Part shown: positions 1-49,721 of the stretch, one piece after another
How the letters are laid out: the number at the start of each line of letters is the position of its first letter
How positions within the stretch are numbered: position 1 is the stretch's first letter
Assembly (NCBI GenBank): GCA_913009695.1
Contig: CAJVWV010000007.1
Location: forward strand, 1 to 49,721
Direction: 5' to 3'
Source: an uncultured bacterium
Lineage (GTDB): Bacteria; Patescibacteriota; Patescibacteriia; Patescibacteriales; SZUA-104
DNA length: 49,721 nt
Made by a program: the position numbers and the translations under genes
The notes under the pieces: generated by a model
Seen by the model: only the letters and a program-made list of their open reading frames with translations
What the model was told of the DNA's origin: nothing
Databases searched by the model: none

Positions 1-28
1 AATTTTGATTAATTATTTTTTTTTTTTT
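1..28. other. Non-genomic flank outside the left adapter
   Basis: AT-rich leading bases ending in a run of 13 T directly before the P5 adapter. No gene is visible. The T-run next to P5 resembles the oligo-T spacer of flow-cell primers, so this is most likely library or read-through sequence and not chromosome. Confidence 0.7.
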
Positions 29-86
29 AATGATACGGCGACCACCGAGATCTACACTCTTTCCCTACACGACGCTCTTCCGATCT
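29..86 (+). other. Illumina P5/universal adapter (contamination)
   Basis: The 58 bases match the Illumina TruSeq universal adapter from its first bases (AATGATACGGCGACCACC) to its last (GACGCTCTTCCGATCT). It is a sequencing artefact left in the assembly. Genomic sequence starts at 87, so the first gene is truncated by the adapter, not by biology. Confidence 0.99.
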
Positions 87-88
87 AA

Positions 89-778
89 GGCAAAAAACGT
101 TTTGTTAACCAAACAAGCTGGGGTGTAAGTACGCGACTAATTGGCGCTTTAATAATGACTCATAGCGACGACAAAGGGTTAGTGTTACCCCCGAAAATTA
201 CTCCTATCCATGTTGTAATCATACCCATCAAGCCCGAAGACAAGTCGCTTATAACCGAAGCAGAAAGATTAAAAAATATCTTATCTGAAATGAAAGTTAA
301 AATCGATTATCGCGACAATCTAAGGCCAGGGGAAAAATACTACGAATGGGAAAGGAAAGGCATTCCATTGCGCATTGAAATAGGTCTCCGAGACTTAAAA
401 GAAAAACGAGTAGTTATAGTTCGCCGTGATACCGGTTTAAAAGAAAATTGTCCTACTGACTTTTTAAAGCAGAAGATAGACAATTTACTTAAAGAAATAC
501 AAAATAATCTTTTTAACTCCGCCTTAGAGCGCCGTCAAAAAAGCAATCAAAGCGCGGATAATTGGAAAGAATTTTGTATTGCCATAAAGCAAGGCGGTTA
601 TGTTTTTGCTCATTGGTGCGGAGAAAAAACTTGTGAAAATGAGATGAAAGAAAAAGTTAAAGCTGTAAGCCGCTGCCTTCCGTTTGATGGCGCAGAAGAA
701 AAAGGTGAACACTTTTGTATTCTTTGCGGTAAAAAAACTACCTACAAAAAACGTTGGATTTTTGCAAAAGCCTACTAG
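89..778 (+). CDS. proS: Prolyl-tRNA synthetase, 5'-truncated
   Basis: Class II aminoacyl-tRNA synthetase that charges tRNA-Pro. Only the C-terminal ~229 residues remain. The reading frame is open from the adapter junction; the ATG at 155 is an internal Met. The visible part starts with class II motif 3 (QTSWGVSTRLIGALIM), then the anticodon-binding domain (PPKITPIHVVIIPI) and the C-terminal domain of type III (archaeal/eukaryal-type) ProRS, with Cys pairs (CILC near the end) and the typical terminal Tyr (FAKAY). The radical SAM gene follows after 17 nt with its own ribosome binding site. Family assignment is firm; the start lies outside the contig. Confidence 0.93.
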   Translation, partial: GKKRFVNQTSWGVSTRLIGALIMTHSDDKGLVLPPKITPIHVVIIPIKPEDKSLITEAERLKNILSEMKVKIDYRDNLRPGEKYYEWERKGIPLRIEIGLRDLKEKRVVIVRRDTGLKENCPTDFLKQKIDNLLKEIQNNLFNSALERRQKSNQSADNWKEFCIAIKQGGYVFAHWCGEKTCENEMKEKVKAVSRCLPFDGAEEKGEHFCILCGKKTTYKKRWIFAKAY

Positions 779-795
779 TTAAAAGGAGGATAATC

Positions 796-1938
796 ATGTT
801 TAATTCAGCTCGATTAGAGCTTACGGGTGACTGTGATATAAAATGTCTTTATTGTCATGCTGGAGAAAAAAATAAAGCTTGCTACAAAGAACAAGCACTT
901 TCTCATAAACGTTGGCTGGAAATTATCTCTGAATGTAAAGATTTAGGAGTTACAAATTTCGTTTTTACTGGTGGAGAGCCTCTTCTTTACAACCGCTGGC
1001 CAGAAATAATTGAGGCCTGCGGCCCAAAAACAGAAATTACTATTTCCACCAACGGCAGACATTTTTCTGATAACAATCTTTCTATTATGTCAAAATTTCC
1101 ACAGATTAAGGAATTCAGGACTAGTCTTGATGGCTTATCCACTAATGACATTATAAGAGATGGAAGTAGTTATAAGGAAACATTGGAAACCATTGAAAGA
1201 GTAAGAAAAAAATTCCCAGATAAAAAAATAATGATTCAAACAGTTGTATACGAACAAAATTTACACGAAATTCCACAACTCTACGAATATCTAAAAAAAT
1301 TAGATATTTATAGATGGCGGCTAAGCCAACTCTGGAAGACAATACGAACCGAAAAAAACAAAGACATACTTGATTTTTCTGAATACGATAAAATGTTTTT
1401 ATTATACGCCGATATAATCAAAAAACATCAAAGTGACAATAAGCCATTTATGTTCAGTATTGATAACGTCTACTACTCATGGATTGATAAAGAAGATTAT
1501 GCTCCAATGTCTTTGTCCGATCATCCCTGCTCCTACAATTTTAAGTTTCTTTGTGTTAATGCTAATGGTGATCTGATTTTTTGCCCAGCCCTGAATCTGC
1601 CCCTTGGATCCATACGTGAACAGACAATCAAAGAGACTATAGAAAGCTCAAAATGGCTTAATGATTTTAAAAGTATAACAGTTGATTTCTTAGGATGCGG
1701 TAAATGCCGTTACATTAAAATTTGTGGCGGTGGTTGTCGGGCTGATTCCCAGAGATGGCTCAATAGAACAAAGGCAATTGATCCAAACTCTTGTTGCATG
1801 ATGCCTCGAATAGAAAAAATAATATTGCCCTTATTGGGCAAAGGAGAGCAAGAAGCGTTCTTTTCCTTGATTAATCAAGATGGTGATTTCCCTTTAATTT
1901 ACGGAAAAAACATTAAGGAAGCCGTTAAGCTCTTATAA
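796..1938 (+). CDS. Radical SAM/SPASM domain protein
   Basis: Predicted 380-residue iron-sulfur enzyme using S-adenosylmethionine for radical chemistry. The 4Fe-4S motif CxxxCxxC is at residues 13-20 (CDIKCLYC) and the SAM-binding GGEP at 59-62. The C-terminal ~110 residues hold a SPASM-like cysteine set (CSYNFKFLC, FCPA, CGKCRYIKICGGGCR and a terminal CC) for auxiliary clusters. I chose ATG 796 because AAAAGGAGGA precedes it and the family starts here; an upstream in-frame ATG at 754 lies inside proS. SPASM proteins often modify ribosomal peptides or act as anaerobic maturases. No convincing substrate gene is present except a nine-codon ORF just downstream. A convergent MFS transporter follows. 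The true substrate is unknown. Confidence 0.88.
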   Translation: MFNSARLELTGDCDIKCLYCHAGEKNKACYKEQALSHKRWLEIISECKDLGVTNFVFTGGEPLLYNRWPEIIEACGPKTEITISTNGRHFSDNNLSIMSKFPQIKEFRTSLDGLSTNDIIRDGSSYKETLETIERVRKKFPDKKIMIQTVVYEQNLHEIPQLYEYLKKLDIYRWRLSQLWKTIRTEKNKDILDFSEYDKMFLLYADIIKKHQSDNKPFMFSIDNVYYSWIDKEDYAPMSLSDHPCSYNFKFLCVNANGDLIFCPALNLPLGSIREQTIKETIESSKWLNDFKSITVDFLGCGKCRYIKICGGGCRADSQRWLNRTKAIDPNSCCMMPRIEKIILPLLGKGEQEAFFSLINQDGDFPLIYGKNIKEAVKLL

Positions 1939-1955
1939 AAGAAAGGAGGTTAGCT

Positions 1956-1985
1956 GTGGTTCTTAAAAATAAACAGCCTAGTTGA
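1956..1985 (+). CDS. Possible nine-codon micro-ORF
   Basis: A strong Shine-Dalgarno (GAAAGGAGG, 1941-1949) sits six bases before a GTG that opens a nine-residue ORF, MVLKNKQPS, ending TGA before the terminator. There is no other ORF for this RBS to serve. It may be a real micropeptide, possibly a substrate of the radical SAM enzyme, or the remnant of a lost gene. Evidence is only the RBS and position. Confidence 0.25.
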   Translation: MVLKNKQPS

Positions 1986-1995
1986 TCAGAGGTAT

Positions 1996-2028
1996 AGAGG
2001 GGTAGATATAAATCTCCCCTCTTTTTTT
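1996..2028 (+). terminator. Intrinsic terminator after the radical SAM gene
   Basis: Stem AGAGGGG + AGAT pairs with ATCT + CCCCTCT (one bulged T, ATAA loop), followed by a T-run. It separates the radical SAM gene from the convergent MFS gene, whose stop codon lies in the T-run. Confidence 0.85.
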
Positions 2029-3214
2029 ATATTACTTTATCTTTTTTAAGAATAATTAAAATGATTATTCCTGATATTAAAGTTGTTGCTCCAATTACAG
2101 CCAAAGCTTGTGCTAAAGTATAAACATCTGCAATCCAGCCAAAAACAGGAATAATAACAGCATATAGCAATCTACCAACAAAACTTTCTGCGGACAAAAC
2201 AGTTGCTCTTATATTTGAGTCAGTTAATTGATTTATATAATCAGTAACAACTGCACTTTTAAATCCTCTTACAAATTGTTGAATAAAACAAAAAGAAAAA
2301 CTAAATAAAAAGACAAAGCTGCTCATTAAAAAATAACTTCCCGCGACTAAAAATATCAACATTGATAAGGAATATTTTTGACCAAGTTTTGCTTCAATTT
2401 TGTGGGCATATTTTGATGAAAAAGCAGCCACAACCTGAAAACTTGCGAATACAAAACCAAAATAAGTAATATCTAGCCCTGATAATTTAAAATATGGCTG
2501 ATACAGCCATAAGGCTGATTGGTTGAATGCAAGTATAATTCCAGAATAAATAATAATCCATCTTAATTTTTTATTTTGTATAAGAGCAACTTTTATAATT
2601 TTTAATAATTCTTTTGTATAGCCCTTTTTAAAAATAAGCTTATGTCTTTCTGGTTCTTGCATTAAAAGCGCCAACGGAATCATTAAAGCAAAAAATGGAA
2701 TTGAAGCATAAAGTGCATATCTCAAATCTATTTTTGCGATAAAGCCACCAAAAACATTTGATATTGCTAAAGCGATCATTCCATAAAAAAGTGCATTACC
2801 CCATATTTTTTTATATTGTTTTTCTCGTCCAAGACCTTGAAGTGTATCATAAATAAAAGCAGATGCTGTTCCGGATGTGAAAGAAATACTAAGAGCAAAA
2901 AATATCTCAGCAATTAAAAATTGAAAAAAATTATGCCCGAGACTATAGGAAATTATTGCGATTACGCCAGTCACACTTGCAACAACTAAAGCCTTCTTTC
3001 TTCCATGAACATCTGCAAAATATCCCGTTGGCACCTCAAGAATTACAGTAAGAATTGCAAAAATAGATTGCAACACCATTACCTGTGTTAAGCTCAAACC
3101 ATTATCCTGCCAAAAAAGAACCATTATAGGAACGGCAAAAAACATACCTGCAAGAATGCTGTATATGTAAAATTTCCAAATGTTACTTTCCAATCTTAGC
3201 TTTTTTATCTCCAT
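2027..3214 (-). CDS. Major facilitator superfamily (MFS) transporter
   Basis: A 395-residue polytopic inner-membrane protein with about 12 hydrophobic segments in the MFS two-bundle layout. The loop 2-3 signature region reads PTGYFADVHGRKKALV (around residue 62), a good match to the MFS A-motif (GxxaDrxGrrk). Many members export drugs, peptides or metabolites with proton coupling; substrate cannot be told. It is transcribed towards the radical SAM gene and ends in that gene's terminator. No strong Shine-Dalgarno is visible before the ATG, as with several genes here. If the radical SAM protein makes a peptide product this transporter could export it, but that is only proximity. Confidence 0.85.
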   Translation of the reverse strand: MEIKKLRLESNIWKFYIYSILAGMFFAVPIMVLFWQDNGLSLTQVMVLQSIFAILTVILEVPTGYFADVHGRKKALVVASVTGVIAIISYSLGHNFFQFLIAEIFFALSISFTSGTASAFIYDTLQGLGREKQYKKIWGNALFYGMIALAISNVFGGFIAKIDLRYALYASIPFFALMIPLALLMQEPERHKLIFKKGYTKELLKIIKVALIQNKKLRWIIIYSGIILAFNQSALWLYQPYFKLSGLDITYFGFVFASFQVVAAFSSKYAHKIEAKLGQKYSLSMLIFLVAGSYFLMSSFVFLFSFSFCFIQQFVRGFKSAVVTDYINQLTDSNIRATVLSAESFVGRLLYAVIIPVFGWIADVYTLAQALAVIGATTLISGIIILIILKKDKVI

Positions 3215-3259
3215 TATATTTATAATTTTATTTTATAAAAACATAATCTATATATATTC

Positions 3260-3288
3260 ATTTTATCATTTTTTTGATATTTCGACAA
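3260..3288 (-). promoter_or_regulatory. Promoter for the MFS gene
   Basis: On the minus strand TTGTCG, 17-nt spacer, TAAAAT, about 46 nt before the MFS start. Confidence 0.55.
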
Positions 3289-3292
3289 AATA

Positions 3293-3320
3293 AACAAAAA
3301 AACCGACTTTTTACAAATCG
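3293..3320 (-). terminator. Weak terminator after the HIT gene
   Basis: Minus-strand stem CGATTT/AAGTCG (one G-U pair, five-base loop) followed by G and seven T, just past the HIT stop codon. Confidence 0.5.
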
Positions 3321-3338
3321 ATTTTTATTTATCTATTA

Positions 3339-3719
3339 CTACGGTCTTCTGTTTGATTCTTGCTTAAAAGCGTATCTAATGCCTTTTCCGCTCAATGGTT
3401 CGTCGCTGAAACGAGCTATAACATGAAGATGCGCGTGATCAACGTTCTGGCCCGCAATCTCCCCAACATTCCATCCAATATTAAATCCATCAGGACTATG
3501 CTTATCTAAAATATTTTTTACTTTCAAAAGCATTTTCTTAATAGCGACCCATTCTTCATCATTTAAATCAAAGGGAGTTTCAACATGTCTTTTTGTGATT
3601 ATCATGCCAGCGCAATTTAAGACAGAATCTATGGATTCTACAAAATAGCAATAATCATTTTCCGCTAAAATTTCTCCTTTTATAACATTATTTTCCAAGC
3701 AAAATTTACAATTTTTCAT
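3339..3719 (-). CDS. HIT-family nucleotide-binding hydrolase
   Basis: A 126-residue histidine-triad protein. The catalytic triad HxHxH is at 95-99 (HAHLHV), preceded by GWNVGEIAGQ, which contacts the nucleotide phosphate. An N-terminal Cys pair (C4, C7) with a later His is typical of zinc-binding HIT hydrolases. Such enzymes cleave AMP-linked or dinucleoside polyphosphate substrates. It stands alone between a weak terminator and an AT-rich upstream region. It is complete and of usual length. Confidence 0.88.
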   Translation of the reverse strand: MKNCKFCLENNVIKGEILAENDYCYFVESIDSVLNCAGMIITKRHVETPFDLNDEEWVAIKKMLLKVKNILDKHSPDGFNIGWNVGEIAGQNVDHAHLHVIARFSDEPLSGKGIRYAFKQESNRRP

Positions 3720-3931
3720 AAAATTTTTAATTATTTTATATTTTTATATTAGCATTTTTCAATGTTTTATCAAAATAAACAAAAAAACCGATTTATTTAT
3801 TCGGAATTCTTTATTTATCGTTAAATATTATAATAATGTTCAAGTCCACGAACATAATTGACCAATTTATTAAATTATGATAGGTTATAAACGATATAAG
3901 CCATATAAAATAAAGTTTATATTTAGTTTCT
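3720..3931. other. AT-rich intergenic region, no gene
   Basis: Divergent spacer between the HIT gene (minus) and argS (plus). It contains a weak minus-strand hairpin with T-run near 3785-3805 (CCGA...TCGG) in the HIT 5' leader and a small GTTC...GAAC hairpin near 3838-3853. I found no leader ORF with biased codons here. Confidence 0.5.
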
Positions 3932-3960
3932 TTGACAAATAAATAATACGAAACTATAAT
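3932..3960 (+). promoter_or_regulatory. Consensus promoter of argS
   Basis: Perfect TTGACA (3932-3937), 17-nt spacer, perfect TATAAT (3955-3960), giving a short 5' leader of about 30 nt with GAGGAGG before ATG 3997. Confidence 0.85.
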
Positions 3961-3996
3961 AAAAATCAGTTAAAAAATAAATTGAGGAGGCGTATT

Positions 3997-5763
3997 ATGA
4001 ATACAGAGGATATAAAAAAAGAAATTCTTACTCAGCTAACAAATTCTGTTAATAAAATTCTGGGCAACAAACCTAATAATCTTAAACTAGAGTTCCCACC
4101 AGACATTAAACTCGGAAACTTTGCATTTGGATGCTTTGAATTGGCAAAACAATTTAAAAAAAATCCAATGGAAATCGCTAAAAATTTAGCGAACGAGATA
4201 CAGCCTAATGATATCATTCAAAAAGTACGTGCAGCTGGTCCCTATGTAAACTTTAGGATTTACCCTGAAATACTTTTCGGCAGTGTATGCACTGAAATCA
4301 TTTCACAGGCTAATGATTTTGGTAATTCTCATGCAGGTAAAGGACAACGTGTAATGGTGGAATATCTATCTCCTAACACTAATAAGCCACTACACCTTGG
4401 ACATGTCCGCAATGGAGCATTAGGAATGGCTACATCAAATCTACTTGAAGCCACGGGACACAAAGTCATTAAAGCAAATTTGGTTAATGATCGAGGTGTA
4501 CACATATGTAAATCAATGCTTGCCTGGGAAAAATTCTCAGACAAAGAAACTCCCAAAACTTCCGGCTTAAAAGGTGATCATTTTGTAGGAAAATGGTATG
4601 TAAGATACGCTAACGAAGTAGAAAAAAATCCAGAACTAGAAAATGAAGTTCTGGAAATGTTAAAAAAGTGGGAAGCCGGGAATAGTGAAGTGATAAAACT
4701 TTGGAAAAAGATGAATAAATGGGTTTATGAGGGATTTGAAAAAACTTACAAAAAACTTAAACTTAAGTTTGATGTCTTTTACTACGAATCTGACACGTAC
4801 AAACTGGGTAAAGATATAATATCTGATGGCTGTAAAGAAAATTTTTTCTATCGGGATAAAAAGGGAGCATTCGTTTTTGACTTGCCGATAGACGAATTCG
4901 GAAAAAATAAAGATGAAAGCCCAAAAAAAGTTACAGTACTACGCGCAGATGGTACCAGCGTTTATATTACGCAAGACATCGGAACAGCATTAAAAAAAGT
5001 TCTTGAGCATAGGCTCCATAAATCAATTTATGTTGTAGGATCAGAACAAAAATTCCATTTCCAGTGTTTATTCAAAATTCTTGAAACTTTAAGATATCCG
5101 TGGGCAAAAAATTGCTACCATCTCTCTTATGGAATGGTTTACCTTCCTGATGGAAAAATGAAATCTAGGGAAGGAAAAGTAGTAGATGCCGATGATTTAA
5201 TCTCTAAAATGGAATTACTAGCTACAAATGAGATCAAAAAACGAGACCTGAAAAATGAACTCTCAAAAAAAGAAATAGAAAGAAGAGCATCTAAGATAGC
5301 TCTCGGGGCTATAAAATTCTATCTACTGAGAGTGGGACCAACACAAGACATTCATTTTGACCCCGAAGAGTCATTGTCGTTTGAAGGATTTACAGGACCT
5401 TACTGTCAATATTCATACGCCAGAGCAGCGAGAATATTAAGTAATGTCAGCAACATAGAAGTAGAATTAAAAAATAATGATTTTTCTATTCTTGGAAGCA
5501 AGGAAGAATTATTACTTGCTCAAAAATTAATCCAATTCCCAAATACAGTTAATTCAACGACAAAAAACTTGAATCCATCTAGACTAGCTATTCACATTTT
5601 TGAGACTGCTAAAGCGTTTAATCAGTTCTACCACAAAAATCCTGTTTTAAATACAGAGGACGAAAAACTGAAAAGAGCTCGTTTGGCATTAGTCAAAGCT
5701 ACGTCAATCACATTAAAAAAAGGATTAAATCTTTTAGGGATTGAGGTTATGGATAAGATGTAA
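3997..5763 (+). CDS. argS: Arginyl-tRNA synthetase
   Basis: Class I synthetase of 588 residues that charges tRNA-Arg. N-terminal Add-1 domain (residues 1-110), HIGH motif as HLGH at 133-136 (NTNKPLHLGHVRNG), KMSKS-equivalent GKMKSREGK, and the C-terminal helical anticodon-binding (DALR) domain with GPYCQYSYARAARI. Start ATG 3997 is set by GAGGAGG; a TTG at 3982 would include that RBS and is unlikely. It has its own consensus promoter and terminator, and is followed at once by an arginine-codon leader. Charged tRNA-Arg is what those attenuators would sense, so the pairing makes sense. Probably the only ArgRS of the cell. Confidence 0.97.
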   Translation: MNTEDIKKEILTQLTNSVNKILGNKPNNLKLEFPPDIKLGNFAFGCFELAKQFKKNPMEIAKNLANEIQPNDIIQKVRAAGPYVNFRIYPEILFGSVCTEIISQANDFGNSHAGKGQRVMVEYLSPNTNKPLHLGHVRNGALGMATSNLLEATGHKVIKANLVNDRGVHICKSMLAWEKFSDKETPKTSGLKGDHFVGKWYVRYANEVEKNPELENEVLEMLKKWEAGNSEVIKLWKKMNKWVYEGFEKTYKKLKLKFDVFYYESDTYKLGKDIISDGCKENFFYRDKKGAFVFDLPIDEFGKNKDESPKKVTVLRADGTSVYITQDIGTALKKVLEHRLHKSIYVVGSEQKFHFQCLFKILETLRYPWAKNCYHLSYGMVYLPDGKMKSREGKVVDADDLISKMELLATNEIKKRDLKNELSKKEIERRASKIALGAIKFYLLRVGPTQDIHFDPEESLSFEGFTGPYCQYSYARAARILSNVSNIEVELKNNDFSILGSKEELLLAQKLIQFPNTVNSTTKNLNPSRLAIHIFETAKAFNQFYHKNPVLNTEDEKLKRARLALVKATSITLKKGLNLLGIEVMDKM

Positions 5764-5768
5764 TTACA

Positions 5769-5796
5769 GGGGCGTTTATATAAACGCCCTTTTTTA
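5769..5796 (+). terminator. Terminator of argS
   Basis: GGGCGTTTA/TAAACGCCC stem with a T-run (CCCTTTTTTATTT). It isolates argS from the leader transcript that starts 35 nt later. Confidence 0.88.
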
Positions 5797-5797
5797 T

Positions 5798-5825
5798 TTG
5801 ACAAAATTTTTAAAAACTATATACT
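5798..5825 (+). promoter_or_regulatory. Promoter of the arginine leader transcript 1
   Basis: TTGACA (5798-5803), 16-nt spacer, TATACT (5820-5825). The expected start site is about 5831-5833, so the leader ORF ATG at 5833 would be at or within two bases of the mRNA 5' end: a leaderless leader peptide. Confidence 0.8.
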
Positions 5826-5832
5826 TAAATAT

Positions 5833-5886
5833 ATGAACAAAATAACACAAATTTTAAACAACAGAAGACGCCCTATTAGTGCTTAG
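5833..5886 (+). CDS. Arginine leader peptide 1 (17 aa)
   Basis: MNKITQILNNRRRPISA. Codons 11-13 are AGA AGA CGC (5863-5871), three consecutive Arg codons, two of them AGA. No Shine-Dalgarno is seen, but the promoter places the ATG at the transcript start. Its stop codon lies directly before the strand that would form the antiterminator. In a classical attenuator a ribosome stalled here for lack of charged tRNA-Arg blocks the 5' pairing strand and lets transcription proceed. The same design recurs at 16974-17051, which strongly supports function. Confidence 0.75.
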   Translation: MNKITQILNNRRRPISA

Positions 5887-5946
5887 CTAATGAGGTTATT
5901 TTTGCTTAATTAAAATTTGTAGAAAGACCTCAATTGAGGTTTTTTT
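5872..5946 (+). promoter_or_regulatory. Arginine attenuator 1 (alternative hairpins)
   Basis: Strand 1 CCTATTAG (5872-5879, under a ribosome stalled at the Arg codons) can pair with strand 2 CTAATGAGG (5887-5895, one bulge). Strand 2 core TGAGGT (5891-5896, plus one G-U) can instead pair with ACCTCA (5927-5932), which is the 5' arm of the terminator ACCTCAATTGAGGT (5927-5940) followed by a T-run. Stalling at Arg codons frees strand 2 and disrupts the terminator; full translation covers strand 2 and ends transcription. The 2:3 helix is short (6-7 bp), so it is the weakest part of the model. Confidence 0.7.
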
Positions 5947-6012
5947 GTTTATATAATTATTTATTTTATTATTAAATACCGGCGGAAAATATCAATCATG
6001 TAATATCAATTA

Positions 6013-6041
6013 TTGACAAACAAAAGATAATAAAGTAAAAT
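6013..6041 (+). promoter_or_regulatory. Second promoter before the PLP/ATP-grasp operon
   Basis: TTGACA (6013-6018), 17-nt spacer, TAAAAT (6036-6041), downstream of the attenuator. A 17-codon ORF (6045-6098) starts at about this start site and ends on the Shine-Dalgarno of the next gene. A small palindrome ATGAAC-TTTT-GTTCAT covers 6045-6060. This promoter would give attenuator-independent expression. Confidence 0.6.
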
Positions 6042-6107
6042 AATATGAACTTTTGTTCATTAAAACTAAATAAATATCAAACAAAAAGGAAAAAATAGGA
6101 GGCTGAC

Positions 6108-7355
6108 ATGAAATATAAATGTTTACTGTGTGGTGATGAAGTAACAAAAAATGAAGTTGATAACCATAAGGCTGTGCATCATCCAAATGAAATGCATTAT
6201 GGAATTATGTGGCCTATTGAGGCATCGGAAGACATACATCAATATTCACCAAAAATCCAAATTCTTGAATCTTCTCTTATTGCAAAAGTTTTAGGAGTTA
6301 AAAAGGTGTATATCCGAAATGAGTGTCAAAACAAATCTGGCAGCATGAAAGATTACCTGGTTCAAACAGCAGTGCAAGACGGTCTTAAAAAGGGTTTTGA
6401 AGTATTTACCGTTGTCTCATCCGGAAATCATGCTTTTTCATTGGCAAAAATAACAGATGAATATAATGTTAAGTCATTATTATTCACAACTGCTACATCT
6501 TCAAAAATACCCCATCTTTCTCAGTATAGTAATTCAATAATACTTGCTGTTAAGGATGCGATTTTTGAAGACGTTTATCGGATAGCTGGTAAAAAATTAT
6601 TTAAAGGTGTGTATAATGCTAATGTTTCAAATGAGTTGTCCATTCTTGGGCTACATCCTGTTGCACTTGATATATCTTGTCTAAATCCATTGCCTTCACA
6701 TATTTTATCTGGTGTGGGGAATGGCAGTTATTTAGCAGGTATAGCTCTGGGCTTAGAGAGAATTGATTGTGTAGGATCCAAAATAGTTCCTGTCGGAATG
6801 AAGGGCGCTTTTCCAACAATTAATGCATTCGTGAACGATAAATTAATTCATGAATATTCTGATTTTCTTGTTTCAGAAGATTTAATTGATGCCGCAGAAG
6901 GATCTATTGCAACTGAAAGCTACAGCATGCCGCAATTAATGCATGCTGTAAAAGTTACAAAAGGTTTTCCTTTAGGCGGACTATTAAACGATGATCTCAA
7001 AACAGCCTACAGACTTCTATCTCGTGATGAATTTTTAATTAAAAACGGTATCATTCCTGAACCAACCGGTATCATGGGATTAGCCGCCGCCCTTAAGCAC
7101 AAGGATCAGTTTAAAAAAGAGGATGTTTTGCATTTTTCTTTTACTGGTCATGGCTCAAAAGATGAACACGGCATTACCAAGCTACTGCCCGATATTGGAA
7201 GTTTACTAATCTCTGAGGCACGTAAATCCAGGCCTGACTTGGTTGCAGATCAAGTGGAAAACACAAGAAATGACAACGTTTTTTTTGTCGAGAAAGACAT
7301 CTCCCCAGAAAAAATTAACGAAATTATTGAAAATTGGAGGAACCAACGAAGATGA
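6108..7355 (+). CDS. Threonine-synthase-like PLP enzyme with N-terminal zinc finger
   Basis: 415-residue fold-type II PLP-dependent enzyme. N-terminal C2H2-type metal site (C5, C8, H20, H24/H25). The Schiff-base lysine is K81 in NKSGSMKDY, matching TGSFKDR of threonine synthases; SSGNHAFSLA at 104-113 is the substrate asparagine loop; SGVGNGSYLAG (201-211) the phosphate glycine loop; EPTGIMGLAAAL a later family motif. Relatives act on O-phosphohomoserine, O-phosphoserine or similar activated amino acids. It is first in an operon behind the arginine attenuator and overlaps the ATP-grasp gene by 4 nt, so the two are translationally coupled. RBS GGAGG precedes ATG 6108. Fold is certain; real substrate is unknown, and 'threonine synthase' as such may be wrong because the substrate loop differs. 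Confidence 0.85.
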   Translation: MKYKCLLCGDEVTKNEVDNHKAVHHPNEMHYGIMWPIEASEDIHQYSPKIQILESSLIAKVLGVKKVYIRNECQNKSGSMKDYLVQTAVQDGLKKGFEVFTVVSSGNHAFSLAKITDEYNVKSLLFTTATSSKIPHLSQYSNSIILAVKDAIFEDVYRIAGKKLFKGVYNANVSNELSILGLHPVALDISCLNPLPSHILSGVGNGSYLAGIALGLERIDCVGSKIVPVGMKGAFPTINAFVNDKLIHEYSDFLVSEDLIDAAEGSIATESYSMPQLMHAVKVTKGFPLGGLLNDDLKTAYRLLSRDEFLIKNGIIPEPTGIMGLAAALKHKDQFKKEDVLHFSFTGHGSKDEHGITKLLPDIGSLLISEARKSRPDLVADQVENTRNDNVFFVEKDISPEKINEIIENWRNQRR

Positions 7356-8584
7356 AAAGAATAATCATTGATAGCCAAAGCAGTCGGTTGTTTGTTGGAG
7401 TGGAAGTGGAACAAAACTACGATCAAAGAGGGGGACTATGTGAGGTTGGCGAAGGTCACTTAATTATTACAATTAACCCGATTGATCAGTCATACTTGAA
7501 CTATTGGAGTGACACCCTTGGCTTCACGCTACCGACTTTTTTAGTTGCCGGGCCATTTGATCCCAAATATACTCTGTCCGAACACATCATTAATAAACAT
7601 AGACTGCAAAAGGCAATAAAAGATTTTGTGGGAGACAGTAAAGCTAGACTAGAATTTTTCTGTATTGAAGAAACAGAAAAAAAACTTACTGAAGTGCTGG
7701 GAATTCCGGCATATTGCAACTTTGATGTCTCTATTCCTTTTGCGAAGAAAATTTTGTTTAAAAAAACTTGCGAAGAAATCAGTATTCCGACCTCACCTTG
7801 GTTTTATTCCGACTATCCCGAAAAAACAATTTCTCGAGTAAAGGAAGTGCTTGACAAAAAAATTCCAATTCTTCTAAAAGTTGATGACGGAACTGGCGGT
7901 ATCTCGTGTGGCGGTATTTTGAAACTTGATTCAAAAAAAGATCTTCAAGACAAAACCATTGATGACTGGCAAAATAATGGCATAAAATTTTTCAGCGAGA
8001 ATATTATTCCAGATGCTGCTATCGAAGTATCGCTACATTGGGAAATAACCGAAAATGGTACAATTGAACGAATTAAATTTTTCAATCAACTTTCTGACAA
8101 TTTTTCATATGCCGGAGCTAGCTATCCATTAAATGGTGTCGCGCCTAAAAATATCATAAAAAACCAATTAATAAACAAACTTGGTCCGCATCTTGTTAAA
8201 AAGGGCGCTAAAGGATTTTTCTGTTGCGACATTATAGTAGATAAAGATGGTATTCCCTACTGGATAGACTTAAATCCCAGAAAAGGGGCTATACTGTATG
8301 TATGGAGCTATGTAAGAAGATTGTCACAAATACACTTTAACCCCGATGAAAAAATTTACTTCCACCACAAACATTTTTCGGTGCCGCAAAAAAAAGGACT
8401 GACCTTTAATAAGATAAAAGAAACATTAATCGATTTCTTGGATCCAAATAACATTAATCCTTTTGTTGTTATTACTAATCCTGGAGTTATTCAGTATGGT
8501 TATGTTGATATTACAGGCATTTCCATTAACTCCAAGGCAGAAGCTGAACAAGTGTTTAAAGAAGCTCAGAAAAGATTAGATTAA
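7352..8584 (+). CDS. ATP-grasp ligase (amino-acid/peptide ligase type)
   Basis: 410 residues. The first ~130 form a pre-ATP-grasp region; the ATP-grasp fold follows with a nucleotide-binding lysine (LLKVDDG), the glycine-rich loop DGTGGISCGG at 179-188 and the Mg-binding DLNPR at 306-310. Such enzymes join a carboxylate to an amine or thiol through an acyl-phosphate. The N-terminal region plus a short C-terminal tail recalls peptide ligases of the pheganomycin PGM1 type, but I hold that loosely. Start ATG 7352 overlaps the previous stop (ATGA); a TTG at 7334 would contain the RBS. Arginine-dependent control suggests an arginine-related substrate. Ends before a 15-bp hairpin. Confidence 0.82.
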   Translation: MKRIIIDSQSSRLFVGVEVEQNYDQRGGLCEVGEGHLIITINPIDQSYLNYWSDTLGFTLPTFLVAGPFDPKYTLSEHIINKHRLQKAIKDFVGDSKARLEFFCIEETEKKLTEVLGIPAYCNFDVSIPFAKKILFKKTCEEISIPTSPWFYSDYPEKTISRVKEVLDKKIPILLKVDDGTGGISCGGILKLDSKKDLQDKTIDDWQNNGIKFFSENIIPDAAIEVSLHWEITENGTIERIKFFNQLSDNFSYAGASYPLNGVAPKNIIKNQLINKLGPHLVKKGAKGFFCCDIIVDKDGIPYWIDLNPRKGAILYVWSYVRRLSQIHFNPDEKIYFHHKHFSVPQKKGLTFNKIKETLIDFLDPNNINPFVVITNPGVIQYGYVDITGISINSKAEAEQVFKEAQKRLD

Positions 8585-8589
8585 ATTTC

Positions 8590-8640
8590 TTGAATAAATA
8601 GGGAAAGGATAGTATAATTTACATTATACTATCCTTTATT
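8590..8640 (+). promoter_or_regulatory. Promoter embedded in a 15-bp terminator-like hairpin
   Basis: A perfect inverted repeat, AAAGGATAGTATAAT / ATTATACTATCCTTT (8604-8618, 8623-8637, loop TTAC), with a T-rich tail is a good terminator for the ATP-grasp gene. The same bases hold a promoter, TTGAAT (8590-8595), 17-nt spacer, TATAAT (8613-8618), for the epimerase gene at 8647. Termination and initiation therefore overlap. Confidence 0.65.
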
Positions 8641-8646
8641 TTTCTT

Positions 8647-9717
8647 ATGAAAATTACAAAAATATCAATTAAAAAATTTAATGTAGAACTAAATAATTCA
8701 TTTGCATATTTTAATGTATCATTAAATTATTTGCCTTATGCGCTAATAACTCTTGAAACAAATCAAGATTTTTTTGCGTACGGTGAAGTGTCGCTCGCAT
8801 GGGATATTACCGGAGAAACTCAAGATGGCGCCTTGGAAATTGTAAATAGAGTTAAGTCGCTAATTGAGCAAAAAGAAATAAATAAAGTAAGCGATATTGA
8901 AAATATTTTACAAAACATCAATATTCATATTTATGGAAACTCAGCTTTAAAATGTGGAATTGAAATGGCGCTTTTTGATGCTTTAGGAAAAACAAAAAAA
9001 ATGCCAATATATAAATTACTAGGCGGCGCAACAAAAACATTAATTACTCCTCAAAAAGTTTTAGATTACAACGAACAAGACTTAGCCAAAATTTTCAAAA
9101 TCATTGAAAAATCATTAAGTGAAAATATAAAAATTTTTAAACTTAAAGCAGGCAACGAAAATATTATTGGGATACTTAAAAAAAATTTTGAAAAATTTCC
9201 TAAAATCAATATTGTATTAGACGTTAACCAAGGGTGGTATAGCGCCAAGAATGCAATTTCTATAATCAAACAAATTGAACATTATAATATATTGTGGATA
9301 GAACAGCCAATTTATTACAAAGATTATAATGGGCTCGCTCAAATTAAAAAAGAAACTAATATCCAGATTATGGCTGATGAAAGCTGTCATGATTTGTTAG
9401 ATTTAGAAAATTTAGACAAAAGAGGCTGTGTTGATTACATAAATATCAAACTTGCAAAAAGCGGTGGAATTTTAGAAGCAATAAAAATGATTGCATTTTG
9501 CAATAAACATGGCGTTAAATACATACTTGGAGACATGATACATTCTGAAATAGGAACAGCTTATAATTTACATGCTAGTACGTTAGGTAATTTTATGGCA
9601 TATGATTTAACGATGCCAGATAGATTAAAAAATAAAATTGCCGAAGGTATTAAATTTAAAAATTCGCAAGCCTACATTCCAAACAATAGCGGCTTAGGAA
9701 TAAAACTTATCAAATAA
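8647..9717 (+). CDS. Enolase-superfamily epimerase/racemase (MLE subgroup)
   Basis: 356 residues with an N-terminal capping domain and a (beta/alpha)8 barrel. All catalytic residues of the muconate-lactonizing subgroup are present: K165 and K167 (FKLKAG), metal ligands D192 (LDVNQG), E219 (IEQP), D244 (MADES), general base K268 (NIKLAKSGG), and D296. This pattern fits dipeptide epimerases (Ala-Glu type) and N-succinylamino acid racemases. Lying next to an M20 hydrolase, and near GNAT acyltransferases, it could belong to a route like the known GNAT/racemase/M20 desuccinylase pathway turning D- into L-amino acids, or to dipeptide turnover. No clear RBS; the embedded promoter gives a ~20-nt leader. 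Substrate unproven. Confidence 0.85.
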   Translation: MKITKISIKKFNVELNNSFAYFNVSLNYLPYALITLETNQDFFAYGEVSLAWDITGETQDGALEIVNRVKSLIEQKEINKVSDIENILQNINIHIYGNSALKCGIEMALFDALGKTKKMPIYKLLGGATKTLITPQKVLDYNEQDLAKIFKIIEKSLSENIKIFKLKAGNENIIGILKKNFEKFPKINIVLDVNQGWYSAKNAISIIKQIEHYNILWIEQPIYYKDYNGLAQIKKETNIQIMADESCHDLLDLENLDKRGCVDYINIKLAKSGGILEAIKMIAFCNKHGVKYILGDMIHSEIGTAYNLHASTLGNFMAYDLTMPDRLKNKIAEGIKFKNSQAYIPNNSGLGIKLIK

Positions 9718-9726
9718 AAGGAAAAA

Positions 9727-10827
9727 ATGAAAAATAATAAATTAAAAAAAATGCAAGATTTAATCTTAAAAGCAATTAAAATTAAGTCAATTGAATCAAG
9801 CCCGAAAGAAATTCTAAAAAGTTTAGAAATATTCAAAAAAGAATTTTCCTCTGATTTTATTATTAAAGATTACCTGTTCCAGGGTAGACCAATGATTGTT
9901 CTTAGTAATACTAAGTCAAAAAAAGTTGATTTTATACTTGCCGGCCATTCAGATGTTGTTCCGGGCCCAGATGAGCTATTTCAACCGAAAACAGAAGGAG
10001 ACATATTAAAAGGGAGAGGCGCCTACGACATGAAAGCCCCCTTAATAGCCGCCTTATTTGCTTTAAGGCAATACTTAAAGGATAGCGACAATTTAAAGGT
10101 TGCTGTTTTTATTACAACTGATGAAGAAAAAGATGGTTTAAGTTCTAAATACTTAGTTAAGGAGATTGGGTATCAAGCAAAATTTGCAATTTTACCTGAC
10201 GGTGGCAGCGAAAAAGAATTAATTACTGTTCAAAAAGGTTTTTTGCAGCTTAAGCTTATAACTGATGGTGTAAGTGCGCACGCTTCAACTCCCTTTGAAG
10301 GAGATAATCCCATACATCATATATTAACAATTTATAACGAACTATTAAAAAAATTTCCTCTGCCAACCCATGCGGATGACTGGAAAACTAGTATTTGTAT
10401 CACAAAAATAAATGCGGACGCCGGCTCAATCAACCTTATCCCAAAAACTGCCATAACATGCCTAGACATTAGATATGTCAACACCATCCATGTGAAAAAA
10501 ATTATCAATATCATTAAAAAAACAGCTCCCGGGATAAACATTAAAATTATTGCGGAAAACGAATTACTTGCTATAGATAAAAATAACCAACATGTTGCCA
10601 CCCTTAAAAATGCGATGAATAAATTTTCTGATAAACCAGTAAAATTATCAAGAGAATGCAGCACTTCTGATGCTGTGTTTTTATCAGAACAAGGAATACC
10701 ATCCGTACTCTTTAGGCCGAAAGGCGGAGGAACGCACCAATACGAAGAATGGGTAAGCCAGGAATCCTTAGTTAATTTTTATAAAATTATTTTAAATTTC
10801 TTGAAAAAGTATAATATTGGCAACTAA
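9727..10827 (+). CDS. M20-family metallohydrolase (ArgE/DapE/dipeptidase type)
   Basis: 366-residue di-zinc amidohydrolase. Zn ligands and catalytic residues: H74 and D76 (AGHSDVVPG), bridging D101 (GRGAYDMK), catalytic E133 and E134 (TTDEEKDG), later D198-region LPDGGSEKE and the C-terminal His in GGGTHQYEEW. The lid domain has AHASTPFEGDNP. Family members remove acyl groups (acetyl, succinyl) from amino acids or split dipeptides. It starts 9 nt after the racemase stop with AAAGGA, so both are one operon; an N-acyl product of the racemase would be an obvious substrate. It is distinct from the second M20 protein at 13502. Confidence 0.87.
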   Translation: MKNNKLKKMQDLILKAIKIKSIESSPKEILKSLEIFKKEFSSDFIIKDYLFQGRPMIVLSNTKSKKVDFILAGHSDVVPGPDELFQPKTEGDILKGRGAYDMKAPLIAALFALRQYLKDSDNLKVAVFITTDEEKDGLSSKYLVKEIGYQAKFAILPDGGSEKELITVQKGFLQLKLITDGVSAHASTPFEGDNPIHHILTIYNELLKKFPLPTHADDWKTSICITKINADAGSINLIPKTAITCLDIRYVNTIHVKKIINIIKKTAPGINIKIIAENELLAIDKNNQHVATLKNAMNKFSDKPVKLSRECSTSDAVFLSEQGIPSVLFRPKGGGTHQYEEWVSQESLVNFYKIILNFLKKYNIGN

Positions 10828-10869
10828 CTATCTTTATAATTACTTTAAATTATAAAAAATAAAAAGCAT

Positions 10870-10898
10870 AAATTATTATTATTTTAGAATAATAATTT
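10870..10898 (+). repeat. 11-bp AT hairpin before argG
   Basis: AAATTATTATT / AATAATAATTT with a seven-base loop. It has no good T-tract, so it may be a weak terminator or an mRNA 5' structure. A -10-like GATAAT follows just before the argG ATG. Confidence 0.45.
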
Positions 10899-10914
10899 AG
10901 TATGCGATAATATT

Positions 10915-12174
10915 ATGAAAAAAGAATCAAATTATGTAAAAGTCGCTTCACATGAAGCAAAAAAAGGAGAATTTAAAAAATGCCTTCTTCTGTATTCAGG
11001 AGGATTAGATACTTCTGTTATGCTTAAATGGATACAGGAAGAGTATGCCTGTGAAATTATAGCCCTGACTATTGATCTTGGTCAGACCGCGGACAACCTT
11101 GAAGAAATAAAACAAAAAGGATTAAAGTTGGGGGCAAAAAATGTAATAATTTATGATGCGAAAGATAAATTTGCGGACATCCTTCTTGCGGAAGCAATAA
11201 AAGCTAACGCGGATTATCAAGGTGGATATGCCTTGAGCACGCCGCTTGGCAGGGTAATAATTTCAGAAGCGGCGGTAAAAATCGCAAAAGAATACGACTG
11301 CACTGTTATTGCCCATGGATGCACGGGAAAAGGAAACGATCAAGTTAGATTTGAGGGCTATATGACTACATTAAATCCTAAGATAAAAATAATTGCCCCG
11401 GTAAGAGAATGGGGCATGGGAAGACAAGAAGAAATTGAGTATGCCAAAAAACATAATATTCCAATTAAGCAGCAGGCAGACAAACCTTATTCATATGATG
11501 AAAATATGTGGGGCAATACAGGGGAAGGCGGGGAAATAGAAGATCCAAAACTTACCCCTCCTTTAAAAAATATTTTACAATGGTGCAAAACTTTAGAGGA
11601 CGCCGAAAACAAAGAAGAAATTATTGAGATTAATTTTTTTCAAGGTGTACCCAAAAAATTAAACGGTATGGATATGAAATTAAGCGATCTAATTATGGAA
11701 TGCAACAAAATCGGCGCGAAGCATGGCGTAGGCGTTTTTCATCTTATTGAAGACAGATTAGTTGGATTAAAAGTAAGAGGAGTATATGAAAATCCAGGAG
11801 CAAGTATTTTAATTCAAGCGCATAAAAAACTTGAGCAATTAGTTTCTACCAGAGAAGAAAATGAACTAAAAAGATTTATGGATACAAAGTGGGCATATTT
11901 GACATATGCGGCAAAATGGTATGATCCTGTGATGCATCATATTTATGCTTTTATAAATAGCCAAAATAAAAAAGTGACAGGAAAAGTAAAAGTAAAATTA
12001 TTTAAAGGCAACATTGATGTAGTAGCGTTAGAGTCAAAATATTCTCTTTTTGATGAAAATCTCGCAACCTTTGAAAGAAATGCATCGTTTAATCAAAATG
12101 CTTCAGCCGGATTTATTGAAATATATAATCTTGCTCAAAAGACAGCATTTAATCTTTACGATTTTAAGGACTAA
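10915..12174 (+). CDS. argG: Argininosuccinate synthase
   Basis: 419 residues. Catalyses citrulline + aspartate + ATP to argininosuccinate, the penultimate step to arginine. The PP-loop is SGGLDTS at 28-34, followed by typical blocks such as YALSTPLGR, AHGCTGKGNDQVRFE and the aspartate/citrulline region PYSYDENMWG. A ~20-residue N-terminal extension precedes the usual start; no RBS or better ATG is visible, so ATG 10915 is retained. argH follows after 14 nt. In this island the pair would convert citrulline to arginine. Confidence 0.96.
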   Translation: MKKESNYVKVASHEAKKGEFKKCLLLYSGGLDTSVMLKWIQEEYACEIIALTIDLGQTADNLEEIKQKGLKLGAKNVIIYDAKDKFADILLAEAIKANADYQGGYALSTPLGRVIISEAAVKIAKEYDCTVIAHGCTGKGNDQVRFEGYMTTLNPKIKIIAPVREWGMGRQEEIEYAKKHNIPIKQQADKPYSYDENMWGNTGEGGEIEDPKLTPPLKNILQWCKTLEDAENKEEIIEINFFQGVPKKLNGMDMKLSDLIMECNKIGAKHGVGVFHLIEDRLVGLKVRGVYENPGASILIQAHKKLEQLVSTREENELKRFMDTKWAYLTYAAKWYDPVMHHIYAFINSQNKKVTGKVKVKLFKGNIDVVALESKYSLFDENLATFERNASFNQNASAGFIEIYNLAQKTAFNLYDFKD

Positions 12175-12188
12175 CTTAAATCCTAATT

Positions 12189-13388
12189 ATGCGCAAAAAT
12201 AAACTTTGGCAAACAAACGATAGCAATCTACATCCATTAGTGGAAGCTTTTACGGTTGGCGGCGATTACATGCTTGACCAGCAACTTTTACCTTATGACA
12301 TCCGGGCAAGCATTGCTCATGCTGAAATGCTTTTTGAAATAGGCATATTAAATAAAGAAGAGTTAACTCGGGCAAAAAAGGGTCTAAATGAAATATTGTC
12401 TAAGTGGAAAAATAATGAATTTATCGTTAAAAAAGAGCAAGAAGATGGACATACGGCAATTGAGCAGTATCTAACCGAAAATCATGGAGATGTTGGTAAA
12501 AAAATTCATACGGGAAGAAGCAGAAATGACCAATCATTGGTTATGGTTAGATTATTTATGAAAGAAAAGTTAATAGAAATACAAAAAGAATTAAATAATC
12601 TAACAACAGTTTTTGATAAAAAAATTCAAGAAAATATAAACATTTTGATGCCCGGCTATACTCATTTGCAAAAAGCTATGCCGACAACAGTCGCTATATG
12701 GTTAGATTCTTTTTTATCTGCCCTTAAGGATTTTGAAATTTCATTACAGTCAACAATAAAAATAATTGATCAAAATCCGTTAGGCTCGGCTTCAGGGTTT
12801 GGTATAAGTAATTTTCGGTTAAATAGAAAATTTACCGCGAAAAAATTAAACTTTAAAAAAGTTCAAGAAAATTCAATGTATTGCGGGTTGTCTAGGGGGT
12901 ACTTCGAAAATATTGCCTTGCAAACATTATCACAAGTGATGATCATTTCCGGAAAGCTTGCTAATGACATGCTGTTGTTTACAACACAAGAATTTAATTT
13001 TTTTTCATTGCCAAACAACTTTACAACAGGATCATCAATTATGCCGCAAAAAAGAAATTATGATATTTTTGAAATAATGAGAGGAAATGTAAATGTATAC
13101 AATTCATATCAAAATCAAATTCAAAATATAATTTCTTCAATTGGCAGCGGCTATCAAAGAGATCTGCAATTAACAAAAAAACCATTTGTTCAAGGTGTGA
13201 ATTTATGTGAGATAACCGTAAAATTATTAATAGAAATTATTACATCAATACAAGTCAACGAGGATATACTGAAAAAATCAATGACAAAAGATTTGTTTGT
13301 TACAAATGATGTATATGAACTTGTAAAAAATGGAAAAAATTTTAGAGAAGCATATATTGAGATAAAAAATAAATGGAATAAAAAATAA
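12189..13388 (+). CDS. argH: Argininosuccinate lyase
   Basis: 399 residues, fumarase/aspartase superfamily; splits argininosuccinate into arginine and fumarate. Signatures: TGRSRNDQ (conserved region 1), PGYTHLQKAMPTT (region 2) and the catalytic-loop signature GSSIMPQKRN (region 3). It is about 60 residues shorter than most bacterial ArgH, mainly at the C-terminus, which is still coherent (VNEDILKKSM, FREAYIEI). It sits 14 nt after argG and must be co-transcribed. All key catalytic segments remain, so it is likely active. Confidence 0.95.
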   Translation: MRKNKLWQTNDSNLHPLVEAFTVGGDYMLDQQLLPYDIRASIAHAEMLFEIGILNKEELTRAKKGLNEILSKWKNNEFIVKKEQEDGHTAIEQYLTENHGDVGKKIHTGRSRNDQSLVMVRLFMKEKLIEIQKELNNLTTVFDKKIQENINILMPGYTHLQKAMPTTVAIWLDSFLSALKDFEISLQSTIKIIDQNPLGSASGFGISNFRLNRKFTAKKLNFKKVQENSMYCGLSRGYFENIALQTLSQVMIISGKLANDMLLFTTQEFNFFSLPNNFTTGSSIMPQKRNYDIFEIMRGNVNVYNSYQNQIQNIISSIGSGYQRDLQLTKKPFVQGVNLCEITVKLLIEIITSIQVNEDILKKSMTKDLFVTNDVYELVKNGKNFREAYIEIKNKWNKK

Positions 13389-13501
13389 AAAGAGCGTCAA
13401 TTATATTAGTTGGTCTTATATATGGTTGACTAAAGTTTTTTTAAATGATAAGGTGTTTTTATCAAAAGATCTTTAAAACTAAAAATAAACGGAGGCGTAA
13501 A

Positions 13502-14674
13502 ATGAAATTATTAGAATTAGCAGAAAAATTAATTAGCTTTAACACAGTAAGTCAGCAATCAAGTACGCAGGGAATTTCTGATTTTATTAGTAATTACTGC
13601 GAAGGTGCAGGTTTTAAAATTGAACAATATCCATATGAACTGCCAAACGAAAAGCTGAAAAAAATCAATGTCGTAGCTCGTAAAGGGAGTAGTGAAAGTA
13701 AACTTGCCCTTTCGGGTCATATGGATACAGTGCCCTTTGATAAGGCGAAATGGTCTACTGACCCGCTCAAACTTACCTTAATTGACAACAAATATTATGG
13801 AATGGGTATTGCAGACATGAAACTTTTTCTTGCAATTGCCATGAAAGCGGGAGAGGCTATTAAAGAGTCTGAACTAAAGCACCCATTCGCCCTATACTTT
13901 ACTAGCGACGAAGAAGTGGGCTGCCTTGGCGCAAGACAATTAATTCGCCAAAATAAAATTCATGTAGCAAATTCAATTGTAATCGGAGAACCGACCAACA
14001 TGGCCCCTCTAAATCTTCATAAAGGATACATATTCGTAAGAATAATATTGAAGGGTAAGTCTGGACACGGCTCTGACCAGAGAACAGGAAGAAGCGTTAT
14101 CCATTTAGCTCTTATGCCTATACTGCAAAAATTGTTCATGTTTGAAGAGATGCTCAAAAAAATAACGGACAAACGATTTACCCCCCCATATCCGACATTA
14201 AACATTGGTGTTATTACAACAGACGGAGAGAAAAAAGATGACAAATCTTCAAAAAACAAACTTGCAGAATACTGTAAAATTGATCTTGAAATACGACCTA
14301 TTCCCGGTCAGAGTTCGAATGAACTATATTCAATTTTAGAGCGCCTACTAACAGAAACTATAAGAGAAATTGATGGAATTGAAATAATGTTCAAACTTGA
14401 ACGCACACCAACCCCAGCTATGATAACTAGTGAAAAAACAGAAATAGCTCAAGCTGTAAAAAAAATCAGCGGAGAATCGATGGATTCTGTATGCTTTAAT
14501 ACTGAAGGCGGAGTTTTTAATAAAAACGGATCTGAAACAATAATCTGGGGGCCTGGCAGCATTAAGCAGGCTCATCAACCCAGGGAGTATGTTGATGCCC
14601 GTTTTTTGCAACAAAACATCGTTGATCAGTATATAAGCTTAATAAGAGAATTCTGCTGTAAAGGAGGAAAATAA
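13502..14674 (+). CDS. M20 deacetylase, ArgE/DapE-like
   Basis: 390 residues. Zinc and catalytic motifs: SGHMDTVP (His, Asp), GMGIADMK (bridging Asp), TSDEEVGCLGA (catalytic Glu pair), IGEPT and a C-terminal GPGSIKQAHQPREYV with the last Zn-binding His. The order and spacing fit acetylornithine deacetylase/succinyl-diaminopimelate desuccinylase. ATG 13502 is preceded by GGAGGCG; the frame is open up to an ATG at 13445 (19 more codons with a run of Arg/Lys codons) but that start has no RBS. One base separates it from the next gene, an acetylglutamate-synthase-like protein, so acetylated ornithine-pathway intermediates are the likely substrates. Confidence 0.88.
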   Translation: MKLLELAEKLISFNTVSQQSSTQGISDFISNYCEGAGFKIEQYPYELPNEKLKKINVVARKGSSESKLALSGHMDTVPFDKAKWSTDPLKLTLIDNKYYGMGIADMKLFLAIAMKAGEAIKESELKHPFALYFTSDEEVGCLGARQLIRQNKIHVANSIVIGEPTNMAPLNLHKGYIFVRIILKGKSGHGSDQRTGRSVIHLALMPILQKLFMFEEMLKKITDKRFTPPYPTLNIGVITTDGEKKDDKSSKNKLAEYCKIDLEIRPIPGQSSNELYSILERLLTETIREIDGIEIMFKLERTPTPAMITSEKTEIAQAVKKISGESMDSVCFNTEGGVFNKNGSETIIWGPGSIKQAHQPREYVDARFLQQNIVDQYISLIREFCCKGGK

Positions 14675-14675
14675 G

Positions 14676-15722
14676 ATGAAAGAATTGCGCGTAATAATTG
14701 AAACTTTGAAATATGTACAGGATTTCAGAGACTCTATAATATTCATCAAACTTGGTGGAAAAATTATAGGTCGAGCTAAAGAGCTTGGTATTATCAAGGA
14801 CATATGCCTGCTTAAAAAAATAGGGATTAACATTATTGTAGCCCTTAACTCAAATGATGTTGACAAGGATCAATGGAAAAATCCCGAATGCAGTTTTCAG
14901 TATTTAGACATTGAAACCGCGGGAGAAACTCACAAATACTTATCCCAAGGAAAAATCCCGGTCATACATTGTCTTCACACAAAAAGCATGTCAAGCGACA
15001 AAACGATCGCCACTCTAAGCGGCAAACTCCGTTCAAATAAGCTGATTTATGTTACTGACCGTGAAGGAGTATTTGACAATAAAAAACAGCTCATTCGGGA
15101 AGCATCTGTTAATAGTGTAAGAGAGCTAATTGCCAGTAAGGCTGTAACCAGTAGAATGAAAGAAAAACTTGAGTCTGCAATAAAAGCATGTGAACTGGGA
15201 GTTTACCGCGTGCATATTATTAGTGGATTTAAGAAGGGATCATTGCTCAAGGAAATATTTTCCTGTGATGGAGTTGGTACCATGATATACAGCGTATCGC
15301 CCTATACTAACATACGAAAGGCAAAACCAGAAGACATTGGCAACATTTTTGATATACTAAAAAGCTCACTAACAACTTCCATTAATTATGCCGATATATC
15401 ATCAAAAATTGAAAACTTCTATGTTTTCACTGTAGATGAACAAATACATGGCTGCGTAATGATGGAAGAAAACACTGAATCAGGAATAGCTGAACTGATT
15501 TTTGCAGCGACATCACCTTCTTATGAAAGCTCCGAAGCAATAAAAGAGTTAATAGAGTATATTATCCAAAAAGAAGTATCCAGGAAAATAAAAAAAATTA
15601 TTCTGGAACCGGAAAAAAATTCTATTTGGCTTGGCTTGTACCCATGGTTTTTGCAACTGGGTTTTAAGAAAGAAGAAGAAGAAAAAGAACAAAATAAAGC
15701 ATGGATTAAATCCCTAAAATAA
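14676..15722 (+). CDS. AAK + GNAT protein, N-acetylglutamate synthase-like
   Basis: 348 residues. Residues ~1-210 are an amino-acid-kinase (NAGK-like) domain: FIKLGGK near the N-terminus and VHIISGFKKGSLLKEIF...GVGTMI, the hallmark end of the NAGK/NAGS kinase domain. The ATP/acyl glycine patch of true kinases (HGGG) is replaced by LNSND, suggesting a regulatory non-kinase domain as in ArgA. Residues ~215-348 form a GNAT acetyltransferase domain (IRKAKPED..., FLQLGFKKE). So it probably makes N-acetylglutamate from glutamate and acetyl-CoA, the first step of ornithine synthesis. RBS AAGGAGG; one nt after the deacetylase. Terminator follows. ArgB, ArgC, ArgD and ArgF are not in this window. Confidence 0.8.
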   Translation: MKELRVIIETLKYVQDFRDSIIFIKLGGKIIGRAKELGIIKDICLLKKIGINIIVALNSNDVDKDQWKNPECSFQYLDIETAGETHKYLSQGKIPVIHCLHTKSMSSDKTIATLSGKLRSNKLIYVTDREGVFDNKKQLIREASVNSVRELIASKAVTSRMKEKLESAIKACELGVYRVHIISGFKKGSLLKEIFSCDGVGTMIYSVSPYTNIRKAKPEDIGNIFDILKSSLTTSINYADISSKIENFYVFTVDEQIHGCVMMEENTESGIAELIFAATSPSYESSEAIKELIEYIIQKEVSRKIKKIILEPEKNSIWLGLYPWFLQLGFKKEEEEKEQNKAWIKSLK

Positions 15723-15726
15723 GAAA

Positions 15727-15757
15727 AAGCACTCGATATAAATCGAGTGCTTATTTT
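15727..15757 (+). terminator. Terminator of the arginine island
   Basis: AAGCACTCGAT/ATCGAGTGCTT stem with ATAA loop and T-rich tail, five bases after the stop codon. Confidence 0.88.
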
Positions 15758-15774
15758 TTATCATATTTGAAATT

Positions 15775-16286
15775 CTACAAAGTTGAAAACCATACGGATG
15801 TATTATGCTTTTTATGCGCATAATATCTATCTTCGCCAACAGTACTTAATTTTTGACCAGACAAAACGTACTTTTTGAAACCATATTTATTTAATAAATT
15901 TTCGTCCAGTCCCCCCCCAATAGCGTAACAATTGTCTTATAGCCTCTTCGTCTAATTCTCTTTATAATACTCTCCACTAGACTCATCTCATGACCTTGAT
16001 TCTTATAAGAATCAGCAACTGTTAAATGCACTATTTCCACAGCTGACTCTACTTCAGATAAAACCCTAAAACCAATCACACCGACAATCTCTTCTTCAAC
16101 TACAAGGTTTATATAATTTTTATGGTTCCTTTCAAGGTAATCTAAGCTACGATCAACAGGACCTGCTTTTTGCACGCTAATCAATGCTTTCCATAGCATT
16201 TTAAATTTTGGGTCACCTGTTTTATTGATGTCATCTACTTCAGTAATCTTAACATCTTCATGCTTAATATCTTTCTTTTTTTTCAT
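15775..16286 (-). pseudogene. GNAT acetyltransferase, frameshifted at a G8 run
   Basis: Acetyltransferase of the GNAT fold, related to the gene upstream (16417-16902). The intact reading frame from ATG 16286 gives 131 residues with the acetyl-CoA region VVEEEIVGVIGFR...YKNQGHE and stops early at 15891. The break coincides with eight C on the plus strand (15911-15918). With one more (or two fewer) G the frame continues as DENLLNKYGFKKYVLSGQK and beyond to a TAG at 15775, which is the expected GNAT C-terminus. Either a sequencing/assembly error, a recent mutation, or a phase-variable tract. RBS AAAAGGAGA precedes the ATG. Confidence 0.75.
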
Positions 16287-16362
16287 CTTTCAATTCTCCT
16301 TTTTAAAAATTTAGAAAAGAACATTCTCCAATACCTAGTAATTCTTTATGAACTACACATCT

Positions 16363-16392
16363 ATTATATACACAATACGCTTTAATTTACAA
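16363..16392 (-). promoter_or_regulatory. Possible promoter of the frameshifted GNAT gene
   Basis: Minus strand TTGTAA, 18-nt spacer, TATAAT. No biased leader ORF follows. Confidence 0.5.
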
Positions 16393-16416
16393 TAGTTTAG
16401 TTAAAACTTAGTTATA

Positions 16417-16902
16417 TTATATATTTAATCGCAACATTTTCTCATTGCACTTAGGATCATTGGGACCGCCAGCATTTCTTGGACAATATTTACAATCATT
16501 TAATATTTTCTGTGGAAAAATTTTTATATCTACTCCAGCAAAACCAAACTTTTTAAATAAACTTACTGCATCCGTTAAGACAAAGGTGCTATTATAACCT
16601 CTTTTTTTAATAATTTTTATAATCTCCTCAATTAAACGAGTTCCGATTCTCTTACCTCTATAATGTTTATCAACCACCAATGAAATAATTTCTATATGTG
16701 AGTTGGGCCATATTTTAAAACCGATTGTACCAACCACTTTTTCACCATCTAAGGCGACTAAATAATTTTTATATTTTTTAAAAATCTGATTATAGCTTCT
16801 TTTAATAACCGAGGCATTAAGAGACACCTCAGCAATAAGGTCAACAATATCTTTTATATTTTTTACTTTTGATGGCTTGATTATTATATTCTTTTTTTTC
16901 AT
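16417..16902 (-). CDS. GNAT acetyltransferase, ArgA-like
   Basis: 161 residues with one GNAT domain: acetyl-CoA motif region VVDKHYRGKRIGTRLIEEI and a C-terminal Cys cluster DCKYCPRNAGG...KC that resembles the C-terminal segment of short, stand-alone N-acetylglutamate synthases (ArgA type). It would acetylate glutamate for ornithine/arginine synthesis. That idea is supported by context: it is the first gene behind the second arginine-codon attenuator and lies opposite an AAK+GNAT NAGS-like gene. The GNAT fold is clear; the substrate is inferred. Confidence 0.78.
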   Translation of the reverse strand: MKKKNIIIKPSKVKNIKDIVDLIAEVSLNASVIKRSYNQIFKKYKNYLVALDGEKVVGTIGFKIWPNSHIEIISLVVDKHYRGKRIGTRLIEEIIKIIKKRGYNSTFVLTDAVSLFKKFGFAGVDIKIFPQKILNDCKYCPRNAGGPNDPKCNEKMLRLNI

Positions 16903-16915
16903 TTTTCTATATTAT

Positions 16916-16999
16916 TTAAAAAGAAACAGCCTCAAGCTTGAGACTGTTTTTTATTCTATAAATAAAGGTATTTTTATACACTAACAAACAATCTCAAGT
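16916..16999 (-). promoter_or_regulatory. Arginine attenuator 2 (terminator and antiterminator)
   Basis: Minus-strand terminator: AAACAGTCTCAAG pairs with CTTGAGGCTGTTT (16925-16949) followed by CTTTTT. The antiterminator strand CTTGAGATTGTTT (16986-16998) pairs with the terminator's 5' arm (16937-16949) over 13 bp with a single G-U. It lies inside the last codons of the leader. A strand-1 sequence ACAAACAATC (17031-17040, leader codons 4-7) is perfectly complementary to GATTGTTTGT (16984-16993). This gives the full 1:2, 2:3, 3:4 set of a classical attenuator. Confidence 0.82.
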
Positions 17000-17051
17000 A
17001 AAATCTCGAATTTCTTCTGCGCCTGATTGTGATTGTTTGTATATTTTTCAT
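16974..17051 (-). CDS. Arginine leader peptide 2 (25 aa)
   Basis: Begins MKNIQTITIRRRRNSR and ends LRLFVSV. Codons 10-13 are AGG CGC AGA AGA (17024-17013), four Arg codons in a row, with two more Arg further on (six of 25). The start of the peptide resembles leader 1 (MNKITQILNNRRR). The promoter just upstream puts the ATG at about the first transcribed base. A ribosome paused at the Arg codons would cover strand 1; one reaching the stop covers strand 2. Expected effect: the GNAT gene is expressed when charged tRNA-Arg is scarce. Confidence 0.8.
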   Translation of the reverse strand: MKNIQTITIRRRRNSRFYLRLFVSV

Positions 17052-17058
17052 ATATACT

Positions 17059-17086
17059 ATAATAACAAATTCTTAATAAATGTCAA
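17059..17086 (-). promoter_or_regulatory. Promoter of arginine leader transcript 2
   Basis: Minus strand TTGACA (17086-17081), 16-nt spacer, TATTAT (17064-17059); predicted start about 17052, directly at the leader ATG (17051). The geometry equals that of leader 1. Confidence 0.78.
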
Positions 17087-17112
17087 TATTTATCAAAATA
17101 AAACAATTTTTA

Positions 17113-17149
17113 CAAATAAAAAACGGGAGAATCTCTTTCTCTCCCGTTT
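17113..17149 (-). terminator. Terminator of the cysteine-controlled operon
   Basis: AAACGGGAG / CTCCCGTTT stem with T-rich tail on the minus strand, ten bases past the ATC-hydrolase-like stop codon. Confidence 0.85.
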
Positions 17150-17158
17150 TTACTTGTA

Positions 17159-17638
17159 TTATTTTGATCTTAATATTAATCGGCAATATTTATCTCCACA
17201 ACCTATTGTTTGAGGTATTTCTACATCAAATCGTTCAACTTTAGCTCTGCCCCTGTCTCCTTCCATGGCTATATCACAAAGTAAAGCTATTTCTTTTTTA
17301 GATGCGCCAAGTTTCTTCCACGCCTCTACTAACGGGCAATAGTGAAAGTTAAGCTCGCTTTCTTTTTTAGTTAATTTAGCGCCCTTGCTTTCAAAGACAA
17401 GATTGCTGACACCATTAAGGTGTTGGCTTGCCCACTTATCCGGAGTACTTACTTTACCTCTTTTTCCGGCTTTAAAAATCCCGAATTTAAAAATAGCCTG
17501 CCTGGCTAACTTTTCAGCTTTTTTTATTCCATAGACCTTTTTCATTTCCCTAAATAAAAAAAATAAAACTGCGGCCCGATCCTCAATAGCGGAACGAACA
17601 GCCAAAACTAATTCTTTTTCTTTTTTTGTTTTTTTCAT
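17159..17638 (-). CDS. L-2-amino-thiazoline-4-carboxylate (ATC) hydrolase family protein
   Basis: 159 residues. The pattern fits the ATC hydrolase family: N-terminal helices with RAAVLFFLFREMKKVYG, then HYCPLVEAWKKLGASKKEIALLC, FDVEIPQTIGCGDKYCRL. These Cys positions are the family's conserved ones. The founding enzyme opens the thiazoline ring of L-ATC to carbamoyl-cysteine on the way to L-cysteine, though many homologues are uncharacterised. RBS AAGGAGG before ATG. It is the last gene of an operon whose leader holds a Cys-Cys-Leu-Cys-Cys run, which fits a cysteine-supplying role very well. Family assignment is good; exact substrate is inferred. Confidence 0.78.
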   Translation of the reverse strand: MKKTKKEKELVLAVRSAIEDRAAVLFFLFREMKKVYGIKKAEKLARQAIFKFGIFKAGKRGKVSTPDKWASQHLNGVSNLVFESKGAKLTKKESELNFHYCPLVEAWKKLGASKKEIALLCDIAMEGDRGRAKVERFDVEIPQTIGCGDKYCRLILRSK

Positions 17639-17716
17639 AATACGACCTCCTTAGGTTTGGTTCAAATTTAAAGAACATTTATCCTGCGTAATTTTTATCT
17701 CCTTTTTTTCTTCGTT

Positions 17717-18517
17717 TTAATCTTTTTTATTAACTCTTAACCACTCAATTAATTTCACAATATTATTTACCATATGTTCATGATACTCCTTGCCTTTTTC
17801 AGCTGACGCGAATTTAGCGTTGGAAATAGCTCCGGTTTTTGTAAACTTTTTTTGTTCTTCACTATTCCATGAAATATCCATACTGTCCCCACCGCCACCG
17901 AATAAATCATCCGCAATAAAATCAGAAAATATTTCTTTCATATTAACATTTTCAGAATCTAATAACTCTTTTTTAATCAAATCAGGATATTTATACATTA
18001 TCTCAGAAATCTCTAACTCTCCAGCATGATGCTCGTTTTCTTGTTTTATTTTTTTGGCAATAGTCGCGCCTATTTTCATTGGGTCAATAACGGCGAAAAA
18101 AACGTCTTTTAATTCATTTTCATGCAACTCGTGTGTTGCGCCAATTAAAGCCGGCAAGTTCGAATATTTATGTCCATTAATAATTAATATCTTTTTAAAG
18201 CCGTGCTTGGCAAGACTTATGCAAACATCACGCACAACATTTATTAGGGTATCAAGCCGTAAAGAGATTGTCCCGGCAAAACCCATGTGGTGGCTTGAAT
18301 TTCCAAACCATAAAGGAGGCGTTGATAAAACACCTGTTTTTTTTGCAACATCTTCCGCTAAAGAAATTGCCACATAAGAATCCAGTCCAAGGGGACCAGC
18401 TAGACCATGTTCTTCTGTACTTCCTATTGGAAACAAAATTATATCATCTTTTTTAAGATGATCTTCTGTGTCTTTCCATGTTAATTCATTTAACCAAATT
18501 TTATTATTGTTTTTCAT
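17717..18517 (-). CDS. Creatininase-family metal-dependent amidohydrolase
   Basis: 266 residues from the preferred ATG at 18517 (ELTWKDTEDHL is the usual start). Motifs: FPIGSTEEHG (metal-binding Glu/His), GLDSYVA, HHMGFAGTISL, ILIINGHKYN-like NGHKYS, and NEHHAGELEISEI (HAGExET type). These are the metal ligands of creatininase-type enzymes, which open or close cyclic amides. An in-frame ATG at 18556 lies in the preceding terminator hairpin and is unlikely. Located between an unrecognised gene and the ATC-hydrolase-like gene under a cysteine leader, it may hydrolyse a cyclic sulfur-containing precursor. The link to cysteine is inference. Confidence 0.85.
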   Translation of the reverse strand: MKNNNKIWLNELTWKDTEDHLKKDDIILFPIGSTEEHGLAGPLGLDSYVAISLAEDVAKKTGVLSTPPLWFGNSSHHMGFAGTISLRLDTLINVVRDVCISLAKHGFKKILIINGHKYSNLPALIGATHELHENELKDVFFAVIDPMKIGATIAKKIKQENEHHAGELEISEIMYKYPDLIKKELLDSENVNMKEIFSDFIADDLFGGGGDSMDISWNSEEQKKFTKTGAISNAKFASAEKGKEYHEHMVNNIVKLIEWLRVNKKD

Positions 18518-18525
18518 AATTTTAA

Positions 18526-18565
18526 AATAAAAGGGTGAATGGATAAAATTATCCATATCACCCTT
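18526..18565 (-). terminator. Internal terminator hairpin in the cysteine operon
   Basis: Minus strand AAGGGTGA-T-ATGGATAA / TTATCCAT-TCACCCTT, about 16 bp with one bulge, followed by a T-rich stretch, just past the stop of the first gene. It should reduce transcription into the creatininase gene. Confidence 0.75.
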
Positions 18566-18570
18566 ATCAG

Positions 18571-19242
18571 TTATTTATTCACAAACCACGGGCAATCGCT
18601 GCGATATGGTTTATATGACCAAAAATAAACTCCGGGCATAGGCGGTAAAACTTCTTGATATTTAGGATCAGAATATGACCACCATATCATGTTTTTAAAT
18701 GTTTCTGGTAAAAATATACCTTCTGCTATTCTGGTAGAATAATACTTTTTTGCGGATTCTTTTCTTTCTCCATTTACACTGATTTTAGAGGCCATATACT
18801 CTAACTTTTCAGATATTGAAACTTTTTCCCACTCATCATCAGATATGGGCCGTATGTGATTGCTGATTCCCCAGCTGCTCCATAGATCAGACAGCCAAAC
18901 CGTATCCCACCCTCTTATTTTACATTCTTTTTCAATTTCAGACAAGTACTGAGTATCTTCGTAACCATTCATTTTGCCATGGCTATCCGCAAGAATTATG
19001 GTAAGTTTTACTCCTGATGAATATATTTCATTAATTCTAGAAATTATATTTTCTAAAAATTTGAAACATCTTTTGTCAAAAGGAGTTACTTCGATTTTAT
19101 CCGATAAACCCCAAAATCCAACTAATGGAATTTGCTCATTTTTCTTTTCACAATTTTCTAAAATACTTCTTACTAATATTTCATCAAACATGCCCCTTCC
19201 AACTCGTTTTGATGAAAAAATACCGCAAATATCATCAACCAT
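18571..19242 (-). CDS. Unrecognised protein, first gene of the cysteine-controlled operon
   Basis: 223 residues, soluble, no signal peptide or membrane segment. I do not recognise it with confidence. The segment IPLVGFWGLSDK (residues ~38-49) followed by IYSSGVKLTIILADSHGKMNGY (two blocks, ~73-94) recalls the substrate region of isocyanide synthases of the DIT1/PvcA group (Y-x-PG-x-x-x-x-I-x-SD), but the match is weak. Aromatic-rich C-terminus (WWSYSDP, PGVYFWSYKPY). RBS AAGGAGG at the start. It lies directly behind the Cys attenuator, so its product probably helps obtain cysteine or handles a cysteine-linked metabolite. Confidence 0.6.
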   Translation of the reverse strand: MVDDICGIFSSKRVGRGMFDEILVRSILENCEKKNEQIPLVGFWGLSDKIEVTPFDKRCFKFLENIISRINEIYSSGVKLTIILADSHGKMNGYEDTQYLSEIEKECKIRGWDTVWLSDLWSSWGISNHIRPISDDEWEKVSISEKLEYMASKISVNGERKESAKKYYSTRIAEGIFLPETFKNMIWWSYSDPKYQEVLPPMPGVYFWSYKPYRSDCPWFVNK

Positions 19243-19283
19243 TTTAATTCCTCCTTATTTAAAATTTTATTTTAAAGATCATT

Positions 19284-19378
19284 AATAAAAAAACAGCCTA
19301 TGATTAGGCTGTTCTGTTATATCTATGAATTTGTAATAAATATATTATTTATTCTTAAACACACTAAAACAGCCTAAT
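19284..19378 (-). promoter_or_regulatory. Cysteine attenuator (terminator and antiterminator)
   Basis: Terminator on the minus strand: ACAGCCTA-ATCA-TAGGCTGT with a run of seven T (19284-19313). The antiterminator strand ATTAGGCTGTT (19378-19368), inside the leader ORF after the Cys codons, is perfectly complementary over 11 bp to AACAGCCTAAT (19313-19303), the terminator's 5' arm. A short strand-1 CCTA (within codons 16-17) can pair with TAGG of strand 2. Ribosome stalling at the Cys codons would leave strand 2 free and prevent termination. Confidence 0.82.
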
Positions 19379-19431
19379 TCACTAGGTTCACAACATAGAC
19401 AACAAATTGTTTGTGAAATTATTCTGTTCAT
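19345..19431 (-). CDS. Cysteine leader peptide (28 aa)
   Basis: Begins MNRIISQTICCLCCEPSE; a fifth Cys is at position 21. Codons 10, 11, 13 and 14 are TGT (19404-19390). Five Cys in 28 residues, four within five codons, is extreme for a short ORF in this genome. Promoter, terminator and alternative pairing match the two arginine leaders. The predicted 5' untranslated part is only about nine bases and has no Shine-Dalgarno. Expected effect: genes 19242 to 17159 are expressed when charged tRNA-Cys is scarce. Confidence 0.8.
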   Translation of the reverse strand: MNRIISQTICCLCCEPSELGCFSVFKNK

Positions 19432-19446
19432 ATGTTTATTATTTAT

Positions 19447-19475
19447 ATATTATCAAATGCCTTATCTCTCGTCAA
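19447..19475 (-). promoter_or_regulatory. Promoter of the cysteine leader transcript
   Basis: Minus strand TTGACG (19475-19470), 17-nt spacer, TAATAT (19452-19447); expected start near 19440. Confidence 0.75.
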
Positions 19476-19480
19476 GGTTA

Positions 19481-20506
19481 TTATACTTTCCTCTTAACCA
19501 AATAATCCGTCAAATCCACTAAAATTTTATTCCACTTATTCTTTGGCAATTTAGCTAAACTTTGTTTGGCTTTTTTAATATAATTCATTTCCAGCTTATA
19601 TGCTTTTTCTTGCGCTTTTGTTTTTTTTATCAAATCAATCCCTTCTTTAATATCTTTACTGCTTATTCTTTTCTTCCTTAAAATATTTAAAAATTTCTTT
19701 TTATCTTTAAGAGAGAATTCGCTCATAGCTAAAAGTATAATAATATTTCCTAATTTTCTTTCTTCAATGTCTTTGCCGATTTTTTTTCCAAGTTTTTTTT
19801 CATCCCCGAATATATCTAAAATATCATCCTGAATCTGAAATGCCATTCCTAAATTAAATCCAAAACCTTTTAATAATTTTAATTTTCTATCATTGGCCTT
19901 AGCGCAAATTCCACCAACTTCTGAGCATGCCTGAAAAAGAGAAGCTGTTTTACTTCTTATCATTTCAAAATAATTTTTAATACTAATCCGCGAATATCTA
20001 TTTTTAACTATATAAATTTCATCTTCTCTCCCGCCCTGTTCAAACAAAACATCCAATATTTGTCCGTCCGTAATAGCCTTTAAGGTTTTGGCTAATATCT
20101 TTGTAATCTTTTCTTTATTTTTTATATTTTCCGGAAAATAAAAAATTGAAGCCGCGTAATCCATGGAAATAAATTCAGCCATAACCTTGCCATATTTTTT
20201 CCACGCTGTTTGTTTTTTTCTTCTAAGTTCTCCATGATCAATTATATCATCAATAATTAAAGTATAATTATGCAGAATCTCCAAAGATGCGGCTGGATAT
20301 AAAGAGTCCTTTGCTTTACCGCCCATCATTTGGCAAGTTAGTATTGCCAGAGCCGGTCTTATTCTTTTGCCGCCGACTGAAATTGGATATTTAATAATAT
20401 CATGATGATTTTTTAAAACTGAAAAACATAAAATCTTATCAATCGCCGGATCAACCGCCTTTGTTATTTTTTTAATTTCTAATTTTAAATCTTTTGCATT
20501 GGTCAT
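19481..20506 (-). CDS. Polyprenyl (geranylgeranyl/farnesyl-type) diphosphate synthase
   Basis: 341 residues, all-helical trans-isoprenyl synthase that condenses IPP with allylic diphosphates. First Asp-rich motif DDIIDHGELRRK, second Asp-rich motif IQDDILDIFG, plus GGKRIRPAL at the N-terminus. The first motif is DDxxD with a following RR pair as expected. It forms a tight minus-strand operon with YjbQ (4-nt gap) and Idi, so it draws on DMAPP/IPP equilibrated by Idi, for quinone-like or undecaprenyl-type carriers. Product length cannot be told from sequence alone. Confidence 0.92.
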   Translation of the reverse strand: MTNAKDLKLEIKKITKAVDPAIDKILCFSVLKNHHDIIKYPISVGGKRIRPALAILTCQMMGGKAKDSLYPAASLEILHNYTLIIDDIIDHGELRRKKQTAWKKYGKVMAEFISMDYAASIFYFPENIKNKEKITKILAKTLKAITDGQILDVLFEQGGREDEIYIVKNRYSRISIKNYFEMIRSKTASLFQACSEVGGICAKANDRKLKLLKGFGFNLGMAFQIQDDILDIFGDEKKLGKKIGKDIEERKLGNIIILLAMSEFSLKDKKKFLNILRKKRISSKDIKEGIDLIKKTKAQEKAYKLEMNYIKKAKQSLAKLPKNKWNKILVDLTDYLVKRKV

Positions 20507-20510
20507 ATTA

Positions 20511-20963
20511 TTATTTTCCTAAAATTTGTATTTGCACTTTTCTCGGTCTTTTACTGTCTAGCTCAAGCAAAAAAATCTGTTGCCATTGCCCTAGCTGCAA
20601 TTCCCCATCCGCAATAATTAAAGTTTGGCTAACCGGCAAATTAATCGCCTTGCAATGCGAATGACCGTTTTTACATTCACCTTCGCACATATTTTGATGC
20701 CTTACCTTGAAATCATCATGTTTATAATAAACTTTTTTATCGGACGGAGCCATGTTTTCTAATGTGTTAATAAAATCATGTTTAAGCAACCCGTCTTCAT
20801 GTTCATTTACGATAATCGCGCAAGTCGTATGCATGGATTGAATAATTACATGGCCATTTTTTACCCCGCTTTCTTTTATAAATCCTTGGACTTCTTTTGT
20901 AATATTTATAAACTCGTGTTTGCCTTTAGTTGTAAAATTTAATTCTTTATTAATTATCTTCAT
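20511..20963 (-). CDS. yjbQ: YjbQ/UPF0047 family protein
   Basis: 150 residues. Family motifs: HTTCAIIVNEHEDGL, a His-rich centre with HRN-like VRHQNMCEGECKNGHSHCKA and SQTLIIADGELQLGQWQQIFLLELD. Members form trimers with a metal-like His/Asp site; a weak thiamine-phosphate-synthase activity has been reported for E. coli YjbQ, but the true role is unsettled. An inserted Cys/His-rich loop (CEGECKNGHSHC) may bind a metal. It is between idi and the polyprenyl synthase with almost no spacing. Confidence 0.88.
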   Translation of the reverse strand: MKIINKELNFTTKGKHEFINITKEVQGFIKESGVKNGHVIIQSMHTTCAIIVNEHEDGLLKHDFINTLENMAPSDKKVYYKHDDFKVRHQNMCEGECKNGHSHCKAINLPVSQTLIIADGELQLGQWQQIFLLELDSKRPRKVQIQILGK

Positions 20964-20964
20964 G

Positions 20965-21501
20965 CTATTTTATTAATTGTTTAAGTTTATCGCTCTTATT
21001 TAAAATCTCTGTTTGTTCAACACACCAAGGAGAATATTTATCTTCATTATCCTTTATCTCTTGTAAAAAATCGTCCCAACTAATCCATTTATATACTTCA
21101 ACCTCATTTTTATTAATTTGCGGTTCTTGACTTATACTTCCGGCCAGAATCGGACAAATTTCATTTTCCATTACACCATCCTTTGAAAATTTATACCGAT
21201 AAGGCTCTATCTCTAAAATATTATCAAGCTCTATGCCGAGTTCATCTTTTATTCTTCTTTTAGCGGCGTCTATATTACTTTCGTCTAGACCAGGATGACC
21301 ACAGCAGCTATTTGACCATACAAGTGGCCAAGTCTTTTTTTTGTGGCTTCTTTGCTGAAGCAACAACTTACCGTCTTTATTAAATAAAAAAACCGAAAAA
21401 GCCCTATGTAAAGGAGTTTTTCTTTGATGAACCTCTGCCTTTGGCATTGTTCCCAAAATATTATTTTTTTTATCAACTAATACAACTTTTTCAACATTCA
21501 T
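20965..21501 (-). CDS. idi: Isopentenyl-diphosphate delta-isomerase, type I (Nudix)
   Basis: 178 residues. Interconverts IPP and DMAPP. Motifs of type I Idi: LHRAFSVFLFNKDGKLLLQQRS, WSNSCCGHP (catalytic Cys), and a Nudix-like AAKRRIKDELGIEL; catalytic Glu in NEICPILAG. First gene of the idi-yjbQ-polyprenyl synthase operon. RBS GGAGG lies upstream of the ATG. Normal length. Confidence 0.93.
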   Translation of the reverse strand: MNVEKVVLVDKKNNILGTMPKAEVHQRKTPLHRAFSVFLFNKDGKLLLQQRSHKKKTWPLVWSNSCCGHPGLDESNIDAAKRRIKDELGIELDNILEIEPYRYKFSKDGVMENEICPILAGSISQEPQINKNEVEVYKWISWDDFLQEIKDNEDKYSPWCVEQTEILNKSDKLKQLIK

Positions 21502-21564
21502 ATTTATTTTGCCTCCTTATACACCATACTACCATAATTTAGAAAAAATGTTAAAAAATCAAAC

Positions 21565-21658
21565 TTGTTAAAATTATATATTATAGGTATAATAAAATAA
21601 GAATAAACGGCTTCATTGTCTCATCGCTTCATTGTTGCGGCAATAAAAACAATGAAGC
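21565..21658 (+). promoter_or_regulatory. Promoter and inverted repeat upstream of the LCP gene
   Basis: TTGTTA (21565-21570), 17-nt spacer, TATAAT (21588-21593). Between it and the gene lies an inverted repeat GCTTCATTGTT (21626-21636) / AACAATGAAGC (21648-21658), with a further CTTCATTGT copy at 21611, which looks like a small dispersed repeat. Confidence 0.65.
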
Positions 21659-21689
21659 AATGAAATAATAGCAACAGTTCATACTTCAT

Positions 21690-23174
21690 ATGAAATTAAA
21701 CAAAGAAGATAATATAGATTTAAAAGAATCAAGTTTTGATTTTAAATCACAAAAAAACAAAAAAAAGTTAATAACAAAAAGCGCAGTTTATATAACTGTT
21801 TTTGTTTTTGTTCTGTTTTTAGTATTTTCAAGCCAAATTGTAAGCTCCGGACAAGGAACTGCTTCTTGGATATCAAAACTGCCGATAATAAGCCACATTA
21901 AACGCCTTGTTGAAAGCGCGGACAAAAAACTTAAGGGCGAAGAAACCGGAAAGATTAATATTCTGCTTTTAGGAACAGGCGGAAAAAACCACGATGGCGG
22001 CCTCTTGACCGATACTATAATTCTTGCCAGTTTAAATATAGAAGAAAAAAAAGCGGTTCTTCTTTCAATCCCCCGCGATTTATCAGCGCCGATAGAAGGT
22101 AAGGGATGGAGAAAAATAAACAATGTTAACGCTTACGCGGAAGTACAATCTAAGGGAAGCGGCGGACTCGCTGTTAGTCAAGCTATCAGCGATATATTTG
22201 ATATACCGATTGATTATTATTTGCGTCTTGATTTTGACGGTTTTGTTAATATTATTGATGAAATCGGCAAAATTGATGTATATGTTAAAAATACCCTTGA
22301 TGACAAAACTTACCCGATACTGGGGAATGAAGAGATTGAGCCATATGAAGATAGATTTGAACATTTATACATAGAAAAAGGCTGGCAAAAAATGGACGGA
22401 GAACTGGCTTTAAAATATGTCCGCTCTCGGCACTCAAGGGGCGTTGAAGGGTCGGATTTCGCCCGGTCAAAAAGACAGCAAAAAGTTTTAGAGGCCGTAA
22501 AAGAAAAACTTCTCTCTAAATATATCTTATTTAAACCAATGATGATTACCAATATTATAGAAGAATTAGACGAACACGTAAGCACAAATTTAAAAATTTG
22601 GGAAATTGTAAAATTATGGAATATATTTAAAAATATTGAAGATAAAAATATTACTAACAAGGGGCTTGATAACGGTCCCGGAGGACTATTAGTTGATATG
22701 ATAAATGAAAGTGGCGCGTATATTTTGGTTCCCAGAAGCGGAGATTTCGGGGAGATTCAATATATGGTAAATAATATTTTCTCTAACGCGCCCGCACGGA
22801 CAAAAACAAGAGTAGTAACGGAAAAAACATCAATTGAAATATTAAATGGAACGCGGGTCAATGGCCTAGCTTCAAAAGCGGCCGCGGATTTAAAAAAATA
22901 CGGCTTTGAAATTTCCCATATCGGAAATTTTAGCAAGCAAGATTTTGAAAAATCCACGATTTATGATTTAACTTACGGAGAAAAAATAAATTCTCTAACA
23001 GTTTTAAGGGAAAAAACCGGAGCAGACATAAATTTTGGTTTACCTGAATGGCTTATAGCTGATTTAGCTAAACAATTAAATAAAGAGGAAGACATAAAAC
23101 AACCCGACTTTATATTTATTGTTGGGCGAGACATGGATCCTAGTGCGTCAAACGTAAAAAATATTGAAGAATAA
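21690..23174 (+). CDS. LytR-CpsA-Psr (LCP) family cell-wall ligase
   Basis: 494 residues. Short cytoplasmic N-terminus, one membrane anchor (VYITVFVFVLFLVFSSQIV, ~residues 31-50), then an extracellular LCP domain: ILLLGTGG, LTDTIILASL, SIPRDLSAPIEG (Arg/Asp of the pyrophosphate site), KINNVNAYAE, YVRSRHSRGVEGSDFARSKRQQKVL. The C-terminal ~120 residues (SIEILNGTRVNGLASKAAADLKKYG) fit the LytR_C domain. LCP enzymes attach polyprenyl-linked glycopolymers to the cell surface, which links it to the neighbouring polyprenyl synthase. Single-gene unit with its own promoter. Confidence 0.92.
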   Translation: MKLNKEDNIDLKESSFDFKSQKNKKKLITKSAVYITVFVFVLFLVFSSQIVSSGQGTASWISKLPIISHIKRLVESADKKLKGEETGKINILLLGTGGKNHDGGLLTDTIILASLNIEEKKAVLLSIPRDLSAPIEGKGWRKINNVNAYAEVQSKGSGGLAVSQAISDIFDIPIDYYLRLDFDGFVNIIDEIGKIDVYVKNTLDDKTYPILGNEEIEPYEDRFEHLYIEKGWQKMDGELALKYVRSRHSRGVEGSDFARSKRQQKVLEAVKEKLLSKYILFKPMMITNIIEELDEHVSTNLKIWEIVKLWNIFKNIEDKNITNKGLDNGPGGLLVDMINESGAYILVPRSGDFGEIQYMVNNIFSNAPARTKTRVVTEKTSIEILNGTRVNGLASKAAADLKKYGFEISHIGNFSKQDFEKSTIYDLTYGEKINSLTVLREKTGADINFGLPEWLIADLAKQLNKEEDIKQPDFIFIVGRDMDPSASNVKNIEE

Positions 23175-23356
23175 TATTAAAATTTCTAAATTATAATTTC
23201 TAATTTCTAATAAAAATCTAAATTATCTAATGACAAAAATATAAATATTAGACATTTTTATTTTCTAGCATTAGAAATTTTATTAGAAATTAGGTGAATT
23301 AGAAATTAGAAATTTATAGCAACTTTAAATTTAAAAACTAGTTAATTAAATTATAT
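23175..23356. repeat. AT-rich spacer of TTTCTAATTTCTAA-type repeats
   Basis: The gap between the LCP gene and der holds repeated and inverted copies of AAATTTCTAATTT-like sequence and ATTAGACATT/AATGACAAAA-type words, also seen near 27650-27745. No ORF or RNA is evident. Confidence 0.55.
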
Positions 23357-24775
23357 ATGATTAAAACAAACAAAAAGTTTCCTTCTGTGGTAATATTCGG
23401 CCGTACTAATGTCGGAAAATCTACCCTGTTTAATAAATTAACTGAAAAAAATCAGGCGTTAGTTTCTAAAATTGAAGGCACTACACGAGACAGCAATATT
23501 GGACAGGTTAACTGGGGGGGAAAATCATTTGAACTGATTGACACCGGCGGTATTATAGATTTAAAATATTTAATAGGTGAAAAAACTAAGACCGACGATA
23601 TAGAAGCAAATGTCCAAAAGCAAGCTCGCAAAATGATAAAACAAGCTGATTTAGTTTTATTTATGGTTGACGCGATTTCCGGGCCGCTTTCGCAAGATAA
23701 ACAGATGATACTACTCATTAAGAAAATGCTACCTACAACAAAAAACGTCATCCTTGTTGTAAATAAAGTTGATAACCAAAAAATAAGAAAAGAATTAGCA
23801 GAATTCCATAAATTAGCTCTTGGCGAACTAGCCCCTATTTCAGCCTCTTCAGGCTCAGGCACGGGAGATCTATTAGACATAATAGTTAAACAATTACCCG
23901 GTAAAAAACAAATTACCGGCTACCAGTTACCGGTTGCCAGCTCCATTGATGTTTGTATATTGGGCCAGCCTAATGTCGGAAAATCCAGCTTGCTTAATTC
24001 AATTTTAGGCGAAGAACGAGTCATAGTAAGTCCTATCCCGCATACTACAAGAGAACCACAAGACACAATAATAAATTATAAAAAACAAACCGTAAAATTA
24101 GTTGATACTGCCGGTATAAGCAAGAGAGGGAAACAAACAGCCTATAAAAAAAAGGAGAAAAAATACGCCCTTGAAAAAATGGGAATTGCCAAATCTTTAA
24201 AATCTTTGGATAAATCAGATATCGCCCTTATGATGGTTGATATTAGCCAACCTATTACTAGACAAGATTTAAAAATTATTGAAGAAATAATTGACCGAAA
24301 AAAAAGTTTAATTATTATAGCGAATAAATGGGACGCAGTTGAAGAAAGAAATACCAAAGAATATACTCAGTATTTAAAAGATAAGTTTCCGTTTGCTCTT
24401 TGGGCTCCGATTCAATTTACTTCCGCTTTAACGGGCGAAAAAATAAAAAAAATTATGGATTTAATTTTAGATATAAGCGAGCAAAGAAAAAAAGAAATAA
24501 CCGATTCTCAGCTTAATACCTTTTTAATGCGTATTGTAAAAATTCATAAACCCTCAAAAGGCAAAGGAACCAAGCGACCGCATATACATAAATTTCAACA
24601 GGTTAAATCTGATCCGCCCGTTTTTGAGCTCCGCATTGGCGCTAAAGACGATTTACATTTTTCCTATGTCCGTTTTATTGAAAACCGATTAAGAGATAAG
24701 TTTGGCTTTCTTGGAACTCCTATTACAATATACGTAGTTAAAAATAAAACAATTCATGGCAAACATGAAAAATAA
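23357..24775 (+). CDS. der: Ribosome biogenesis GTPase Der (EngA)
   Basis: 472 residues, two tandem Era-type G domains and a KH-like C-terminal domain. Domain 1: GRTNVGKST (G1), DTGG (G3), NKVD (G4). Domain 2: GQPNVGKSS, DTAG, NKWD. Needed for late 50S assembly. The linker between the G domains contains KKQITGYQLPVASS, whose DNA (TACCGGCTACCAGTTACCGG) looks like one of the dispersed repeats and may be an in-frame insertion. No Shine-Dalgarno near ATG 23357. Overlap-free junction with pth. Confidence 0.95.
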   Translation: MIKTNKKFPSVVIFGRTNVGKSTLFNKLTEKNQALVSKIEGTTRDSNIGQVNWGGKSFELIDTGGIIDLKYLIGEKTKTDDIEANVQKQARKMIKQADLVLFMVDAISGPLSQDKQMILLIKKMLPTTKNVILVVNKVDNQKIRKELAEFHKLALGELAPISASSGSGTGDLLDIIVKQLPGKKQITGYQLPVASSIDVCILGQPNVGKSSLLNSILGEERVIVSPIPHTTREPQDTIINYKKQTVKLVDTAGISKRGKQTAYKKKEKKYALEKMGIAKSLKSLDKSDIALMMVDISQPITRQDLKIIEEIIDRKKSLIIIANKWDAVEERNTKEYTQYLKDKFPFALWAPIQFTSALTGEKIKKIMDLILDISEQRKKEITDSQLNTFLMRIVKIHKPSKGKGTKRPHIHKFQQVKSDPPVFELRIGAKDDLHFSYVRFIENRLRDKFGFLGTPITIYVVKNKTIHGKHEK

Positions 24776-24776
24776 T

Positions 24777-25373
24777 ATGAAAATAATAACAGGCCTGGGC
24801 AACCCAGGAGAAAAATATAAAAAAACACGACACAATTCCGGCTTTATGACTGTTGATGCTTTAGCGGAACAGCTGGGTTTGACTTGGGAAAAAAATAAAA
24901 AATTTAACGCGGAGATTGCTAAACCAAAGAGATCCAATCTCCAAATTGGCAAAAGCCAATTTGGAGATTGGATCTCTGACACCATTTTAATAAAACCCAT
25001 GACCTACATGAATAATTCCGGTCAAGCGGTTCAGGCTGTTTTATCTTATTATAAATTGCTCCCTAAAAAACTGGGATTGATAAAACAGAAAGATAGCGAC
25101 TTATCAGAAATATTAACTGTTATCCACGACGATATTGATATTGAACTGGGAAAATATAAAATTTCAACGGATTCTAGAAGCGCCGGACATAACGGCGTCC
25201 AATCAATAATTAACCATCTTAAAACTAAAAATTTTAAACGCATTAGAATTGGCGTTAGAACTGAATTAATAAATAAAATGCCCGCTGACAAATTCGTTTT
25301 GCAGAACTTTAAAGAGGAAGAATTAAAAATTATTAGCGACTTAATTCCGGAGATAGTTAGTAAATTAAAATAA
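24777..25373 (+). CDS. pth: Peptidyl-tRNA hydrolase with palindromic insertion
   Basis: 198 residues from ATG 24777 (MKIITGLGNPGEKY is the family start). Recycles peptidyl-tRNA. Active-site residues are present: N in GLGNPG, H in TRHNSG, N in KPMTYMNNSG, and HDDIDIELGKYK with GHNGVQSI. Between NAEIAKPK and TILIKPMTY about 18 residues (RSNLQIGKSQFGDWISD) are added that the family lacks; they are encoded by a perfect 50-bp palindrome, so the enzyme carries an in-frame mobile repeat in a surface loop. One nt after der. Confidence 0.93.
   Translation: MKIITGLGNPGEKYKKTRHNSGFMTVDALAEQLGLTWEKNKKFNAEIAKPKRSNLQIGKSQFGDWISDTILIKPMTYMNNSGQAVQAVLSYYKLLPKKLGLIKQKDSDLSEILTVIHDDIDIELGKYKISTDSRSAGHNGVQSIINHLKTKNFKRIRIGVRTELINKMPADKFVLQNFKEEELKIISDLIPEIVSKLK
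24928..24977 (+). repeat. Perfect 23-bp inverted repeat inside pth
   Basis: Arm AGAGATCCAATCTCC... (24928-24950), loop AAAA (24951-24954), exact complement (24955-24977). Short forms of the same arm occur at 39659-39673 and 39739-39753. Length 50 would shift the frame, so flanking bases must also have been added to keep pth in frame. Confidence 0.9.
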
Positions 25374-25453
25374 ATTTTTCTTTGTCGTCCTATAGATGTT
25401 AGGTAATTCGTTGATAGCTTCTATAAAAAAGTTGCTGTAATTCACGTCCTCTA

Positions 25454-25668
25454 GCCCTCACCCGCCATCGCTTCGCTCGGCACCCTCTCCCACAGCAAGC
25501 TGCGGGAGAGGGATTATGTTTAAATATTTTTTTACATACAAAAGAAAATGTCTTTGTAGTATTGTGTTATACTAATATTTTATTAAGCACCAAACTTTTA
25601 AAACCAGACCCTCTCCCGCTCCAAAGGAGCGGGAGAGGGTGCCGAGCGAAGCGATGGCGGGTGAGGGC
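25454..25668. repeat. Inverted pair of a 38-nt GC-rich repeat
   Basis: Arms 25454-25491 and 25631-25668 are exact reverse complements, starting GCCCTCACCCGCCATCGCTT. Each arm is followed by its own short hairpin (CTCTCCC...GGGAGAG). About 140 nt of AT-rich DNA lie between. Related GAGAGGG/CCCTCTCCC elements are at 32160-32220 and 32328-32380. No gene lies in this 375-nt gap. Confidence 0.85.
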
Positions 25669-25748
25669 TTAACAGGGATGACAAAAAGAGAGATAGGGAA
25701 AATAAAAAAGAGTGGCGAACAAACAACCACTCTTGTGTTTTTTAAATT

Positions 25749-25827
25749 TGGAGCGGGCGACAGGACTTGAACCTGCGTCCTTCTTCTCATCACAGCAGAA
25801 GACGCTCTACCACTGAGCTACACCCGC
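25749..25827 (-). tRNA. tRNA with Gly-like acceptor and an unusual anticodon arm
   Basis: GCGGGTG/CGCCCGC acceptor, U73 and encoded CCA, D arm GCTC-AGTGGTA-GAGC and T arm GCAGG-TTCAAGT-CCTGT are all normal. Between them lie 27 nt instead of ~23. The best fold is a lengthened anticodon stem, TCTTCT/AGAAGA, closed by a G-G mismatch around the loop CTGTGAT, which reads anticodon GTG (His). Yet G1-C72, C2-G71, G3-C70 and U73 are Gly-type identity features, and the G-1:C73 pair of tRNA-His is absent. Identity is therefore open; it may be an altered tRNA-Gly or an unusual tRNA-His. Confidence 0.7.
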
Positions 25828-25897
25828 AAACCAAATTTTTATCAACTGCTTGTCCGCCTCTGGCGGAAGCTACACGCGCAATTTAAAAGATCAAAAT

Positions 25898-25986
25898 ATA
25901 ATGAAGGGAAGGGAATCGTATTAACTCATATAACGATACGGGTCGTTAATCCGCTTTCTTCCCTATATCTCCTGCCCATTCATTAT
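25898..25986. ncRNA. Structured spacer between two tRNAs
   Basis: Ends pair as ATAATGAA/TTCATTAT, with inner GGGAAG/CTTCCC and a centre that can fold two ways (ATCGT/ACGAT or ATTAAC/GTTAAT). On the minus strand it lies between tRNA-Pro and the next tRNA. It could be a processing spacer or a small RNA. Confidence 0.4.
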
Positions 25987-25999
25987 AAAAATTAATTAT

Positions 26000-26076
26000 T
26001 GGTCGGGACGGAGGGATTTGAACCCTCGACCTCCGAGCCCCTAACTCAGCGCGCTGCCATACTGCGCCACGCCCCG
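26000..26076 (-). tRNA. tRNA-Pro (anticodon AGG)
   Basis: Acceptor CGGGGCG/CGTCCCG with A73 and encoded CCA; D arm GCGC/GCGC; anticodon stem CTGAG/CTCGG with loop TTAGGGG, so positions 34-36 read AGG; T arm GAGGG-TTCAAAT-CCCTC. Pro anticodons in bacteria usually start with G, T or C; A34 is uncommon and would imply inosine or an expanded decoding. Confidence 0.88.
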
Positions 26077-26144
26077 AAACCAATAATCACATTATTTATT
26101 CGCATGTCCCGCATTCGTAGCGGCTGGTCGCCACAGGCGATAAC

Positions 26145-26257
26145 AAATAATATTCAAAATTCCGCCTAGCAGCCAAGAAAAATCTTATTTAAGAATCCAA
26201 CTTCAAAGGAGGGTAAGAAGCTTTCATCACTACTAGGCAGAATTTTGAATATTATTT
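26145..26257. ncRNA. 113-nt long-hairpin element
   Basis: Perfect 18-bp closing stem AAATAATATTCAAAATTC (26145-26162) / its complement (26240-26257), extended by CCTAG/CTAGG. The apical ~60 nt contain AAAGGAGGGTAAGAAG on the plus strand. No ORF. It is either a stable RNA or a foldback element upstream (minus strand) of tRNA-Pro. Confidence 0.5.
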
Positions 26258-26288
26258 AAAATTTGAAATTTCAACAATAGTGTCCAAA

Positions 26289-26429
26289 TTACTACCTGCT
26301 TTTTGAAGACATTTAATTGATAAATAAAAAAGGAGGAGGATTCCACTTATAATTAAAAACTCCTCAAGCAAGTAGTAAGCTGAACGCTATTACGATATAT
26401 AACCTTACCAAAATATTAAAAAATGTCAA
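26289..26429 (-). promoter_or_regulatory. Promoter, terminator-like hairpin and long-range pairing upstream of the tRNAs
   Basis: Minus strand promoter TTGACA (26429-26424), 16-nt spacer, TAAGGT (26407-26402). Downstream: CTTGAGGAG...CTCCTCC followed by seven T (about 26365-26322), an intrinsic-terminator shape. TTACTACTTGCTT (26378-26366), next to that stem, pairs over 12 of 13 with AAGCAGGTAGTAA (26301-26289) beyond it. Possible leader with alternative folds for the tRNA/structured-RNA transcript. Confidence 0.45.
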
Positions 26430-26459
26430 GGGTCTACAACGATTTTATTAAAAATTAGG

Positions 26460-26497
26460 CAAAATCCCCCAACCCCCTTTATTAAAGGGGGAGAAAA
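26460..26497. repeat. CCCCCTTT/AAAGGGGG palindromic repeat before dprA
   Basis: AATCCCCCAACCCCCTTT, ATT, AAAGGGGGAG: a copy of the same repeat family that lies inside ahcY and the PfkB gene. Confidence 0.75.
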
Positions 26498-26513
26498 AGG
26501 ATTAAATTTCATC

Positions 26514-27611
26514 ATGAATAATAATGATTTAAAATATTTAATTGGCTTGAGCCACTTCCCCAAATTCGGTCCTATTCGGATGCAAAAATTAAAAAAACGC
26601 TTTTCCGTCTTTGAAAATGCTTTTAAGGCCAGTTTAAACGAATTAATTAAAGCTGGAATTGAAGAAAATGTCGCGCAAGAATTTATTGCAACCAGAGACA
26701 ACATCAATCCGGATGAAATACTGGAAAAGCTTGAAAAAGAAAATATTAAAGCTGTTTCCTTGGGCGATAAAAAATATCCAAAACTTCTTAAAGAAATATA
26801 TAACCCTCCGCATCTTATATATTATAAAGGAAAGCTTAATGAAAATAATGAATTTAATATCGCGGTTGTGGGGTCAAGAAAATTCACTAGTTACGGAAAA
26901 ATGACTGTTGAACGTATTGCGGAAGATTTAGCTCGGAACAATTTAACCGTTGTTAGCGGACTAGCGCTAGGTATTGACGCTCTTGCGCACGGAGCGGTAT
27001 TAAAGGCTAACGGGCGGGCAATAGCAGTTTTAGGTTCAGGATTAGACAAACAAAATATTTATCCATCATCAAACCGCTATCTATCCGATAAAATTATTGA
27101 TTCTGGCGGAGTATTAATCTCGGAATTTCCGATCGGCACGCCCCCATTAAGACATCACTTCCCACAAAGAAATCGCATCATCTCTGGTCTTTCTTTGGGT
27201 ACATTAGTAATTGAAGCTGCCATAAAGTCGGGCGCGCTTATAACCGCCCAATACGCCTTAGAACAAAATCGTGAAGTTTTCGCGGTACCGGGAAGCATAC
27301 ATTCCCCCACCTCCCAAGGAACAAATGATCTAATTAAAAAAGGAGCGCGAGTAGTTACCAGCGCTAATGACATTATTGAAACTCTTGATTTAGCTCAAAT
27401 TACTACCTATATTGATAATAAAGAAATAATCCCTGAAACCCCGGAAGAAGAAAAACTATTAAGCCATCTTACGAAAGAACCAACGCATATTAATGACCTT
27501 ATCCGCTTGACAAAACTTGACACAAATATTATAAATAGTACACTAACTATTATGGAAATGAAAGGAATAGTGAAAAATCTAGGGGGCATGCAATATGTTC
27601 TTGCAAGATAA
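26514..27611 (+). CDS. dprA: DNA processing protein DprA (Smf)
   Basis: 365 residues. N-terminal helix-hairpin-helix/SAM-like region (1-90), Rossmann-like DprA core with VVGSRKFTSYG, VVSGLALGIDALAH, GSGLDKQNIYPSSN, SEFPIGTPPLRHHFPQRNRIISGLS and GSIHSPTSQGTNDLI, then a C-terminal winged-helix domain (EKLLSHLTKEP...). DprA loads RecA on incoming single-stranded DNA in natural transformation. Together with ComF this supports competence in this organism. No clear Shine-Dalgarno. Confidence 0.96.
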   Translation: MNNNDLKYLIGLSHFPKFGPIRMQKLKKRFSVFENAFKASLNELIKAGIEENVAQEFIATRDNINPDEILEKLEKENIKAVSLGDKKYPKLLKEIYNPPHLIYYKGKLNENNEFNIAVVGSRKFTSYGKMTVERIAEDLARNNLTVVSGLALGIDALAHGAVLKANGRAIAVLGSGLDKQNIYPSSNRYLSDKIIDSGGVLISEFPIGTPPLRHHFPQRNRIISGLSLGTLVIEAAIKSGALITAQYALEQNREVFAVPGSIHSPTSQGTNDLIKKGARVVTSANDIIETLDLAQITTYIDNKEIIPETPEEEKLLSHLTKEPTHINDLIRLTKLDTNIINSTLTIMEMKGIVKNLGGMQYVLAR

Positions 27612-27751
27612 TGTAAATTAAAAAAATAAAAGTTTTAAAATTTAAAAGTTCAAATGCCAAATCAAATCCAAAATCCAAATTATTTATTTAAGCATTTTAT
27701 CATTTGAACTTGATTTGACATTAGGATTTTGTCATTAGACATTATAAACTT
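27612..27751. repeat. Inverted repeat-rich spacer between dprA and topA
   Basis: Contains TTCAAATGCCAAATCAAATCC and an inverted copy-like CATTTGAACTTGATTTGACATTAGGATTTTG, a dispersed-repeat signature; no ORF. Confidence 0.55.
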
Positions 27752-30007
27752 ATGAATTTAATAATTGTAGAAAGTCCAACAAAAGCAAAAACAATAGCTA
27801 AGTTTGTCAGCAAAGACTATAAAATAGAGTCTTCTTTCGGGCATATTCGAGATTTGCCTAAAAGCAAAATGGGTATTGATATTGAAAATAATTTTGAGCC
27901 GGAATATGTAATTCCTGATAAAGCGCGAAAAGCTGTAGCTAATTTAAAAAAATTAGCAGCTAAGGCCGACAAGGTTATTCTTGCTTCTGATGAAGACCGC
28001 GAAGGAGAGGCTATCGCTTGGCACATAGTTAAAGCGCTTAAATTAGACGACAAAAAAACAGAAAGAATAGCATTTCACGAAATTACTAAAACTGCAATTT
28101 TAAAAGCGTTGGAAAATCCTCACAAAATCAACATGAAGATGGTTGATGCCCAGCAGGCAAGAAGAATTTTAGACCGATTAGTCGGCTATGAACTATCTCC
28201 TTTTTTATGGGAAAAAGTAGCCAGAGGACTATCAGCCGGAAGAGTACAAAGCGTTGCCGTTAGATTAATTGTTGAAAGAGAAAAAGAAATTAAAAAATTT
28301 AAAGTTGATGAATATTGGAGCATAGTCGCTTCGCTCCAGACTCAAGACAACAGACAACAGACAACAGAATTTGACGCAAAACTAAATAAAGTAGACGGCA
28401 AGACGATTGATAAACTTGGAATAAAAAATAAGGATGAATCTGATAAGATTTTAGCCGAGCTTAAAGAATCTAATTATGTAATCACTGACGTTAAACAAAA
28501 AGAAGGAAAAAAGAATACACCAAAACCGTTTACAACCTCTACTTTACAGCAAACCGCTAATCGCTGGCTTGGGTTTAGCGCTAAGCAGACTATGATGCTG
28601 GCGCAAAGGCTATATGAAGTTGGGTTGATTACATACATGCGTACCGATTCTTTAAATTTAGCTAATAGCTTTTTAAAGGACGCGAGCGAGTATTTAAATA
28701 GCAGCTTAGGAAAAGAATATGCCTTAGATCAACCAAGAATTTTTAAAACTAAATCTAAGGGCGCGCAGGAAGCGCATGAGGCAATTAGGCCGACCGATGC
28801 CAATAAAACGCCTGAAACAGCAAAAATAACGGATGAGAGACAAGCTAGATTATATAAATTAATTTGGCAAAGAGCTTTAGCTTCTCAGATGCCGGAAGCG
28901 ATTGTTAGCAACACCACAATAGATATAGACGCCCTACTTCGCCAAGGCTCCGAAGGGCAGACCCAAAATAAAAAATATCAATTTAGAAGCACCGGACAGG
29001 TTATAAAATTTGATGGTTATTTAAAAATTTATCCTGAAAAAAGTAAAGAACTGGTTTTGCCGGAAGTGAAAAAGCAAAAAAAGCTAGATCTTATTAAACT
29101 AAATCCTGAGCAACATTTTACAAAACCGCCGGCAAGATATTCCGATGCCGGACTGGTTAAAATTTTAGAAAAATATGGAATAGGACGACCTTCAACTTAC
29201 GCTCCTACAATATCTACTATTATTGCGAGAAATTACGTAAATAGAGATGATAATAAAAAGCTCGCGCCAACCGATATCGCTTTTGTTGTAATTAAACTTT
29301 TAGTAGAACATTTTAAAGAAATTGTTGACTATGAATTTACCGCGCAGATGGAAGACAACTTAGATAGCATTTCTCATGGCAAAAAAAAATGGCAACCGGT
29401 TATTGGGGATTTTTATCATCCGTTCCACAAAAATTTAGAAGATAAATATAATAAAATAAATAAAGAAGATATTATGCCTGAAGAAAAATCAAACGAAAAA
29501 TGCGACAAATGCGAATCGCCAATGATAATTAAAACCGGACGCTACGGAAAATTTTTAGCCTGTAGCGGTTATCCTGATTGTAAAAACATAAAATCAATGC
29601 CGGGGCAAGGAAATAAAAACGGTGGAGACGATAAAAAAATTAAAGAGCTGGAAAAAAAATATAAGGACGAAAAATGCGACAAATGCGGCGAACCAATGGC
29701 CGTCAAAAACGGAAGATACGGAGCGTTCTTAGGGTGTTCAAGTTATCCAGATTGTAAAACTATTAAAAATATAGGTGAAGGAAGCGGAGGAACGGGAATT
29801 AAATGCCCTAAATGTGGTAAAGGAGAAATAGTTCAAAAAAGAAGTAAGCGCGGAGCATTCTACGCCTGTAATCAATATCCTGATTGTAAAAACGCTTATT
29901 GGTCTAAACCAACCGGAGATAAATGTCCCGATTGCGAAGCCTTGCTGATTCACGGAAAAGATGATACAGTGGTTTGCAGCGCGAAAGGCTGCGGATACAC
30001 GAAGTAA
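27752..30007 (+). CDS. topA: DNA topoisomerase I with four C-terminal zinc fingers
   Basis: 751 residues, type IA topoisomerase relaxing negative supercoils. TOPRIM ESPTKAKTIAKFV at the start and DEDREGEAIAWH; catalytic Tyr in GLITYMRTDSL; PARYSDAGLVKILEKYGIGRPSTYAP. From ~residue 585 four Cys4 fingers (CDKCESPM, CDKCGEPM, CPKCGKGE, CPDCEAL). Two segments look inserted by repeats: QTQDNRQQTT (~193-202; DNA CAGACAACAGACAACAG) and ALLRQGSEGQ (~393-402; DNA hairpin GCCCT...AGGGC). Core motifs are intact. Confidence 0.96.
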   Translation: MNLIIVESPTKAKTIAKFVSKDYKIESSFGHIRDLPKSKMGIDIENNFEPEYVIPDKARKAVANLKKLAAKADKVILASDEDREGEAIAWHIVKALKLDDKKTERIAFHEITKTAILKALENPHKINMKMVDAQQARRILDRLVGYELSPFLWEKVARGLSAGRVQSVAVRLIVEREKEIKKFKVDEYWSIVASLQTQDNRQQTTEFDAKLNKVDGKTIDKLGIKNKDESDKILAELKESNYVITDVKQKEGKKNTPKPFTTSTLQQTANRWLGFSAKQTMMLAQRLYEVGLITYMRTDSLNLANSFLKDASEYLNSSLGKEYALDQPRIFKTKSKGAQEAHEAIRPTDANKTPETAKITDERQARLYKLIWQRALASQMPEAIVSNTTIDIDALLRQGSEGQTQNKKYQFRSTGQVIKFDGYLKIYPEKSKELVLPEVKKQKKLDLIKLNPEQHFTKPPARYSDAGLVKILEKYGIGRPSTYAPTISTIIARNYVNRDDNKKLAPTDIAFVVIKLLVEHFKEIVDYEFTAQMEDNLDSISHGKKKWQPVIGDFYHPFHKNLEDKYNKINKEDIMPEEKSNEKCDKCESPMIIKTGRYGKFLACSGYPDCKNIKSMPGQGNKNGGDDKKIKELEKKYKDEKCDKCGEPMAVKNGRYGAFLGCSSYPDCKTIKNIGEGSGGTGIKCPKCGKGEIVQKRSKRGAFYACNQYPDCKNAYWSKPTGDKCPDCEALLIHGKDDTVVCSAKGCGYTK

Positions 30008-30077
30008 AATTACAAATTCTAATATCTAAATCCTAAATAAATTCAAAGCACAAATATTCAAAACTTAAAACAAATCC

Positions 30078-30172
30078 GCCGCGGCAGAATCTCTCCGCAG
30101 AGGATTCTGCCGGTATTCAAATATAATCTCGTTTAACCGGCAGAATCCCCTATCGGGAGATTCTGCCGCGGC
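30078..30172. repeat. Nested inverted repeats CGGCAGAATC/GATTCTGCCG
   Basis: Outer arms GCCGCGGCAGAATCTC (30078-30093) / complement (30157-30172); inner arms GGATTCTGCCGGT (30102-30114) / complement (30136-30148). Four related half-sites could form a cruciform or two hairpins. Typical of a small palindromic mobile repeat. Confidence 0.85.
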
Positions 30173-30189
30173 ATACTAAAATTATCACA

Positions 30190-30300
30190 AGGAAAAGTGC
30201 CAGAACGGTTTGCCCAGTCGCTCACGAGCGACGAGGTGAAAATAGGGCACTCTTGCCACCGCCGTTGGCGGGGTTCCCAATTTTATTTTAACAATTTGAT
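30190..30300 (+). ncRNA. Structured RNA candidate upstream of tRNA-Ser
   Basis: GC-rich island in AT-rich DNA: AGTGCC...GGCACT closes a domain with the hairpin TCGCTC-AC-GAGCGA, followed by CCGCC-GTT-GGCGG and a T-rich end (CCCAATTTTATTTT). No ORF. I compared it by eye with SRP RNA, tmRNA, RNase P RNA and common riboswitches and saw no convincing consensus match. Confidence 0.4.
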
Positions 30301-30313
30301 ATAAAAACAACAT

Positions 30314-30403
30314 GGAAGGGTGGCTGAGCGGTTGAAGGCGACAGTCTTGAAAACTGTTGTAGGTGAAAGCCTACCCAGGGTTCGAATCCCTGCCCTTCCG
30401 CCA
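30314..30403 (+). tRNA. tRNA-Ser (TGA)
   Basis: Class II tRNA with long variable arm (GTAGGTGAAAGCCTAC). Acceptor GGAAGGG/CCCTTCC, G73, encoded CCA; anticodon loop CTTGAAA reads TGA. T arm CAGGG-TTCGAAT-CCCTG. Confidence 0.97.
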
Positions 30404-30473
30404 TCGCTTCGCTGAAGCGAAGCTACGGCGCGACGAAGTCCGCCAGTAGCTTTGCGAAAGCGAGATACTAATT

Positions 30474-30707
30474 ATGCATTATGTGTATAGTTTACAATGT
30501 AAGGACGGTTATTATGTTGGATGCACAGACGATCTAAAAAAGAGAATGGAAAGACATCTAAATGGTTATGTGCCCGCCACGGTCAATCGTCGACCGCTTG
30601 AACTTAAATTTTATTTTGCAATCAAGGATAAATACAAAGCATTTGAATTTGAAAAATATCTAAAATCAGGATCCGGTAGGGCCTTTATAAATAAACATCT
30701 AATTTAA
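30474..30707 (+). CDS. GIY-YIG domain protein
   Basis: 77 residues. GIY-YIG nuclease fold in minimal form: HYVYSLQ (GIY strand), GYYVGCTDDLKKRMERH (YIG motif with the catalytic Arg) and FEFEKYLKSGSGRAFI (Glu). Stand-alone proteins of this type (UPF0213/YhbQ-like) are of unknown role, perhaps DNA repair or mobile-element derived. Sits behind tRNA-Ser after a palindromic repeat, with a strong bidirectional terminator downstream. Confidence 0.9.
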   Translation: MHYVYSLQCKDGYYVGCTDDLKKRMERHLNGYVPATVNRRPLELKFYFAIKDKYKAFEFEKYLKSGSGRAFINKHLI

Positions 30708-30717
30708 AAATTTGAAA

Positions 30718-30748
30718 GCCGGTACGAATAATCGTACCGGCTTTTTTT
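30718..30748. terminator. Strong bidirectional terminator
   Basis: GCCGGTACGA/TCGTACCGGC perfect 10-bp stem, ATAA loop, seven T on the plus side and a T-rich stretch on the minus side. Confidence 0.9.
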
Positions 30749-30774
30749 GGCTACATAATAGCTCTTCGTTGTAG

Positions 30775-30873
30775 CTATTCGATACCCTGTCCTTCACGGC
30801 CCACAGCGTCCGCATCCGTTCCCATTTTGTGATGATCAGTGCCCCCTTGGGTATTTCGCCTTATTTTGGTCAT
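30775..30873 (-). CDS. Possible 32-aa ORF in a GC-rich patch
   Basis: Starts MTKIRRNTQGGTDHHKMG and ends GREGQGIE. It lies in a locally GC-richer patch closed by ATACCC/GGGTAT and ends before the bidirectional terminator, so a small minus-strand transcript is plausible. No RBS or good promoter seen. It may instead be a structured RNA. Confidence 0.25.
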   Translation of the reverse strand: MTKIRRNTQGGTDHHKMGTDADAVGREGQGIE

Positions 30874-30879
30874 ATGATT

Positions 30880-31242
30880 TATGGAAGTTATTAATTAAAT
30901 AATCTTCCCACCATACCACGCGTGAACGAAATCCAAAAGGTAACCCTAATTGCTGCAATTGTAACAAAGTAAGTCAAAATAACCTCCATCGCCCTGCCAT
31001 GAATGGCCATCCAAAGGCGGACAGGCTGGGCTATTTTTTATTTTAAAGCCATATAAATATGGCTAATTAATGAAACGTTTAAAATAATATCCCAATTTAT
31101 TGGGATTAAAAAATTTAAACTTTAGCCAAGTCATTCATGGCTTGGCTCTTGGCTTGGCGAAAAATAACAAACCCGACTTGCTCGGGTTATTTTATTATGC
31201 TAAGATAATTTAAGTTCGTTTAACATTAAAAGGAGAGAAAAA
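30880..31242 (+). promoter_or_regulatory. Hairpin-rich leader region of the EPSP-like gene
   Basis: No convincing gene. Terminator-like hairpins: GCCCTGCC...GGCTGGGC with T-rich tail (about 30989-31040) and AACCCGA/TCGGGTT followed by TTATTTTATT (31170-31195), only ~48 nt before the next ATG. Also AGCCAT/ATGGCT, ATCCCAAT/ATTGGGAT and AGCCAAG/CTTGGCT. The terminator so close to the gene hints at attenuation, but I found no clear antiterminator. RBS AAAAGGAGAG precedes ATG 31243. Confidence 0.45.
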
Positions 31243-32088
31243 ATGAAAAATGAATATTTACCACTATCAAAATCATGGGCAATCCGTATGATATTTCTTG
31301 ACATGATATATGGAAAGTCTACCGGATACAAAGTTATTAACCACTTCAGGAAGCAAAAGAAGAGCGACTTATCTAACGACATAAATGCTGCTATGCGCTG
31401 CGCCGAAAATTATATTTCTGGAGAACATAAATATAACGTAGGTAATGCCGGAATGGTATACCGTTTACTTGTTTATGTTATGTATGGGAAAAAATACAAA
31501 TTGCGCATGGGCGACCAGTTAAGAAAAAGACTTATCAAAAGAAAAGAGCGAGAAACCCTACCGAAAAACTTAACGGCTCTGCCTTTAGAAAAACTCATTA
31601 AACTCGGTACAAGTCAATACGCGAGCGCTTCACTTCTCTTAGGCACTGAACCAGTTCATGATCTTCATCCGAAATGCGATCTAATCATTGAAGCGCGTCA
31701 GGTGTATTTCGCAAATGACGGCGAGTGGATTTCCAGGCATGACGAAGTTATAATCGGTCAATTACGCCACTTCCTTTACGGCGAAAAAATTGAAAATCCT
31801 ATCGGGGAAGATTACTGCTACCTAAGAGCTTTTAATATAATGACTCACGCAGAAGGAAAACGAAGGTTGCCGGAATTAGCCGATCATGAAAGCGATCGCC
31901 TTGCAGTAATGGAAGAGATATGCGAGAAAGGATTTGATAGGTTGGTTAACACCGAGGATGATCATAGAGTGTTTATGGCCGTTGTGCTAAAACAAATATC
32001 TCTCGGACTTCCTATCCGCATAACCCACAAATGGTGCGTCAGAAAATCTTATCCCGCGTTTTTAAAGTGGGTAAAACAAAATTCTTAA
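31243..32088 (+). CDS. Short EPSP-synthase-like protein
   Basis: 281 residues. Several blocks follow the EPSP synthase (AroA/EPT) pattern in order: LPLSKSWAIRMIFL (cf. PxSKSxxxRxxxL, residues 6-19), VGNAGMVYRLL (cf. LGNAGTxxRxL, ~65-75), YKLRMGDQLRKRLIKR (cf. GxxRxxxRP), LGTSQYASASLLLG (cf. SSQxxSALLM, ~122-135). Normal AroA has ~430 residues, so a large C-terminal part is absent. It may be a divergent EPT-fold enzyme on another substrate or a non-catalytic relative. No other shikimate genes are nearby. Terminator follows. Moderate confidence by motif order only. Confidence 0.55.
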   Translation: MKNEYLPLSKSWAIRMIFLDMIYGKSTGYKVINHFRKQKKSDLSNDINAAMRCAENYISGEHKYNVGNAGMVYRLLVYVMYGKKYKLRMGDQLRKRLIKRKERETLPKNLTALPLEKLIKLGTSQYASASLLLGTEPVHDLHPKCDLIIEARQVYFANDGEWISRHDEVIIGQLRHFLYGEKIENPIGEDYCYLRAFNIMTHAEGKRRLPELADHESDRLAVMEEICEKGFDRLVNTEDDHRVFMAVVLKQISLGLPIRITHKWCVRKSYPAFLKWVKQNS

Positions 32089-32114
32089 AATAAAAAGTAC
32101 TTTTTTAATTCTCA

Positions 32115-32146
32115 TAGCCCAGCCATGAATGGCAGGGCTATTTTTA
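32115..32146 (+). terminator. Terminator of the EPSP-like gene
   Basis: TAGCCC/GGGCTA with inner CCAT/ATGG and TTTTT tail. It shares CCATGAATGGC with the hairpin near 31000, upstream of the gene. Confidence 0.8.
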
Positions 32147-32156
32147 TTTTAAGCAA

Positions 32157-32456
32157 ATTTTCCCTCACCCCCAACCCCTCTCCCATCCCGCCCTAACCGG
32201 GACGGAATGGGAGATGGGAGATACTTTAAAACCTTTATTTTATTTACAACACCTCTTTGTTTTATAAAATAAACATTTTTCGTGAAAAAAGAAACATGGG
32301 TTGACTTTAATCTATCTGTTTTATCACAGCTCCCTCTCCCGCTCCGCAGGAGTGGGAGAGGGTCGGGGTGAGGGCAGGGCAAAAAAAGAATTACGTAATT
32401 AATTACGTAATTCTTTTTTATCAATATTGTTAATTCGTAATTAGTAATTGTTAATT
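32157..32456. repeat. Dispersed CCCTCTCCC/GGGAGAGGG repeats
   Basis: Two copies (about 32162-32220 and 32330-32380) of CCCTCACCCC...CTCTCCC...GGGAGAGGG type repeats, related to 25454-25668, plus ATTACGTAATTAATTACGTAAT (palindromic, in two overlapping halves) near 32391-32412. No gene. Confidence 0.75.
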
Positions 32457-32459
32457 GAC

Positions 32460-33269
32460 TCAACCTTTCGCCACCACCAGCCCCCAAACCTCACCCGCCC
32501 CGTTTTCTTTTAAAACTTTCGCGCATTCATTCAATGTACTTCCGGTTGTTACTACGTCGTCCACTAAAATAATATTTCTTTTGTTCAAGCGATCGCCTTG
32601 CCAGCCAAAACAATTTTTAATATTATTTTTTCTTTCCTCTTCCCCCAATTTAGCCTGCGCTTTTTTATGCTTTATTCTTATTAATTTTTCCGTACTCATA
32701 TCTATATCAAAATAATTTTTTAATTCACGGGCAATTATTTCAGCCTGATTAAAACCTCTCCATCGTTTTCGTTTTTTATGCAGCGGTACGGGAATAATTA
32801 AACTCTCTTTTAAATTTAAAAAAACCTCCGGAGACCCTTTAATTTTCTCTAATCTTCGCCAAATTTTACCATTTTCTAAATCCCTATTTACCAGCCTATT
32901 TTTATTAATTAGATCCCGTAAGAATAAAGATAAAAATCGTCCGAGCGTTCCGGACAGTTCACGCATAAAACGATATTTTAAACTTTTTATTAGCTCGGCA
33001 ATTAATTTATCTTCATAATCTCCGGCTATCCATACTCCGTCTAAAAAATAATCCTCCTTACAATCTTCGCAAAATTCGCCAAAATTATTTTCCTTTTTAC
33101 AATGTAAGCAATATTGACTATCTTTAAGTTGAATTTTTTTAAAACAATCATGGCAAAACCACATTCCCTCCTTGTTACAACCTAAACATTCAACCGGAAA
33201 AATTAAGTCTAAAAAAAGCGCCTTTAACTTTTCGGCACTTTTAACTATCGTCCTTTTATTTAAAAACAT
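32460..33269 (-). CDS. comFC: ComF family phosphoribosyltransferase-like protein
   Basis: 269 residues. N-terminal zinc ribbon with four Cys pairs (CLGC, FCHDC, CLHC, FCEDC) and a C-terminal type I PRTase domain: LIIPVPLHKKRKRWRGFNQAE and IILVDDVVTTGSTLNE (PRPP loop). ComFC acts in natural transformation and is found with DprA-type systems. Last gene downstream of the VirB4 cluster. Stop lies at the edge of a dispersed repeat region. Confidence 0.92.
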   Translation of the reverse strand: MFLNKRTIVKSAEKLKALFLDLIFPVECLGCNKEGMWFCHDCFKKIQLKDSQYCLHCKKENNFGEFCEDCKEDYFLDGVWIAGDYEDKLIAELIKSLKYRFMRELSGTLGRFLSLFLRDLINKNRLVNRDLENGKIWRRLEKIKGSPEVFLNLKESLIIPVPLHKKRKRWRGFNQAEIIARELKNYFDIDMSTEKLIRIKHKKAQAKLGEEERKNNIKNCFGWQGDRLNKRNIILVDDVVTTGSTLNECAKVLKENGAGEVWGLVVAKG

Positions 33270-33308
33270 AAAGTTTAAGTAAAAAATTATTACTTATTAC
33301 TTAAAACT

Positions 33309-33926
33309 TCATTCCGTGTCCTGCCAATATGCGCTATCAACTTTCCAGACTCCGCTTTCTTTTATAAATTTAATCGTAATATCTTGGCTGTAGCTTACAG
33401 CGTTGCTCATTGAACCTGTAGACATGCGCCTTTGAGTACTTACTGTAATTTCCGCCTTCCCTAAATCATCATCAAACTGCTTAACTTTTCCTGATACCGC
33501 TTTTGTGGTCATGCCAATATAAATACTGGCATCCGTATTTTTTGCTATTTCATCTTGAATATATTTATCAGCCCACCTTTTCATACTAGAACTCATAAAT
33601 ATCTTTAAATCTTTTATATTGCCATAATTAGATTGATTGGAATAACTTCCGAATCTTTCCGCGAAAGACAAGGCAATTTGCTTTAATTCCCCTTCGGTGA
33701 CTACCCTGCTTAATTGAGGCTGTTCAGTTACGTTAATCACGGCTGTTTGAGGGGTAGTTTGAGCAGGCTGGGCATTTATTGGATCCTCTTGAGTTTGTTC
33801 AATTTCATCTTTTTGAATTAAATTAGCAGAGGGCGCTTCATAAAAAAATATGAAATAAACAATACCAACTAAAGCTATTAAACCGATAATAATTATTATT
33901 AATATTCCTATAATTTTTTTATTCAT
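33309..33926 (-). CDS. Membrane-anchored protein of the VirB4 locus
   Basis: 205 residues. One N-terminal transmembrane helix (IIGILIIIIIGLIALVGIVYFIFF), then a Pro/Gln/Thr-rich linker (~35-75) and a small extracytoplasmic alpha+beta domain ending IKFIKESGVWKVDSAYWQDT, which looks like an NTF2-like or VirB8-like fold. I do not recognise a named family. It lies 40 nt after the VirB4-like ATPase and is likely a periplasmic-side component of the same apparatus. Confidence 0.7.
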   Translation of the reverse strand: MNKKIIGILIIIIIGLIALVGIVYFIFFYEAPSANLIQKDEIEQTQEDPINAQPAQTTPQTAVINVTEQPQLSRVVTEGELKQIALSFAERFGSYSNQSNYGNIKDLKIFMSSSMKRWADKYIQDEIAKNTDASIYIGMTTKAVSGKVKQFDDDLGKAEITVSTQRRMSTGSMSNAVSYSQDITIKFIKESGVWKVDSAYWQDTE

Positions 33927-33965
33927 ATATTTAAAATTACTAGTTACTAGTTGCCAATTATTGAA

Positions 33966-35891
33966 TTATATTTCCATGTCTTCCGTGCCACTATTGTCCG
34001 TTTGTTCTCCTTCTTTCATGCTTTCAGCAAATTCTTTTTTTGCTTCTTCAATTTCCAATAATTGCTTTGGATCTGAGGTAATAATTTGATCTTCGGTATA
34101 GGAAGCAACGACTTTAATAGCCGCGTGCTTGCTGCCGGCGAAAAAGATTCCTTCGCCTACTCCGCATTCTAAAAGTAAATATTTTTCCCCCTCGGTTAAT
34201 ACAAACGTTTTTTGCACTAAATCAATAGAAGCGGGAGATTGCTTTAATAATAGCTGAAGAGACGAGTTTGTAACTATGGCCTGCCCGTACGGAGAGGTTA
34301 AAAAATCATTTACGTCCTGGGTAATGGTGGTAACGCCTAAATAATATTTACGGCAACGTTTAACTAGGGCGAAAATAAATTTCGCGCTGTCTTCATGCTG
34401 CATCATCCACCAAGCCTCGTCAATTACTAATATTCTTTTTTTCATTTCACTGCGCACAACATTCCAAATATGATTAATTACCGTATAAATAGCAATCGGC
34501 CTTAATTCGTCCTCTAGGTCTCGAACAGAAAAACAAACCAACTGATTATCCATTTGAACATTAGTCGGACTATTAAAGAGTCCGGCGAAAGTCCCTTGCG
34601 TATATTTGCGGAGCCTTAAAGCAAGATCGCCCCCCCCTTCAGTACCGTCAAGCACGTCCTGAAGGTCCTCCATAATTGGCGCCTCTATCTTCGATAAATC
34701 ACTGCTTGGCGTAATATCTTTTTTATAATAAGTATCTAATAAAGCTCTATCTATAATTGAATCTTCTTCGCTATTTAAATTTCCCAACATTAAACGAATT
34801 AAACCTTTTGCCGTTATTACCGCGTTTCTAATTATATCTTCCGGCTTTACGTCGCCTCTTATTGAACTTTGAAGATCAAACGGATTAATTTTATTTTCGC
34901 TTGCTAAGGATATGCTAATATATGTTCCTCCAACAGCATCGGACAAATGCTTATATTCGTTTTCCGGATCTATTACGATTACTTCGGCTCCCATCATAAG
35001 AGAACGGACAATTTCCAACTTTATAGCATAACTTTTGCCGGCTCCTGATGTCGCGAAAACAACCGAATTGGCGTTTTGCAAGCTAAAGCGATCAAATAAA
35101 ATTAAGCTATTGTTGTGCCTGTTAATTCCATATAAAATTCCATTGTCAGAAGTTAATTCCGATGAAATAAAAGGAAAAGAGGATGCAACCGGAGAAGAAT
35201 TCATATTAAACACAACATATAATTCATCATTTCCTAACGGCAGGGTAGAATTAAACCCTTGTTCGGCTTGATAAAATACTCTTCTGGAAAAAATGAGTCT
35301 TGAACCGAAAATATTTTCAACTTCATCAGATAGCATATCCAGCTCTTCCATTTTGTCAGTATAGATAGTAACATACAAAGCAAACTGAAAAAACTTTTCT
35401 GTGCCCTGAGTTAGAGCGTCGCGCAGTGCTTCAATGTCGCGCAATGCTGTTTCACGTATTGGATCACGCGCCGCTCCCTTTTCCGCGTCTGATACAATTT
35501 GGGCCTCCAGTACTCCAACTTTCTTTTTAAGCTGCTTTAATATTATGGCGCTTTTAACCGGATAAAAAAACATTGCAATATCAAAGGTGGAATTTAAATT
35601 AATAATCGGCGAAAACCAACCAACGCTAATATAACGCGGATAATTAATAACAAATAAAGTTCGCACAAATTTACTTCCTAATTTTAAATAATTAGGTTTT
35701 GTCTCCATGCTGGCCGGAGCTATAAGATCACTAATTGATACGACTCCGCGGCGATATACTTTTTCCTCGCTAACCACTTCTCTGGCTAATTCAGCGCTAA
35801 CTTCACCCTGTTTTTTCTCTGATTCATTTTCAGAAACACCACCTTCTTTATTTTGTTTTTCTTGTTTTTTAATTTTATTTAAATTAAACAT
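33966..35891 (-). CDS. VirB4-like type IV secretion ATPase (TraG/VirB4 P-loop)
   Basis: 641 residues. N-terminal VirB4 accessory region (to ~270) then AAA+-like motor domain: Walker A FATSGAGKSYAIK (~290), VIDPENEY, Walker B ILVIDEAWWMM (~475), and TITQDVNDFLTS motif. Powers DNA/protein transfer at the membrane. A run of eight G (plus-strand C, 34630-34637) lies in frame in the GGG of a linker (TEGGGDLAL). Upstream genes encode a separate VirB4/TraC N-terminal-type protein and PrgI. Typical of Patescibacteria conjugation/DNA-uptake-like loci. Confidence 0.93.
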   Translation of the reverse strand: MFNLNKIKKQEKQNKEGGVSENESEKKQGEVSAELAREVVSEEKVYRRGVVSISDLIAPASMETKPNYLKLGSKFVRTLFVINYPRYISVGWFSPIINLNSTFDIAMFFYPVKSAIILKQLKKKVGVLEAQIVSDAEKGAARDPIRETALRDIEALRDALTQGTEKFFQFALYVTIYTDKMEELDMLSDEVENIFGSRLIFSRRVFYQAEQGFNSTLPLGNDELYVVFNMNSSPVASSFPFISSELTSDNGILYGINRHNNSLILFDRFSLQNANSVVFATSGAGKSYAIKLEIVRSLMMGAEVIVIDPENEYKHLSDAVGGTYISISLASENKINPFDLQSSIRGDVKPEDIIRNAVITAKGLIRLMLGNLNSEEDSIIDRALLDTYYKKDITPSSDLSKIEAPIMEDLQDVLDGTEGGGDLALRLRKYTQGTFAGLFNSPTNVQMDNQLVCFSVRDLEDELRPIAIYTVINHIWNVVRSEMKKRILVIDEAWWMMQHEDSAKFIFALVKRCRKYYLGVTTITQDVNDFLTSPYGQAIVTNSSLQLLLKQSPASIDLVQKTFVLTEGEKYLLLECGVGEGIFFAGSKHAAIKVVASYTEDQIITSDPKQLLEIEEAKKEFAESMKEGEQTDNSGTEDMEI

Positions 35892-35907
35892 ATTTTGATT
35901 AATAAAA

Positions 35908-36591
35908 TTATTCGGCTACCCTTAATTGTTTTATATCAACTAATTTTTGATTATCCGATGTTTCAGGATTATAAATATTATAAAATAATTCAATTAAACT
36001 TTGGGTGTCTAATTCCGCTGCCGCGATTCCTATGGAAGCTAGTCCGGCAATAACATTGTCCGACCGGCGTTTTAATTCATTCTTGCGCCGATTAAATGCT
36101 TTTTTTTTCATTTTAACTAAAGAAACTGGTTTAAAAATTTCCACCATTGATGAAAAAAAACCTTTGTGTTTATCGGATAAAGGGCTATATGGGACAACTA
36201 CATAAAATCTCTTATTCATGATTTTGCCCAACGAAATAAGTTCATCAACATATTGGATATATTCCGCGGTTTGCATCTTTAATAATTCATTAGTCTGCTC
36301 TTTTTCTTTTTGCTTCAATGTGTTGACATAATTTCCAATATCTAATTCTCGAGACTGAATGACAATCTGTAGAGGAAAATCAATATTATTTAAAAAGCTT
36401 ACGTAAGACGCGATTATCGCGTTTTGCTCATCTTCACTCTTTAAAGCGAAATTAATACTGGAAACCAAAACTACGGAGCGCAAAGAACCGTCTTGCATAA
36501 TTACCGTATTTTCCCTAAACTCAGCAATATCCAAATACTTTTGAGTTGCTGCAGATATTTTATTTTTAGCTAATTTATCAGGTTTAGCCAT
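35908..36591 (-). CDS. TraC/VirB4 N-terminal-like protein
   Basis: 227 residues without a P-loop. RENTVIMQDGSLRSVVLVSSINFALKS is split-family typical: it matches the N-terminal beta-sheet region of VirB4/TraC proteins (…GIIVLKDGSLRAVLEV...). Separated by 16 nt from the ATPase gene, so VirB4 seems to exist here as two polypeptides, or this is an additional TraC-like partner. Start ATG 36591; ten nt after PrgI stop. Confidence 0.8.
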   Translation of the reverse strand: MAKPDKLAKNKISAATQKYLDIAEFRENTVIMQDGSLRSVVLVSSINFALKSEDEQNAIIASYVSFLNNIDFPLQIVIQSRELDIGNYVNTLKQKEKEQTNELLKMQTAEYIQYVDELISLGKIMNKRFYVVVPYSPLSDKHKGFFSSMVEIFKPVSLVKMKKKAFNRRKNELKRRSDNVIAGLASIGIAAAELDTQSLIELFYNIYNPETSDNQKLVDIKQLRVAE

Positions 36592-36600
36592 AAATTAAAT

Positions 36601-37107
36601 TTATTGATTAAATTTTCTTAAATCACCAATTTCTAGTTCCGAATTTTCTTCAATTGTTTTTATTTTAGCGCCATTAATCTCTTTTTCTCCTTTATACACT
36701 CCGCCAGTATCAACTATTAATGACAGCTCAGCTAGCCTGGAGGTTGTATAATGCTTAACGGGACGGCGCAACTTTTCCATCTTCGGCTTAACTTCGCTTC
36801 CGCTATGATCAAAATCAACCATTACCATTGTATTATTCCATACTCGCAAATTTGCCCTCTTTAATGTTTGGGCAAAATTTATAAGAAAAAAATGAAACGG
36901 CCGGCCATTAATTTTAGTAAAGCCAAAAAGACCGATAAAAATAAAAACGAATATTACAACAGTAATAAATAAAGAAAAGTCAAAAAACTTATAAGCTATG
37001 GCGCCAACAATAACTCCAGCTAACATAATTATAAACTGCCTGGTAGTAATTGGCCCAATAATTTTCGCCTCAACATCAATAAATTGTGGTACAGTAAATT
37101 GCTGCAT
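36601..37107 (-). CDS. PrgI family membrane protein
   Basis: 168 residues. FTVPQFIDVEAKIIGPITTRQ start and two adjacent transmembrane helices (FIIMLAGVIVGAIAYKFF and LFITVVIFVFIFIGLF, ~25-62) are the PrgI/VirB3-like signature. It anchors VirB4 in type IV systems of Gram-positives and CPR. First in the tight PrgI/VirB4 order. Cytoplasmic C-terminal ~90 residues are polar. Confidence 0.9.
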   Translation of the reverse strand: MQQFTVPQFIDVEAKIIGPITTRQFIIMLAGVIVGAIAYKFFDFSLFITVVIFVFIFIGLFGFTKINGRPFHFFLINFAQTLKRANLRVWNNTMVMVDFDHSGSEVKPKMEKLRRPVKHYTTSRLAELSLIVDTGGVYKGEKEINGAKIKTIEENSELEIGDLRKFNQ

Positions 37108-37192
37108 AAGTGTTAGTTAACCAGTTGATTAGGGATTAGTTATTCATATTTTTTCCACCCCTCTAGTTATCAAGCAACTAAGTTTTAATCAA

Positions 37193-38692
37193 TTAAAAGC
37201 GTAAGCTTTTATTTAATCTAATAATAGCGTCTATTTCTTGAGCATTTAAATAATCATCGCCAGCCGTCTTCCTTTCTTCTATTATAGCATCAATCGGCTT
37301 TCTTTTGCTAATACTTTCTTCTCCAATCTTTAAATATAATTTATTAAGAGGACTTAAGCGCCAGGCCTTTATGCCTTCTAATTTCTTTCTATATTCATTT
37401 TCAAATAAACTAATTTTTTCTTTTATCTTTTCAACCGCTTTAAACGGATCTTTGTCAAATCTACGAAAATTTATAAGATTCATATGCCTTAATTCGTCAA
37501 TCGGACCCATGGTTTTTGGTTCAAATTTAACATCTTCCATTTTTATCTTTCCACCGGTTTTAGCCATAGGCCTAGCATCAATCATGTTTTTTCTTTCTTT
37601 GTCTGTGGTTTTTGTTTCGTCTTTTTTTTCTAACTCATCGTCTTTTTTCTTTTTAAAGCCATAATTAAATTTATAAAAAACTTTTTTCTTTTCAGGTTTT
37701 TTAAATTCTTCGTATTTAATGTCAAGTTTTTTAGATTTTACTTCTGACTCTTGTTTAAGGGGGGTGGGTGGAGGAGAACCTGTCCTCCGTAGCCCTGCCT
37801 TGCCGACAGGCAGGCTTGGCGGAGGAGGAGCTAACTCATGACCTGTGTCTAATTTATTAATTTCTTTTTTTCTTTTTTCTAAAGAAGATAAATCATAATC
37901 AACGTCTCTCACGCCAATATCTTTCAATTTTTCTATTTTTCCCCTAGGCAACTCTTCTAATTTTTTTAGTGGCTTTTCTTTATCTTCTGGAACAAAAATT
38001 TTAGGAAAAGGTTTAATTTTTATTTTGTCCGCTCCTATGTTGCCGTCTGTAATTTTTAAAACATTTTCCGATGATTTAATATCAAAACCTAAACCGCCGG
38101 AAACAATCGGCTTAGTCAAGGTGTGCTTTGTTTCAAGCCGATCTCTTATGCCACGCAGGTAAGTTTTTAAAATATCTTTAAATCTAATTGATAATAAATT
38201 ACTGCCAAAATTAATTTGTGTCTTCTTTATAATATCATTAAGCCTCTCTTCAATATTATTATTAAAAGATGAGTCTTGAATATAGCCGCCAGCGTTCTCT
38301 GCTAATTTCTGAATTTCTTCCTCGTCTTCTGATGAAAAGAAAAAGTTAGAACTACGCGCCGAAGGCGCATTACTTGTTTTTTCTTTTACTAACTCAATGT
38401 CTTCCAATTTCTGTTCCATTTCTAAATAATCAGCAACACTAACAAAAATTTTTTCTTTTAACTCGTTTGATAATTCTTTGCCTTGACTCTCGTTTAAACT
38501 ATATTCCGCAACAAAAATTTTTTCTAAATCTTTTATGCCAATATCTTTAATGACCACTTTCATCACAATAGCAGCTAAACTCAACCCATATTTTTGTTCT
38601 AATTTTTCAATAATAGACATTACATTTGGAGTCGATATCTTGTCTTTTATCTCTTTGGGCAAATTATTATATTTTTGCAAATAATCAAACAT
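37193..38692 (-). CDS. Large polar protein upstream of PrgI
   Basis: 499 residues, no signal peptide or membrane helix. Lys/Glu-rich with predicted coiled coil segments and a Pro-rich middle (APPPPSLP). I do not recognise a family. Two stretches look like in-frame palindromic repeats: SLPVGKAGLRRTG (DNA TGCCGACAGGCAGG type, ~37775-37830) and NAPSARSSN (DNA GCGCC-GAA-GGCGC, ~38354). Position 85 nt before PrgI suggests a cytoplasmic accessory of the T4SS-like apparatus. Confidence 0.75.
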   Translation of the reverse strand: MFDYLQKYNNLPKEIKDKISTPNVMSIIEKLEQKYGLSLAAIVMKVVIKDIGIKDLEKIFVAEYSLNESQGKELSNELKEKIFVSVADYLEMEQKLEDIELVKEKTSNAPSARSSNFFFSSEDEEEIQKLAENAGGYIQDSSFNNNIEERLNDIIKKTQINFGSNLLSIRFKDILKTYLRGIRDRLETKHTLTKPIVSGGLGFDIKSSENVLKITDGNIGADKIKIKPFPKIFVPEDKEKPLKKLEELPRGKIEKLKDIGVRDVDYDLSSLEKRKKEINKLDTGHELAPPPPSLPVGKAGLRRTGSPPPTPLKQESEVKSKKLDIKYEEFKKPEKKKVFYKFNYGFKKKKDDELEKKDETKTTDKERKNMIDARPMAKTGGKIKMEDVKFEPKTMGPIDELRHMNLINFRRFDKDPFKAVEKIKEKISLFENEYRKKLEGIKAWRLSPLNKLYLKIGEESISKRKPIDAIIEERKTAGDDYLNAQEIDAIIRLNKSLRF

Positions 38693-38701
38693 TTTTACTA
38701 T

Positions 38702-39049
38702 TTAATTACAAATATAAAACAAATCTTTTTTAATCTGATCTTTTAATTCATCTACATTATTAAATTTTCTTATGTCCCGAATTCTTTTTAATATTTTTAT
38801 TATAACATTTTTAGGACAAACTTCAAAATTAAAATCTTTAAGATGCGCCTCAACGGAAACTCCTTCGTTAAATGTTTCTTTGCGCCCGAAATGCAAAAGC
38901 CCCTTGTATGTTTTTTCACCGATTTTGGCCTCAACTAAATAAACCCCGTAATCAATATTAAAATTTACAGGGTCTAAATTTATAGTTGGAAAACCGATTT
39001 TTTTTCCTCTTCCTTTCCCTTTTACGACTTTTGCTTTAAAAGTATGCAT
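38702..39049 (-). CDS. Riboflavin kinase domain, stand-alone
   Basis: 115 residues from ATG 39049 (preceded by GGGGGAGGG). Phosphorylates riboflavin to FMN. KGKGRGKKIGFPTINLD is the ATP/Mg site (GxxxGFPTxN), and VEAHLKDF holds the catalytic Glu. The usual N-terminal FAD synthetase (nucleotidyltransferase) half of bacterial RibF is missing. The five residues before Met come from a repeat, hence the shorter start. Completes the RibE-RibH-kinase set on this strand. Confidence 0.85.
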   Translation of the reverse strand: MHTFKAKVVKGKGRGKKIGFPTINLDPVNFNIDYGVYLVEAKIGEKTYKGLLHFGRKETFNEGVSVEAHLKDFNFEVCPKNVIIKILKRIRDIRKFNNVDELKDQIKKDLFYICN

Positions 39050-39222
39050 ATTACCCTCCCCCAACCCCCTCCTAGTCAGAAGGGGGCTTTCGGGAATTAG
39101 ACGTTTTTATATAAATAAAACATTTTATCTTTCCTGCCAAATTTTCTTATTCCAATTCCCATCCCCTAAATAGGAGTAGCTAGGGAGGTTCTTATCTCAG
39201 TTCCCCTCCTGGCTAGGAAGGG
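39050..39222. repeat. CCCCTCC/GGAGGGG repeat pair between rib genes
   Basis: GTTGGGGG/CCCCCAAC-type copies at 39053-39090 and ...CCCCTCCTGGCTAGGAAGGGCTAGGGGAGG-like hairpins near 39165-39232; the last one forms the C-terminal codons of ribH. Confidence 0.65.
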
Positions 39223-39624
39223 CTAGGGGAGGCAAGCCGCTGCCGCCTTAACCGCTTTTTGAGCGAATATTTTTAAACGAGAGTTGATTTGTTCAGGTAA
39301 AATTTCCGGGCCCAAGATACCAATGCCGACCGGCTTCATATATTTTAATTCAAGCTCAATAATCGCGCCCATAACGACATTCGCCATAACTAAACCATTC
39401 TTTGTTTCACCTCTTTCAATTATTCCCAAAACTGCCGCGCAGTCAATATCTTCACGCGCCAAAAGTCTTTTTAAGGCCAGCGGTTTTTCGTACGAACCTG
39501 GTACCCACACCTCTTCAGTAATGTTTAATCCAAGCTCTTGAGCTGTATTTATAGCTTCTTCCAGCATCTCTTCCACTTGAGCTTTATGAAAAGAGCCAAG
39601 AATAAATCCAATATTTTTTTTCAT
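39223..39624 (-). CDS. ribH: 6,7-dimethyl-8-ribityllumazine synthase (short, archaeal-like)
   Basis: 133 residues; makes the lumazine precursor of riboflavin. VPGSYEKPLALKRLL (VPGxxExPLA), AVLGIIERGETKNG (GxVIRGxTxH region, with the catalytic His replaced by Lys/Asn here) and PVGIGILGPEILPEQINSR. Length and the GITGP-like block resemble archaeal RibH more than E. coli RibH. The altered RGET-KN site is worth noting. The end of the protein runs into a repeat (AACLP). Confidence 0.88.
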   Translation of the reverse strand: MKKNIGFILGSFHKAQVEEMLEEAINTAQELGLNITEEVWVPGSYEKPLALKRLLAREDIDCAAVLGIIERGETKNGLVMANVVMGAIIELELKYMKPVGIGILGPEILPEQINSRLKIFAQKAVKAAAACLP

Positions 39625-39658
39625 AAATTGTTGATAAATACGTATTAATTACAAATAA

Positions 39659-39753
39659 AGAGATTGGATCTCTTTTTTATAAATACTTTCCTTATTAAAA
39701 TATCATTCTTTTAAATTACCATTGAGTTGCCAACAATCAGAGATCCAATCTCT
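39659..39753. repeat. Inverted pair of the pth-type palindrome
   Basis: AGAGATTGGATCTCT (39659-39673) and AGAGATCCAATCTCT (39739-39753), each itself a hairpin and complementary to the other; same sequence as the outer part of the arm in pth. The minus strand has a T-rich stretch, so the first copy may terminate the ribE transcript. Confidence 0.8.
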
Positions 39754-39772
39754 GTCTTGTGGCAGAAAAAAA

Positions 39773-40360
39773 TTATTTAGCCAATAATCGCTCCAAATAC
39801 CTCGCCATCATATCAATCTCCACGTTAGCTAGGTCGCCGATTTTTAATTCCGACAAATTAGTATTCTCCAAAGTATAAGTTATTAGACTAACTTTAAACC
39901 AGTTTAATCCGACCCCAGAAACAGTTAAACTAACTCCGTTAACAGTAATTGATCCTTTATTGGCAATATATTTTATAATTTTCTTAGGAACTTTTATAAT
40001 TATATTTCTATATTTTCCGTCTTTTTTTACTTCTTTTATTTTTCCAACTCCGTCAATATGTCCCATAACAAAATGACCGTTGATTCTACCTCCTAATTTT
40101 AAAGCTAACTCCAAATTAACTGAATCGCATATTTTTGTATTTTTAAATTTCGTCAATTTCAAAGTTTCCGGCATCAGCTCAACTTTAAATTTATCTTTCT
40201 TTTTGTTAATTACAGTTAAACATACACCGTCGCATGAAATGCTGCCGCCAATTTTAACATTTCGCAAAAAACCTTTTGCTTCAATAATAAAATATTTTCC
40301 ATTTTTCTTATTATCAATTTTTTTAATAACTCCCTCTTTCTTGATTATTCCCGTAAACAT
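39773..40360 (-). CDS. ribE: Riboflavin synthase alpha chain
   Basis: 195 residues from ATG 40360 (family start MFTGIIKKEG; an in-frame ATG lies 21 nt upstream). Two homologous lumazine-binding halves: GVCLTVINKK with HFVMGHIDG and GVSLTVSGVG with MARYLERL at the end. Converts two lumazines to riboflavin plus the pyrimidine. Downstream lie ribH and the kinase. No GTP cyclohydrolase or deaminase gene in this window, so the early pathway must be elsewhere or absent. I saw no FMN riboswitch consensus upstream. Confidence 0.93.
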   Translation of the reverse strand: MFTGIIKKEGVIKKIDNKKNGKYFIIEAKGFLRNVKIGGSISCDGVCLTVINKKKDKFKVELMPETLKLTKFKNTKICDSVNLELALKLGGRINGHFVMGHIDGVGKIKEVKKDGKYRNIIIKVPKKIIKYIANKGSITVNGVSLTVSGVGLNWFKVSLITYTLENTNLSELKIGDLANVEIDMMARYLERLLAK

Positions 40361-40493
40361 ATTCTGTACAATAATTTCCAATTTTTAATTTTGTAATTTT
40401 ATAAATAATTTTTAATATCTAAATTTTTAAACATTAAAAATTAAAGTATTATTTAAAAATTAAAAATTATAAAATTAAAAATTCTTATTACAA

Positions 40494-41660
40494 TTAAAGT
40501 CCAGCGTCTCTCTTTAAAGCCTCCGCCATATCAATCGCTTCCCAAGTAAAATCTTCATCATCACGTCCAAAATGGCCGTAAGCTGATGTCTTTTGATAAA
40601 TCGGCCGTTTTAAATCAAGCTTTTCAATTATACCCTTAGGTTTAAAATCAAAATGCTTTTTAATAAGTTCAATTATCCTGTCTTCTTCTATTTTATTTGT
40701 GCCAAAAGTATCAATATAAATTCCAACAGGCTCGGCAACGCCAATAGCGTAAGCCACCTGCAACTGGCACTTATCCGCTAATCCGGCGGCAACAACGTTT
40801 TTGGCTACATACCTTGCCATATACGCGCCGCTTCTATCTACTTTTGAAGCGTCTTTTCCGGAAAATGCTCCTCCACCATGAGACACAACACCGCCGTAAG
40901 TATCAATAATAATTTTTCTGCCTGTCAGGCCTGCGTCAGCCGGCGGACCGCCAAGAATAAATTTTCCGGTTGGATTTATAAAAAATTTCGTATCTTTATC
41001 AATTAAATCTCCCAAAACCGGCTCAATTACTTTTTCTCTTAAATCCGCTCTTAATTTTTTCATGTCTACCTTATCGCTATGATGCGAAGATAATACTACA
41101 GTTTCAACTCTTACCGCCCTCCCGTCGTGATATTCAACCGTAACCTGGCTTTTACCGTCCGGCCTTAAATACGGCAAAATCCCTTCTTTTCTTACTTCAG
41201 CCAATTTCTTTGTTAGTTTATGAGCTAACATTATCGGTAACGGCATAAGTTCCGGCGTTTCGTTAGTAGCATAACCAATCATTAGCCCCTGATCTCCTGC
41301 TCCTTGTTCTTTGTATTCCCCTTCTCCCTCTGATACACCTTGCGCGATATCTGGACTTTGTTCATGTAAAGTAACCATAACACCAACGTCATCACAGCAA
41401 AAACCGTATTCTTGTTTATTGTAGCCTATATCTTTTAACGCTTTTCTTACAACGCTATCAATATTTACATATGCTTTTGTTCTAGCTTCTCCTCCAACAA
41501 CAACCAGTCCTGTTGTATCAAAACATTCAACCCCAGCACGACTTTCGGGATCTTGTTTTAACATTTCGTCTAATATCGCGTCGCTAATACGATCGCAAAT
41601 TTTATCCGGATGTCCTTCAGTTACGGACTCCGAGGTTATTAATCTTACATTTTTTGACAT
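40494..41660 (-). CDS. metK: S-adenosylmethionine synthetase
   Basis: 388 residues. ATP + methionine to [16 protein letters not shown] at the N-terminus (ATP site), [12 protein letters not shown], and [19 protein letters not shown]. Complete. First of three genes that form the SAM cycle on the minus strand with ahcY and the PfkB kinase upstream. Flanked by AT-rich repeats rather than clear promoters. Confidence 0.97.
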
Positions 41661-41897
41661 AGTTTTAAAAAATTTTTAATTTTGTAATTTTTAATTTTGT
41701 AAATAATTTTTAATGCTTTAATTTTTTAATTCAGCGACCGGATTATAGCCCCTTTTTTTAAATTAATCTGCAAGATCTAATAATATCTTCTCCAAATTTA
41801 GCTGTTCGTTCTTCTAAACTATAGTTTATGTTTTGTTTAATTCATTAAAAATTTAAACATTATTTAAAAATATAAAATTTAAAAATTTAAAAATTTC
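41661..41897. repeat. AT-rich repeat spacer (TTTTTAATTTTGTAA type)
   Basis: Contains TTTTTAATTTTGTAAATAATT and TTAATTCATTAAAAATTTAAACATT. The same words occur in the spacers 40382-40493 and 43191-43345, so three intergenic gaps here are built from one repeat family. No gene. Confidence 0.7.
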
Positions 41898-43190
41898 TTA
41901 AGTTCCTAACTCCCAGGATTTTAAATACCTCCTCTGCTCTGGGGTTAATTTATCAATATTTATATTCATTGATTTTAATTTTAACTTCGCTATCCAATTT
42001 TCAATATTCTCCGGCACGTCATATACTTTGTTTTTTAATTTTTTATAGTTTTTTACGACATACTCGGTCGCCAAACTTTGTGTAGAAAAACTCATATCCA
42101 TAACGCTAGCCGGATGCCCTTCGGCCGCAGCAAGATTAATAAGCCTCCCCTCAGCCAATACATAAACTCTCTTCCCCCCTTTATTAAAGGGGGGCTGGGG
42201 GGATTTTTTACCGCCAATCATATATTCATCAACATTGTTTCTTACATTTTTCTTAACGGATTTTGCCATTTTTCTAAGTCCTTTAATATCAATCTCTACA
42301 TCAAAATGTCCAGAATTACACACAACAGCCCCGTCTTTCATAAGACGAAAATGCTCTTTTCTTATTACATGGATATCGCCGGTTAAAGTACAAAATAAAT
42401 CCCCGATTTTAGCAGCTTCACGCATCGGCATTACGCTGAATCCGTCCATGGCAGCTTCAAGAGCTTTTATATAATCTACCTCCGTAACAATTACTTTTGC
42501 TCCCATTCCGCGAGCCCGCGTAGCAAAACCGCGCCCACACCATCCATATCCAACCACCACTATATTCTTCCCAGCGATTAACATGTCCGTTGCCCTAATT
42601 ATGCCGTCAAGCGTTGATTGGCCGGTTCCATAGCGGTTATCAAACATGTTTTTTGTTTTCGCGTCATTAACCGCTATAATCGGAACATTCAGCCTTCCTT
42701 CATTTTCAAGCGCCTTAAGCCTAATAACACCTGTTGTTGTTTCTTCCATGCTACCTATAATATTTTTCGCCACTTCTTTATATTCTGTATGGAGTAGATG
42801 AAGCAAATCAGCTCCGTCGTCCATGGTCACATTAGGCTTAAAATCAAGAGCCGCTTTAAGATGATTATAATAAGATTTTTTATCTTCACCATGAATAGCA
42901 AAAACATTAATACCATAATCTTTTGCCAAAGACGCGGCTACGTCATCCTGCGTTGACAGCGGATTTGAAGCGCATAAAAGAACCTCCGCTCCGCCTTCCT
43001 TCATGGTTCTTACTAAATTTGCCGTTTCGGCCGTGACGTGCAAGCAGGCAGAAACTCTTTTGCCTCGCAAAGGCTTTTCTTTTTTAAATCTCTCTTTAAT
43101 TAAATTTAAAACAGGCATGTCACGTTCCGCCCATTCTATTCTCTTTTTTCCCTCCTTTGCAAATTTTATATTCCTTATGTCGTATTTCAT
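41898..43190 (-). CDS. ahcY: S-adenosylhomocysteine hydrolase with repeat-derived insertion
   Basis: 430 residues, NAD-dependent; cleaves SAH to adenosine and homocysteine. [46 protein letters not shown] (NAD Rossmann), and [16 protein letters not shown] at the end. Between DEYMIGGK and [10 protein letters not shown] the sequence [12 protein letters not shown] is added; it is encoded by the palindromic repeat 42173-42206 and is absent in the family. It probably forms a surface loop. Neighbour of metK and PfkB kinase in SAM recycling. Confidence 0.95.
42173..42206. repeat. Palindromic repeat inside ahcY
   Basis: TCCCCCCTTTA/TTAAAGGGGGG followed by CTGGGGGGATTT. In the minus frame it reads as [12 protein letters not shown]. 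Confidence 0.85.
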
Positions 43191-43345
43191 AGTTATAAAT
43201 TTTTAATTTTTGAATTTTTAATTTTATAAATAATTTCTAATGATTTAATTTTTAATTCAGCGATTCGCTTTTACAAATTGTAATTAATATTTTTGTTTAA
43301 TTCATTAAAAATTTAAACATTATTTAAAAATTACAAAATTAAAAA

Positions 43346-44386
43346 TTAAAAATTCTTCTTATATCTTCTATCAATATCCTTCCAGCCAAACCTATGCTCC
43401 TGGGTTCCTTGTTTTTCAACCGCGAATGAAGCTACTACGCTTGCTAGTCTTCCAATTTTTTCCAATGGCATTTCATCAATAATCCCTTTAATTAACCCCG
43501 ACCTATAAGCGTCTCCAGCGCCAGTCGGATCTATTATTTTTTTTAATTTAACAGCTGGTATTTTAATCTTCCGGATAACTCCCCCTTTCTTGTCCCGAAG
43601 TAAGCGGGAATTAAAGGGGGTTAGGGGGATTTTATTTTTAGTATAAATTTCCGAACCTTTCTCACCTTTAGTAATAATCAACATTCCCACTTTATCAATT
43701 AAGCTCTTTAGTGTCCAGCCAATTTTTTTCATGATCAAGCTTATTTCATAATCATTTCCTATTAATACTTCCGCGCCGTTTATGCTTCTTTTTAACGCAA
43801 CCGCGCTAAGCGCCGTTATTTGCTGACCTGGGTCAAAAATATATTTTATTCCTTGTTTTTTATAAACGCTCGCATAATTTTCCATATCCTTATTATTGCC
43901 CGGCGCAATAATCGCTAATTCATTATTCCCCCCTTTAGTAAAGGGGGGCTGGGGGGATTTTACCGTTCTCTTGAGAGGGGCCACACCTCTTTCACACATT
44001 AGCGCGCCCGGGTTAAAGCCGGTAATCTGATTATCTGACTTGTCCGTTGTTATATAACAAGAAGATGTATTTTTATTTTTTATTATTTTAATTTGCGAAA
44101 TATCTATTTTATTTTTAACTAACCATTTTTTATACGGATTAAAATCATTGCCAACGCATGCAAGTATTGAAGGCTTTTCTCCCAGCAAAGATAAATTATA
44201 GGCTATATTTCCCGCGGTTCCTCCGAAACTTTCCTTAAGATCATTAACCATAAAAGAAACATTCAAAACATGAATCTTGTCCGGCATTATATGATCTTTA
44301 AAATATCCCGGAAAATCCATAATTCTATCATAAACCAAAGATCCGGAAACTAATATATTTTTAATCTGCTTATTATTTTTCTGCAT
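43346..44386 (-). CDS. PfkB-family kinase, adenosine-kinase-like
   Basis: 346 residues. GGTAGNIAYNLSLLG near the N-terminus (substrate lid) and IDPTGAGDAYRSGLIKG (anion hole and catalytic Asp) define the PfkB family. Next to ahcY it most likely phosphorylates adenosine released from SAH. Two in-frame inserts come from the same repeat family as in ahcY: KSPQPPFTKGGN (43925-43962) and IPLTPFNSRLLRDKKGGV (43580-43634). Core motifs are intact, so activity is likely. Confidence 0.87.
   Translation of the reverse strand: MQKNNKQIKNILVSGSLVYDRIMDFPGYFKDHIMPDKIHVLNVSFMVNDLKESFGGTAGNIAYNLSLLGEKPSILACVGNDFNPYKKWLVKNKIDISQIKIIKNKNTSSCYITTDKSDNQITGFNPGALMCERGVAPLKRTVKSPQPPFTKGGNNELAIIAPGNNKDMENYASVYKKQGIKYIFDPGQQITALSAVALKRSINGAEVLIGNDYEISLIMKKIGWTLKSLIDKVGMLIITKGEKGSEIYTKNKIPLTPFNSRLLRDKKGGVIRKIKIPAVKLKKIIDPTGAGDAYRSGLIKGIIDEMPLEKIGRLASVVASFAVEKQGTQEHRFGWKDIDRRYKKNF
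43580..43634. repeat. Palindromic repeat inside the PfkB kinase gene, copy 1
   Basis: CCCCCTTT...AAAGGGGG with an inner TCCCG-AAGTAAG-CGGGA hairpin; read in frame. Confidence 0.75.
43925..43962. repeat. Palindromic repeat inside the PfkB kinase gene, copy 2
   Basis: CCCCCCTTTA-G-TAAAGGGGGG plus CTGGGGGGATTTT, nearly identical to the copy in ahcY. Confidence 0.82.
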
Positions 44387-44406
44387 AATCTTAAAAGAAC
44401 AAATTA

Positions 44407-44967
44407 TTATTTACACCGAAATCCAATTTCTTTTTTATTATTTTCTTCTTCATTCTTGTCTTTAATTAAATAATGCAACGCTGAAAAAATGTCTTTAATT
44501 TTTTTGTCATGCTTATCGTGCTTTTTTTCTAATTCACTAATCTTTTCCGCTAAATCCTTGGAAGAATTAATTATTCTGCTTACCATTACAAATACTCGCA
44601 TTATAGCTATGTTAATTTGAACCGCTTTTTTGCTTTTTAAAACGCTGGATAACATAGCGATGCCATGTTCGGTAAAAACATAAGGCGAATATTTAATATG
44701 GAACCCTCTTTTATTGACTTTCTTTAAGGTCACAATTTGTGACCTTAAAGGTATCACATTTTGTGATACCAAGTATTCTGCCTCCTCCTTAGTCAATTTG
44801 AACATAAAATCACCCGGAAATCTTTCAATATTCCTTTTTACCGCCTGATTGAGAACTTTTGTTTCAACTCCATAAAATTCCGCCAAATCCCGATCCAGCA
44901 TAACTCTCTGCTCCCGCAATAACAATATTTTATTTCTTATTTTTTCTTGCAATATAATGTCTGACAT
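44407..44967 (-). CDS. ORF6N domain protein
   Basis: 186 residues. ILLLREQRVMLDRDLAEFYGVETKVLNQAVKRN and FTEHGIAMLSSVLKS mark the ORF6N (KilA-N-related) DNA-binding domain of phage and mobile-element proteins; the C-terminal third is coiled coil (SELEKKHDKHDKKIKD). Two short palindromes (AAGGTCACAA/TTGTGACCTT and GGTATCACA/TGTGATACC) lie in the coding sequence at 44725-44772, between the domain's halves. Leftmost cargo gene of the accessory zone. Confidence 0.9.
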   Translation of the reverse strand: MSDIILQEKIRNKILLLREQRVMLDRDLAEFYGVETKVLNQAVKRNIERFPGDFMFKLTKEEAEYLVSQNVIPLRSQIVTLKKVNKRGFHIKYSPYVFTEHGIAMLSSVLKSKKAVQINIAIMRVFVMVSRIINSSKDLAEKISELEKKHDKHDKKIKDIFSALHYLIKDKNEEENNKKEIGFRCK

Positions 44968-44974
44968 TTTTCAC

Positions 44975-45062
44975 TAATTATGTACCGCTGATTGCGCTGA
45001 TTATTTATGATTACCGCTGATTTTTATCAGCGTTAATCAGCGTAAAATCAGCGAAATCAGCG
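44975..45062. repeat. AATCAGCG repeat block 1
   Basis: Direct and inverted copies of AATCAGCG (CGCTGATT) separated by irregular short spacers, between the ORF6N gene and a 3' gene tail. Not CRISPR-like: units overlap and spacers are only a few bases. Confidence 0.85.
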
Positions 45063-45131
45063 GTTCAGTTTCTCAATCTCTTCTTTAATAACCTTATATT
45101 CCAAGGAGTCAGTAGAATATTGATCAAGCAT
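45057..45131 (-). pseudogene. Orphan 3' gene tail, copy A
   Basis: Encodes MLDQYSTDSLEYKVIKEE then IEKLNR and stop. It matches the last 24 residues of the 47361-48200 protein. The open frame starts just after an in-frame stop, so it is only a tail. The stop codon is supplied by the AATCAGCG repeat. Confidence 0.75.
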
Positions 45132-45145
45132 TTATTTAGATTCGT

Positions 45146-46012
45146 CTAAACTTTTTTCTTCAACCGTTTTTTCTTTCCTGACAACGGCAAATAATTTTTT
45201 CGAGAAACAATTTTCTTCCCCGACTGTCGTTCTATGTCTTTTTTTGTTCTGCCGGCTACGCTACCGCCATCGCGCGCATCTTTTTTAAGAGGATTAAATC
45301 CTCTTGAATCCCTTTCTCGCGTAAATTTCGTTGTGGTGGCTTCGCCCAGCATGGTTAAAATCAGCTCAATGTCATCCATGTGGTCGCGCAAATTTTCCCG
45401 CTTTAACCCTTTTAATTTTTTGTAATCATCAACTTTCAAGCCAAAAGCGCTTTCCATTATTTCGTTTGTTAAAATAGCAAATTCCAAATTATTTTTAGCG
45501 CCTCTTGTCTTCCATTCATCAGTTAAGTCCTGCCGCACCGCTATGCCCCGCGTCCTTTTATCTATCCAGTCCTTCGGATACCCCTTTTTTTTGTAAATCT
45601 CTTTCATCCTGTCCATGGCCAGTTCCGGATTCTCTATTTCCTGTATTCTTTCGTGCCCGACTTTAGCCAACCACCGCTTAAACGGCTCGGCATTAGGCGA
45701 AGGAATTGACTGGATAATGCGAAAAATTCCTTCAGTATTAGCGCAATTTAATTTTTGCGAACCTCCTTCAGTTTGGACGGAAAGGGGGGTGGCAATTTGC
45801 CCCCACCCTTTACTAAGCTCAGGATCTCGGCGGCGCATATCCTTTATATAACCGCTGGGCTGGGCTGAATCCGTTAAAACAGCAACAACATCAATAATAA
45901 CAAACCACCACTCATTATTGTAAATAATCTTTCGCACCTGCCTGCCTTTAAAACGCTGATTGCGCTGATTATTTATGATTAACGCTGATTTTTCGCTGAT
46001 TATTTTTTTCAT
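45146..46012 (-). CDS. BRO-N domain protein
   Basis: 288 residues. VRKIIYNNEWWFVIIDVVAVLTDS and NCANTEGIFRIIQSIPSP...FKRWLAKVGHERI define a BRO-N/antirepressor DNA-binding domain, here of the longer chromosomal type (with NNLEFAILTNEIM and basic C-terminus KKKRLKKKV). The first ~18 residues are encoded by CGCTGATT repeats, and the start overlaps the upstream GxxExxY gene. Probably mobile cargo; function unknown. Confidence 0.85.
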   Translation of the reverse strand: MKKIISEKSALIINNQRNQRFKGRQVRKIIYNNEWWFVIIDVVAVLTDSAQPSGYIKDMRRRDPELSKGWGQIATPLSVQTEGGSQKLNCANTEGIFRIIQSIPSPNAEPFKRWLAKVGHERIQEIENPELAMDRMKEIYKKKGYPKDWIDKRTRGIAVRQDLTDEWKTRGAKNNLEFAILTNEIMESAFGLKVDDYKKLKGLKRENLRDHMDDIELILTMLGEATTTKFTRERDSRGFNPLKKDARDGGSVAGRTKKDIERQSGKKIVSRKNYLPLSGKKKRLKKKV

Positions 46013-46394
46013 TTATAAATCTCTTAAATTCTAAACTTTTATTACCAAAATTTATTAACAATCCTATGTCAATCCTGCAAATTTCTAAATAATTAATTAT
46101 TTGCGCTTTATTAAGATCACTTATATCATCAGCAAACGCCTTTAACTCAACAATGACAATTCCCTCAACAAAAAAGTCCACCCTCCTTGCGCCTATTTCC
46201 TGATCGTCATAATAAACTTTCATGTTATATTCTCTAACAAATTCCAAATTCTCCTTCATCATCTCAATCGCCAAAGCTCTTTGATAAATAAATTCCTGAA
46301 ATCCGCTACCTAATTGATTATGAACATTTAAGGAACATTTAATTATTCTGCCAGTAACGTCTGAGTGTTTATATTTATTTTGTACGTAATGCAT
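45969..46394 (-). CDS. GxxExxY family protein
   Basis: 141 residues. LGSGFQEFIYQRALAIEM is the family signature (GxxExxY as GFQEFIY), with GARRVDFFVEGIVIVELKA (PD-(D/E)XK-like Asp, Glu and Lys). Members are of unknown role and occur in variable islands. C-terminus KISVNHK reads into an AATCAGCG repeat and overlaps the BRO gene by 44 nt. Confidence 0.9.
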   Translation of the reverse strand: MHYVQNKYKHSDVTGRIIKCSLNVHNQLGSGFQEFIYQRALAIEMMKENLEFVREYNMKVYYDDQEIGARRVDFFVEGIVIVELKAFADDISDLNKAQIINYLEICRIDIGLLINFGNKSLEFKRFINEKNNQRKISVNHK

Positions 46395-46404
46395 AAAAAA
46401 CTAA

Positions 46405-46500
46405 CCGCTGACTACGTACCGCTGATTACGCTGATGCACCGCTGATTTTGCGCTGATTTTATCAGCGTTAATCAGCGCGAAATCAACGTAATCAGCGGTT
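46405..46500. repeat. AATCAGCG repeat block 2
   Basis: Same octamer in both orientations, between the GxxExxY gene and gene tail copy B. Confidence 0.85.
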
Positions 46501-46602
46501 CAGCTTCGCCACCTCCTCCTCAATAACTTTCCTCTCCAGCGAGCCGACGGGGTATTGGTTGAACATTTTTTTTAGGTCTTCTTGGTTTTTTTCTTGTTTA
46601 GT
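46492..46602 (-). pseudogene. Orphan 3' gene tail, copy B
   Basis: Open frame ending KMFNQYPVGSLERKVIEEE then VAKLNR and stop; second copy of the C-terminal module of 47361-48200, more diverged in DNA. Upstream of it the frame is closed, so it is a fragment. Confidence 0.75.
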
Positions 46603-46633
46603 TTATTTAATATTAGCTAAATTTTTTACTATT

Positions 46634-46679
46634 GACCCCATGAAATAGGCCTTGCCTCCCGCAGGGATTTCACGGGGTT
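46634..46679. repeat. Inverted repeat GACCCCATGAAAT/ATTTCACGGGGTT
   Basis: Imperfect palindrome with GC-rich apex (GCCTCCCGCAGGG). Its right end supplies the TTG of the next promoter. Confidence 0.75.
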
Positions 46680-46705
46680 GACATTATGTTTAAAAATGCT
46701 ATACT
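46678..46705 (+). promoter_or_regulatory. Promoter of a small RNA candidate
   Basis: TTGACA (46678-46683), 16-nt spacer, TATACT (46700-46705): same geometry as arginine leader promoter 1. Confidence 0.7.
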
Positions 46706-46710
46706 GATAG

Positions 46711-46815
46711 TACAAATGGTTCTGGTGCTTTACGCATCCGGGAACCCCCGAGACTTTCTCCGCGAGGAGGAGGATCGTTCACAAAGGCATCTCTCTGAGA
46801 TGTTTTTGTTTTTTT
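46711..46815 (+). ncRNA. Candidate ~105-nt small RNA
   Basis: Between a strong promoter and the terminator CATCTC-TCT-GAGATG + TTTTTGTTTTTTT. Folds as ATCC...GGAT closing CGGG-AAC-CCCCG and CTCC-GCGA-GGAG (GNRA loop). An ORF runs through it but shows no RBS. It is antisense-facing to the 3' end of the MazF-like gene, so it might tune that gene, or be an independent sRNA. Confidence 0.55.
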
Positions 46816-47194
46816 ATACAAGATTTTTAAATTTATTCCTTACCATCTTAAAGTCTTTTTTCGGCATTGTTCTGATTCTCCTAAGAAGTCTTTTCGCACT
46901 GATAACTCTGACTTGTGACAATATTACAGAATACTTTTTATTATTATATTCAAATTGATAATAATATTTTCCTGTTTTATTGCTACTGGTTAAAGGCAGT
47001 ATCCATAAAACATCATTGTTAAACTTTTTAAAAACCAAAGCGGGTCTTTCAAAATTTTCATTTTTACCATCTTGTTCAAAACCGATATTCGCTCCTATGG
47101 AACACCACCAAATTTCTTTTGTACGAAAACGAATAATCCGACTGCTGCTATTTATAACATCCTTGAGTTTATGCCACTTATAATAATCTTTCAT
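46814..47194 (-). CDS. PemK/MazF-like toxin
   Basis: 126 residues. EIWWCSIGANIGFEQDGKN, RPALVFKKFN, LPLTSSNKTGKYYY and LSQVRVISAKRLLRRI follow the MazF/PemK fold (SH3-like barrel, sequence-specific endoribonuclease). No antitoxin ORF is visible up- or downstream, so it is an orphan or a domesticated member. Located between AATCAGCG block 3 and a candidate small RNA. Confidence 0.85.
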   Translation of the reverse strand: MKDYYKWHKLKDVINSSSRIIRFRTKEIWWCSIGANIGFEQDGKNENFERPALVFKKFNNDVLWILPLTSSNKTGKYYYQFEYNNKKYSVILSQVRVISAKRLLRRIRTMPKKDFKMVRNKFKNLV

Positions 47195-47245
47195 AATAAC
47201 AAAACAATTACTTTATAAACATTACAACTTCCCACTTTCCAACTT

Positions 47246-47368
47246 ACAAAATCAGCATTAATCAGCGTTAATCAGCGCGAAATCAACGTAATCAGCGGTC
47301 CACAATCAGCGTTAATCATAAATAATCAGCGAAATCAGCGGTCAGCGTTAATCAGCGAAATCAGCGGT
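47246..47368. repeat. AATCAGCG repeat block 3
   Basis: About ten copies of AATCAGCG or close variants, in arrays such as AATCAGCGTTAATCAGCG, running up to and including the stop codon of 47361-48200. Confidence 0.88.
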
Positions 47369-48200
47369 TCAGTTTCTCTATTTCTTCTTGAATAACTTTA
47401 TATTCTAAAGAGCCGGAAGGATATTTATTAAGCATTTGTTCCAGCTCGGCGAGGTTGGTTTCTTTTTCGTTGCCAATTTTAATTGACCTAATCATTTCAA
47501 ATATACTATTCGGTACTTCCTCGGCTTCACCATTTCTAAATATAAAAAACTTCCCATTAATTGTTACAGGAACTTCTTCTTCCAGCCCCTTTCGTGAATT
47601 AGAAGAAATTTTTAATTTTTCATATAAATCAAAAATAATTTTTATTTTTTCCTTGTCTTCTTTATTTAATTTTTTTATGTTTTCACCATTTATCAAATAT
47701 TGCGTTCTTTTTAAATTATCAACTTCCTTAATCCCGAGATTGACATTATAATCTTTTAGCCAATCTTGAACAGATAACGGAAAATTAATAAATTTATCAT
47801 ATTTTTTCCTCTGTAATATATTTCTATCGCAATTTAATAAAGTATTTTTTAATTGTTTCTTAATTTTATCCCTTTCGTCTAAATCGTAAATAACCGCTAA
47901 ATTAATCTTTAACTTTTCCCATATATCATAATAATCTATATCATAAATTATTTCAAAATGATTTTTTAATAAATCATTTATTTCGTTCCAGTCATCAAAA
48001 AAATTTAAAGATAAAAATTTTAATTTTACTAATAACTTTTTATATTTATTTATGGAATCAGGATTTATATTCTTGTTGTTATTTTTAATATACAACTTCA
48101 ACACTTTATAATACTGATAAGCTTCTTTAGCATAATTAAACTTTATAAAATCATTAACTTTCTTGCTTACTTCTATTATTGAAAAATTATTATTTTCCAT
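47361..48200 (-). CDS. Unrecognised protein with duplicated C-terminal module
   Basis: 279 residues, soluble and Lys/Asn-rich, predicted helical. I do not recognise the family. A small central region EEEVPVTINGKFFIFRNGEAEEVP stands out. The last ~30 residues (LEQMLNKYPSGSLEYKVIQ...) recur as two orphan tails at 45057 and 46492, and its stop codon lies within an AATCAGCG repeat. It appears to be the donor of the tail that accompanies the cargo genes. Follows 48220-49544 by 19 nt, so probably the same operon. Confidence 0.65.
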   Translation of the reverse strand: MENNNFSIIEVSKKVNDFIKFNYAKEAYQYYKVLKLYIKNNNKNINPDSINKYKKLLVKLKFLSLNFFDDWNEINDLLKNHFEIIYDIDYYDIWEKLKINLAVIYDLDERDKIKKQLKNTLLNCDRNILQRKKYDKFINFPLSVQDWLKDYNVNLGIKEVDNLKRTQYLINGENIKKLNKEDKEKIKIIFDLYEKLKISSNSRKGLEEEVPVTINGKFFIFRNGEAEEVPNSIFEMIRSIKIGNEKETNLAELEQMLNKYPSGSLEYKVIQEEIEKLNR

Positions 48201-48219
48201 ATAAATTATTTTATCTAAA

Positions 48220-49544
48220 TTAACGATTTAAATTAACACTCTTAACGGCCAATTCCGGATCGGCCTTTTTATTTGCGCTGGCAATCTTTATCTGCACGGC
48301 AAGGTCGTGGGCGCCATTTCTTTCAAGGTCGTCAACATGATGCGCTAAATAAGAAACTACCTGCGGGTTTGCTGTGCCTTGTTTAGCGTCATACTGTTTA
48401 ACAAAGGCAGGGTCTTTTAAAAGCGCTATGGCTGATTTGTCAAGCACAAAATGTTCATCATCATGTTTTCCTCCTTCATAATGTCCCAATCCTAAACGAT
48501 TAGTATCTCTGGCAAATTTTTGTTTCTGCACTTTTGACATTTCAAAATATTTCGCCGTTTCATATTCAGTTTCATCTGTCTTTTCCCAACGGCCGTTTTT
48601 ATCCATTTTAACCGTGCCAAAAGCGCCAAAATGTTGAATTTGCTTAGCAATATTACCCATTTCCCCAAGCAACCCCAATGCCGCTTGTTCGCTAAAACCT
48701 CCTTCGTTCTGAAGCTTATCGGCAAAATCATGCATTCCTTTCAAACCTGTGCCAAAGCCGGAACTCTTCATTATTTCATTATAATCGCCATTTCTGGTCA
48801 TCTTCTTTGTTATTACATTCACTAATCCTTGCTGTCCGTTTTTGATGGCTTCTTCTAAAATTTGACCTAATTCATCTGAATTATCTATCTGCGACACTGA
48901 TTTTCCTTGCTCCGCATCCATTGTTGATTTTGTTTCGCCCCTTGACTGAGTCATTCCTTCAATTTTATATGATTTTAATATCGCCTTTTTAGCGTTAATC
49001 TTATCGTCAATTTTTTTAGCTTTTTTATCATTAATAGTTTTACTTTTAATATTTTTTTCTAATTCTGATTTCTCTAATTGTAATTTTCGTCTCTCTTCTT
49101 TCAGAGCCGCCCGTTTATTAATACTATCTTTATCAACTGCTCCCTTGGGTATTTTATCTAATTCTTTTTTAGTCTCATGTAATTTAATATTCTTGTCTGT
49201 TAACTGTTTATTTAACGCTCCTTTTTCTTCTGATGTTATAATCCCTTTTCTTTCTTCTTGTAATTTTTCTAAGTCATTTTCCGTGTTCGCTCTTTTACCC
49301 CTTAAAAGCCTTGTTCCGAATGATTTCATCCCGCCCTTTCGCCAATTAGATAGATTTTTATAGAACACATCTCCTGTTGATACATGCGCTAAAGTGCCGA
49401 AAAATCTGCCGCCATCTTCAGCAGTTTGCTCAACTTTACCTCTTATAGCAATCTTTCTATCTTTTTTATTGTCTTCCATCTGTTGCTTTACCCTCTTATA
49501 GCCTTCAACAACATTTAAATTAACACCTAGCCCCATGCTTGCTT
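48220..49544 (-). CDS. Large coiled-coil protein, probably 5'-truncated
   Basis: At least 438 residues. No membrane segment in the visible part; a long charged coiled coil (~110-190; LEKLQEERKG, KKELDKIP, KLQLEKSELEKN) followed by a compact Gly-rich part (GFGTGLKGMHDFADKL) and HHVDDLERNGAHDLAV. The frame stays open to the adapter junction at 49544, and the ATG at 49536 has no RBS, so the N-terminus is likely missing. In CPR conjugation loci a VirB6/TrbL-like protein often has such a cytoplasmic tail; that identity is only a guess. Confidence 0.6.
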
Positions 49545-49602
49545 AGATCGGAAGAGCGTCGTGTAGGGAAAGAGTGTAGATCTCGGTGGTCGCCGTATCA
49601 TT
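49545..49602 (-). other. Illumina P5/universal adapter, reverse complement (contamination)
   Basis: Exact reverse complement of the adapter at 29-86, beginning AGATCGGAAGAGCGTCG and ending GCCGTATCATT. Marks the right end of genomic sequence. Confidence 0.99.
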
Positions 49603-49721
49603 AAAAAAAAAATATTTAAAATAGAGAGGTTACAATGTCTCCCGACTCATTCATCTAATACACTGCTATTTTATTTCTATATTACTCACTTAGCACTAAC
49701 CACTGCGACTCTCTGACTCAC
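49603..49721. other. Sequence of uncertain origin beyond the right adapter
   Basis: Starts with exactly ten A, as expected if a read ran through P5 into an oligo-T flow-cell spacer. The remaining ~109 bases have no coding signal or similarity to the contig that I can see. It should not be treated as chromosome. Confidence 0.7.

Follow-up and report, generated by a model that had tools for sequence, protein, structure and literature searches.

Is the short, cysteine-rich reading frame in front of an operon at positions 19284-19475 of the window a device for measuring cysteine, and if so, what does it tell us about the genes behind it? The window is the whole stretch of DNA analysed here (49,721 nucleotides), and represents contig 7 of a patescibacterial genome of 0.94 Mb in 43 contigs, with an estimated completeness of 80%. 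A sequence-only reading had proposed a cysteine-codon attenuator within this span. The span itself was right, and all parts of this element were located in the sequence on the minus strand of the window, a point that the reading had left unsaid.

The cysteine leader and its calculated switch

The leader ORF (MNRIISQTICCLCCEPSELGCFSVFKNK*; 19431-19345, minus strand) comprises 28 codons followed by TAA, and has Cys codons at positions 10, 11, 13, 14 and 21. Codons 10-14 read TGT TGT CTA TGT TGT (CCLCC), which is the run of four Cys in five codons reported before, and codon 21 is the fifth Cys. The ORF had also been placed right behind a promoter. Indeed, a promoter-like site is present on the minus strand at 19447-19475, where TTGACG (19475-19470) is followed after 17 nt by a TG-extended TAATAT (19452-19447), itself 15 nt from the ATG of the leader. 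This site comes from a consensus scan alone, and such a match is by itself no evidence of function.

Within the leader ORF, 3' of the CCLCC codons, we find ATTAGGCTGTT (19378-19368, minus strand), the exact complement of 19303-19313. The perfect 11-bp antiterminator of the earlier reading is thus present, with ATTAGGCTGTT as its 5' arm and AACAGCCTAAT (19313-19303, minus strand) as its 3' arm. The latter doubles as the 5' arm of an intrinsic terminator, AACAGCCTA-ATCA-TAGGCTGTT (19287-19313, minus strand; -13.6 kcal/mol), in which the hairpin at 19313-19292 is accompanied by the expected seven T at 19293-19287. The leader region as a whole folds with -41.7 kcal/mol (z = -6.1), and none of 200 shuffles folded equally well.

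By calculation, the antiterminator and the terminator are mutually exclusive pairings. To model the ribosome, all RNA was deleted as far as 10 or 13 nt beyond the A-site codon, and the pairing probability of the terminator was then computed. With the 10 nt edge, this probability stayed at 0.00 for Cys10, 11, 13 and 14, was 0.06 with codon 15 in the A-site, and rose to 1.00 for codon 16 and beyond, and over both edges it was at most 0.06 at Cys14 and reached 1.00 from codon 15 or 16. The calculated switch point sits right behind the CCLCC codons: stalling at Cys10-14 frees the antiterminator arm in the model, and passage beyond these codons covers it. Cys21 cannot be the sensing codon, because it falls in the terminating zone.

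How often such an arrangement arises by chance was estimated from shuffled sequence. ORFs of 12-45 codons with at least four Cys in five codons occurred 0.03 times per shuffled window. We then defined a full build as a terminator, an antiterminator of at least 11 bp and an ATG-started short ORF ending at most 90 nt upstream of the terminator. Shuffling the window 80 times (4.0 Mb) yielded six such combinations, and not one of these was Cys-rich or contained a 4-of-5 run of a single residue, whereas the real window holds exactly two full-build attenuators, the Cys leader and an Arg leader, both with 4-of-5 runs; the criteria were chosen post hoc, with the element already seen, so these figures serve as guides, albeit with a large margin. 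The observation of a Cys-leader attenuator is confirmed as correct and lies well above chance.

The downstream operon

Three genes follow on the minus strand. The first (18571-19242) encodes a protein of 223 aa that gave no match in Pfam or NCBIfam, PF05141 (DIT1_PvcA) included. One homologue (P0002, in L025) matches PF05141 at 7e-5, and its 22.9 bits lie below the curated cut-off of 26.4. A structural model built from a four-sequence alignment reached a pLDDT of 84.5; a single-sequence model with a pLDDT of 42 was set aside. The best PDB matches of the former are the isonitrile synthases PIsnA and PvcA (Z 15.6; 9dhm, 3e59; 207-210 residues), and the next family is that of the tyrosyl-tRNA synthetases (Z 12.6). 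Hits to ferritin in the PDB profile search, and to unrelated proteins with phmmer, were taken as chance and dropped. On the predicted model, the first protein has the isonitrile-synthase (DIT1/PvcA) fold; since PF05141 is not matched above the curated cut-off, we use the label PvcA-fold and refrain from assigning the protein to the isonitrile synthase family.

The second gene (17717-18556) encodes a creatininase-family amidohydrolase (PF02633, 203.8 bits) and the third (17159-17638) a member of the ATC hydrolase family (PF14196, 59.1 bits against a cut-off of 28.1), so both family assignments made earlier hold. A strong predicted terminator, AAAAACGGGAGA...TCTCCCGTTTTT (17119-17151, minus strand), closes the operon.

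How might these genes relate to cysteine? The isonitrile-synthase fold is familiar from natural-product synthesis, and to our knowledge neither this fold nor creatininase is known as a cysteine enzyme. An isocyanide made on cysteine is expected, from general chemistry, to close onto the thiol and yield a thiazoline, and we speculate that such a closure could tie the first and third operon proteins together. The step from carbamoyl-cysteine to cysteine is carried out by a second enzyme, not by ATC hydrolase. The earlier statement that the founder of the ATC hydrolase family releases cysteine had to be corrected, as it does not do so itself: in Pseudomonas, ATC is converted to cysteine via carbamoyl-cysteine (PMC10821248). 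In the genome as a whole, the search turned up a single PALP-family gene, located in an arginine operon (see below), so CysK may be absent, with the caution that the genome is about 80% complete. Likewise, no cysS was found in this genome, again about 80% complete, at the cut-off used.

Recurrence in a WWE3 genome

The sequence-only reading had staked its proposal on the leader and its Cys codons being kept in relatives that carry the same operon. Among 380 genomes drawn from the phylum, the first gene was found in two, the window's own genome (G000) and the metagenome-assembled genome of a WWE3 bacterium (G031; contig PFXB01000104.1); the relatives in the search have small genomes of 0.6-1.5 Mb. 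In the WWE3 genome, the only other one found, Cys10, Cys13 and the antiterminator/terminator arrangement all recur, and the conserved codons and architecture are thus known from n = 2 genomes (G000 and one WWE3 MAG).

On PFXB01000104.1, the leader (662-742) lies upstream of the first gene (1249), which is followed by the creatininase gene (2377). The first proteins are 29% identical between the two genomes and the adjoining creatininases 59%. The WWE3 leader, MFMLLTSSTCTACDTAENCWEVGVIG*, has Cys at codons 10 and 13 as in the window leader, with a lower density of Cys codons overall (3/26). In its leader region, CTGTTGGG-AGGTT can pair with AACCT(CC)CCCAACAG, and a terminator with seven T is present. 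With the ribosome at Cys10 or Cys13, the calculated terminator probability is 0.00; from codon 17 or 18 it exceeds 0.9 (0.91-0.96 from codon 18). None of 3000 shuffles of the upstream region gave a comparable combination of Cys ORF, antiterminator and terminator.

This recurrence bears on two other explanations of the element. Since the polyprenyl synthetase gene upstream of the window leader ends at 19481 and no closer terminator is listed on its strand, the hairpin could be an ordinary terminator closing the upstream isoprenoid operon (21501-19481), with the ORF and the second arm being there by chance. However, the promoter-like site lies between that operon and the hairpin, the combination with a 4-of-5 run is absent from 4 Mb of shuffled sequence, and the same build recurs in WWE3 behind an upstream gene unrelated to that of the window; we regard this explanation as highly improbable. 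The second explanation is translational attenuation, where stalling on the leader would change access to the start of the first gene, and it can point to the gap of 102 nt between the end of the leader and the start codon of that gene. The alternative structure is, however, a terminator with seven T in both the window and WWE3, and the GGAGGAA site of the first gene (~19248-19254) lies outside the hairpins, which leaves translational attenuation with hardly any probability. We thus retain transcription attenuation as the preferred reading.

Downstream of the WWE3 creatininase gene begins the gene for cysteinyl-tRNA synthetase (cysS, PF01406); the 171 nt that separate the two contain no visible terminator. 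As far as gene content goes, cysS in the apparent WWE3 unit, encoding the synthetase for just the amino acid that the leader would sense, is the strongest support for Cys sensing. No ATC hydrolase gene was seen beside the WWE3 copy within its short contig. The WWE3 leader lies ~500 nt before the first gene with an inverted-repeat stretch in between: positions ~800-1220 of the fetched locus (L015), ~400 nt in all, contain the inverted-repeat pieces GCCAGCTGGCGGAGC and CCCGCCGAGTCGGCGGG, and judged by its sequence this segment resembles the insertion of a small mobile or repeat element.

Further relatives were sought in several ways. A scan of 30 cysS loci from other class members gave no Cys leader there; its sole flagged hit (L008) is a creatininase locus. 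A single-sequence search of the genome contigs with the first protein gave no match. Outside the Patescibacteria, the best creatininase relative is that of Dethiosulfatarculus (37%), and no PvcA-fold neighbour was found in the DNA fetched around such relatives. Two more distant PvcA-fold relatives, in other Patescibacteria of the class, stand outside this operon, one fused to asparagine synthetase (L034 5893-8166, genome G405) and one fused to an NMT1/THI5-like domain (L035 4191-5708, genome G628). When the fetched loci were scanned for leaders, neither of these two was flagged as having a Cys leader. A weak ATC-hydrolase hit in G026 was rejected as it lies within a long frame that reads like trigger factor. 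As a separate observation, G405 has an intact cysS as well as a second, broken cysS-like stretch with in-frame stops (C2 1749-2647, C3 11573-12481).

Sister arginine leaders in the window

The window also contains two leaders with Arg codons. The first (MKNIQTITIRRRRNSRFYLRLFVSV*; 16974-17051, minus strand) precedes an ArgA-like GNAT gene (16417-16902) and has its terminator at 16949-16924. A gap of 7 nt separates its promoter, TTGACA-16-TATTAT, from the ATG. The calculated terminator probability climbs from 0.01-0.04 at Arg10-13 to 1.00 at codon 15 or 16 and beyond. The second (MNKITQILNNRRRPISA*; 5833-5886, plus strand) belongs to an element at 5798-5950 with a terminator at ~5926-5950. It lies just downstream of argS (3982-5763) and in front of an operon (6108-15722) with PALP, ATP-grasp, epimerase, M20, argG, argH, argE and argA/B-like genes, and its promoter (TTGACA-16-TATACT) is likewise 7 nt before the ATG. 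The switch of this leader is weaker, with terminator probabilities of ~0.35-0.43 at the Arg codons versus ~1.0 at either end of the ORF. Because the ATG lies only 7 nt behind the -10 hexamer, the messages of the Arg leaders may start at or next to the ATG, and that of the GNAT leader is probably leaderless. In both cases the Arg codons match the arg genes behind them, which supports the same reading for the Cys leader.

The Arg leaders also help in weighing another explanation of the Cys leader, namely that the Cys-rich nascent peptide is itself the sensor and binds a metal such as copper through CxxC, thereby regulating an isonitrile (chalkophore-like) pathway. A CxxC (C10-C13) is present in both the window and the WWE3 leaders, the first gene has the predicted isonitrile-synthase fold, and diisonitrile lipopeptides act in copper acquisition (PMC9600254). 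Moreover, the CruR/DUF2946 system provides a precedent for a Cys-containing upstream ORF that senses Cu with a CXXC (PMC9426467). The CruR protein, however, is long, carries a RAPP arrest motif at its C-terminus and works by Rho-dependent termination (PMC9426467), whereas the leader peptides here have 26-28 aa, lack RAPP in both genomes and are followed by an intrinsic terminator. In addition, two Arg leaders of the same build cannot be metal sensors, and cysS lies within the WWE3 unit. Taken together, we consider a metal sensor very unlikely and continue with the sensing of charged tRNA-Cys.

When the regions of the Cys leader and of the GNAT Arg leader are compared, the alignment extends from the promoter through the terminator, and 0.4% of shuffles score as high. 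This hints at common descent of the two, but is no proof of it, given AT-rich DNA and a shared architecture. No convincing case of a further leader was found in a 400-kb sample of the same genome, and a Thr-rich candidate in another locus (L105) was rejected because it overlaps a longer gene out of frame.

We made some additional observations in the remainder of the window. An Rfam scan of the window returned tRNAs only. A second GNAT gene (15800-16286, minus strand) seems to be cut short just behind a G run (~15910-15920), and sequence in another frame past the break looks like the rest of a GNAT; either a frameshift in the cell or a sequencing error would account for this. At 45057-47495 (minus strand), several short ORFs have near-repeated ends (..EYKVIKEEIEKLNR, ..ERKVIEEEVAKLNR, ..EYKVIQEEIEKLNR) and form a small repeated protein family. 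Lastly, the Illumina adapter AGATCGGAAGAGC occurs as an exact match near both contig ends (74-86, minus strand; 49545-49557, plus strand), and the window's extremities are probably artefacts of assembly.

Proposed mechanism and role of the operon

Given the recurrence in WWE3 and the calculated switch, both of which support the earlier attenuator reading, we think it very likely that the element works by ribosome-mediated transcription attenuation, sensing charged tRNA-Cys and turning the operon on at cysteine shortage, most likely for cysteine supply or salvage. We infer the transcription start, the translation of the leader, the stalling and the termination in the cell, as well as the operon product. 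RNA polymerase would start a few nt before the leader ORF, with a ribosome following it. When charged tRNA-Cys is scarce, the ribosome would stall on the CCLCC codons and leave ATTAGGCTGTT free to pair with AACAGCCTAAT; the terminator would then be blocked and the operon transcribed. When charged tRNA-Cys is plentiful, the ribosome would advance and cover the arm, and transcription would end at the T-run. Under this scheme, the isonitrile-synthase-like, creatininase-like and ATC-hydrolase-like proteins would be expressed on cysteine shortage.

Of the downstream genes, cysS in WWE3 and the ATC-hydrolase-family gene of the window would fit a link to cysteine. Through these families, the operon's role would most likely be to help supply or salvage cysteine. 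A more far-reaching version, which we offer tentatively and think rather less likely to be right than wrong, is an undescribed route of cysteine acquisition or salvage in ultrasmall bacteria, from which the usual cysteine pathway may be missing: the PvcA-fold, creatininase-family and ATC-hydrolase-family enzymes would act on a cysteine-derived thiazoline or isocyanide and be switched on by shortage of charged tRNA-Cys, and the Cys leader and an Arg leader would go back to a common ancestor that was copied, with the sensed codons exchanged.

What makes the locus interesting is above all the operon to which the leader draws attention, along with the presence of three sister leaders. As the leader names the amino acid that is measured, it provides a functional handle on an otherwise unreadable operon, and the PvcA-fold enzyme and the creatininase become testable as cysteine enzymes. 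Together with the two Arg leaders, it makes a clear case of leader-peptide attenuation in Patescibacteria, where gene regulation is little studied. With three leaders of the same build and two sensed amino acids inside 14 kb, the window also lends itself to asking how such a switch comes to read another codon.

Comparison with known systems

The isonitrile synthases PvcA and PIsnA resemble the first operon protein in the fold of its predicted model, but share only 13-14% identity with it, have about 310 aa rather than 223 and stand beside other neighbours.

The Cys attenuator itself shares with the classical enterobacterial attenuators of the trp/his/leu type the runs of the sensed codon and the mutually exclusive antiterminator and terminator. 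It differs from them in the amino acid sensed and in the organism, and the leader starts lie here very near the promoters.

Cys-specific leaders had been called rare in the sequence-only reading. They are indeed uncommon, but precedents exist: Cys-rich leader ORFs precede cys operons of Mycobacterium and Propionibacterium (PMC1262725, PMC4633059), and the uORFC-8-2 motif before cysS in Rhodobacterales is a Cys leader with a terminator (PMC8632094). The former resemble the window leader in having a short ORF with Cys-codon runs ahead of cysteine-related genes, but these codons lie close to the stop and terminator hairpins were not observed, whereas the window unit has both terminator and antiterminator. 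The uORFC-8-2 motif has a short ORF with tandem Cys codons (its positions 14-15), stems, an intrinsic terminator and a proposed ribosome-mediated attenuation (PMC8632094), and differs from the window unit in its phylum and in its downstream genes. A limited literature search gave no report of leader-peptide attenuation in Patescibacteria. Hence, while the mechanism is classical and Cys leaders are known, the host group and the controlled operon appear to be new.
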